A program made the translations under genes and the position numbers. From positions 1 to 38,662 of the forward strand of contig MWBQ01000208.1 of the NCBI GenBank assembly GCA_002069605.1: 38,662 nt of DNA. Direction: 5' to 3'. Below are positions 1-38,662 of the stretch, piece by piece. The notes beneath the pieces are model-generated. The model was given only the letters and a program-made list of their open reading frames with translations, ran no database searches and was not told the origin of the DNA. Numbering within the stretch: the stretch's first letter is position 1; every line of letters begins with the position of its first letter. The DNA is from Candidatus Atribacteria bacterium ADurb.Bin276 (GTDB lineage: Bacteria; Atribacterota; Atribacteria; Atribacterales; Atribacteraceae).

Positions 1-19
1 GAAAGGGTAGAACCAGAGT

Positions 20-1045
20 ATGAATTTTTCACGCTTTCTCGCTCGACGCTTGGGATATTCAATATTTGTTCTCATCGGATTATCGATTGTAGTCTTTATC
101 ATAGCTCGAATGGTGCCAGGAGACCCTGCCCGGGCAGCCCTCGGACCTCGAGCTTCTCAGGAGGCAGTTGATAAACTACGAGAAAAGCTTCATCTTGATG
201 AATCTTTGGTTGTTCAATATGCCTTTTGGATTAAGTCAGTTTTTCAGGGTGACTTGGGTGAATCCTTACTCACTCGACGTCAAGTTATCGAAGATATAAA
301 AGAATTTTTACCCGCCACCCTTGAGTTGGCACTTTTCTCCGGTTTATTTATGGCTTTTTTTGGAATCCTCTTAGGAATACTATCGGCTCGACACAGTAAT
401 ACCTGGGTTGATAATCTGATAAGAGTTTTCGCTTATATTGGTATAGCAACTCCAGCATTCGTTGTTGCCATTATTCTATTACTAGTCTTTGGCATGTATT
501 ACCAGGTATTTCCAACCATCGGTAGGTTAAGCCAGTGGGTTGATGCCCCAACCAAAATTACCGGGCTAATAACCATTGACAGTTTGCTCACCGGAAATCT
601 AACTGCCTTTTTAGATGCTTTAAAACATCTAATGCTTCCCGCGTTTAGCCTTGCTTTAGGAGGAATGTTTCAAGAAGCTCGTATCACCCGTTCCAGCATG
701 TTGGAAAACTCAAAAAAAGACTATGTCTCAGCTGCTCGGTCCTATGGTATCCCGGAGCGAACGGTAATCTTTAAATACCTTTTCAAGCCTTCCATTATCC
801 CAACCGTCTCTATCCTTGGTTTAGATTTTGCATCTTTAATGGGAAATGCTTTTTTAGTCGAACTTCTGTTTAACTGGCCGGGTATTTCCCGTTACGGAAT
901 TAATGTCATGCTTCGCAAAGATGTTGATGCCATAATCGCGGTAATTATGGTCCTAGGAATTGTTTTTACTCTTATCAACATTATTGTCGATATCATTGTT
1001 GCCTATCTCGATCCACGAATCCGATTAGTTGAAAGAGGAGATTAA
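20..1045 (+). CDS. dppB: Peptide/nickel ABC transporter permease, DppB type
   Basis: Inner-membrane permease of a di/oligopeptide ABC importer; it pairs with the product of the next gene to form the channel. The 341-residue length is normal for DppB/OppB. The N-terminus has the family pattern: a first membrane helix followed by RMVPGDPARAALGP. Further hydrophobic helices follow, and the cytoplasmic EAA loop that contacts the ATPases is at about residues 218-260 (EARITRSSML ... YGIPERTVIFKYLFKPS). ATG at 20 has a purine-rich stretch (GAAAGGG) 12-18 nt upstream. It is the first gene of dppBCDF, 5 nt before dppC. The usual binding protein gene dppA is not in the window and may lie upstream. Substrate cannot be told from sequence; dipeptides, oligopeptides, nickel or oligosaccharides are possible. 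Confidence 0.93.
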   Translation: MNFSRFLARRLGYSIFVLIGLSIVVFIIARMVPGDPARAALGPRASQEAVDKLREKLHLDESLVVQYAFWIKSVFQGDLGESLLTRRQVIEDIKEFLPATLELALFSGLFMAFFGILLGILSARHSNTWVDNLIRVFAYIGIATPAFVVAIILLLVFGMYYQVFPTIGRLSQWVDAPTKITGLITIDSLLTGNLTAFLDALKHLMLPAFSLALGGMFQEARITRSSMLENSKKDYVSAARSYGIPERTVIFKYLFKPSIIPTVSILGLDFASLMGNAFLVELLFNWPGISRYGINVMLRKDVDAIIAVIMVLGIVFTLINIIVDIIVAYLDPRIRLVERGD

Positions 1046-1050
1046 TTGCA

Positions 1051-1926
1051 ATGAATCTATCCCCAAAAAAATCCAAAAGAACCAAAAGCGGTAAAGCTTG
1101 GTATAAATTCTCTCGGAATCCTCTCTCGGTTGTGGGTTTAGTAATTGTCCTTTTTGTGATTTTTAGCGCTTTGCTTGCTCCTTGGGTTACTCCCTATCCT
1201 GCTCATTCCGGAAAATACGTAAATTATGGGGAAGCCAATTTTTCTCCATCGATACAACATCTATTTGGTACAGATGTTTTTGGCCGTGATGTGTTCACCC
1301 GAACCATCTATGCTTTTCGCTCATCATTAATTATGGGAATTGTTGTTCTCGCAATCGTTGTCCCAATTGGAGTTACCCTTGGTCTTTTAGCTGGTTATTT
1401 CAAAGAAACCTGGATAGATGTCTTGATCATGAGAATAACCGATATCTTTCTTTCGGTGCCTCCTCTAATACTCGCCTTGGCTATTACTTCAGTTCTTAAA
1501 CCCAATTTAACCAATGCTATGTTAGCCGTTTCAGTAATGTGGTGGCCGTGGTATACCCGGTTGGTTTATGGGATGGCTACCTCTTTACGGAATGAATATT
1601 TCGTTCAATCAGCAGAGCTATTGGGGGCGAGTAAGTTTCACGTCCTTTTTAAAGAAATACTCCCCAATTGTCTATCAACCATTTTGACCAAAATGACCCT
1701 TGATATGGGTTGGGTTATCCTTATCGGAGCATCACTTTCTTTTGTTGGATTAGGAGAGCAAGCTCCTAAGGCAGCCCTGGGATCCATGGTTGCTGATGGA
1801 GCAAAATATCTTCCTGAATATTGGTGGATCTCGGTATTCCCGGGTTTAGCTATCATGCTGATTGTTTTAGGATTCAACCTCCTTGGTGACGGCATCAGCG
1901 ATTTATTTTCAATGGAGGAAGCCTAA
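1051..1926 (+). CDS. dppC: Peptide/nickel ABC transporter permease, DppC type
   Basis: Second permease of the peptide ABC importer, 291 residues, as expected for DppC/OppC. The N-terminal region up to about residue 80 carries the OppC_N helix and the conserved HLFGTDVFGRDVFTRTIY motif. The EAA loop is around residues 175-205 (ATSLRNEYFVQSAELLGASK, then EILPN). The ATG has an AGAGGAG ribosome site at 1033-1040. It lies 5 nt after dppB and 2 nt before dppD, so the four genes are almost certainly co-transcribed. No abnormality seen. Confidence 0.93.
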   Translation: MNLSPKKSKRTKSGKAWYKFSRNPLSVVGLVIVLFVIFSALLAPWVTPYPAHSGKYVNYGEANFSPSIQHLFGTDVFGRDVFTRTIYAFRSSLIMGIVVLAIVVPIGVTLGLLAGYFKETWIDVLIMRITDIFLSVPPLILALAITSVLKPNLTNAMLAVSVMWWPWYTRLVYGMATSLRNEYFVQSAELLGASKFHVLFKEILPNCLSTILTKMTLDMGWVILIGASLSFVGLGEQAPKAALGSMVADGAKYLPEYWWISVFPGLAIMLIVLGFNLLGDGISDLFSMEEA

Positions 1927-1928
1927 AC

Positions 1929-2918
1929 ATGTCTCAACTTATTCTTGACATCAAAAATCTAACCGTTAACTTTCGTGTTTATGGTGGGTATTTAAAAGTA
2001 TTAAATGAAGTTAATTTCTCGGTTGTACAAGGAGAAAAAGTAGGTCTCGTCGGTGAAACCGGCTGTGGAAAAACTACCACCATGAAAACCGTCATGGGTA
2101 TTCTTCCTCAACCTCCAGGGAAAATAGCCCAAGGTGAAATTTTTTTCCAAGGAAAAAACGTTCTTACCATGAAGAAATCCGAGATTGAAAAAATGCGTCA
2201 AACTGGAATATCAATGATATTCCAAGATCCAACCGCCGCCCTCAATCCGGTTTTTACCATCGGACAACAGCTTTATGATGTGGTGCAACATTCCCAGTCA
2301 AGCGATGATGGCCAATCTCGCCTTTCTGCCCATGAAGTCTCGATACGAGCACTCCAGGACGTTTCTCTCCCTGATCCAAAACGCATATTAGACAATTATC
2401 CTTTGCAATTAAGTGGGGGCATGCGGCAACGAGTCTGCATTGCCCTTGCCATCGCCAGGGCCAAACAGTTACTCATAGCTGATGAGCCGGGAACCTCTTT
2501 AGATGTGACTATTCAAGATCAGATTTTAAGATTGCTCAATCAAATTGCCGCTGAAAAACAAATGGCGATCATTTTAATTTCTCATTCTCTGGGTGTGATT
2601 CGTGAATGGACCAATCGGGTTTATGTTATGTATGCCGGATCAATCGTTGAAGAATCAACAACTGAAGAGTTATTTTCCCATCCCCTCCATCCTTATACTC
2701 AAGCATTAATGGATTGTGTCCCCAAATTAACCGGCGGAGGAACCGCCGAGGGGATTCCCGGAAGAATTCCCGATTATTTTAATCCGCCTACTGGTTGTCG
2801 TTTTCATCCTCGTTGTCCTCATGCTTTTGCTTTGTGCTCTGAAAAAAAACCCGCCCTATATCATGTCAACGACACTCATCAGGTAGCATGTTATCTCTAC
2901 CAGGAGGTAAACCAGTGA
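1929..2918 (+). CDS. dppD: Peptide ABC transporter ATP-binding protein, DppD type
   Basis: Cytoplasmic ATPase subunit of the peptide importer, 329 residues. Visible motifs: Walker A GETGCGKTT (42-50), Q-loop IFQDPTAALNP, signature LSGGMRQR, Walker B LLIADEP followed by GTSLD, and switch histidine in LISHSLG. The C-terminus has the oligopeptide-transporter extension with cysteines in CRFHPRCPHAFALC and a later C, a pattern known in this family to hold an Fe-S cluster. The D-loop region reads DEPGTSLD rather than the usual DEPTTALD, a mild deviation. ATG with GGAGGA at 1914-1919. Its stop codon overlaps the GTG start of dppF. Confidence 0.93.
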   Translation: MSQLILDIKNLTVNFRVYGGYLKVLNEVNFSVVQGEKVGLVGETGCGKTTTMKTVMGILPQPPGKIAQGEIFFQGKNVLTMKKSEIEKMRQTGISMIFQDPTAALNPVFTIGQQLYDVVQHSQSSDDGQSRLSAHEVSIRALQDVSLPDPKRILDNYPLQLSGGMRQRVCIALAIARAKQLLIADEPGTSLDVTIQDQILRLLNQIAAEKQMAIILISHSLGVIREWTNRVYVMYAGSIVEESTTEELFSHPLHPYTQALMDCVPKLTGGGTAEGIPGRIPDYFNPPTGCRFHPRCPHAFALCSEKKPALYHVNDTHQVACYLYQEVNQ

Positions 2919-3877
2919 ACGCAGTACTTGAAGTAAAAAAACTTAAAAAATATTTCTCGACTTCCAAAGGAGTTGTAAAAGCAGTCAATGATGTCAGTTT
3001 TTCTATTACACCGGGTGAAACTCTCGGACTAGTTGGAGAATCGGGTTCGGGAAAGAGTACGGTTGCTTATACCGTTATGGGACTCTATCAACCAAGTGGT
3101 GGTCAGATTCTTTTCCAAGGGCAAGATGTTGCTATCTCTCACCACAAAAGAAAACGAATATTAAAAAAAGAACTACAAATCGTTTTCCAGGACCCGGGAT
3201 CTTCGCTTAATCCAAGACAAACCATAGAAAACATCTTAGCCCTGCCCATTCGTCTTCACGATAGGGATTATAAAAAAGGGATAGCTGAAAAAGTGCAAGA
3301 AATATTGTCCTTAGTAGAACTTCCCGTCGAGTATATGGAAAAATATCCTCGTTCTCTTGGGGGTGGTGAAAAACAGATGGTGGCTATTGCTAGGGCTCTT
3401 GCAACCAATCCTTCACTCATTGTTTTAGATGAACCAACCTCAGCTCTGGATGTATCAATTCAGGCAAAAATTATCCATAAACTCATTGAAATCCAACAAG
3501 AAAAAAACTTGGGATACCTATTCATTACCCATGATTTAAGCTTAATGAGAAATATTGCCCACCGTGTCGCTATCATGTACCTGGGTCGTATAGTTGAAAC
3601 AGCACCGGCTCAACAGTTTTTTGAAACTCCTTATCATCCTTATACCCGAATGCTGATATCCTCGATTCCGGTTGTCTCCTCAGAAGAAGAAAAATTAAAA
3701 CCAGGAAAAATCCCTTCAATGGGGGAAATCCCTAGTCCAGTAAATATACCCGCAGGTTGTGTATTTCATCCTCGTTGTGTTAATCGGATGCCGATTTGTG
3801 ATCAAGAGGAACCAATCGATTTTGAGATCAAACCAGGTCATTGGGTAAAATGCCATCTCTGGTCTCCTAATAAATAA
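2915..3877 (+). CDS. dppF: Peptide ABC transporter ATP-binding protein, DppF type
   Basis: Second ATPase of the peptide importer, 320 residues from the GTG at 2915. This start is preferred over the in-frame ATG at 2888 because AGGAGG lies at 2902-2907 and because GTGA overlaps the dppD stop, the usual sign of coupling. Walker A GESGSGKST (41-49), Q-loop VFQDPGSSLNP, Walker B IVLDEPTSALD and switch LFITHDLS are intact. The signature reads LGGGEKQ instead of LSGGQ/LSGGE, which is unusual but keeps the glycines. The C-terminal CVFHPRCVNRMPIC segment is the oligopeptide-family Fe-S extension. Last gene of dppBCDF; no convincing terminator follows. Confidence 0.93.
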   Translation: MNAVLEVKKLKKYFSTSKGVVKAVNDVSFSITPGETLGLVGESGSGKSTVAYTVMGLYQPSGGQILFQGQDVAISHHKRKRILKKELQIVFQDPGSSLNPRQTIENILALPIRLHDRDYKKGIAEKVQEILSLVELPVEYMEKYPRSLGGGEKQMVAIARALATNPSLIVLDEPTSALDVSIQAKIIHKLIEIQQEKNLGYLFITHDLSLMRNIAHRVAIMYLGRIVETAPAQQFFETPYHPYTRMLISSIPVVSSEEEKLKPGKIPSMGEIPSPVNIPAGCVFHPRCVNRMPICDQEEPIDFEIKPGHWVKCHLWSPNK

Positions 3878-3924
3878 TTGATTTCTAATCATAGAATCAT
3901 TGAAAAATTTTTTACTCATAACCC

Positions 3925-3952
3925 TTTAGATGGAACAACTCTACGGTATAAT
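3925..3952 (+). promoter_or_regulatory. Possible sigma-70-type promoter before the secreted-protein genes
   Basis: A perfect TATAAT at 3947-3952 lies about 30 nt before the ATG at 3983, with TTTAGA at 3925-3930 at 16-nt spacing as a weak -35. It would allow transcription of 3983-7552 separately from dppBCDF. Judged by eye only. Confidence 0.4.
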
Positions 3953-3982
3953 GATAAGAAGAAATATGAAGGAGTGAGTGCT

Positions 3983-5164
3983 ATGAAGATGGCTTCCGTT
4001 TTGTGTATAAGCATGTTGATACTGGCGCTTGTTTTTCCAGCCTATGGCCAAGACCAGGTAGCATCACCTTTAGTAAAAGACTTGGAAAATATGGAACGTA
4101 TACTTTATGGTGTTCCAGAAACTGGAAGTGTTTTAATCCGTACTGAAAACCTTGAGAGAGATTTAATTGGTGATACCCTGTCAGGAACTTTAATGGAAAG
4201 GCTCAATACTCTGAAAACCTTCATTTTAACCGGTACACCTGAAGAACCTTCATTAGATTTTAAACTCAAGTCAATTCGACTTTCTCTCAATACTGCCGAG
4301 CAGAAAACTGGAATTTTAACCGCTCAACTGGACGAATTTGAACAGCTCATATTTGGTGTTCCCAGCGCCGAACCTATCGGTGTCCGGGTTGATAAGCTTT
4401 ACCGAACCGTAGTAAATACTTCCTACACATCAAATTTCCAGGTTACCGTTCCTGTTTCTTCTTTAGTAAAAGTTAGTATTCAAACCAATTTAAATTCAGA
4501 AAAAAATAATGTTGGCGACCCAGTTCCTTATGTTTTAATCGAGGATTTTATTGTAAATGATATTCTCATAGCTCCAGCTGGCACCGAAGGAGAAGGCTGG
4601 ATCAGCAAAATCCGCCGCAAAGGAAATTTCGGAAGAGCTGGTATGATTCAAATTGATTTTGGGTCAATCACCAGTCTTGATGGTACCCCAATAGTTCTTA
4701 CTTTGGGAGATAAAGCTATTCAAGAAAATAAAGCATTTGCTTATGCAGTTGGAACCAGTATTGTTGGCCTGGTCGCACTTGGTCCGATCGGAGCCGTAGC
4801 TGGATTTTTAATCAATGGGGAACCAGCCAAAGTTGAATCAGGTAGTGAGCTATTTGTGGAAACCACTCAGGAATTGGTTGTATCCGGCCCAATTGCTTCG
4901 TCAGTTTCATATCAAACCTATCAAGATCAAGGTTATACCACAACCGAAATTGACACTTACCAACCCTCCTATAATCAAGATCAAAATATCCCGGAGGTAG
5001 AAATTGAAGTTAAGCCAGTTGAGACTTGGGATACTGAAGAAGATATCGAAGAAACAGTTGATGTCACCAGCATTGCCACGCCGATTCCAATTCAACAATC
5101 CAAACCATCACCTACATCGGGTATTGATATCGAAATTAAACCCTACCAGGAAGGAGATTTTTAA
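3983..5164 (+). CDS. Secreted protein with four short repeats, unknown function
   Basis: No function recognised. ATG at 3983 is chosen because GGAG lies at 3971-3974 and the protein then begins with a clear signal peptide (residues 1-23, ending VFPAYGQ), giving 393 residues. Residues 34-145 contain short repeats of the form x-hydrophobic-E-x-x-hydrophobic-hydrophobic-G followed eight or so residues later by an R or K: NMERILYGVP (36-45), NLERDLIGDT (56-65), TLKTFILTGTP (76-86) and EFEQLIFGVP (118-127). The first three are spaced 20 residues apart. A beta-rich middle domain (150-280) ends in a glycine/alanine-rich hydrophobic stretch near 285-310 (AYAVGTSIVGLVALGPIGAV). The C-terminus is acidic and low-complexity. 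Probably exported, periplasmic or surface attached. It is the first of three close-set envelope genes, 4 nt before the next. Confidence 0.8.
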   Translation: MKMASVLCISMLILALVFPAYGQDQVASPLVKDLENMERILYGVPETGSVLIRTENLERDLIGDTLSGTLMERLNTLKTFILTGTPEEPSLDFKLKSIRLSLNTAEQKTGILTAQLDEFEQLIFGVPSAEPIGVRVDKLYRTVVNTSYTSNFQVTVPVSSLVKVSIQTNLNSEKNNVGDPVPYVLIEDFIVNDILIAPAGTEGEGWISKIRRKGNFGRAGMIQIDFGSITSLDGTPIVLTLGDKAIQENKAFAYAVGTSIVGLVALGPIGAVAGFLINGEPAKVESGSELFVETTQELVVSGPIASSVSYQTYQDQGYTTTEIDTYQPSYNQDQNIPEVEIEVKPVETWDTEEDIEETVDVTSIATPIPIQQSKPSPTSGIDIEIKPYQEGDF

Positions 5165-5168
5165 AAAT

Positions 5169-5951
5169 ATGAATAAAAAAACCCTCATCCTTTTGTTCCT
5201 AATTCCTTGTATTGTTGTTTTATTTATTAGCTTTACATCCTTAGCAAAAACCGATGCCGACAAAATTTATTCTCAAACCCAAAAAAAATGGACCCAAAGT
5301 CAAACCGTTGGGGATGCTTTCTCGGTAAAAGCTGTATTTTGGAATCCAGAATTGGTGCAGGCCTGGGTCGCCAAATACGGAGCTGAAAATCTTCTTTCTT
5401 TGGAAGAGCAAACTGCTTATCATCGTGACTTCATACAAAGAGAGCGTTTTCAACGATATTTAGTTTTTGATGTAACCATTGAAAAACTCACGGGACCCGC
5501 TCTTTTCCCTTTGAATTTTACTAAAAACACTTATTTAACCGACGATCAAGGCAATAAGTATTACCTACTTGAGTTCCCTCGTGAATTTGATGATAAAATT
5601 TTTGACAAAGTATCAGGAAAAATGTATTTCAGTCGAATCGGGAAGAATGATCAACCAATAGTTAGCCCAGATACCAAAAAAATTACTCTTCATTTTTCTC
5701 ATTTGTCAATCGAACCTTCTTATGTCGCTCAAAATGTCGAACTCATTTGGAAAGATCCTTATATTCCTCCTGATTACACCCAAGTAAGTTGGCAACCAGA
5801 ACTTGAAGAAGAAATCCTCCGTTTGCAAGAAAGAATTATTCTGCTGGAAGCAGAAAAAAAAGAGTTGATTGAAAATCAAAAACTGATTGAATCTGAAATT
5901 GAAAATGTAAAAAATAAAATCGAGGAGCTGCAAGCAAACCTAAAGCAATGA
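5169..5951 (+). CDS. Secreted protein with C-terminal coiled coil, unknown function
   Basis: No family recognised. ATG at 5169 follows AAGGAG at 5151-5156 and starts a typical signal sequence (MNKKTLILLFLIPCIVVLF, cleavage probably near SLAKT), giving 260 residues. A longer reading frame extends upstream to 5004 but overlaps the preceding gene and lacks a signal, so it was not used. Residues 30-205 form a mixed beta domain; residues 213-260 are a strongly predicted coiled coil with heptad leucines (ILRLQERIILLEAEKKELIE and on). Its stop overlaps the start of the LptD-like gene (ATGA at 5948-5951), so the two are probably translated together. A periplasmic partner of the barrel protein is a reasonable but unproven guess. 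Confidence 0.8.
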   Translation: MNKKTLILLFLIPCIVVLFISFTSLAKTDADKIYSQTQKKWTQSQTVGDAFSVKAVFWNPELVQAWVAKYGAENLLSLEEQTAYHRDFIQRERFQRYLVFDVTIEKLTGPALFPLNFTKNTYLTDDQGNKYYLLEFPREFDDKIFDKVSGKMYFSRIGKNDQPIVSPDTKKITLHFSHLSIEPSYVAQNVELIWKDPYIPPDYTQVSWQPELEEEILRLQERIILLEAEKKELIENQKLIESEIENVKNKIEELQANLKQ

Positions 5952-7552
5952 ACCAACTTCATCTCTTTTTTATAAAAGCGATGAAAAAACCAGTATTGGT
6001 CGCTTTTTTTCTATTATTAACTATTCCTTTAACGACAAGCATCGGAGCAAAAGAAGGCATTCGAATTAATGCCGATACTCTCCTTTATGACGATGCCGGT
6101 TCGCAGGTTGAAGCCATCGGAAATGTCCACCTATCCTGGAAGGATATTTCTTTTGCAACCAATCAGCTGCTTTTTCGGTTTGATACATCTGAAGCCTTTA
6201 TTCCAGGCTTTATAAAGGCTCGCTTTGGTAATTATCAAATTAGTGCAGAAAAAATGTACTACAACTTTCAAACCAGAAATGGTTGGTTTGAAAGCGCAGA
6301 ATTGGTATATGAATTAAGCGAAGGAGGAAATCTTTACTTTCGAGGTTCGAAGATCGAGTATCAAAAAGGAAAATGGACCGGTACCGACCTATTGGTTACC
6401 GGATGTCCACATTCACCTCCCTTATACAGCGTTCGTGCTAAGGAAGTTTTAATCTATCCACAGGATCGGATATTAATCAGCGGATTAGGGTTTTTCATCA
6501 AAGAAAAAAGAATTATTCAACTACCTGCCTATTCCCGGCTCCTCAACAATCATGGTTCTAATTTTATACCGAGCTTGGGTTACCAAAGAAAAAAGGGGCT
6601 CTTTGTTGAAGGCAACTATGAATATCTTTTCTCGGAAAACTTGTTATTTCAGGCTAATCTATACTATTCCACCTTACAAAGCAGTCGAATAAGTAGTGAC
6701 ATAACCCTTCAGTATCCCTATGTTGAAGCACGGATATTTATTGATCTTTGGCAAAATGAAGAGTCTACCATGGGGGGTTATGCTCATTATCAAAAAAATG
6801 GATTATCTCTCTGGATGTTAGGTATTGAAAACGAAAGGTTTAACGATGAAGTCATCAGTCGTTTACCCCAATTCATCGCTTCTTACCGTACTGAATCTGA
6901 AAATGGATTTTTTATTGAAGCGAATTTAAGTTATGGAAAATTTTCCCAGGGTGATATGAGTACTTGGCGAAACGATGTTTATTTAAGCGCAGGATTGGAA
7001 AAAAAGAGCTACGGGGGAGAAATTTTCTATCAAAACATTAACCTTTCCGTTCTTGATGATGCAACTGTTTGGGGAGGAAAGGTCTGGGCGGAAAAAGAAT
7101 TTTCTTCTCATTTTAGCGCAGGAATATTTTATGAATATACTCAAGTAAATGGAGAAACCTATTTTTTCTTTGATCCCAAAGATACTAATATTTTCGGTTT
7201 GGAGTTGGTTTATGGTAATCTTGACCAAACTTATCTTCGACTTCGAGGCGAGTATGATCTTAATATTGGAGGCCTTGGTGATATTATTGCCGGTATCGGA
7301 TTAGGAAGTAAAGAGTTTTCTGTAGGCATGGAGACTATTTACTCCTTTCCCGATCAAAACTGGGAAGAGCGTCGTTATTATATTCGAAAACAGTTAGAAG
7401 AATGTATCGATATTGAAGCTTCTTATTGGGAATCTGACCAAACCTTTTTTGTAAGTGTTAATCTGGCTGGACTTGATCAGAAAAAACACATCGAGAGCTT
7501 ATTTGATGAGCAAGAAGAATACGACCTTTTTAATCTGAATCGTGAAAACTAA
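5948..7552 (+). CDS. lptD: LptD/OstA-type outer-membrane LPS assembly protein (short form)
   Basis: Probable outer-membrane barrel that inserts lipopolysaccharide, or a close relative. After a signal sequence (about residues 12-34) comes an OstA/LptA-like beta-jellyroll domain (38-150: GIRINADTLLYDDAGSQVEA, GNVHLSW), then the LptD-like VTGCPHSPPLYSVRAKEV segment (150-168), then many aromatic-ending beta strands to a terminal strand (FFVSVNLAGL). The protein has exactly two cysteines, C153 at the end of the N-domain and C486 in the last strands. These sit where LptD proteins join the two domains by disulfide. It is 534 residues, shorter than E. coli LptD (about 780). Start: ATG 5948 overlaps the previous stop; ATG 5981 (MKKPVLV) gives a more compact signal peptide and is an alternative. 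The gene symbol is a family assignment, not proof of LPS export. Confidence 0.75.
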   Translation: MNQLHLFFIKAMKKPVLVAFFLLLTIPLTTSIGAKEGIRINADTLLYDDAGSQVEAIGNVHLSWKDISFATNQLLFRFDTSEAFIPGFIKARFGNYQISAEKMYYNFQTRNGWFESAELVYELSEGGNLYFRGSKIEYQKGKWTGTDLLVTGCPHSPPLYSVRAKEVLIYPQDRILISGLGFFIKEKRIIQLPAYSRLLNNHGSNFIPSLGYQRKKGLFVEGNYEYLFSENLLFQANLYYSTLQSSRISSDITLQYPYVEARIFIDLWQNEESTMGGYAHYQKNGLSLWMLGIENERFNDEVISRLPQFIASYRTESENGFFIEANLSYGKFSQGDMSTWRNDVYLSAGLEKKSYGGEIFYQNINLSVLDDATVWGGKVWAEKEFSSHFSAGIFYEYTQVNGETYFFFDPKDTNIFGLELVYGNLDQTYLRLRGEYDLNIGGLGDIIAGIGLGSKEFSVGMETIYSFPDQNWEERRYYIRKQLEECIDIEASYWESDQTFFVSVNLAGLDQKKHIESLFDEQEEYDLFNLNREN

Positions 7553-7576
7553 TAAATGATAAAACAAGATTAATAA

Positions 7577-9142
7577 CTATTGAACCATTGAAGAATCGGA
7601 ACGAAAATGAGTTCCCAAAGAGATTGGATTTCTTAAGGCTGCTTCAACGACCAATAAACCGGAATCAACACTATTTTCAAATTCAAGGAGAGAGCCAGAT
7701 ACACCTAATTGGTTTTTCAGTTGAACTGCTTGTTTTTTTAAACCACGAAGCACTTCTAAGGCGTACTTTAACCCCGATTGATCCCGAATAAGTCCGGCGA
7801 ATTTCCACATGGTATCTTGAATAATTTTCCGCATACTTTCCAAAATTGCCTCAGGTGGAGGATTTCCGCAAGAATATTCGAACGGTATTATTCGAGGTTG
7901 TTCCTTGGTAGCTGGATTTTTTATAATATCATGAGAAGCTCGGTAAGCAAAGGTTAATCCTTCTAAAAGACTGGTAGAAGCCAAGCGATTGGCACCATGC
8001 ACACCAGTGCAGGCAACTTCGCCAATAGCATAGAGACGTTTAATCGAGGTACGGCCAAAACTATCGGTAAGTATTCCCCCACAGCAAAAATGAGCTCCTG
8101 GGGCAACTGGTATCGGTTCTCGGGTAATATCAATCCCTCGGTATAAACATTCTTCATAGATGGTTGGGAAGGTTGCCTTTATTTTTTCCGGTGAAATCAC
8201 ATGACAAAGATCAAGAAAAACACAATGGGAATTCTGGGTGAGCATTTCTTCAAAGATTGCCCGGGAAACCACATCACGAGGCGCCAAGCTTCCCAAATGA
8301 TGATATTTATGCATAAAAGCTTTCCCTTCATGATTAACGAGTTCAGCTCCCTCGCCTCGAACCGTTTCAGAAATAAGAAAAGTCTGGGAATATTCAGGAC
8401 TAAAAAGAAGGGTAGGGTGGAATTGAACATATTCCATATTTTGCAGGATGGCTCCAGCTCGATTCGCTATAGCATAACCATCACCGGTATTCCAAGGTCC
8501 TCCAGTTGAATATTGATAAAGAGAATTTAATCCTCCAGTAGCAAAAATGGTTGCCCGAGCAAAAAAGGGTATTATAGTCCTTTTGCGAGGATCCAGCAAA
8601 TAAACACCCAGACACTCCGGAGTTTCATAGCGAGATCGAGATGAAAATTGGTAGCGATTGGAAAGAATCAAGCCAATTGCATAGGTGTTTTTTTTAACCT
8701 CGATAAGATGTTCCTCGAGGATTCCTTCATGAAGTGCTTTTTGAATAGCTCTTCCAGTACAATCCTTAACATGAAGAACACGCCTTTGAGAATGCGCTGC
8801 TTCCTGAAAAAGATCCCATTCTCCCTGTTCATTTTCCTCAAATGGAACCCGTAGTTTTTGAATAAATAATCTTTTAACCAGCGAAGGACCAATCTTAGCT
8901 AACACTTTAGCACTTTTTTCTAAGGCACTTCCATCAGAAGCATTAAGAATATCTTGCTCGAGAATCTTCCAAGAATCATTTTTGCCTCGATATACAATCC
9001 CTCCCTGGGCTTTTTCGGTGTTAGTTTCCTCAAGCGATTGTCCCTTACTGACCAATAAAACTCGTTGAGATTTTTCTGCCAGAAAAAGGGCAGCACTACT
9101 TCCTGCAATTCCGTTCCCAATAATCAAAGCATCATAATACAT
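7577..9142 (-). CDS. nadB: L-aspartate oxidase
   Basis: Flavoenzyme that oxidises L-aspartate to iminoaspartate, the first step of de novo NAD synthesis. It has 521 residues, normal for NadB. FAD-binding Rossmann motif at the N-terminus (LIIGNGIAGSSAALFLAEKS), then the family blocks EKAQGGIVY, EYVQFHPTLLF, SETVRGEGAELVN, PVAPGAHFCCGGI and AIGEVACTGVHGANRLAS. This last group distinguishes NadB and the related succinate dehydrogenase/fumarate reductase flavoproteins. Adjacency to nadC supports NadB. The ATG at 9142 overlaps the end of nadC by 11 nt and has GGAGG 15 nt upstream. It converges with the lptD-like gene, with 24 nt between the stops and no terminator seen. nadA, the next step, is not in the window. 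Confidence 0.93.
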   Translation of the reverse strand: MYYDALIIGNGIAGSSAALFLAEKSQRVLLVSKGQSLEETNTEKAQGGIVYRGKNDSWKILEQDILNASDGSALEKSAKVLAKIGPSLVKRLFIQKLRVPFEENEQGEWDLFQEAAHSQRRVLHVKDCTGRAIQKALHEGILEEHLIEVKKNTYAIGLILSNRYQFSSRSRYETPECLGVYLLDPRKRTIIPFFARATIFATGGLNSLYQYSTGGPWNTGDGYAIANRAGAILQNMEYVQFHPTLLFSPEYSQTFLISETVRGEGAELVNHEGKAFMHKYHHLGSLAPRDVVSRAIFEEMLTQNSHCVFLDLCHVISPEKIKATFPTIYEECLYRGIDITREPIPVAPGAHFCCGGILTDSFGRTSIKRLYAIGEVACTGVHGANRLASTSLLEGLTFAYRASHDIIKNPATKEQPRIIPFEYSCGNPPPEAILESMRKIIQDTMWKFAGLIRDQSGLKYALEVLRGLKKQAVQLKNQLGVSGSLLEFENSVDSGLLVVEAALRNPISLGTHFRSDSSMVQ

Positions 9143-9992
9143 CTTTGACTTCTTCTACCTCCAAATTCAAGTCCAACCAAATGGCGTGATGGGTAATATA
9201 TCCAGTAGAGATGATATCAACACCTTGTTTTGCAATTTCCCTTACCGTTTCTAAACTGACACCTCCCGAAGCCTCTACGATCGATCTTTTATTAATCATT
9301 TTTACTGCTTCTTTAATTTGTCCTATATTCATATTGTCCAGCATAATAACATCAGCCTTTTCTTCGATTGCCTCACTCACTTGTAGTATATTTTCACATT
9401 CAACCACGATTCGTGCCGTAAAGGGAATAGCAGGTCTAACTCTTTGAATGGCATCCTTTACCGATCCACAAATCGAAATATGGTTATCCTTGATAAGAGC
9501 ACAATCGTATAAGCCGAGACGGTGATTTACTCCACCCCCACAACGGACAGCGTACTTTTCAAAGATCCTCAAACCAGGACTAGTCTTTCTTGTGTCAGCT
9601 ATTTTTACCGGTAAACCCTTAACCGCTTCGACAAACTCTCGAGTTTTTGTAGCAATTCCACACAGTCTTTGTAATAAATTAAGGGCAACCCTTTCTCCCA
9701 TCAAAATTGCCCGGGTTTGCCCTATAATTTCCATAACGCAATCACCACTTTTAAATTCTTCACCTTCTTCAATAAGAGTCTTTTCATTCGTCTGAGGGTC
9801 TATGAGGTTAAAAAGGCGAATCGCAAATGGACCTCCTGACATTATTCCTTTTTCTTTAGCAATAATTCTTGCCCGCACCGGCTTTAAGCTAAGGTCTCCC
9901 AAACCTTGGGTAGTAATATCATCAAAACCTAAATCTTCTTCTAAAAATATTTGCAACCTTCGGTCGACGTCCCATGGAACCAAACCTCTCAC
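9132..9992 (-). CDS. nadC: Nicotinate-nucleotide pyrophosphorylase (carboxylating)
   Basis: Quinolinate phosphoribosyltransferase, converting quinolinate and PRPP to nicotinate mononucleotide. 286 residues, typical. The signature segments are present: EEDLGFDDITTQG near the N-terminus, LLQRLCGIATKT, ADTRKTSPGLRIFEKYAV, RCGGGVNHRLGLYDCALIKD, and the C-terminal IVEASGGVSLETVREIAKQG with ISTGYITH. The start is a GTG at 9990-9992 with GGAAGGA about 10 nt upstream; the nearby ATG at 9998-10000 is out of frame and runs into a stop at once. It overlaps nadB by 11 nt, so the pair is co-translated. Confidence 0.93.
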   Translation of the reverse strand: MRGLVPWDVDRRLQIFLEEDLGFDDITTQGLGDLSLKPVRARIIAKEKGIMSGGPFAIRLFNLIDPQTNEKTLIEEGEEFKSGDCVMEIIGQTRAILMGERVALNLLQRLCGIATKTREFVEAVKGLPVKIADTRKTSPGLRIFEKYAVRCGGGVNHRLGLYDCALIKDNHISICGSVKDAIQRVRPAIPFTARIVVECENILQVSEAIEEKADVIMLDNMNIGQIKEAVKMINKRSIVEASGGVSLETVREIAKQGVDIISTGYITHHAIWLDLNLEVEEVKDVL

Positions 9993-10086
9993 TCGTTCAT
10001 CATCCTTCCCATTCTAAAAATAAATTCTATTTATTTTATCATGGATTGTTCCTTCTTTCTTTTTTTTATTGATATATATATGGTTT

Positions 10087-11148
10087 TCAGTTTGGTGTAG
10101 TTTTATTTCTTAGAAATCTTTGGTCTTCAACAACTCCCCAAAGAAGATAGGCAGCAATCCTTTCTATTGTTCCTGATGTTCCAAATCGGCTTTTTAAAAA
10201 ATTGTTGTATTCATAAAAATTGTTGGTATTTTTTAAATAAACGAACATTTCTTGAGGATGATTCCGATCCAGAGGTATGACTTTTTTATTTATACCAACC
10301 GCTTGTATGGTGTAAAGATCATCCATTGATAAAATAAGATCGGATTGAACCAAGGTTTCGCTCTGAAAAAGAGTTAAATTAATATAGTATGGGTTTTTCC
10401 AAAGATATCCTTCCAATATTTCTCCTTCTAAACTTTTTGATAAATTCCATCCCAATCGACTTGCTATGGCAGTAATTGCCTGCATGGTTTTTTGACCAGG
10501 GGGAATTACCATCAGATAATAACCGTTCATCATATCGGCAAAATCAGGAAAGAGTTTGAGGATAAGCTCAAAATCAAATTCAAAACGATCAATACTGGGG
10601 AAAAAAGAATAAATTGGCTTTTTCCCGTGTATAAATGGAAATTCAATGGGTTGAACCAAATCAGAAAGAACATTTCCAATGAAATAAGAAGCTTGGTTTT
10701 TTTGACGGAGATAATGATTGAGATATTGATCATTGGTTAAAAATGATTGGGTAAGGTATTTAGTAAAATAGTAATCAAACCATGAGAATGTCTGGTTAAA
10801 TTGACGAGTTATCCATATGAAAATTGGTTTTTTTTGAATGAGAAAAAATATCCATAGAAGAAGACAAGTCTTATGTCCTATCAATATTATAGTCTCTCGA
10901 AATCTTCTCCTTCGACGCAAGGTTCGTATCATACGATACCATTCAATAACTTTTGGAAACAATTGAAATATCGATGGTAGAGTTATGTCGGATTTTATCT
11001 CAGGATAATCTTGTTTCTTTAATTCTTGTATATAATGGGGGTGGAAAAAATAGACTTTGGCAAGGGATACTTTTCTTAAATTCCAACAGATATTTTTACT
11101 GATTTGATCTTCTAAATCATTTTCTGGAATGAATAGAAAACACTTCAT
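10087..11148 (-). CDS. Divergent LpxB-like glycosyltransferase-family protein (tentative)
   Basis: 353 residues, no confident family. Features that recall lipid-A-disaccharide synthase (LpxB) and its distant relatives are a glycine-bearing YFIGNVLSDLV block in the middle (compare G-x-P-x-x-D), an ILSMDDLYTIQAVGINKKVI segment, and a C-terminal RFGTSGTIERIAAYLLWGV (compare the R-x-G-x-SGA-S-E-R-I-A ending of LpxB-like proteins). There is a short hydrophobic patch (TCLLLWIFFLI, about 88-98) but no signal peptide, so it is probably cytosolic and peripheral. ATG with GAGGGG 6-11 nt upstream. 94 nt before nadC, same strand; head-to-head with the nitrilase gene. The sequence is rich in aromatics and isoleucine and diverged, so the call should be taken as a hint only. 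Confidence 0.45.
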   Translation of the reverse strand: MKCFLFIPENDLEDQISKNICWNLRKVSLAKVYFFHPHYIQELKKQDYPEIKSDITLPSIFQLFPKVIEWYRMIRTLRRRRRFRETIILIGHKTCLLLWIFFLIQKKPIFIWITRQFNQTFSWFDYYFTKYLTQSFLTNDQYLNHYLRQKNQASYFIGNVLSDLVQPIEFPFIHGKKPIYSFFPSIDRFEFDFELILKLFPDFADMMNGYYLMVIPPGQKTMQAITAIASRLGWNLSKSLEGEILEGYLWKNPYYINLTLFQSETLVQSDLILSMDDLYTIQAVGINKKVIPLDRNHPQEMFVYLKNTNNFYEYNNFLKSRFGTSGTIERIAAYLLWGVVEDQRFLRNKTTPN

Positions 11149-11160
11149 ATTTTCCCCTCG

Positions 11161-11179
11161 CTTATAAAGATTTTATAAG
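11161..11179. promoter_or_regulatory. Palindrome between divergent genes, possible operator
   Basis: CTTATAAA and TTTATAAG form a perfect 8-bp inverted repeat with a 3-nt centre, 13 nt from the start codon of the LpxB-like gene and upstream of the nitrilase promoter. Its AT-rich dyad could bind a regulator serving both genes. No protein is implicated. Confidence 0.35.
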
Positions 11180-11195
11180 CTATAAAAATATACTC

Positions 11196-11225
11196 TTGCC
11201 AATGCTTCAATTATTGTACTATATT
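11196..11225 (+). promoter_or_regulatory. Probable promoter of the nitrilase-family gene
   Basis: TTGCCA (11196-11201) and TATATT (11220-11225) at 18-nt spacing, about 70 nt before the ATG. Read by eye. Confidence 0.45.
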
Positions 11226-11296
11226 ATTGAAAAGGCTGAGAACGGCTTTTCTAAGTAAACCTTGCTTTTTTTAAAATAATTCTTTGAGATAGGGCT

Positions 11297-12166
11297 ATGG
11301 ATAGTTTAAAAGTTGCGATTATTCAAATTCAAACCGGTCCAAATAAAAAATCTAATTTGTTAAAAACTGCCGAGCTTTTTGCTTCAATTAAGAATCACCA
11401 AGCAAACTTGATACTCCTACCGGAAATGTTTCAGTGCCCTTATAGTCTGGAATCATTCCCAACTTTCGCTGAAGATATCCTTACTGGCGAAACCAGTCTC
11501 TTTTTATCGAATCTCGCTCATGAACATAGAGTTTTCTTAGTTGGCGGTTCAATACCGGAAAAAAAAGGAAATCACTATTATAATACCTCTATAGTTTATA
11601 ACCCCTCTGGTGAGATTGTTGGTGTTTATAGGAAAATACATCTTTTCGATGTTGACTTTAAAAACCTCCATTTCCAAGAATCAGCAGTTCTCGATCCTGG
11701 AAATACTCCACTTTTAATTGATACTCCTTGGGGGAAAATTGGTATTTTAATCTGTTACGATCTTCGTTTTCCTGAACTTATTCGCCTTTATGCTTTGCGG
11801 GGGGCATTTATGGTTGCAGTCCCCGCTGCTTTTAACCCGGTTACCGGGCCTCTCCACTGGGAGGTTCTCTTCCGAGCGCGGGCAATTGATAATCAGGTTT
11901 TTCTTTTGGGCGCATCACCAGCACCACACCCAGGCTCATCCTATCAAGCTTATGGCCATAGCCTTGTTGTTGATCCTTTGGGTAGGGTTTTAGAGCAGCT
12001 TGGTAATGAAGAAGCAATAATAATAAAAGACATTGATCTCTCTTTAGTTGACCAAGCCCGCCAACAACTTCCTTTGTTAAGGCATCGCCGACAAGATCTC
12101 TATGCACTAAATCCTGATGAAAAATTAGTTAGTTTATTAAAAGATCAAAAAGGGGGGGCAATTTAA
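11297..12166 (+). CDS. Carbon-nitrogen hydrolase (nitrilase superfamily, omega-amidase-like)
   Basis: Cytosolic hydrolase of C-N bonds. The Glu-Lys-Cys catalytic triad is visible: E43 in LLPEMFQCPY, K113 in YRKIHLFDVD and C153 in LICYDLRFPEL. The KIHLFDVD motif with a following F-x-E-S and the 289-residue length match the Nit2/omega-amidase branch, which deamidates alpha-ketoglutaramate or ketosuccinamate; other amides are possible. The ATG has GAGATAGGG just upstream. It stands alone, divergent from the LpxB-like gene and followed by 227 nt without a gene. A transamination product such as ketoglutaramate would fit the amino-acid theme of the window, but this is inference. Confidence 0.85.
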   Translation: MDSLKVAIIQIQTGPNKKSNLLKTAELFASIKNHQANLILLPEMFQCPYSLESFPTFAEDILTGETSLFLSNLAHEHRVFLVGGSIPEKKGNHYYNTSIVYNPSGEIVGVYRKIHLFDVDFKNLHFQESAVLDPGNTPLLIDTPWGKIGILICYDLRFPELIRLYALRGAFMVAVPAAFNPVTGPLHWEVLFRARAIDNQVFLLGASPAPHPGSSYQAYGHSLVVDPLGRVLEQLGNEEAIIIKDIDLSLVDQARQQLPLLRHRRQDLYALNPDEKLVSLLKDQKGGAI

Positions 12167-12180
12167 ATCATCGTCCCTAA

Positions 12181-12217
12181 AATCCCTTACTCCCCTTAAT
12201 AAAGGGAGCAAGGGATT
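12181..12217. repeat. Palindromic intergenic element
   Basis: AATCCCTT-A-CTCCC (12181-12194) pairs with GGGAG-C-AAGGGATT (12204-12217): 13 base pairs with one mismatch around a 9-nt loop. No T-run follows on either side, so an intrinsic terminator is unlikely. It resembles the dispersed palindromes seen in many low-GC genomes. Confidence 0.5.
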
Positions 12218-12314
12218 CCTCAGCAAGAAGAGTGAAAAAAAGAAAAGACGAGATCTTCTCGGATTTAAAAGAGATATCCTCAGGGTGATAGAATCTTTTC
12301 ATCATCATTCGTCA

Positions 12315-12344
12315 TTGTATTTATGGTTTAGAATATGCTAAACT
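12315..12344 (+). promoter_or_regulatory. Possible promoter of the ssb-rdgB gene run
   Basis: TTGTAT (12315-12320) and TAAACT (12339-12344) at 18-nt spacing, 50 nt before the ssb ATG. Weak match, listed because a promoter is expected here after 227 nt without a gene. Confidence 0.3.
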
Positions 12345-12393
12345 AACAGAAATTATTTATTTAGAATTTCTTAGTTTATATGGGGGAACAGAA

Positions 12394-12882
12394 ATGGCTG
12401 GAGATATTAACTATTTTTTTGGTATTGGAAATCTCACGCGTGACCCTGATCTTCGCTATACTCCCCAGGGGACACCCGTATGTCGATTTGATATAGCTAT
12501 GAACCGTTTTTACCAAAATAAAAATGGCCAACAAACGAAAGATACCACTTTCCTAAGAATAACCGCTTGGAGTAAGCTTGGTGAGAATTGTGCACGTTTT
12601 CTTCATAAAGGGAGCAGAGTAGCGGTAGTTGGAGAGCTTCTTGCTAATAATTGGGAAGATCGGAACGGGACTAAACGAACTTCCTATGAAGTCCGGGCAA
12701 TGAATGTACAATTTCTTTCCCCGCCTCAAAAAGCCAACGAAGAAATTCGGGGAATTGGTGAGGGTTTTTCATCTGAAGCCGAAATTGAACCTTTTAGTTT
12801 TGATTCCCAAAATATGGAGAATGCCTTAGGAGAATTAGAAGATATTTCTCCAGAAGGGAACAACGATGTCGCGCCATTCTAA
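12394..12882 (+). CDS. ssb: Single-stranded DNA-binding protein
   Basis: 162 residues. The N-terminal OB-fold (1-110) has all family landmarks: GIGNLTRDPDLRYTPQGTPV, FDIAMNRF, TTFLRITAWSKLGENCARFL, GSRVAVVGEL and YEVRAMNVQFL. A flexible acidic tail follows and ends DVAPF, a variant of the DDDIPF tip that recruits repair and replication partners; the terminal P-F is kept. ATG with GGGGGA at 12382-12387. It is unusual to find ssb ahead of a cell-wall amidase. The last 17 nt overlap that gene, so coupling is likely. Protects single-stranded DNA in replication, repair and recombination. Confidence 0.93.
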   Translation: MAGDINYFFGIGNLTRDPDLRYTPQGTPVCRFDIAMNRFYQNKNGQQTKDTTFLRITAWSKLGENCARFLHKGSRVAVVGELLANNWEDRNGTKRTSYEVRAMNVQFLSPPQKANEEIRGIGEGFSSEAEIEPFSFDSQNMENALGELEDISPEGNNDVAPF

Positions 12883-14521
12883 TTCCTTATATATATGGCT
12901 TTTGCTTCTTCTATTTTGCTTGGTTTTTTCTCAACCAATCTATTCAAAAATCAATATTGAATATCAAGGACAGGTCTTTTCGCTTGATTTACCAACAATA
13001 AAAGTCAATGGTGATAATTACATCTCGGTTGAAAATCTTTTCAAACAAATAGGGGGGGTAGAATATTATTCTCCCATTATGAAAAAAGTAAATCTATTTT
13101 TTGGGGGAAAAAATTGGGTTTTATCACTTGACAAAGGAATAGCCGTTGCTGAAAGTGGTGAAGAAATACCCTTAGGACGTTCGGTGGTCATTCAAGAAAA
13201 TTCCGTTTATATTTCACCTCAATTTCTTAATCAGCTCTTTGGAATTTCCACTGATACCAGTTCAACAGTCGTAACTCCGTCACCTTCACCAACAAAAACA
13301 CCTTCAACAATCTCACCGGTTACCCTTCCTACTGGAAGCTCGTCACTCCTTAATGTTCGGTCTCATTCCTATGGTGATGAAAATCGCTCAAGGGTTACTT
13401 TTGATTTTGGGATTAACTTACCAACTCATTCCATGCAAACCGACCAAGCCAACAACCGCATTATTCTAACCTTTAACAATGCTACCTTGGCTCCAGGAAC
13501 ACCAGAGACATTCTCTCTAAACGATAATCGAGTAGATCGAGTAGTGCTTAATAAAAAAGGGAGTAACGTCGAAGCTATTATTTATTTAAAATCTCCCGCC
13601 TCAATTCAAAAAAACCAATTGGGCGGAGAGAATCCCCGTATTTATTTAGACATAGTTACTTCCACTTTGTTAACATCTCCTGATGTAACAATTCTTCCAG
13701 CAAGTCCATCTCCACCAACACAACCCACTACAACACCAGCGCTTACGTCTACTCCTACACCTGTTGTTCCTACGCCTACAACCAAACCACCAGTCCAACC
13801 AACGACTGCAACACCTTACGACAAAATTAATCCCAGGGTTATTGTTATCGATCCTGGTCATGGTGGGAAAGACCCCGGTTGTGTTGTTAACGGGTATCAA
13901 GAAAAAGACATTATCCTCCAGGTTTCTAAAAAGCTTAAAGAAGCCCTTACTCAACAAGGCTATGAAGTATATTTGACCCGTGAAGGCGATACCTATCCTG
14001 GCCTTAAAGAACGATCCGCAGTAGCCAATAATAAACAGCCAGTGGTTTTATTAAGCATTCATGCCAATGCTGCCCCTAATAAAAAAGCTACTGGGGTTGA
14101 AGTTTTCGTAGGAAGTGCACAGATTCATGGCGAAGGGGCCGCTGACGTTGCAAATCGTGAAAATCAACGTTTTATTTCAGAAGGGTATACTGAAGAACAA
14201 AATGGAAAAATTAACTCTACTCTTCTTGATTCTTATTATTTAGGAAGTCGTACCGTGAGCATGAAGCTCGGTTCTTTAATCGAAAATAACATCGTCAAAG
14301 AGACCGGCCAGGCTTCAAGAGGGCTTAAAGAAGCACCCCTTATTCTATTAAAAGGAATGTATTTCCCCTCATGTTTGATTGAAATTGGTTTTTTGAGCAA
14401 CCCAACCGAAGCAAAAAACTTAGCAAACGGAGCCTTTCAGGACAAACTGGTGCGAGGAATAGTGGTTGGCATAAAACAATTTATGTCAAGTTCAGATTTA
14501 AAAAAATTCCTTGAGGAATAG
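12866..14521 (+). CDS. N-acetylmuramoyl-L-alanine amidase with N-terminal stalk and AMIN-like domain
   Basis: Exported zinc amidase that cleaves peptide stems from peptidoglycan. Order: signal sequence (about 1-27), a copper-amine-oxidase-N-like domain (30-128), a Pro/Thr-rich linker, an AMIN-like domain (about 160-275: LNVRSHSYGDENRSRVTFDF), a second Pro/Thr linker (275-322), and the Amidase_3 catalytic domain (324-545). Zinc ligands are H332 in DPGHGG, E346 in QEKD and H399 in SIHANA; catalytic E506 is in IEIGFLSNP. ATG at 12866 has AGAAGGGAA immediately upstream and overlaps ssb. The two linkers suggest reach across the periplasm. The AMIN-like domain usually targets the enzyme to envelope sites. 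Position before gerMN, rph and rdgB suggests one operon. Confidence 0.92.
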   Translation: MSRHSNSLYIWLLLLLFCLVFSQPIYSKINIEYQGQVFSLDLPTIKVNGDNYISVENLFKQIGGVEYYSPIMKKVNLFFGGKNWVLSLDKGIAVAESGEEIPLGRSVVIQENSVYISPQFLNQLFGISTDTSSTVVTPSPSPTKTPSTISPVTLPTGSSSLLNVRSHSYGDENRSRVTFDFGINLPTHSMQTDQANNRIILTFNNATLAPGTPETFSLNDNRVDRVVLNKKGSNVEAIIYLKSPASIQKNQLGGENPRIYLDIVTSTLLTSPDVTILPASPSPPTQPTTTPALTSTPTPVVPTPTTKPPVQPTTATPYDKINPRVIVIDPGHGGKDPGCVVNGYQEKDIILQVSKKLKEALTQQGYEVYLTREGDTYPGLKERSAVANNKQPVVLLSIHANAAPNKKATGVEVFVGSAQIHGEGAADVANRENQRFISEGYTEEQNGKINSTLLDSYYLGSRTVSMKLGSLIENNIVKETGQASRGLKEAPLILLKGMYFPSCLIEIGFLSNPTEAKNLANGAFQDKLVRGIVVGIKQFMSSSDLKKFLEE

Positions 14522-14527
14522 GACCGA

Positions 14528-15133
14528 ATGAAAAGAAGAAAAAAAAGACTCGCTTTTCTTCAGCCAATATTATATATCCTTATCGGAATGGCAGTTTTTT
14601 TTGCAATCGTCTACGCTGGTGAATACTTGATCCCCGGGGGAAAAAAGAACACTGTAGCTCCTGATGATACGGGATTTCTCTCGACCGGTCAAACTTCTTC
14701 AGTAATCAGCGATTCTACTGTAGAGGTTGTTCTATACTTTACTGATGAGGATTTTAGTGGCTTAGTTGCAGAAAAACGACTAATTGAAAAGCATCATAAT
14801 ATGCTTGAGTCGGTTCTTCAAGAACTGCTGAGAGGACCCAAGCTTTCATCTCATTATAATCCACTCCCTGAATCAACGCGATTAAACGGTGTTTTCACTG
14901 AAAGCGGTATTGTTTATGTTGACCTCAGCCATGAAATGAAAGACGGGCAATCGGGTGGAACCACCCAAGAACTTCTCAGTATTTTTAGTATTGTAGATAC
15001 TTTAACCTCACTTCCTGATGTTAAACGCATTAAAATATTAATTGATGGAAAGGAAGAAACTACTCTTTGTGGACATATCGACATATCAGAACCACTGGAA
15101 AGGGATGAAAAACTCATTGCAGAAATTCAATAG
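14528..15133 (+). CDS. GerMN-domain membrane-anchored protein
   Basis: 201 residues: a basic start and one membrane helix (15-35, [20 protein letters not shown]), then a GerMN domain (about 68-190). Family features are [31 protein letters not shown], a central YVDLSHEM and [20 protein letters not shown] ending in a [12 protein letters not shown] segment. In Bacillus the GerM lipoprotein with this domain helps spore assembly; here it is simply a periplasm-facing protein of unknown job, perhaps linked to peptidoglycan since an amidase gene precedes it by 6 nt. Its end overlaps the proposed start of rph. The gerM-rph-rdgB order is shared with Bacillus. Confidence 0.82.
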
Positions 15134-15914
15134 TTTTCAGGATTTGAATTCTTTTTTAAAGAAAGAACGGGATGATATCCACTTAAGAAACGATGGTCGA
15201 AACTACGATGAGATACGTTCTCTCATGATCACCAGAAATTATCTTAGAGCAGCTGAAGGTTCAGTTTTAATTGAAGAAGGGAACAATCGTATTGTCTGTT
15301 CGGCAACCATAGAAGATAAAGTGCCCCTCTTTCTGCGAGGATCCAACCAAGGGTGGATTACTGCTGAGTACGCCATGATCCCTCGAGCCACATCGACAAG
15401 GAATGTTCGTGAATCTATCAAAGGTCGAGTTGGGGGTCGTACCCATGAAATCCAACGGCTTATTGGTCGTGCCCTTCGTTCAGTGATGAATATGGACCTC
15501 ATTGGCGAACGAACTATTCTTATAGATTGTGATGTGATTCAAGCTGACGGAGGAACCCGTACCCTGGCAATCAACGGATCTTTCATTGCTTTAGTCGATG
15601 CCCTCTGGAATTACGTTGATCGAGGTTTACTCCAATCAGGTAATCTTCTGAAAGATTATTTAGCTGCTGTGAGCGTGGGGGTAGTCAACGGTAAAGATCT
15701 CCTTGACCTCAATTTTGAAGAAGATTCGATGGCTCAGGTTGATATGAATGTTGTAATGACGGGTAAGGGACAATTTGTTGAAATTCAGGGTACTGCTGAG
15801 GGGGATCCCTTTAGCCAAGAAACCCTGAATCGGCTTCTTGCCTTAGCCCAAAAGGGAATTAAAGATATTATAGCTATCCAAAAGAAGGTTTTACTAGAAA
15901 GGGGCCTTCCTTGA
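15105..15914 (+). CDS. rph: Ribonuclease PH
   Basis: Phosphorolytic 3'-5' exoribonuclease that trims tRNA precursors. All core blocks are seen: [54 protein letters not shown], the phosphate-binding [39 protein letters not shown] and a C-terminal [16 protein letters not shown]. Start is uncertain. The ATG at 15105 (269 residues) adds about 30 residues before the conserved domain; the in-frame TTG at 15144 (256 residues) is closer to the usual 240-255. A longer frame to 15042 overlaps gerMN and is not favoured. The stop overlaps the TTG start of rdgB. Confidence 0.9.
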
Positions 15915-16513
15915 AACCCGCTTCCCGATTGATTTACATCCTTTCTAAAAATTCGGGAAAGATTAAAGAAATCAATGCGATTTTATCCTCTTATTCAATA
16001 TCGGTTAGGAGCTTATTTCAAGATTTTTCTTTTGAGGAAGTTGCCGAAACTGGATCGAGTTATGCTGAAAATGCCCTTCTAAAAGCCCATCATGGTTTTA
16101 AAATCAGTGAAAATATATGTATTGGGGAAGATTCCGGTTTAGAAGTTGATGCTCTTGACGGAGCTCCAGGGCTTTTTTCGGCCCGCTTTGGTGGAGAAAC
16201 CTTGGATTCAAAAGAAAAAAATAAGCAAATACTTGAGCTTCTTAAAAAAGTCCCCCAAGATCAAAGATCAGCTTGTTTTGTCTGTGTAGTAGCCTTGGTA
16301 TGGGAAAAAAGTGAAAAAATTTTTGAAGGTCGTTGTCCGGGACTTATTTCTCAGGAAAGTCGTGGAAGTTCGGGCTTTGGTTATGACCCCATCTTTATAC
16401 TTCCTCCTTATCAAAAAACTTTTGCCGAGTTAGGCGAAAATATAAAAAACCGCTTGAGCCATAGAGCAATTGCCTTTCGCAAATTGGCAGAATTTCTTCT
16501 ATCTAATATGTAA
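15911..16513 (+). CDS. rdgB: XTP/dITP diphosphatase (RdgB/HAM1 family)
   Basis: House-cleaning enzyme that hydrolyses deaminated purine triphosphates (XTP, dITP/ITP) to monophosphates. 200 residues, normal. Motifs: [11 protein letters not shown] (usual form A-T-x-N-x-G-K-x-x-E; the leading AT is replaced by LS), [33 protein letters not shown] and [14 protein letters not shown]. The start is TTG at 15911, overlapping the rph stop (TTGA) with AAAGGGG about 6 nt upstream, so translation is probably coupled. Last gene of the ssb-rdgB run. No clear terminator; the palindromic element at 16540 follows. Confidence 0.92.
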
Positions 16514-16539
16514 AAAAGCCTTCTATCCTGAAAACTCAC

Positions 16540-16602
16540 GGGCATGATAAATCAAGCCCCTACCAAAGAATATAAAATTTTAGGGGCACAATGTATTGCA
16601 CC
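16540..16602. repeat. Two palindromic repeat halves at the broken end of amt
   Basis: 16540-16559 is an imperfect hairpin (GGGC-A-TGAT / ATCA-A-GCCC) followed by CTAC. 16583-16602 is a second near-palindrome (GGGGCACAAT / ATTGCACC). Both carry the GTAGGGGC-type end seen in short dispersed repeats of many bacteria. On the minus strand they encode the last 16 or so residues and stop of the amt fragment, so the gene runs out of Amt homology exactly where the repeats begin. Confidence 0.55.
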
Positions 16603-16815
16603 GCCACCACTTCCAAACATTAAACCCCAACCAAGAACGAGAAATCCTAATTTTGATACAGCAAAAAAACATAAAATTCTTTGAAAGGATATTGACAGTG
16701 TTTTTTTTGACCGATTAAAACCCGGTTCCACCATGGCAAAACCAAGATTCATAAAAAATACCAACATTGAAGCAATAATTACCCAAATGGTATCTAGCAT
16801 TACCTTATAGTCCAT
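16552..16815 (-). pseudogene. amt: Ammonium transporter (Amt) N-terminal fragment
   Basis: Only 87 codons remain of a transporter that is normally over 400 residues with eleven membrane helices. Residues 7-71 match Amt helices 1 and 2: LDTIWVIIASMLVFFMNLGF, AMVEPGFNRSKKT (usual form A-x-V-E-x-GF-x-R-x-K-N) and LGFLVLGWGLMFGSGGG. The match stops near residue 71, and residues 72-87 plus the stop are encoded by the repeats at 16540-16602. Within the fragment some conserved positions are changed, as in decay (KKTLSISFQRILCFF). The start keeps a good GGGGGAT ribosome site at about 16821-16827. No downstream amt remnant or glnK is seen. Function is almost certainly lost. Confidence 0.75.
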
Positions 16816-17000
16816 TCTTAAATCCCCCTTGACAAAGTTTAAAATAATGGATATTCGGTTGATTAAGAATCTCTTCGCTGAGACAATAAAGGAATAAATT
16901 CAATCACTGTAGTGTGAGAAGGTCTTTCTTCAAAACTCTGAGGGAAAGAAAGCGTTAATCGGGTAACACTCCATTGTATTACCTTGGTAAAACCGATAAA

Positions 17001-17039
17001 ATAAAAAAAGCTCTTCCCACAACATCGTGGGAAGAGCTT
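17001..17039 (-). terminator. Intrinsic terminator on the minus strand, in the amt leader
   Basis: A perfect 13-bp stem (17008-17020 with 17027-17039) and 6-nt loop, followed on the minus strand by a run of seven T, then ATTTT. Transcription from the promoter at 17056-17085 would stop here before reaching amt unless antiterminated, so it may be an attenuator. Confidence 0.8.
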
Positions 17040-17055
17040 CATTGCTATGATACAA

Positions 17056-17085
17056 TTTCTACCATATTCAATGAATTCATGTCAA
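17056..17085 (-). promoter_or_regulatory. Promoter on the minus strand ahead of the amt leader
   Basis: Perfect TTGACA (minus strand, 17080-17085) with TAGAAA (17056-17061) at 18-nt spacing. It would transcribe a leader through the terminator at 17001-17039 toward the amt fragment. Confidence 0.45.
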
Positions 17086-17180
17086 GAAGTTGAATAATAG
17101 AAACAAATCAATACCAAAAATTTTTTTAATCTTAAAAAACCAATACCCATTAAATCATCGATAAAAAATTGCTCAGATTC

Positions 17181-17209
17181 TTGACAATTACTCCTTACTA
17201 CTATATAAG
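17181..17209 (+). promoter_or_regulatory. Promoter for the aminotransferase operon
   Basis: TTGACA (17181-17186) and TATAAG (17204-17209), 17-nt spacing, near consensus. The leader to the GTG start would be about 200 nt. Confidence 0.6.
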
Positions 17210-17417
17210 AGTGAATAAAATCTTTTTATAGTGAAAACGGGCTAGGGCAGATTTTTCACTCTTTTCTTTTGAAATCCTAATATTATATTCAGCCCATAAT
17301 CGTCGAAATGAATCACTCCAAACCGAATCCGTGGAACCGAAATAAAATTTTTTAGCTCCAATACCAGCGTTACCCACCACCTATATATAAAATTAAAACC
17401 AAAATAGGGGGCACACA

Positions 17418-18608
17418 GTGAAAATATCCCAAAAAGTCAATCAAATTGAACCGTCGGCAACTCTTGCTATATCAGCTCGAGCAAAAACCATGAAGAAAAA
17501 CGGATTGAACGTTCTATCCTTTAGTGCTGGAGAACCTGATTTTGATACCCCTCAATGTATTAAGGATGCCGCAAAGTTAGCTATTGATCAGGGATTTACC
17601 AAATATACTCCGACATCGGGAATCATCGAATTGAAAGAAGCGATTTGCTATAAATTAAATAAAGAGAATGGTCTTGCCTACCATCCTGACGAAGTGATTG
17701 TTTCCTGTGGAGCCAAACATTCACTTTTTAATGCTATCCTGACCCTTTGTGATACCGACGATGAAGTTCTTCTTCCTGTTCCCTTTTGGGTGACTTACGT
17801 CGAACAAATCCGTTTGGCAGGAGGGAAACCCGTTTTTATTCATTGCGATCCCAAAACACTTCGGATAAGTTGGGAAGATATCCTTAGCAAAATTACTAAT
17901 AAAACCAAGTTATTTATCTTAAATAATCCTTCTAACCCGAGCGGAATAGTTTGGGATATTGAAATTTTGAAGAAAATTGCCGATCTTGCTGTTGAAAAAG
18001 ATATCATAATAATTTCCGATGAGATATATGAAAATTTGATATACGATGGAGCTCAGGTTAAAAGTATAGCTTCCTTTTCTCCAGAAGCTCAAACGCAAAC
18101 CATCATTATCAACGGTGTTTCTAAGACTTTCTCCATGACCGGATGGAGAATTGGTTACACAGCCGGCCCAAAAGCAGCAATACAAGCCATGGGACGTTTG
18201 CAAGATCACTCCACATCCAATCCGACCTCTATTAGTCAAAAGGCTGCCTTAGCTGCTTTGCAATGTGATCAGCAAATAGTACAGAATATGGTAAAAACAT
18301 TTAATCAAAGAAGATTGTTGATGATTCAACTTTTAAATGAAATTCCTGATATAACTTTTCCAGTTCCTCAAGGTGCTTTCTATGTTTTTGCCGACTTTTC
18401 CTCTTATTTTGGAAGATGCTTTGAGAATCAACGAATCGACACTTCACAACAACTTACCGAGATCCTTTTAGAAAAAGCCCTCATTGCTGCTGTGCCTGGT
18501 AGTGCTTTTGGAATGGAAGGATATCTGCGTTTTTCTTATGCCACTTCAGAAGAAAGCATAGAAAAAGGAATGACTCAACTGAAAAACTTTTTACAAAACA
18601 TTACTTAA
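17418..18608 (+). CDS. Class I/II pyridoxal-phosphate aminotransferase, aspartate aminotransferase-like
   Basis: Cytosolic PLP enzyme, 396 residues, fold-type I subgroup Ib (the Thermus/Bacillus AspAT group). Motifs: SFSAGEPDFDTPQCIKDAA at the N-terminus, FTKYTPTSGIIELKEAI, LNNPSNPSGIVW (the N-P-x-NPSG motif), SDEIYENLIYDG, the PLP lysine K236 in VSKTFSMTGWRIGYTAGP, and the carboxylate-binding arginine in LRFSYATS. GTG start with AGGGGG at 17405-17410. Sixteen nucleotides separate it from the homocitrate-synthase-like gene, so the two share a transcript ending at the terminator 19871-19900. Substrate could be aspartate, alanine, aromatic or 2-aminoadipate; this subgroup is broad. Confidence 0.9.
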   Translation: MKISQKVNQIEPSATLAISARAKTMKKNGLNVLSFSAGEPDFDTPQCIKDAAKLAIDQGFTKYTPTSGIIELKEAICYKLNKENGLAYHPDEVIVSCGAKHSLFNAILTLCDTDDEVLLPVPFWVTYVEQIRLAGGKPVFIHCDPKTLRISWEDILSKITNKTKLFILNNPSNPSGIVWDIEILKKIADLAVEKDIIIISDEIYENLIYDGAQVKSIASFSPEAQTQTIIINGVSKTFSMTGWRIGYTAGPKAAIQAMGRLQDHSTSNPTSISQKAALAALQCDQQIVQNMVKTFNQRRLLMIQLLNEIPDITFPVPQGAFYVFADFSSYFGRCFENQRIDTSQQLTEILLEKALIAAVPGSAFGMEGYLRFSYATSEESIEKGMTQLKNFLQNIT

Positions 18609-18624
18609 AGGGGGTATCGACGAC

Positions 18625-19860
18625 ATGCCAAAAATCTTTTTACTTGATGTAACCAATCGTGATGGGGTGCAAACCGCGCATTTAGGTTTAGCCAAAATAG
18701 AAAAAACTATTGTCAACATGTATCTTAATGAGATGGGTGTTACCCAAAGTGAATTTGGTTTCCCAACCACCCATCATGAAACCAATTATTTGAATGCCAA
18801 TCTTGAATTGGCTGATATGGGAGTTTTATGCCCGATCCGTTTAAGTGGATGGCTTCGGGCGGTCAAAAAAGATGTAGAGGTGGCATATCAACTGGTTCCA
18901 AAGTTAAAATATCTCAACTTATCCATTTCCACATCGGAACAAATGCTTTCAGGAAAATTCCAAGGACGAATGACTCGTGATGATGTTATTCATTCTATGA
19001 CAGAAGCGACCCAAGCTGCATTACAGTTGGGTGCGGTTGGGGTGGGGGTGAATGCTGAAGATGCTTCACGGGCTGACGTCGAATTCCTTATTGATTTTGC
19101 CTTAGCAGGGAAGGAAGCCGGAGCTGAGAGATTTCGTTATTGTGACACTCTTGGCTATGACAGCCCTTTTAGTATTTATGATAGAATTATTAAGATTGCC
19201 GAAGCCTCAAAAATGCCTATTGAACTTCATTGTCATAACGATTTGGGAATGGCTGTCGCCAATTCGATCAGTGGCGCCAAAGCAGCAATTGATGCTGGAT
19301 GTGATGTCTATATTAACACAACAATTAATGGAATTGGAGAGCGATCTGGCAATGCTGATCTGATTACTGTCATTTTGGCGATTAAATATGCCAACTATTT
19401 TGACAATGAGAATTACTCGTTTCTTGAAAATGTAAATCTCAAAGCCGCTTGGAAAACCTGTAAATACGCTTCTTATGCTTTTAAGGTTCCCATTCCAATA
19501 ACTCAACCAGGAGTAGGAGCCAATGCTTTTGCTCATGCTTCTGGTATTCATGCTGATGGAGTCATCAAAGATCGGAAAAATTATGAGCTTTATGATTATG
19601 AAGAATTAGGGCGTGGGGAGCCGGAGCTGATTGTAACTGGTCGCCAAATCGTTGTGGGTGAATATAGTGGTATACGTGGTTTTCGTAATGTTTATGATAA
19701 TTTGGAAGTTGAATTCAAAAACGAGGAAGAGGCTAGAAAAATTCTCGAGCTTACTCGATTTGCTAATGTTGAAAAACAAAAACCCCTGGTTGAAGAAGAA
19801 CTGTTGTTTATAGCTTCCTATCCAGAACAAGCAAGAAAAATTCTCACCCTGACTCCCTAA
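18625..19860 (+). CDS. Homocitrate synthase / isopropylmalate synthase family enzyme
   Basis: 411 residues of the DRE-TIM metallolyase (HMGL-like) family, which condenses acetyl-CoA with a 2-oxo acid. The N-terminal metal and substrate motif reads DVTNRDGVQTAHLGLAKIEK (usual D-x-T-x-R-D-G). Metal-site and catalytic blocks follow: SISTSEQMLSGKF, VGVNAEDASRAD, RYCDTLGYDSPF, IELHCHNDLGMAVANSISGA (H-x-H-N-D) and INTTINGIGERSGNADL. There is no LeuA-type regulatory domain; about 100 residues follow the barrel, with HASGIHADGVIKD. The family includes homocitrate synthase, and in anaerobes enzymes acting as Re-citrate synthase; sequence alone does not choose. ATG with GGGGG a few nt upstream. Co-transcribed with the aminotransferase. 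Confidence 0.8.
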   Translation: MPKIFLLDVTNRDGVQTAHLGLAKIEKTIVNMYLNEMGVTQSEFGFPTTHHETNYLNANLELADMGVLCPIRLSGWLRAVKKDVEVAYQLVPKLKYLNLSISTSEQMLSGKFQGRMTRDDVIHSMTEATQAALQLGAVGVGVNAEDASRADVEFLIDFALAGKEAGAERFRYCDTLGYDSPFSIYDRIIKIAEASKMPIELHCHNDLGMAVANSISGAKAAIDAGCDVYINTTINGIGERSGNADLITVILAIKYANYFDNENYSFLENVNLKAAWKTCKYASYAFKVPIPITQPGVGANAFAHASGIHADGVIKDRKNYELYDYEELGRGEPELIVTGRQIVVGEYSGIRGFRNVYDNLEVEFKNEEEARKILELTRFANVEKQKPLVEEELLFIASYPEQARKILTLTP

Positions 19861-19870
19861 AAACTAATTT

Positions 19871-19900
19871 GAGCGGGGTTAAATCCCCGCTCTTTTTTTT
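19871..19900 (+). terminator. Strong intrinsic terminator after the homocitrate-synthase-like gene
   Basis: GAGCGGGG (19871-19878), loop TTAAAT, CCCCGCTC (19885-19892), then eight T. Eight G/C-rich pairs and the T-run make it unmistakable; it ends the 17418-19860 transcript. Confidence 0.95.
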
Positions 19901-19912
19901 AAATCCATCCAC

Positions 19913-19941
19913 TTGTATTTTCAGCTCTATACTCGTATTAT
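19913..19941 (+). promoter_or_regulatory. Promoter of the class II aldolase gene
   Basis: TTGTAT (19913-19918) and TATTAT (19936-19941) with 17-nt spacing, 57 nt before the TTG start and just after the terminator of the previous operon. Confidence 0.5.
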
Positions 19942-19997
19942 ATATCCGTTTGCATAATTACCAAATTTTTTCTCTTTTAAGGAAGGAGTAATCACAA

Positions 19998-20864
19998 TTG
20001 CCACTGGTTTCAACGAAATATCTTATTGAATTAGCGGAAAAAAAGGAATTTGCACTTCCTGCTTTTAACTCTCCCCATTTAGAATTCATGACTTGGATAT
20101 TAGAAGAGGCGGAAAAATTACATTCTCCGGTCATCATTCAGTTCGCTCCAGTAGAATATTATTTTTTAGATATTGCCGCTCTTTCTGAAGCCCTTCATGC
20201 TCTTTCTCGAAAGTTTTCAGTCCCATTTTCTCTTCATCTCGACCATAGTCATGAAATTAAAGAAGTCATGGACGCCATATTAAATCACTTTTCTTCGGTA
20301 ATGATCGATGGGTCAAGACACTCAATTGAGAAAAATATCGAGATTACCAAAAAAGTGGTTGAAATTTCTCATCTTGCTGAGGTGATTGTTGAAGGAGAAA
20401 TTGGCCGAGTAGGGGGACTGGAAGGAGATGAACAATGGGAAGTCGATCCCGAATCTGACGATTTCTTCACTCTTCCTGAAGAGGCTGCCTTTTTTGCCAA
20501 TAAAACTGGCGTTGATTTGTTAGCGGTTGCGGTTGGAACCCGTCATGGACTTTATAATGGCATGGTACCCCGACTACAATTTGATCGTATTCGTGAAATA
20601 AAAAAACAGACGCATTTACCCTTAGTTATCCATGGTGGAAGTGGGACTCCAGTTGATCAGCTTCAACAAGCAGTCCGTGCCGGAGTGAGAAAAATCAACT
20701 TCAGCACTACGTTGCGCGTGGCTTTCTTAAAAAGCATTCGCGAGTATACCGATCATCATCCTGATGAACTCTTTTTACCCAAAATATTCCGGGACATTTC
20801 TCCTAGTTTAAAAGCCGCTGCTCGAGAATGTATGGAATCTTCCTTGTCAGTCGGGAAGGCATAA
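19998..20864 (+). CDS. Class II fructose/tagatose-bisphosphate aldolase family protein
   Basis: Zinc-dependent aldolase fold, 288 residues. The zinc-binding and catalytic segments are present: SLHLDHSHE (usual H-x-D-H), SSVMIDGSRHSIEKNIEITK, VEGEIGRVGGLEGDE, AVAVGTRHGLYNG and VIHGGSGTPVDQL. The phosphate and substrate loop near the end reads KINFSTTLRVAF, where fructose-bisphosphate aldolases have N-x-D-T-D; this form is nearer to tagatose-type or uncharacterised members. Substrate is therefore unsettled. The start is TTG at 19998 with GGAAGGAG at 19981-19988. Single-gene unit with its own promoter. Confidence 0.82.
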   Translation: MPLVSTKYLIELAEKKEFALPAFNSPHLEFMTWILEEAEKLHSPVIIQFAPVEYYFLDIAALSEALHALSRKFSVPFSLHLDHSHEIKEVMDAILNHFSSVMIDGSRHSIEKNIEITKKVVEISHLAEVIVEGEIGRVGGLEGDEQWEVDPESDDFFTLPEEAAFFANKTGVDLLAVAVGTRHGLYNGMVPRLQFDRIREIKKQTHLPLVIHGGSGTPVDQLQQAVRAGVRKINFSTTLRVAFLKSIREYTDHHPDELFLPKIFRDISPSLKAAARECMESSLSVGKA

Positions 20865-20889
20865 CTTCAGAATAGATTCTAGCTTTATG

Positions 20890-20979
20890 TGACGAAAAAA
20901 GACAAAAGATGAGATTCTCACGTCGCACAATACGTTCCTTAGAATGACGACTAGAAATGCCCCTCCAACGGAGGGGCAT
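20890..20979. repeat. Degenerate intergenic repeat ending in a perfect hairpin
   Basis: 20957-20966 and 20970-20979 form a perfect 10-bp stem (ATGCCCCTCC / GGAGGGGCAT) with a 3-nt loop; no T-run follows. Before it, 20908-20947 (GATGAGATTCTCAC ... CCTTAGAATGAC) resembles 12249-12290 (GACGAGATCTTCTC ... CCTCAGGGTGAT), suggesting two decayed copies of one dispersed element. Confidence 0.4.
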
Positions 20980-21067
20980 CACGGAGAAACGGGGTTGGTT
21001 GCACTTTTAAATATTACATTTATTTTACTGTTCATTTATCACAAATTACAATTTTATAGGATGAATT

Positions 21068-21484
21068 ATGCTGATCATCGTTCATAGTCTTTGGGGTTTA
21101 ACATTAGCAACTCAAACTCAAAATATTTACCTTTTACTTTTAGGAGGGGCAGGGGGGCACATTCTCCTCGATGCAATCCCTCATCGAGACTTGACCACCG
21201 TCGGTCAAGTGATAATTGATATAATAATTGCAGCGACTTTTTCTCTTTTTTGCCTGAAGATATTTTCTCTTCCTTTTGTTTTTGCCTGGTCAGTTCTTTT
21301 TTCAACTCTCCCCGACGTCGAAGTTGCATTTCGATATTATAGTAAATGGAAAGGAGTTTATTTTCCCTCTCATTTACCGTCCTGGCATGGAACTCTTAAT
21401 TCTCATCTAGGAATTTTAATGAATCTTTTTATTGGATTGGTTCTCCTAATGGTTTTTCTCATCAAAATCAAAAAAGTACTCTAA
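21068..21484 (+). CDS. Small polytopic membrane protein, unknown function
   Basis: 138 residues with four likely membrane segments (about 1-30, 44-64, 68-82, 113-136). Charged and metal-ligand-type residues cluster in the loops: GGHILLDAIPHRD, LFSTLPDVEV and SHLPSWHGTLNSHLG. This recalls the YdjM/DUF457 group of membrane proteins annotated as metal-dependent hydrolases, but the likeness is weak. ATG at 21068 has AGGA about 6 nt upstream; an earlier ATG at 21061 is out of frame and stops quickly. Its stop overlaps by 4 nt the stop of the convergent methyltransferase gene. Confidence 0.6.
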   Translation: MLIIVHSLWGLTLATQTQNIYLLLLGGAGGHILLDAIPHRDLTTVGQVIIDIIIAATFSLFCLKIFSLPFVFAWSVLFSTLPDVEVAFRYYSKWKGVYFPSHLPSWHGTLNSHLGILMNLFIGLVLLMVFLIKIKKVL

Positions 21485-22524
21485 TTGGCTTCCACTTTTT
21501 TAAAAACGGATTCTTGTCTCCAATCTTTTCCTGCTTTGATAAACGCATCAATATTTTCAAGAGGAACATCCTGAGGAAGATCACACCCGGTGCTAAGAAC
21601 AAAAGGGGGGTGGCTTTTTGTTTTTTCTAATATTTCCATGGTTTGAATATAAACCTCATTCGGATTGGCAGTAAGCATTTCTATCGGGCTCAAATTACCA
21701 ATCAACATTACTTGTGGTCCAACGATTTCTGCTGCTTTTTTGAGATCAACCATACTATCTAAACTTAAACCTGCTACTCCTGTATCAGCCATTACTTTTA
21801 ACAAATGGGTACTATCACCACAAACATGGAGAATAATCTCAATATCATCGAAGATTCCTACCATTTCCCGATATAGACTGGTCAAGTTTTGACGGAATTG
21901 ATCCGGCCCAAAAATGACTGCCGTTGGTTCTAATACCATTATCATATCAGCACCAGCGTCCCTGAGAGCCTGTGTATATCTCATTACAACTTGATAAGAA
22001 AACTCGACAGTTTCACGAAACAGTTCTGGTTCAATCAGGCTTTTAATCGCTAATTCATTAGCTCCAATAAGTAAACCCGCCAGGGTAAGCGGTCCAATGA
22101 CATAAGCTCCTACCGGGCAGGGGAATGCACTCCGCATATGATGGAGTGTTTCAATAAATACTGAAACGCGACCATCGCCTAAAATATCTATTTTACGAAA
22201 TCCTCTTAAATCTTCATGGGTTTTTACCGGATGATCTTCAACCGATGGAGTTTCTTCTAAGGGAAAACGGACCGCCAATCCTAATGCGCTGGCTTCAACA
22301 GAAAGATCCATCATAAAAAACATGGAATCGGGTTGAAAACGATCATAAAGTCGGCTGAGTGATTGAAACTGTACGATATGATTAAACTGATTTTGTTTTA
22401 TTGTAGTTTTAGTTAATTGGAGACCTGGATAACCCATTAAAGGAACAATAGGTCTCCTTCCTTGCTCGTAAAGTGTTTTCGCTAACGATGAAAGAGAGAA
22501 CCGTTCCTGCATCCTTTTTGACAT
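21481..22524 (-). CDS. Uroporphyrinogen decarboxylase family protein, MtaA/CmuA-type methyltransferase
   Basis: 347 residues of the UroD fold, in the branch containing corrinoid:CoM methyltransferases (MtaA, CmuA) rather than haem-pathway HemE. Supporting motifs are the zinc-ligand segments ILHVCGDSTHLL (H-x-C) and VLSTGCDLPQDVPLENIDAF (the second cysteine), along with VIGPLTLAGLLIG and MIGNLSPIEML. The start is taken at the third of three ATGs in a row (22522-22524), 8 nt after GAGG; earlier in-frame starts at 22551 and 22530 have worse spacing. No corrinoid protein or other methyltransferase gene lies next to it, so the methyl donor is unknown. Preceded by a near-consensus promoter with a dyad at its start point. 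Confidence 0.82.
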   Translation of the reverse strand: MSKRMQERFSLSSLAKTLYEQGRRPIVPLMGYPGLQLTKTTIKQNQFNHIVQFQSLSRLYDRFQPDSMFFMMDLSVEASALGLAVRFPLEETPSVEDHPVKTHEDLRGFRKIDILGDGRVSVFIETLHHMRSAFPCPVGAYVIGPLTLAGLLIGANELAIKSLIEPELFRETVEFSYQVVMRYTQALRDAGADMIMVLEPTAVIFGPDQFRQNLTSLYREMVGIFDDIEIILHVCGDSTHLLKVMADTGVAGLSLDSMVDLKKAAEIVGPQVMLIGNLSPIEMLTANPNEVYIQTMEILEKTKSHPPFVLSTGCDLPQDVPLENIDAFIKAGKDWRQESVFKKVEAN

Positions 22525-22550
22525 CATCATCACCTCATATATATAAAACA

Positions 22551-22565
22551 ATAAACTATGTTTAT
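22551..22565. promoter_or_regulatory. Operator-like dyad at the methyltransferase promoter
   Basis: ATAAAC-TAT-GTTTAT is a perfect 6-bp inverted repeat directly downstream of the -10 box at 22566-22571, covering the expected transcription start. A repressor bound here would block the methyltransferase promoter. Confidence 0.4.
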
Positions 22566-22594
22566 ACTATATACTCGGCTCATGATTTTGTCAA
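22566..22594 (-). promoter_or_regulatory. Promoter of the methyltransferase gene
   Basis: Minus-strand TTGACA (22589-22594), 17-nt spacer, TATAGT (22566-22571); about 40 nt before the start codon. One of the best promoter matches in the window. Confidence 0.7.
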
Positions 22595-22721
22595 TAATTA
22601 TATAAAATATTTATATAATTACTATAGGTGCTTTATAAAGGTTATTTTATCTATTTATTTTAAATATGACCGATTTTATAATCAGTATATATTTATTATT
22701 CATTTATATATAACAATTGGG

Positions 22722-23000
22722 TTAAAAATTCTTTTCCATATACTTCATAATTTCTGCCAAAGCTTTGGTTCGGTTTTCTCCATTCCCGTTCGGGTTATCT
22801 TCGTCAAGACATTCCTCCAGGTATTTTTTTAAAATTTCAGTGTGAGAACGGCGGAGTAAAGAAATAGTCGCTAATATTTGTTTCAAAATATCAACATGAG
22901 CTGCGTCGTCATGAATAAGACGAATAACAGCATCCAGTTGCCCTCGTGCGTTATTTAATAACTTTAAGCTTTTATTGGGTGTAGTTTTGCGTCTTCTCAT
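22722..23000 (-). CDS. CsoR/RcnR-like (DUF156) regulator with altered metal site
   Basis: 92 residues from the ATG at 22998-23000, which overlaps the stop of the gene before it (ATGA) and follows GGGTGA by 7 nt; a TTG 15 nt further up is less likely. The all-helical CsoR pattern is clear: LLNNARGQLDAVIRLIHDDA, HVDILKQILATISLLRRSHT and EILKKYLEECL. In copper-sensing CsoR the ligands are Cys, His, Cys. Here the matching positions are His (AAHVDIL), Tyr (KKYL) and Cys (EECL), so it has a single cysteine and is not a standard copper or persulfide sensor. It may sense another ligand. Co-transcribed with the YjbQ-family gene. No metal transporter gene is nearby. Confidence 0.75.
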   Translation of the reverse strand: MRRRKTTPNKSLKLLNNARGQLDAVIRLIHDDAAHVDILKQILATISLLRRSHTEILKKYLEECLDEDNPNGNGENRTKALAEIMKYMEKNF

Positions 23001-23389
23001 ATTATTTTCACCCAAATTTTCCGAGAACGAGGACCATCAAATTCACAGAAAAATACTCCTTGCCAAGTCCCGAGCATTAAATCGCCCTCCTTTATTATTA
23101 CCAGCGCTGAAGACCCCAATAACGAGGCTTTAATGTGGGCTGGAGAATTTCCTTCTTGATGTAAATATTCAAAACGATCGGGGATCATAACATTTAACAT
23201 CCTTACGATATCATTCACTACATCGGGATCGGCGCTTTCATTTATAGTTATTCCTGCAGTTGTATGGGGAACCTGAATAATTACGATACCATCTTTTGTC
23301 CCCGATTTTTCTACTGCTTCGCGTAATATTCTTGTTATAGAAATAAACTCTTCTTGCTTTCTGGTTTGTAATTGAATTTCGGTAAACAC
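22997..23389 (-). CDS. YjbQ / UPF0047 family protein
   Basis: 130 residues, full length for the family. Conserved blocks: VPHTTAGITINESADPDV, HQEGNSPAHIKASLLGSS and LGTWQGVFFCEFDGPRSRK. The conserved His, Glu and Asp residues line a putative active site; members have been reported to show thiamin-phosphate-synthase-like activity, but the physiological role is unsettled. GTG start (23387-23389) with GGAAGGAG about 10 nt upstream. It is first in a two-gene unit with the CsoR-like regulator, joined by a 4-nt overlap. Confidence 0.88.
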   Translation of the reverse strand: MFTEIQLQTRKQEEFISITRILREAVEKSGTKDGIVIIQVPHTTAGITINESADPDVVNDIVRMLNVMIPDRFEYLHQEGNSPAHIKASLLGSSALVIIKEGDLMLGTWQGVFFCEFDGPRSRKIWVKII

Positions 23390-23954
23390 TCTTTGCTTCT
23401 CCTTCCCTTTATTTCATTTTATAGACGCTTCTGGTTTCCATTCAGGAGTTATATTTAAGAAGAGTCATTCTAAAATAACAGTAACTCAGAAAAAGATGAG
23501 TCAAAAAGTCCATTTTTGTTTACAATCAACCACGAGACCCTTTACAACCTAATCCTCTCGAAAAAGAATTAAAACATGAAGGAAGGGCTGCTTAGAGGAA
23601 AAGAGCTCATACACAAAAAAAACAAAGCGATCTCTAAAACTAACCGATTTAATGCCTGATAATATATTTTTTGGTTGAACTGCCATTTTTTAAGTCAGAA
23701 CAGTTTGAAAGCGAGTTTTCCCTGTTTTTTTGCTAATCGGTTTCTTAACTTGGTCTACAAGAGACGAAATTCAGATACCAAGCGGTAGCACTCCACAATA
23801 TTGCGGTTACCCCATCCACACACCCCTGGTTTTCATTCTATCATATCCCGAAGGAAGTCAACATGAAATTAAAGTTGAAAATTGTTTTTTATCCCAGTTC
23901 CTTCTGATATACTGAAAAAGTGATGGTTATTGTTTTATGCCTGGAGGTGTTTGA
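23390..23954. other. Intergenic region with no recognised gene
   Basis: About 565 nt between divergent yjbQ and DUF362 genes. A 61-codon frame at 23730-23915 has no ribosome site and an unremarkable translation, so it is not called. An extended -10 lies near the right end. No RNA gene or clear repeat found; the sequence looks like decayed DNA. Confidence 0.5.
23905..23913 (+). promoter_or_regulatory. Extended -10 promoter element for the DUF362 gene
   Basis: TGATATACT (TG, one base, TATACT) lies 42 nt before the ATG. No good -35 is visible, which an extended -10 can tolerate. Confidence 0.4.
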
Positions 23955-25070
23955 ATGTCGTCTCCCGTTTTATTTGTTAGTTTGAGAGCTGATAATGAAA
24001 GAAATTCGGTTCTACAGAAAGTTAAAAGAATGACCGGTCAACTCCTTGATAAGCGCTTAAAATCTGGTGATTTGGTTGCAGTTAAACTCCATTTCGGAGA
24101 AAGAGGAAACCATGGTTTTATCCAACCGGTATTTTTACGCTATATTATTGAAGAGGTTAAAGAAAGGGGAGGGAAGCCTTTTCTCACCGATACCAACACT
24201 CTTTATACCGGCTTTCGTCATAATGCGGTTGATCATCTTGAAACTGCAACATTTCATGGATTCCATTATGCAACCGTTCCAGCTCCCCTCATCATTGCTG
24301 ATGGTCTTCGGGGAAGTGATTTTTTTGAAATTGAAATTAATCAAAAACATTTTAAAAAAGTTAAGGTCGCTTCGGCGATCCATGAAGCTGATTTTTTACT
24401 GGTCGTTACCCACGTAAAAGGACATGTTGAAGCTGGGTTAGGTGGATCAATCAAAAACATCGGCATGGGTTGTGTTGCTCGTTCCGGAAAGCAAATGCAA
24501 CATGGAGAAACTTTCATTCCTAATCCCGATTCGCAAAAATGCATTGGTTGTAGGCGCTGTATCATTCATTGTCCAACCCAAGCTCTTTCCCTTGATAAAA
24601 ATCATAAAGCAAAAGTTCAAAAAGACCTTTGTATTGGCTGTGCTGAATGTGTAGTTTATTGTCCAACTGGTGCCATCGCTATCTCCTGGACATCTTCAGC
24701 GTCACTTTTACAAGAAAGAATGGTTGAACATGCCTTTGGGGTTTTAAAAGATAAAATGACTAAGAGTCTTTTTATTAATTTTTTAACCGATATTAGTCCC
24801 GATTGTGATTGTTGTGATTGGCATGATGCCAGTTTGGTTCCCGATATCGGTATTTTAGGAAGTCATGATTTGGTGGCTATCGATTTGGCTTCGGCCGATC
24901 TCATTAACCGCTCGATAGGACTTCGAGACTCGTCGCTAAGTCGTGCATTTCAGGGTGGTCAAGATAAGTTTCTCGACGTCCATCCCGTTGCGAATTGGAG
25001 GACTCAGATTGACTATGCTCAGTTAATCGGTTTAGGAAATACTGATTATTCTTTGAAGGAAATAAAATAG
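23955..25070 (+). CDS. DUF362 protein with two 4Fe-4S clusters
   Basis: 371 residues. The N-terminal DUF362 region (about 1-190) includes VAVKLHFGERGNHGFIQPVF, FLTDTNTLYTGFRHNAVDHL and VTHVKGHVEAGLGGSIKNIG. Two ferredoxin motifs follow: CIGCRRCIIHCP from C196 and CIGCAECVVYCP from C226. A third cysteine cluster, DCDCCDWHD, lies near residue 280. Expected to be a cytosolic iron-sulfur protein, perhaps electron-transferring; no substrate is known for the family. ATG with GGAGGTG at 23943-23949. Single gene, ending inside the large hairpin at 25066. Confidence 0.88.
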   Translation: MSSPVLFVSLRADNERNSVLQKVKRMTGQLLDKRLKSGDLVAVKLHFGERGNHGFIQPVFLRYIIEEVKERGGKPFLTDTNTLYTGFRHNAVDHLETATFHGFHYATVPAPLIIADGLRGSDFFEIEINQKHFKKVKVASAIHEADFLLVVTHVKGHVEAGLGGSIKNIGMGCVARSGKQMQHGETFIPNPDSQKCIGCRRCIIHCPTQALSLDKNHKAKVQKDLCIGCAECVVYCPTGAIAISWTSSASLLQERMVEHAFGVLKDKMTKSLFINFLTDISPDCDCCDWHDASLVPDIGILGSHDLVAIDLASADLINRSIGLRDSSLSRAFQGGQDKFLDVHPVANWRTQIDYAQLIGLGNTDYSLKEIK

Positions 25071-25104
25071 AGTAGGGAATCTCATCGAGATTCCCTACTC
25101 TATT
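25066..25104. terminator. Long perfect hairpin at the end of the DUF362 gene (terminator-like)
   Basis: 18 perfect base pairs (25066-25083 with 25087-25104) and a 3-nt loop. The left arm includes the gene's own TAG stop. There is no T-run on the plus side; on the minus side TTTTATT follows, so it may work better against leftward transcription. Could also stabilise the mRNA end. Confidence 0.5.
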
Positions 25105-25403
25105 CGAACTGAGGAATAAGAAGTTAAGTTAATTAGCAAAAGCTGCTTTAATACAACACCAAGAGAGCCTTTTTGCATTGATCGCGAAGATTTCTTTCAA
25201 TGCTGGGTGATCCGACGATACGATATTAGGCCTTGAAATCCAAGCGATTAAATATTCGAAAGCTTACCCTTTTATTCCGACAACGAAAGAGTCAAGAAAT
25301 AGCTCTTATTCTCGCTTTGAAAAAAGAGGTTTTCCTGCTGTACTAAGGAAAGCTTCTTTTTAAATGTAGGGCAAATATTTAGAATGAGTCCTTCTCTAAG
25401 GTC
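25105..25403. other. Intergenic region, convergent gene ends, no recognised gene
   Basis: About 300 nt between the DUF362 hairpin and the end of the glucan synthase gene. Stop codons occur in all frames; a plus-strand frame ending near 25362 (RFEKRGFPAVLRKASF) reads like a decayed protein tail but could not be identified. Confidence 0.4.
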
Positions 25404-28400
25404 CTAATTTGGTTCATCCCCAGCAACAAAATTAATCTTTGAACCGGGAACTATTACCTCAACCGAATGCTCTTGGTGGTCGTCAATCAATTGAACAAAT
25501 TGGTCGGGTTGCTCAATGCCGTCAACTATAACTCTCGTTTCGCCTGAAGAACATATAAAAGTGATATGATAAACCGTTTCTCGATACCTATAATGGACAA
25601 TAAATTGTTTCCAATCTACCGGGAAACAAGGTGTAAAGCGAAGTTTATCCACATCAAGTCTCAACCCTAGGATTGACTCAACTATCAACTGATACATCCA
25701 GCCTGCTGAACCCGTGTACCACGACCAACCCCCTCGGCCGGCATGAGGTGGGAGCGCATAAACATCAGCAGCTACCACGTATGGTTCTACTTTGTATATA
25801 TTAATTTCATCCTTTGTTTTTCCGTGATTTATGGGATTGATGATAGAAAATAATTCCCAAGTTTTTTGTTGGTCACCCATGGCAGCGAATGCCATAACCA
25901 CCCAGATTGCTCCATGAGTGTATTGCCCGCCATTTTCCCTAACACCTGGAACGTATCCTTTTATATAACCAGGATTCAAATTCGATTTATCAAACGGGGG
26001 GTTCAAAAGTTGTATCAGGGCTTGGTCACGGTGAACCAGATGCTGGTTCACCGATTCCATAGCAGTCTTTGACCGCTCAATATCACCAGCTCCCGAGAGA
26101 ATAGACCAGCTTTGAGCAATCGAATCAATCTGGCATTCAGGGCTGTCTGATGAACCAAGCACTGTTCCATCGTCGAAGAATGCACGACGGTACCATTGGC
26201 CATCCCAGCCGTGTTTTTCGATATTCAAACGGACACGAATCGCCTCACTCTTACAAAGCTCGGCAAAGGAGATATCGTTCTGCCTGCGGGCAACCTCGGC
26301 AAACTGAGTGAGAACATTATAAAGAAAAAATCCGAGCCAGATACTTTCACCTTTCCCTTGAATGCCTACCAGATTCATACCATCGTTCCAGTCACCGGAA
26401 CCAATCAGTGGTAATCCGTGTTCACCAAAACTTAAGCCTCTCAAAATAGCCCGTACACAATGTTCGTATAGGCTGGCGGCTTGCTCAGATCGTTCGGGCA
26501 AATCATAATAGGAATCTTCTTCAACTTTTACCGGGCGGCCTTCGATGAAGGGGAGGGATTCGTTTAGTACACCGATGTCTCCGGTATTCAAAACATAACG
26601 GCTGGTTACCAGTGGTAACCAGAGATAATCATCTGAACAGTGGGTTCGAACTCCCCGGCCTGAAGGGGGATGCCACCAGTGCTGAACATCTCCCTCCTGG
26701 AATTGTCGAGCCGCACAGCGAAGTAGGTGTTCACGAACTAAACCTGGCTCGGCGTGAATGAGCGCCATAACATCCTGGAGTTGATCACGAAAGCCAAAAG
26801 CTCCCCCCGACTGGTAATAACCGGTACGCGCCCACAATCGACAAGCAATAGTCTGATATAAGAGCCAACCGTTAGTCAGGGTATTGAGAGCTAGATCAGG
26901 TGTTTCTACATGAATTGCTCCCAGAGTGTGATTCCAATACTGCCATACTGATTCGAGTTCACCTCTTGCAGCGTCAGATTCCTGAAAACGATGCACTAAT
27001 CGACTAGCATCATTGGCATCTTGCCCCACTCCCAAAGTGAAGACGAATTCACGCTCTTGTCCGTCTTCCAAATCGAAAGTCACCTGAATAGCAGCACATG
27101 GATCCAATGAAGCTCCCACTTTTCCAGAAAGCCTTGATCGGTTCATGGCGGCAGGATTTTGATAGGTACCATTCCGTCCCAGAAATTCATTACGATCACA
27201 GGTAAATGTTCGAGAAGAATCGTCTACACTGAAAAAGGCAACTCGGTCAGCAAACTCGGTATGGTAAGGATTACGGGCAAAGAGTGCTCCGCTATTAGGA
27301 TCAACTTCAGTGATCAGATGCATGGTCGTTTTCGGCTTCAGGTCCCCCAACACCCATTCTACAAATCCAGTAGCAGAGAGACGTCGGTTCCGACCCGATT
27401 TGTTCCGAATTTTCAACACGGTGAACTTGATTGGTGCATTCAGCGCTACGTAAATCCACATCTCGGAGTAGATGCCTCTTTCAATATGTTCGAAGACACT
27501 GTAGCCAAAACCATGGCGGCTGATATACGGTCTGGTACCCTGCCTTGGAAGTGGTGTGGGTGACCAGAAGCGTCCGCTTTCCTCATCACGGATATACCAG
27601 GCTTCTCCGCTTGCATCAACCACCGGATCGTTGTACCAGGGACTGAGTCGAAATTCGTGAGCGTTCTCGCTCCAGGTATAGGATGATCCACTTTCGGAAA
27701 TAACAGTTCCAAAAGTGGGATTTGACAGAACATTCACCCAGGGTGCTGGTGTTAATTGCTTATGTTTGGTAGTAATAATATATTCGCGACCATCGGGGGT
27801 GAACCCTCCAAACCCATTGAAGAAAATCAGATCTCGATGGGGCAATTCAACCGATGGAGAGGATTTGACGGTGGGTCGTTTCACTCTCGAGAATGGAGGA
27901 ACGATCGATTCTGCAAATCGGTAACGGTTGATCTGCTCTGCCAGTGTTCCTCGATTATCGGTGATAATAACACGAGCAACCGCTTGGAACAAGATGCGAT
28001 CTTCGCTCGATATTTGGTCGGTATTTCTTACAAAAATACCACCCGGACGATCGATTAAATTAGCTTCGAGACCGGAAGCAATCAGATCCAGGATCTGATC
28101 ATGAAGCAGTTGCCGGTAACCAGAGTGTTCTTCATTCCAGATCACCAGATCCACTACCAATCCCTTTAGGCGCCAATACGCATGGGCTTGGAGAAGTTGA
28201 CGTACCAGTTCGATATGTGCCGGATCTCCAATCCGTATTAGCACAATGGGTAAGTCCCCGGATATGGAGTAACCCCATAAACCGGACTGTCCACGTTGAT
28301 TTTTGCTGAGAATACTTGGGTCAGCACGCAAGGATGGATTAGCATAGATTATAGAGCTGGCAAGGTGTCCATAAATTTGAGCGTCAGACTCAGTTGCATT

Positions 28401-31400
28401 GATTTGCCGTAGAACCACCTGACTATGGGTCAAGGCAAGGTCAAAGGCACGGTCGGCGAGAGACTGGTCCTGGTATTTTTCTACCAACCTTAAAACTTCA
28501 TCACGGGTTTCGCTGACTCCAGATATAATATATACCATTACCGATTCTCCTGCATCGAGCAAGATCCCATGCCGGATTGCAACAACCGGATCAATAACAG
28601 AGCCCTGGCTATTCGAAAGTGCTGACAAGTCGCGCATAGCCACTGGATTAACGATGGTGTTTCCACGTCCAATGAATCGCATACGATCGGTTTCAAAGGA
28701 TATTTCTCCAACTTCTGCCCCATGCACAGTCATCAGGTGAAACATCCAGGGAGGATTCTCGTCGGTTGAGCGAGGTCGGCGTGTACATAAAATAGCTCGT
28801 TGTGGGCGGTTAATTTCTGTCTGAACAAAAAGATTGCTGAACACCGGGTGTATCTCGTCGGCTGCTGTCGACGTGAGAACGACCTCAGCATAACTGGTGA
28901 CATCAATTGATTTTCGCATCCCGGAATGGTTGGTGATGCGGATTCGTCTCAGTTCGATATCGTCCTCCGGTGAAACCGTGATTTCAGTGTGGGTTTCGAA
29001 AGTGCGGTTAAGGCATCGGAACTCAGCCCGGGCATCAGAAAAAATAACTTCATAGTTCTTAGCTCGTTTCAGTGTCGGCTGAAAAGTAGCTGACCAGAAA
29101 TCTCCACTGGCAACATCACGAATGTAACAAAACGTACCCCAATTATCGCGGGTAACGTCTTCGCGCCAGCGGGTGACGGTTATGTCATTCCAACGACTGT
29201 AACCACCACCGGAATTGGTGACCATCACTTGGTATCTGCCGTTCGACAGCAACTGTACTTCTGGAAATGGTGTGTCAGGACTATCGAAAACACGTACTGG
29301 TGTTTCCATGCTACTGGGAGTTATTAATAAATCGGATTGCTCAATGGTATGGCTATAAACAGCTGAGGTCTTTGGAACACGTTCCTGGAGCAAAAGCATT
29401 GTGGCCTGGAACATTGGGTTCAACTCAAATCGCTTCTGCATCGGACGATCGAGTAGAGCATTGGATAGAGAGAGGATACTCATACCCAGATGATGGGCCA
29501 TAAAGGATCGGACAACAGTGCTTGATTGACCAGGATGTTGACGAGAAGAAGTGTAGTCGATGGCTTCATAAAAACCGAACTTTCCCAAGTACCCTTTAGT
29601 AGCGAGCCGCTCGAGATTCAGACAAGCCTCTTCTGGTGCAACCATTAGCGCAAGAATAGATGCATATGGTGCAATAACCAAATCATCAACGAGTCCACGC
29701 TTGAAACCTAGACCTGGGACACCAAACGCACGGTACTGATAGTTGAGACGAGCATCAATTGCATTGTAGCATGACTCCGAAATACCCCATGGAACTCCTC
29801 GTTTTTTCCCGTATTGAATTTGTCTTTCAACAGCTCCCCGGTAAGATCGGTCGAGTAAGGTGTTTTCATAGGTTGGCATAACCAGGAGCGGCATGAGGTA
29901 TTCGAACATTGAACCACTCCATGAAACGAGAACCGGTTCTCCTCCGGTGTTGGCAAGAAGGCGCCCTAGAGCGAACCAGCTCTCCTGTGACAATTGTCCC
30001 TGAGCAATTGCCACGAAATATCCCAATCTAGCCTCAGAAGCCAGCAGATCATAAAAACTCGATTCCCGTCGATGTTCGCTTACATTATACCCAATTGCTA
30101 ATAAATGCCGGTCCTTGTCGAATAGGAATTCATATTCCATTTGGGCGAGCCCGCTGGATTGTCGAACCAGACGATCAATACTATTTATTCTTGCTTTGGC
30201 ACGCTTACTTGATTCTAATATGAGCCTTTGAATCTCTTCAAGCCATTTACGTTCCTCGAGAGTGTTAGCCGAGACGAATTGGTTTTTAATTGCTTTAGAA
30301 TACTTCGCCGGGAAGCAGGCTAATTCACGGAGTGTTGGAATTTCATTCAAACCAGAAATGTTGCTAATTCTTTTAAATTCTGACGAAAGCAATATCCAGG
30401 GGGCAAAATATGTCAACTCGTCAAGGAGGTTTCGACATTGACGGATTAGAGCATTTGCCCACCACATTACCTCGTTTTCTGAGTCTATCTCCAGACGATC
30501 AGTCGCCTTAGTGGCCGATTCTGCCAGTCGATCAATGCAATGCCAAGCTGATGTGAGCGTCATGGCTGATAGATAAGATGCTGAGGCTAAATTTTCTTTA
30601 AATTCTTCAAACTGATAGGAGACCAACTCACCCCCGATGTCCATCAAAACATTGAAGGTATCATTGAGCCCATCTAACCACTGGGTACTTAGTATCTTAT
30701 GATCAGGAAGATTGAGTAGACCTGAATGCAACGTCAATAAGTGACCAGCGAGGTTTCCACTATCAACAGTTGAAATATAAAGCGGTGGAAGCGGTTGAAG
30801 GGACAGGGTGTCATACCAGTTATAAAAGTGACCTCGGTAACGTTCCAGGGATTCCATGGTACCAAAAGTGCTTTCTATGCGTCCTATAAGCTGCCCAGTT
30901 TGAAGATAACCAAAGTCATATGCGGCTAAATTTGCAAGAAGCGCGAGCCCTATATTGGTAGGTGATGTGCGGTGAGCAACCGCCTCAGTGAGATGTTCCT
31001 GATAGTTATCCGGCGGTAGCCAATGATTTTCTATACTAACGCAGTTTTCAAAATATGCCCAAGTTTTTCTGGAAAGCTTTCGGAGAAATATGGTTTGTTT
31101 GGCTGTAAACTGATGCGGCCGAGGGATAAGAGGTCGGCTGATCCACCAGGCAATAATCGGGGAAACAAACCAGACTGTCAGCATGGGCCCGGCTACTAAC
31201 AACATAGCTGGCTTGTAAAAAACTAGGTAGGTCACAATGGCAAAGGCGCTGACTGGAGCGACCCACATTTCCCGGTAATGGGTAACCAGACTTGACGCAT
31301 TGAAATGTAGATTGCTCGATGGATTCCATTCAAGGAGCTTTTGATGGGTAACCAGCAACCGCCAGGCAGTACGCAAAATCGCATCCAGGTTGAAAAAGGC

Positions 31401-34139
31401 TTCGTATGGTAAAAAAATGAGCGTAAATGCTGCCTGAATGAAGCGTTTAACATTCAAGTGGAAGGTGGAAATGAGATGCTGTAGAAATAGTACATCCTTT
31501 GGTTTTCGGAATATTTCAAAAACCAATGATATCAAAGACGGAATTAAGAGAATCCCGATAATTGCCAAAGACCAAAACCAGGGTGGTGACAAAACCATCC
31601 AGCCAAGAAGGAATAACAGCATCAAGGTTGTGGGGATGAGACTGCGACGAAGATTGTCGAAGATCTTCCATTTGGAAAGTCTCGAGAGCGGATTTTTCTC
31701 TCGTTGGTTGCTGAAGCTGGGAACGTGTGGCAGCAACCATGAGGCAATCTGCCAATCGCCACGAACCCAACGATGTCGTCGACTCACATCTGAGCTATAG
31801 CGTGATGGATATTCTTCATACAACTGTACATCACTTAATAAACCCGCCCGCGCATAGCAACCTTCTAAGAGGTCGTGGCTCAGAATCCGGTTTTCAGGAA
31901 ATCGACCATCCAAAACTTGATTGAACACGTCGACATTATAGATCCCTTTGCCAATGAATGAGCCTTCGCCGAATAAATCTTGGTAAATGTCGGAGACAAC
32001 ACGAGTATAGGGATCAATACCTGGCTCTCCGGAGCAGAATCGCGCATACCATGACCGGTTCGAACCAGGCAAACTTAGATCTACCCGTGGTTGAAGAACT
32101 CCATACCCACCGGTGATACACCGTCTTTCTTCATTATATTGGGCACAATTCAGTGGATGTGCTATAGCACCTACGCACTGCCGTGCCGAATCACGAGGGA
32201 GTTGGGTATCAGTGTCAAGGGTAATGACGTATTTTATTTTTTGTAAGATTTCAGCATTACCTATAATCAATGAGAAACGGTCTTTTGCTCCACCTCGCAA
32301 AAACGAGTTCAATTCTATGAGTTTCCCTCGCTTCCGTTCGTAACCCATCCAGACTTTTTCATTAGGATTCCACTGTCGGGGACGATGGAGAAGGAAAAAT
32401 TGACCACCTTTTGTATCACGATACTTTTCAATCAATGTTTCAATTCCCAGTCGGGCTACTTGCAGCAATACCTTGTCATCCGGCATGGTTTCCTCTTTTG
32501 CGTCAAGAAAATCGGTTAATAGACAAAAGTGAAGATTCTGGTCAAGGTTAGCTAAATATCGGACCTCGAGTGCCTCGATCAGGTCCTCGATATGGCGGGT
32601 ACTGGCGAGCATGCTGGGAATAACCACCAGAGTACATGATTCTGGTGGAATTCCTTTCGAAAAGTCCATTCGTGGTAATGAATCGGGTTTCACCAGCAAG
32701 GAAACTAACCAGTTCGTTAAAACTACCCCCAGTTGACTGGTGCCCAAAAGAGAGAGAACTCCGACCAATGAAAGGAGCCAGCCGGTTAGCATATTGGCAG
32801 GTGTAATATTCAACAAGCTCCAGGTAAAAATTCCTGTCATCAGGACGATGGTGCCTAAATAGAAGAATAATGAAAACCGACGGATTATCCGCCCAAAAAC
32901 TAACGGGAGGGATAAGTGAACCCCCATTATCCGTTCGAGCTGCGTTAATCCTTTATCGATTAAGTAGTACCCGACATGAGCCGTTCGATCATCTTTGTCT
33001 TTCCCGGAGGTACCTTTTTGTGCCAGCTGTAATGCTTTACGCGCCACCTCGCTCTCGGAACAATGGCTGCTTTTAGCAATCTTCTCCACGACATGACGGT
33101 AATGATCCCGGGTGCTAAAATCCATTTTTCCATAGACCCCACTCGGATCTTCCCTCAACACCCGATCAACTATACTCGCAGTTTCGACAAACTCACGCCA
33201 GTCCATTGCTCCTAAAAATCGCAGGGAACCAATACTGTTACTCAAAGACACCTGGTCAGCGGCCTGTTGTTGATTTTCTGATCGAACTAATAGCTCTGTG
33301 GTTAGCCCAGATTCAGTAAGCCGTTGTTCAACCCAGGAGAGAGGCAATGCGAGAGCGGGGCTCTGTCCTTGTAATCGATGAGTAAGTTCCGCAACAAAAG
33401 AACCTTCCATCGGTGGATTCGACCGTGCCATATCTGCGATCACCAGAATTAGATTCTTCGGATCTTTCTCCGCAATCTCCATCATGCGGTCAGCCCAATA
33501 ATTAGCCAGATCCAGGTTGATCCTACGAGCGCTGATTCGAGCCGCAATTCTTCGTAAGTTCTCGATCAAGGTCAAACGAAGCATGATAGGAATTGCCCAT
33601 AATTCACCTAAATTTAAATCTACAAGGGTCTGGTAGGAAGTGACGAAGCTGACGAGATTTTCCATATCTACCCGTCCATCACCGTGTAGGATGACTTCCA
33701 AAGCAATATCGTACACCCGAGGAAGCCCGGCCGATGGGCCACTAAGCAAGCATGGTAATTCCCGGCTATACTTTTTTGGTAAATATCTTTTGGCGGTACG
33801 AATCTGTTCTTCAATTAGATAGAAGTTATCAAGAAACCATTCCTCAGCAGGAGCAATCCTGGGATTTCTCTTGACCGCTGTTAGCAGCAAACTATAAGTT
33901 TCAATCAAGACCCTTTCATTTTCGGCTAAGCGTTTCAGATGCTGGTCAGGTATTCGTTCTGGACTTATAATGTGTGAGGCGGCGAGTCTTTTGCCATGCT
34001 GTTTCATTTGGTCACTACTGAGCAATTCAGATCGCAATGGCACCTCTTCTCCGCTGGTTTTTCTTATCAATCTTTTATCCAAGAAGCGATCTTTTCGATG
34101 GCGAAAGGATGATCGTCTTGTTTTATTTCCCATTTTCAT
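25404..34139 (-). CDS. ndvB: Cyclic beta-1,2-glucan synthase (NdvB/Cgs type)
   Basis: Giant inner-membrane enzyme, 2911 residues, close to Brucella Cgs and rhizobial NdvB (about 2830-2870). It polymerises UDP-glucose into beta-1,2-glucan, closes the ring and trims length. Order: N-terminal region (1-420); membrane helices (about 425-490); GT84 transferase domain (about 500-800) with DTDTQL near 643, HDLLEGCYARAG and RRHRWVRGDWQ near 788; more helices (830-875, 960-1003); the glycoamylase-like cyclisation region (GH189-type, about 1055-1560: TNIGLALLANLAAYDFGYL, GVPWGISESCYNA); then two GH94-related units with the phosphorylase-like active site GSGDWNDGMNLVG near 2580 and VRENGGQYTHGAIWV near 2735. 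The ATG at 34137-34139 has GGAG 7 nt upstream; a TTG two codons earlier is less likely. Sample lines are 47-57% GC against 30-40% in neighbours. Confidence 0.92.
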   Translation of the reverse strand: MKMGNKTRRSSFRHRKDRFLDKRLIRKTSGEEVPLRSELLSSDQMKQHGKRLAASHIISPERIPDQHLKRLAENERVLIETYSLLLTAVKRNPRIAPAEEWFLDNFYLIEEQIRTAKRYLPKKYSRELPCLLSGPSAGLPRVYDIALEVILHGDGRVDMENLVSFVTSYQTLVDLNLGELWAIPIMLRLTLIENLRRIAARISARRINLDLANYWADRMMEIAEKDPKNLILVIADMARSNPPMEGSFVAELTHRLQGQSPALALPLSWVEQRLTESGLTTELLVRSENQQQAADQVSLSNSIGSLRFLGAMDWREFVETASIVDRVLREDPSGVYGKMDFSTRDHYRHVVEKIAKSSHCSESEVARKALQLAQKGTSGKDKDDRTAHVGYYLIDKGLTQLERIMGVHLSLPLVFGRIIRRFSLFFYLGTIVLMTGIFTWSLLNITPANMLTGWLLSLVGVLSLLGTSQLGVVLTNWLVSLLVKPDSLPRMDFSKGIPPESCTLVVIPSMLASTRHIEDLIEALEVRYLANLDQNLHFCLLTDFLDAKEETMPDDKVLLQVARLGIETLIEKYRDTKGGQFFLLHRPRQWNPNEKVWMGYERKRGKLIELNSFLRGGAKDRFSLIIGNAEILQKIKYVITLDTDTQLPRDSARQCVGAIAHPLNCAQYNEERRCITGGYGVLQPRVDLSLPGSNRSWYARFCSGEPGIDPYTRVVSDIYQDLFGEGSFIGKGIYNVDVFNQVLDGRFPENRILSHDLLEGCYARAGLLSDVQLYEEYPSRYSSDVSRRHRWVRGDWQIASWLLPHVPSFSNQREKNPLSRLSKWKIFDNLRRSLIPTTLMLLFLLGWMVLSPPWFWSLAIIGILLIPSLISLVFEIFRKPKDVLFLQHLISTFHLNVKRFIQAAFTLIFLPYEAFFNLDAILRTAWRLLVTHQKLLEWNPSSNLHFNASSLVTHYREMWVAPVSAFAIVTYLVFYKPAMLLVAGPMLTVWFVSPIIAWWISRPLIPRPHQFTAKQTIFLRKLSRKTWAYFENCVSIENHWLPPDNYQEHLTEAVAHRTSPTNIGLALLANLAAYDFGYLQTGQLIGRIESTFGTMESLERYRGHFYNWYDTLSLQPLPPLYISTVDSGNLAGHLLTLHSGLLNLPDHKILSTQWLDGLNDTFNVLMDIGGELVSYQFEEFKENLASASYLSAMTLTSAWHCIDRLAESATKATDRLEIDSENEVMWWANALIRQCRNLLDELTYFAPWILLSSEFKRISNISGLNEIPTLRELACFPAKYSKAIKNQFVSANTLEERKWLEEIQRLILESSKRAKARINSIDRLVRQSSGLAQMEYEFLFDKDRHLLAIGYNVSEHRRESSFYDLLASEARLGYFVAIAQGQLSQESWFALGRLLANTGGEPVLVSWSGSMFEYLMPLLVMPTYENTLLDRSYRGAVERQIQYGKKRGVPWGISESCYNAIDARLNYQYRAFGVPGLGFKRGLVDDLVIAPYASILALMVAPEEACLNLERLATKGYLGKFGFYEAIDYTSSRQHPGQSSTVVRSFMAHHLGMSILSLSNALLDRPMQKRFELNPMFQATMLLLQERVPKTSAVYSHTIEQSDLLITPSSMETPVRVFDSPDTPFPEVQLLSNGRYQVMVTNSGGGYSRWNDITVTRWREDVTRDNWGTFCYIRDVASGDFWSATFQPTLKRAKNYEVIFSDARAEFRCLNRTFETHTEITVSPEDDIELRRIRITNHSGMRKSIDVTSYAEVVLTSTAADEIHPVFSNLFVQTEINRPQRAILCTRRPRSTDENPPWMFHLMTVHGAEVGEISFETDRMRFIGRGNTIVNPVAMRDLSALSNSQGSVIDPVVAIRHGILLDAGESVMVYIISGVSETRDEVLRLVEKYQDQSLADRAFDLALTHSQVVLRQINATESDAQIYGHLASSIIYANPSLRADPSILSKNQRGQSGLWGYSISGDLPIVLIRIGDPAHIELVRQLLQAHAYWRLKGLVVDLVIWNEEHSGYRQLLHDQILDLIASGLEANLIDRPGGIFVRNTDQISSEDRILFQAVARVIITDNRGTLAEQINRYRFAESIVPPFSRVKRPTVKSSPSVELPHRDLIFFNGFGGFTPDGREYIITTKHKQLTPAPWVNVLSNPTFGTVISESGSSYTWSENAHEFRLSPWYNDPVVDASGEAWYIRDEESGRFWSPTPLPRQGTRPYISRHGFGYSVFEHIERGIYSEMWIYVALNAPIKFTVLKIRNKSGRNRRLSATGFVEWVLGDLKPKTTMHLITEVDPNSGALFARNPYHTEFADRVAFFSVDDSSRTFTCDRNEFLGRNGTYQNPAAMNRSRLSGKVGASLDPCAAIQVTFDLEDGQEREFVFTLGVGQDANDASRLVHRFQESDAARGELESVWQYWNHTLGAIHVETPDLALNTLTNGWLLYQTIACRLWARTGYYQSGGAFGFRDQLQDVMALIHAEPGLVREHLLRCAARQFQEGDVQHWWHPPSGRGVRTHCSDDYLWLPLVTSRYVLNTGDIGVLNESLPFIEGRPVKVEEDSYYDLPERSEQAASLYEHCVRAILRGLSFGEHGLPLIGSGDWNDGMNLVGIQGKGESIWLGFFLYNVLTQFAEVARRQNDISFAELCKSEAIRVRLNIEKHGWDGQWYRRAFFDDGTVLGSSDSPECQIDSIAQSWSILSGAGDIERSKTAMESVNQHLVHRDQALIQLLNPPFDKSNLNPGYIKGYVPGVRENGGQYTHGAIWVVMAFAAMGDQQKTWELFSIINPINHGKTKDEINIYKVEPYVVAADVYALPPHAGRGGWSWYTGSAGWMYQLIVESILGLRLDVDKLRFTPCFPVDWKQFIVHYRYRETVYHITFICSSGETRVIVDGIEQPDQFVQLIDDHQEHSVEVIVPGSKINFVAGDEPN

Positions 34140-35483
34140 TTTCAATCTCCTTTTTATGGGGTCATTTCGATTAGCCTGTTTTATATATTTAAAATTCCCT
34201 TCTGTCTAAAAGTGAGCCTGTTGATTAAGGACTCAAGCCAATTCTTTATCTACAACAACCTCTAATATATATTAATTACTCGCTTTTATGGAATAAGCTG
34301 ACCGAGGGCAATAGTAGAGCTACTCATGAAGTGCTTTTTATAAAAGGTATTGTTACAGTTTCCATTTCCCGCTTTAAAAATATTTCTTAAGAAATAGAAA
34401 GGAAGCCATGGGAACTCATTAAACACTCAAGCATTGATGCCACCAGAGATGCCAGACTGGTTTATGAGTTCTTTAAACCGAATAAATTCTAAAATCTTGA
34501 TAATGACAAAGAGATTCCTTTCCTTACAAATCACTCGACCAAGGGATTAAGTAAAAATTAATAAATTCTTCTTGTATATTATAGCAATACCTAAAACGGG
34601 GCTTCTTCTCAAAAGCTATTGAACTTTTATGCTATGGTAAAAGAGTATCACTCAAAATGCCAGCATTATTTATTTTAATATATAAAACTGAGGTGTTTTA
34701 TGATATGCCTTCAAAACATCTTTTAAAGATTATAAACTTGAATCATTGTTTCATATCATTAATCATTTGGTAATTCAATCCCAAAGGATGGTTTTTTTAA
34801 CTATGAGCTATCTGAAAGAAGTTCTTTTGCAAAACACATCTAGGGATAGACAAACCATGAATATAACTATTCCTCATTAAAAAATCCGGCTTTACGAGCA
34901 CCAAAAAAAATAAATTCTTAAATCTTTTAAATGATTTCGACTGATAAGACATAAACATTTTGACTGATTTACTATATTTATAACCCGTAAAAAAACCAAA
35001 ACCTAATATTCAAATGTTTAGTAAACACGTTTGGATATGTTGTCCATCTAAAAGATAACTTTTGAATCAAAATCAGACAGCAAAACACCCCTTTTTATCT
35101 CAAATTTTATTATAGTATACATTACAACATGGTTCTAATTTAGTTATATTGCCCCTTGAAATCGAGTCCTACATGAATAGGTAACCGTGGCATTAACATG
35201 CGGGGTACTGGAAATAATTCAAGCGACACTCTTTCTGAATCTTTCTTTTTCTATATCCCAACATATTTCTTCTTTACACCGTCTAACTTTTCTAATACAA
35301 TCATCAAAATATTAATGAACTCCTGTCTTTATCTCAACCAATCATCTTGATATCAATAATTCTATAGCTTTATAGATTATGATTCAACCTTACTTCTCAA
35401 AACTCTCTTTTGTTTGATAACTCTTAGAATAGAGGCCACTTATTGTGCATCCTCAATCAATGATACTACAAAGGCATTTAATT
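34140..35483. other. AT-rich gene desert upstream of ndvB
   Basis: About 1.3 kb with no supportable gene. The left 70 nt carry the ndvB promoter. The remainder is AT-rich with scattered stops in all frames. One 36-codon minus-strand frame (about 35150-35260) and a plus-strand stretch near 34440-34560 were read and not recognised. Probably decayed mobile-element or gene remnants, given the transposase relic at its right end. Confidence 0.5.
34180..34208 (-). promoter_or_regulatory. Probable promoter of ndvB
   Basis: Minus-strand TAGACA (34203-34208), 17-nt spacer, TATAAA (34180-34185), about 40 nt before the ndvB ATG. Confidence 0.5.
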
Positions 35484-35666
35484 TTGTCAATTGAATTGGG
35501 TAGCTCCACCAAAAACTTCCCCGAAGCCCTGCAAACCATGCTGGGTCCTGACACCCTGGGTCTCTCCCCCCAGAACATCTCCCGGTTGAAAGCAAAATGG
35601 TAAAAGGAACTCACGATCTGGAGAAAAAGGGATCTCACTGGTTGATATTGTATTTTCAGAATGGAT
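35484..35666 (+). pseudogene. IS256-family (Mutator-type) transposase relic
   Basis: A stop-riddled plus-strand frame reads GSSTKNFPEALQTMLG, then PDTLGLSPQNISRLKAKW, stop, KELTIWRKRDLTG, stop, YCIFRMD, stop. This follows the N-terminal/central part of IS256-type transposases (G-I-S-T-x-x-F-x-E-A-L-x-x-L-L-G, G-L-S-x-x-x-I-S-R-L-K-x-x-W, W-x-x-R-D-L-S, then Y-V-Y-x-W-x-D-G). Stops are at 35601-35603, 35643-35645 and 35667-35669. Neither element end nor the catalytic domain is present. It lies 35 nt from the 3' end of the tRNA gene. Confidence 0.65.
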
Positions 35667-35700
35667 TAAAAGGGATTGTTGTGAAGGAACACCAGTTATC

Positions 35701-35779
35701 TGGTCGGGGCGAGAGGATTTGAACCTCCGGCCCCCTGCGCCCAAGGCAGGTGCGCTAAACCATGCTGCGCTACGCCCCG
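35701..35779 (-). tRNA. tRNA-Pro, anticodon UGG
   Basis: Minus strand, 79 nt including an encoded CCA. Acceptor stem CGGGGCG/CGCCCCG with the C1-G72 pair typical of proline tRNAs and A73; D-arm GCGC/GCGC; anticodon stem CCTGC/GCAGG with loop CTTGGGC (anticodon TGG, then G37); T-arm GGAGG-TTCAAAT-CCTCT. Own promoter directly upstream (35790-35818). Reads CCA and, by wobble, other proline codons. Confidence 0.96.
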
Positions 35780-35789
35780 ACAATCATGG

Positions 35790-35818
35790 ATTATAACAAA
35801 ATCTAACGTGAATAACAA
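35790..35818 (-). promoter_or_regulatory. Promoter of the tRNA-Pro gene
   Basis: Minus-strand TTGTTA (35813-35818), 17-nt spacer, perfect TATAAT (35790-35795), 10 nt before the mature tRNA. Confidence 0.7.
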
Positions 35819-35840
35819 TAATGTTGAAGAAAAAAGTCCT

Positions 35841-35887
35841 AAAAACACTTATGGGGAGTTGGACTAGCGTCCAACTCCCCATAAGTG
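35841..35887 (-). terminator. Terminator of the M16 peptidase operon
   Basis: A perfect 19-bp stem (35846-35864 with 35869-35887), 4-nt loop, then five T on the minus strand and a further T-run at 35830-35835. It lies about 130 nt past the end of the second peptidase gene and before the tRNA promoter. Confidence 0.85.
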
Positions 35888-36019
35888 CAAGGAGGGGAAA
35901 GATTCTTTATATTTTTAAAATTTTTATTTTTAGTCTTTTATAACTTCTCTGCCCTGTTCCAAAGGACATTATATATTTATTTTAAAGAATGTCAAGAGTT
36001 CTTTTAAAAATATTTCAAA

Positions 36020-37267
36020 TTATTTTTTTATCTGAGAAGAAACCACTGCTCCTAAGGTTTCTCCTTCCCCTTTATGCTTACTATATATATTTAAAGCCTC
36101 TTCCAGAGACATACCCTGAATTAACTCTTGATATTTAAAGGGGAATTCCCATCCTAAACCAATTCTTTCATAAAAAGATATCATTGAAGAGAGTGAATAC
36201 ACGGTTTCAAAACGACTCAAATACATACCAAGGGTATAATTTTTTGTTTCTTCAAATTCTGTTGCGCTCATATAAACTAAGTTATTGAATTCCTTACGAA
36301 AAATCTGAATTATCTCCTCAAAGAATGGATAAGAAAAGCCAGCATAAGCGCAGATGAACGAGGATCCAATAAAAGGTACATATATTGAACCGACTTGGTA
36401 ACTTAATCCTAATTCTTCACGAACTTTCAAAAAAAGCCGGGAATACATGCTCCCTCCTAAGCAGTTCGACAAAAGTTCAAAAGCTGTTCTTCCCCGAATA
36501 TCAAAAAGGGAAGGTGCCCGGTAACCAATTACCATCCAATTATCCTGAATATCCTTTTGTTCAACAATCCGTAAAGATAAAGGATAAAAATTGTCTTCCT
36601 TAAAAGGCTTTACCTTTTGAGGAATGAGCTCTCCCATTTGATGCAGAAATACATCTTTCATCTTGCTAAGATCAAAATTACCCACTACTGCAATAACCAT
36701 ATTATTTGGAACATACCAGCGACGATACCATTCTAATACTTTTTTTTCAGTAAAAGTTTCCAGACAGTCAGGTTCTCCAAGGGTAGATGACCCATAGGGG
36801 TGAGTTCCATAAAACGCTTTTTTAAAACGGAGAAGAGCCGCCTTGAGAGGATCGTCGTCAAGAGCAGCAAGTTGCTCGATTAAAAATCTTTTTTCCTTTT
36901 CTATTTCCTCTTTTCTCAATGCTGGACTTTTAATCAATTCGAAGAAAAGGGCAAGAATAGCAAATATTTGCTCGTTTGGTCCTTCAATGGCAATCTTTCC
37001 AACAAAACTATTTGATGAGCTTTCTATTGATGCGCCAAGCGATTCAATTTCACGATTGAAAGTAATCGCATCTTTAGTTTGGGTCCCCTTTACAATTGCC
37101 TCCTGTAAAAGCGCTGAAAGGCCTCTTTCTTTTTCGTTTTCGAATAAATTTCCCATAGCCAGGCAAAGATGGATTGAGCATAATAAAGAATCAGGAATAG
37201 AGATAAATAAGAAAGTTAAGCCATTTTTCAAGCGAACTTTTTCTACCTGCTGTTGTAATTCGTTCAT
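36020..37267 (-). CDS. M16 family peptidase-like subunit lacking the zinc motif
   Basis: 415 residues, two M16 half-domains. At the place of the HxxEH zinc motif it has GLSALLQEAIVKGT, so it cannot bind zinc in the usual way. The C-terminal half keeps the substrate-binding features of non-catalytic partners: SCLGGSMYSRLFLKVREELG and LSYQVGSIYVPF. Such proteins pair with an active subunit to form the closed chamber that degrades peptides. ATG at 37265-37267 overlaps the stop of the active subunit gene (ATGA), so the two are made together. No signal peptide, so probably cytoplasmic. The tail ends GETLGAVVSSQIKK. Confidence 0.88.
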   Translation of the reverse strand: MNELQQQVEKVRLKNGLTFLFISIPDSLLCSIHLCLAMGNLFENEKERGLSALLQEAIVKGTQTKDAITFNREIESLGASIESSSNSFVGKIAIEGPNEQIFAILALFFELIKSPALRKEEIEKEKRFLIEQLAALDDDPLKAALLRFKKAFYGTHPYGSSTLGEPDCLETFTEKKVLEWYRRWYVPNNMVIAVVGNFDLSKMKDVFLHQMGELIPQKVKPFKEDNFYPLSLRIVEQKDIQDNWMVIGYRAPSLFDIRGRTAFELLSNCLGGSMYSRLFLKVREELGLSYQVGSIYVPFIGSSFICAYAGFSYPFFEEIIQIFRKEFNNLVYMSATEFEETKNYTLGMYLSRFETVYSLSSMISFYERIGLGWEFPFKYQELIQGMSLEEALNIYSKHKGEGETLGAVVSSQIKK

Positions 37268-38505
37268 CGATGATCCTCAGGATTGATAATAACACTTACT
37301 GCAAAATTAAAATCAAGATATTTTTTTAAAACATCAATTATCTGCTTGGTTTGAACATTTTGCATATTCTTCAAATACCGAAAAACGGTATCAATAGTAT
37401 TAATAGTATCTAAACGCCCCAATAATTCGGCACTTCCTAAGGTAGTTTCAATAGAATGATAAAAGCCACTCAATAAAAGGTTTTTAGCTCGTTTAATTTC
37501 AATATCTTGAGGGGGATGATTTAACAACAATTCACATTCTTCCTGAATTATAGCTTCAATTTTTTTAGGGTCACTATTAGCAAAGGTGAAAATGATGCTG
37601 AATATCCCGGATTCTTGATAATAGGAAAAATTGGTATGAATTGAGTCAACCAACTGTTCCTTTTCCCTCAGCCGGGCATTGAGACGGGAGTCAATTCCAT
37701 CTCCAAGAATAACTGATAAAAATTTGAGCAGACAAAAATCATCTTGCCGAATTCCTGGTCCCAAAAAACCAATAGCTCCATAATGATGGTGTATGTCCAT
37801 GTTGATTTCGATTCTTTTTCTTTGTACCTTAGGAAGAGGAGGAAAGGAGCTAAACAAATTCTGCAGTGGTTTTCCCCCATTTTTGTAAAATTGATCTATT
37901 TTCTCGAATAACTGATTTTCAGGTAGGTCTCCACAGACTACCAAGGTAAGATTTGAGGGGTGATAAAAGTATTCCTGGTGGTATATAAAGTTCTCCCTTT
38001 TCAAGTGAGCAATGGTATCCTTTGATCCCAATATTGAACGTTCATAAGGAGTTCCTGAAAAAACTTCATGATAAAGAGTGGTAGCGAGTTTTTCTTCCGG
38101 ATCGTCTTCGTCTAAATGTATCTCCTGAATGATTACTTTTTTCTCACGTTCGATATCAATCGGATTAAAAAGTGGATTGTTTACTAAATCGATAATCAGC
38201 TCTAATGATTTCTCCCAATGATTATTAGGGACAACTATATAAAAATCAGTGGTATCCAAGGAGGTGCCAGCATTAATATTGCCACCAATGGCTTGAACCT
38301 GCCTAGATAATTCTAATCCTGGGTAATTGGTCGTACCCTTAAAAACCATATGTTCAAAAAAATGAGAGATTCCAATCTGAACTGGTTCTTCATCTTTAAC
38401 TCCAACTCTTGCCCAAAGATTCAAAGTCACTAAAGGTGATTTCATCCGATGAAATACTACTTTTAAGTCCGATGGAAATACTTTTTTTGTATAAGACAAA
38501 TTCAT
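37264..38505 (-). CDS. M16 family zinc peptidase, catalytic subunit
   Basis: 413 residues, M16B type. Inverted zinc motif HFFEH (H48, E51, H52) and the third ligand E128, 76 residues on in VIIQEIHLDEDDPEE, as the family requires. Conserved HMVFKGTTNYPG, GGNINAGTSLDTTDFY and GSKDTI segments are present; the second half (about 210-413) is the inactive half-domain. Expected to degrade short peptides in the cytosol together with the 36020-37267 subunit. ATG with AGGAG about 12 nt upstream. Promoter at 38540-38567 and terminator at 35841-35887 bound a two-gene operon. It could serve amino-acid recycling alongside the Dpp importer. Confidence 0.93.
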   Translation of the reverse strand: MNLSYTKKVFPSDLKVVFHRMKSPLVTLNLWARVGVKDEEPVQIGISHFFEHMVFKGTTNYPGLELSRQVQAIGGNINAGTSLDTTDFYIVVPNNHWEKSLELIIDLVNNPLFNPIDIEREKKVIIQEIHLDEDDPEEKLATTLYHEVFSGTPYERSILGSKDTIAHLKRENFIYHQEYFYHPSNLTLVVCGDLPENQLFEKIDQFYKNGGKPLQNLFSSFPPLPKVQRKRIEINMDIHHHYGAIGFLGPGIRQDDFCLLKFLSVILGDGIDSRLNARLREKEQLVDSIHTNFSYYQESGIFSIIFTFANSDPKKIEAIIQEECELLLNHPPQDIEIKRAKNLLLSGFYHSIETTLGSAELLGRLDTINTIDTVFRYLKNMQNVQTKQIIDVLKKYLDFNFAVSVIINPEDHR

Positions 38506-38539
38506 CTTGATTTTTTTCTCCTAAACCGAGATGATCTTC

Positions 38540-38567
38540 ATGATATTTTCTTGATATTAGATGACAA
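38540..38567 (-). promoter_or_regulatory. Promoter of the M16 peptidase operon
   Basis: Minus-strand TTGTCA (38562-38567), 16-nt spacer, TATCAT (38540-38545), about 35 nt before the first ATG. Confidence 0.45.
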
Positions 38568-38662
38568 TGAAAATACTTATCCTGGAATCGATCTCTCTCT
38601 TTTATAAGAGGGGATAAAAGGGAAATTAAAAAATTAAATTAGAACAAAAAAAGGATGGCGGG

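Follow-up and report, generated by a model that had tools for sequence, protein, structure and literature searches.

sLptD, a second and compact LptD paralogue with a single cysteine pair in an order of Atribacterota

The X-Y-sLptD locus

The window, i.e., the whole 38,662-nucleotide stretch of DNA analyzed here, has a G+C content of 40% and carries three genes in the order X-Y-sLptD (Table 1). The third gene, here termed sLptD, starts at an ATG within the stop of the preceding gene, a 4-base overlap (ATGA), and a convergent nadB-like gene lies on its 3′ side. Alignment of the homologues suggests that the true start of sLptD may be M12 (position 5981). For orfX, the TTG start at 3878 given in the ORF list was unsupported by the homologues. 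With the promoter and terminator scans, the signal was no higher than in shuffled sequences.

Table 1. Features of the X-Y-sLptD locus (window coordinates)
Feature	Position	Strand	Basis
orfX, 393-aa secreted protein, first gene of X-Y-sLptD	3983..5164	+	conserved ATG; synteny in order-mates
orfY, 260-aa exported protein, second gene	5169..5951	+	synteny; Ig-like beta-sandwich and C-terminal coiled coil predicted by model
sLptD, compact LptD-family protein, 534 aa	5948..7552	+	ORF, profile, Foldseek, tree, joint alignment
Putative signal peptide region, residues 1-34	5948..6049	+	alignment; prediction from sequence
Predicted OstA/beta-taco-like N-domain, residues 35-203	6050..6556	+	profile alignment with long LptD
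C153 codon, equivalent of E. coli LptD C173 (C2)	6404..6406	+	profile and joint alignments
Predicted beta-barrel, residues 204-506	6557..7465	+	model secondary structure; Foldseek LptD matches
C486 codon, equivalent of E. coli LptD C725 (C4)	7403..7405	+	alignments and model
Acidic C-terminal tail past the last strand, conserved SLFDEEEEFD motif	7466..7549	+	orthologue alignment

Wherever a genome of the order offered enough flanking sequence, the X-Y-sLptD arrangement was kept, and the surrounding genes differed. orfY was detected in 21/101 genomes, every one from this same order. Apart from coiled-coil matches, neither X nor Y had a Pfam or PDB relative by sequence; no significant Pfam family was detected in any of 13 orfX members, nor did orfX match the PDB. 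The AF2 model of the orfY product (mean pLDDT 74) has an Ig-like sandwich and a C-terminal coiled coil, and Foldseek returned a weak match to DUF4426 (3uc2, E 8e-4). X and Y were also considered as candidates for LptE, for which sequence support was absent; Y resembles an Ig-like domain with a coiled coil. For a protein as divergent as LptE, a family search would not be decisive.

Elsewhere in the window, the product of 10087-11148 (-) gave a weak match to the 'lipid-A-disaccharide synthase-related' model TIGR03492 (E 2.5e-5, far under the cut-off), and only part of this protein aligns in G004. The 371-aa product of 23955-25070 (+) is Cys-rich (12 Cys) and has a ferredoxin-like iron-sulphur domain at ~185-245, and a very long ORF of 2913 codons, with a TTG start and 28 Cys, occupies 25404-34145 (-). 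The neighbouring genes at 36020-37267 and 37264-38505 (-) code for an M16-type pair, kin of YfmF and YfmH. At 12866-15133 (+) an Amidase_3 protein with AMIN and Cu_amine_oxidN1 domains is followed by a Germane-domain (sporulation/spore germination) protein, in what is a diderm genome.

sLptD is a compact member of the LptD family

The AlphaFold model of sLptD has a mean pLDDT of 54, with values below 50 in the N-domain and mostly of 70-90 in the barrel; it is weak because the alignment was limited to eight sequences. When this model was compared with the PDB by Foldseek, the 34 best matches were all LptD (E from 8e-10), with TM-scores that were low (0.2-0.37) because the N-domain is poorly modelled. 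From the barrel pLDDT and these matches, the C-terminal part is predicted to be an LptD-type outer-membrane beta-barrel, with ~20 strands counted in the model. Past the last strand, L518 and F519 are invariant in the orthologue alignment. An OstA (LptA-like) periplasmic N-domain is predicted from the alignment with the N-domain of a longer LptD of the phylum (see below), and is consistent with the sole match in a PDB sequence search, a weak one to the LptD N-domain 7omm (E 0.33). In a profile-profile comparison, residues 38-513 of sLptD matched the long LptD with Prob 99.9 and E 6.6e-32. The Foldseek and profile matches bear out the first-pass annotation of this DNA, made from the sequence alone, which had described the product as an LptD-like barrel.

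The Pfam models were less sensitive. PF03968 did not match the window sLptD, and PF04453 (LptD) had no match in the window genome at E 0.001, so that sLptD is not above its curated cut-off. Since the long LptDs of Atribacterota likewise fail PF04453 or score below the cut-off, this model is too narrow to exclude the LptDs of this phylum. The best Pfam match of sLptD was to PF12600 (DUF3769), which we take to be a cyanobacterial LptD-like family; it was partial (residues 129-235, E 3.2e-4) and just below the gathering score (20.1 vs 20.5 bits).

Two LptDs are encoded in the same genome

The window genome also encodes a 661-aa long LptD (G000:C131; L031:890-2872), which has relatives across Atribacterota and an LptA-like gene ahead. 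In the tree the sLptDs group as a single clade with support 100/100, separate from the long LptDs, which also form one clade, and the short form was seen only in its own order of Atribacterota. sLptD is thus a new LptD subfamily: a second, compact paralogue that lies in a conserved three-gene operon and has an ordinary Cys layout, so that its novelty rests in the gene (second copy and operon) and not in the cysteines. The first-pass annotation had missed that the window protein is an order-restricted paralogue beside a longer LptD, and had rightly placed it in a lineage outside Proteobacteria (Atribacterota; every relative taken from a named genome is 'Candidatus Atribacteria'); an LptA-like gene, which it had proposed to look for, was found in the genome. 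A literature search, mostly of non-subscription journals, returned nothing on a second LptD or on LptD in Atribacterota.

In the long LptDs an invariant His takes the position of E. coli C724 (DLHC motif), and a second invariant His lies six residues past the first Cys (TTCDLEEPH). In the alignment with L031:890-2872, these two His and the two Cys make a potential C2H2 set.

The two cysteines are conserved and lost together

The 534-residue ORF does contain exactly two cysteines, as first annotated: C153 (GTDLLVTGCPHSPPLYS) and C486 (YIRKQLEECIDIEASYW). This low number says little by itself, because several of the neighbouring exported proteins are also Cys-poor (0-2 Cys). The order yielded sLptD orthologues from 20 genomes; 18 of full length, sharing 34-94% identity with the window protein, went into the alignment. 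Both C153 and C486 are kept in 17 of these 18. The exception, L019 from G012, has Ser and Ala in their place, and no orthologue spanning both sites retains one Cys without the other; retention of one alone is what the first-pass annotation had said would speak against its bridge. Joint loss in L019 by chance has a p of ~0.016 (the 17 sequences besides L019 share 60 invariant columns, 8 of which are altered in L019). We conclude that: i) the conservation of the pair exceeds chance, and ii) the possession of exactly two cysteines is a trait of most of the window's genus and not of the whole sLptD family, since homologues carry additional non-conserved Cys, up to 5 in total.

To place the pair in LptD terms, a joint alignment of the 18 sLptDs, 23 long LptDs, 12 LptDs from other phyla and E. 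coli LptD was used. C153 falls in the column of E. coli C173 and C486 in that of C725, i.e., at the positions of the C2-C4 bridge. These columns hold Cys in 23/23 long LptDs, 12/12 LptDs from other phyla and 17/18 sLptDs. There is no Cys in the C724 column in any short or long protein, E. coli C31 has no Cys partner in the other sequences, and sLptD lacks an equivalent of the C31/C724 pair. The mapping of sLptD on E. coli is routed through the long LptDs and the 12 LptDs of other phyla, a direct hhalign of sLptD against the single E. coli LptD having given no meaningful match. In the profile-profile register, C140 of the long LptD is the partner of C153 and C629 that of C486; C629 in turn aligns, weakly, with E. 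coli C725. In the sLptD model, C486 is in the turn linking the third-last and second-last strands, as in E. coli. From the C173/C725 columns, C153 and C486 would form an inter-domain pair of the LptD type.

In E. coli, C173-C725 is the C2-C4 bridge, which links the periplasmic beta24-beta25 turn with the N-domain (PMC12644819; the same bridge appears with slightly different residue numbering in PMC4353691), and either C1-C3 or C2-C4 is enough for function (PMC10567701). Campylobacter jejuni LptD (C8J_1196) is reported to have two cysteines only (PMC7089426). A single bridge is therefore not special to sLptD, because the long LptDs, the 12 LptDs of other phyla and the C. jejuni protein share the one-pair layout; among the LptDs compared, this looks like the common state and the two-bridge form of E. 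coli like an exception. Thus, of the single N-domain-to-barrel bridge first proposed for this protein, the C173/C725 positions are supported by the alignment, and the idea that it marks a minimal form falls with the wide occurrence of the layout.

A proposed role for sLptD

We consider it likely that sLptD is an outer-membrane lipid-translocon barrel, second to the longer LptD, with its N-domain held by the C153-C486 pair. The pair would pin the periplasmic N-domain to the turn ahead of the last two barrel strands and, like E. coli C173-C725, would keep the lipid slide in place at the lateral gate; by analogy, the mechanism is likely to resemble that of E. coli LptD. A single LptB and two LptF/G permeases would probably supply an LptA-type bridge from which sLptD takes its lipid, and sLptD may work with the co-encoded secreted X and Y to insert LPS or a related glycolipid. 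In this scheme we infer the export function, the substrate and the roles of X and Y. L019, which dispenses with both cysteines, counts against it, as do the low confidence of the modelled N-domain, the low TM-scores, the missing PF04453 match and the lack of DsbB, VKOR or a clear DsbA among the genomes of the phylum searched.

Lpt and lpx genes across the phylum

The window genome has the other Lpt parts as well as lipid A genes: one LptB that passes the family cut-off, two LptF/G permeases, LptA- and LptC-like genes, and LpxC. The genes are arranged as tlpA-lptC-lptA-lptB-permease-DUF3084. As read from the sequence, an lpxD-C-A-I-B-msbA-like cluster lies beside a BamA-like gene, with an OmpH-like gene, in agreement with the core LPS genes reported for Atribacteria in 2016 (PMC5007114).

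LpxC is present in 25/25 members of the order, as well as in G026 (family f6), and was found in 0/24 genomes of families f5 and f7, which we believe to be the JS1 lineage. Almost every member of the order has two LptF/G permeases, and the f5/f7 genomes, with the exception of G046, have one or none; the permease tree has two groups, whose deep placement is unsure. A long LptD occurs in 16 of the 24 f5/f7 genomes, all LpxC-negative, where the single LptF/G permease adjoins it. These long LptDs (e.g., in L096 and L097) measure ~730-1000 aa and carry the Cys pair, with one LptF/G, and LptA/LptC-like genes are close by where examined. Families f5 and f7 apparently hold an Lpt pathway without LPS and, since LpxC is absent, their long LptD would therefore have a non-LPS task or be a relic. 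The long LptD thus occurs whether or not LpxC is present, and sLptD solely alongside it, a co-occurrence that rests on one or two branches and at most suggests that sLptD serves LPS.

The same distribution can be read in another way, to which we give a substantial chance, somewhat short of even: sLptD may export a lipid other than LPS, or the labour may be divided, sLptD carrying LPS and the long LptD another lipid. The confinement of sLptD to an LpxC-positive order, the long LptDs of the LpxC-less families and a second permease that is typical of the order would all fit. G026 does not, for this genome (89% complete) has LpxC and a long LptD and no sLptD was detected in it; besides, a co-occurrence that amounts to one or two tree branches is weak evidence.

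Oxidation of the cysteine pair

The first-pass annotation had called for a disulfide oxidase in the genome, an expectation that failed for the two families searched. By family models, DsbB and VKOR were each found in 0/51 genomes, none in the 50 of Atribacterota, and both models matched in the control genomes. A clear DsbA was not detected in the phylum either: the Thioredoxin_4 matches were weak and in multidomain proteins of ~560 aa. One protein of 558 aa (L143:3653-5326, +) seems to join a CPVC-bearing thioredoxin domain to a CcdA-like membrane domain, and is possibly an alternative thiol relay. CcdA/DsbD-type membrane proteins (reductant channel) are common (45/51 genomes). A TlpA-type CxxC protein, which could be a reductant, an isomerase or an oxidant, precedes lptC-lptA-lptB in 6/6 genomes of the order checked; in two of these proteins (L086:7994-8758, -; L090:2281-3075, +) the C-terminal half is apparently rhodanese-like. 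G012 (L090) keeps the TlpA-type protein; its sLptD is without the Cys pair and its long LptD has it.

We infer that the pair of sLptD may be oxidized. Alternatively, in these anaerobes the two cysteines might stay as free thiols or help to bind a metal, a reading that we judge improbable. It would agree with the lack of DsbB and VKOR, with the common reductant channel and with the two invariant His of the long LptD. Nevertheless, the positions match a proven disulfide one for one (PMC4353691, PMC12644819), sLptD conserves the two Cys only and not the His, and anaerobes may use an oxidant outside the families searched.

Discussion

Our favoured reading, a second lipid translocon held by a C2-C4-type pair, differs from the view that sLptD is simply the LptD of this organism in a minimal form, with one bridge rather than two. 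The positions of the cysteines and their co-variation agree with that view; it becomes very unlikely once it is considered that the same genome has the 661-aa LptD, that relatives with the same pair occur phylum-wide, and that the one-pair layout is the common one among the LptDs aligned. Chance retention of two Cys in a Cys-poor exported protein, for which the equally Cys-poor exported neighbours might speak, can be dismissed in view of the 17/18 conservation, the joint loss and the same columns across phyla.

sLptD as a translocon for LPS could be part of a broader scheme, which we offer as speculation with little likelihood as a whole: within one order, genomes would run two LptD translocons, LPS being the cargo of sLptD, with X and Y as its dedicated partners, and a non-LPS lipid that of the long form; in both, a C2-C4 bridge would arise independently of DsbB and VKOR, perhaps via the TlpA-type CxxC protein. 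The long LptD may carry a non-LPS lipid because sister families keep it without LpxC.

Several points of wider interest follow. Among the LptDs compared, the C2-C4 pair, and not the two-bridge layout of E. coli, is the widely shared state, and two LptDs are retained in some LPS-bearing anaerobes. Two questions arise: by what route an important outer-membrane disulfide forms without DsbB or VKOR, and whether LptD-type translocons exist for lipids besides LPS. In diderm Firmicutes (Negativicutes, Halanaerobiales) no LptD was found in 2016 (PMC5007114), and the sLptD profile may aid the search for it.

Among distant genomes, those of family f83 (L149/L150, L151/L152, L153/L154) and family f207 (L155/L156) have short (490-530 aa) and long (700-765 aa) LptD-like proteins. 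The short proteins of f83 (L149, L151 and L153; 495-530 aa) resemble sLptD in being short, in having a long LptD in the same genome, and in having one N-domain Cys and a C-terminal Cys. They differ in forming a separate clade, in having two Cys in the C-terminal motif (CDC), and in that no X or Y was present in the stretches fetched. C. jejuni LptD, from Campylobacterota and compared here by its description in the literature, shares the two Cys. The long LptD of Atribacterota is homologous to sLptD over nearly the whole length and has its single Cys pair in register, whereas it is phylum-wide, has an LptA-like gene ahead, carries the TTC...PHY and DLHC motifs and belongs to a separate clade. 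The LptD of E. coli, Shigella and Klebsiella (PF04453 with PF03968) shares with sLptD an OstA-type N-domain followed by a barrel, C153/C486 on C173/C725 with C486 in the turn ahead of the last two strands, and a C-terminal tail past the last strand. In contrast to this type, sLptD has 534 rather than 784 aa and ~20 model strands rather than 26, is without the C31/C724 pair, is missed by PF04453, and stands alongside a longer paralogue in a phylum with no detected DsbB or VKOR.
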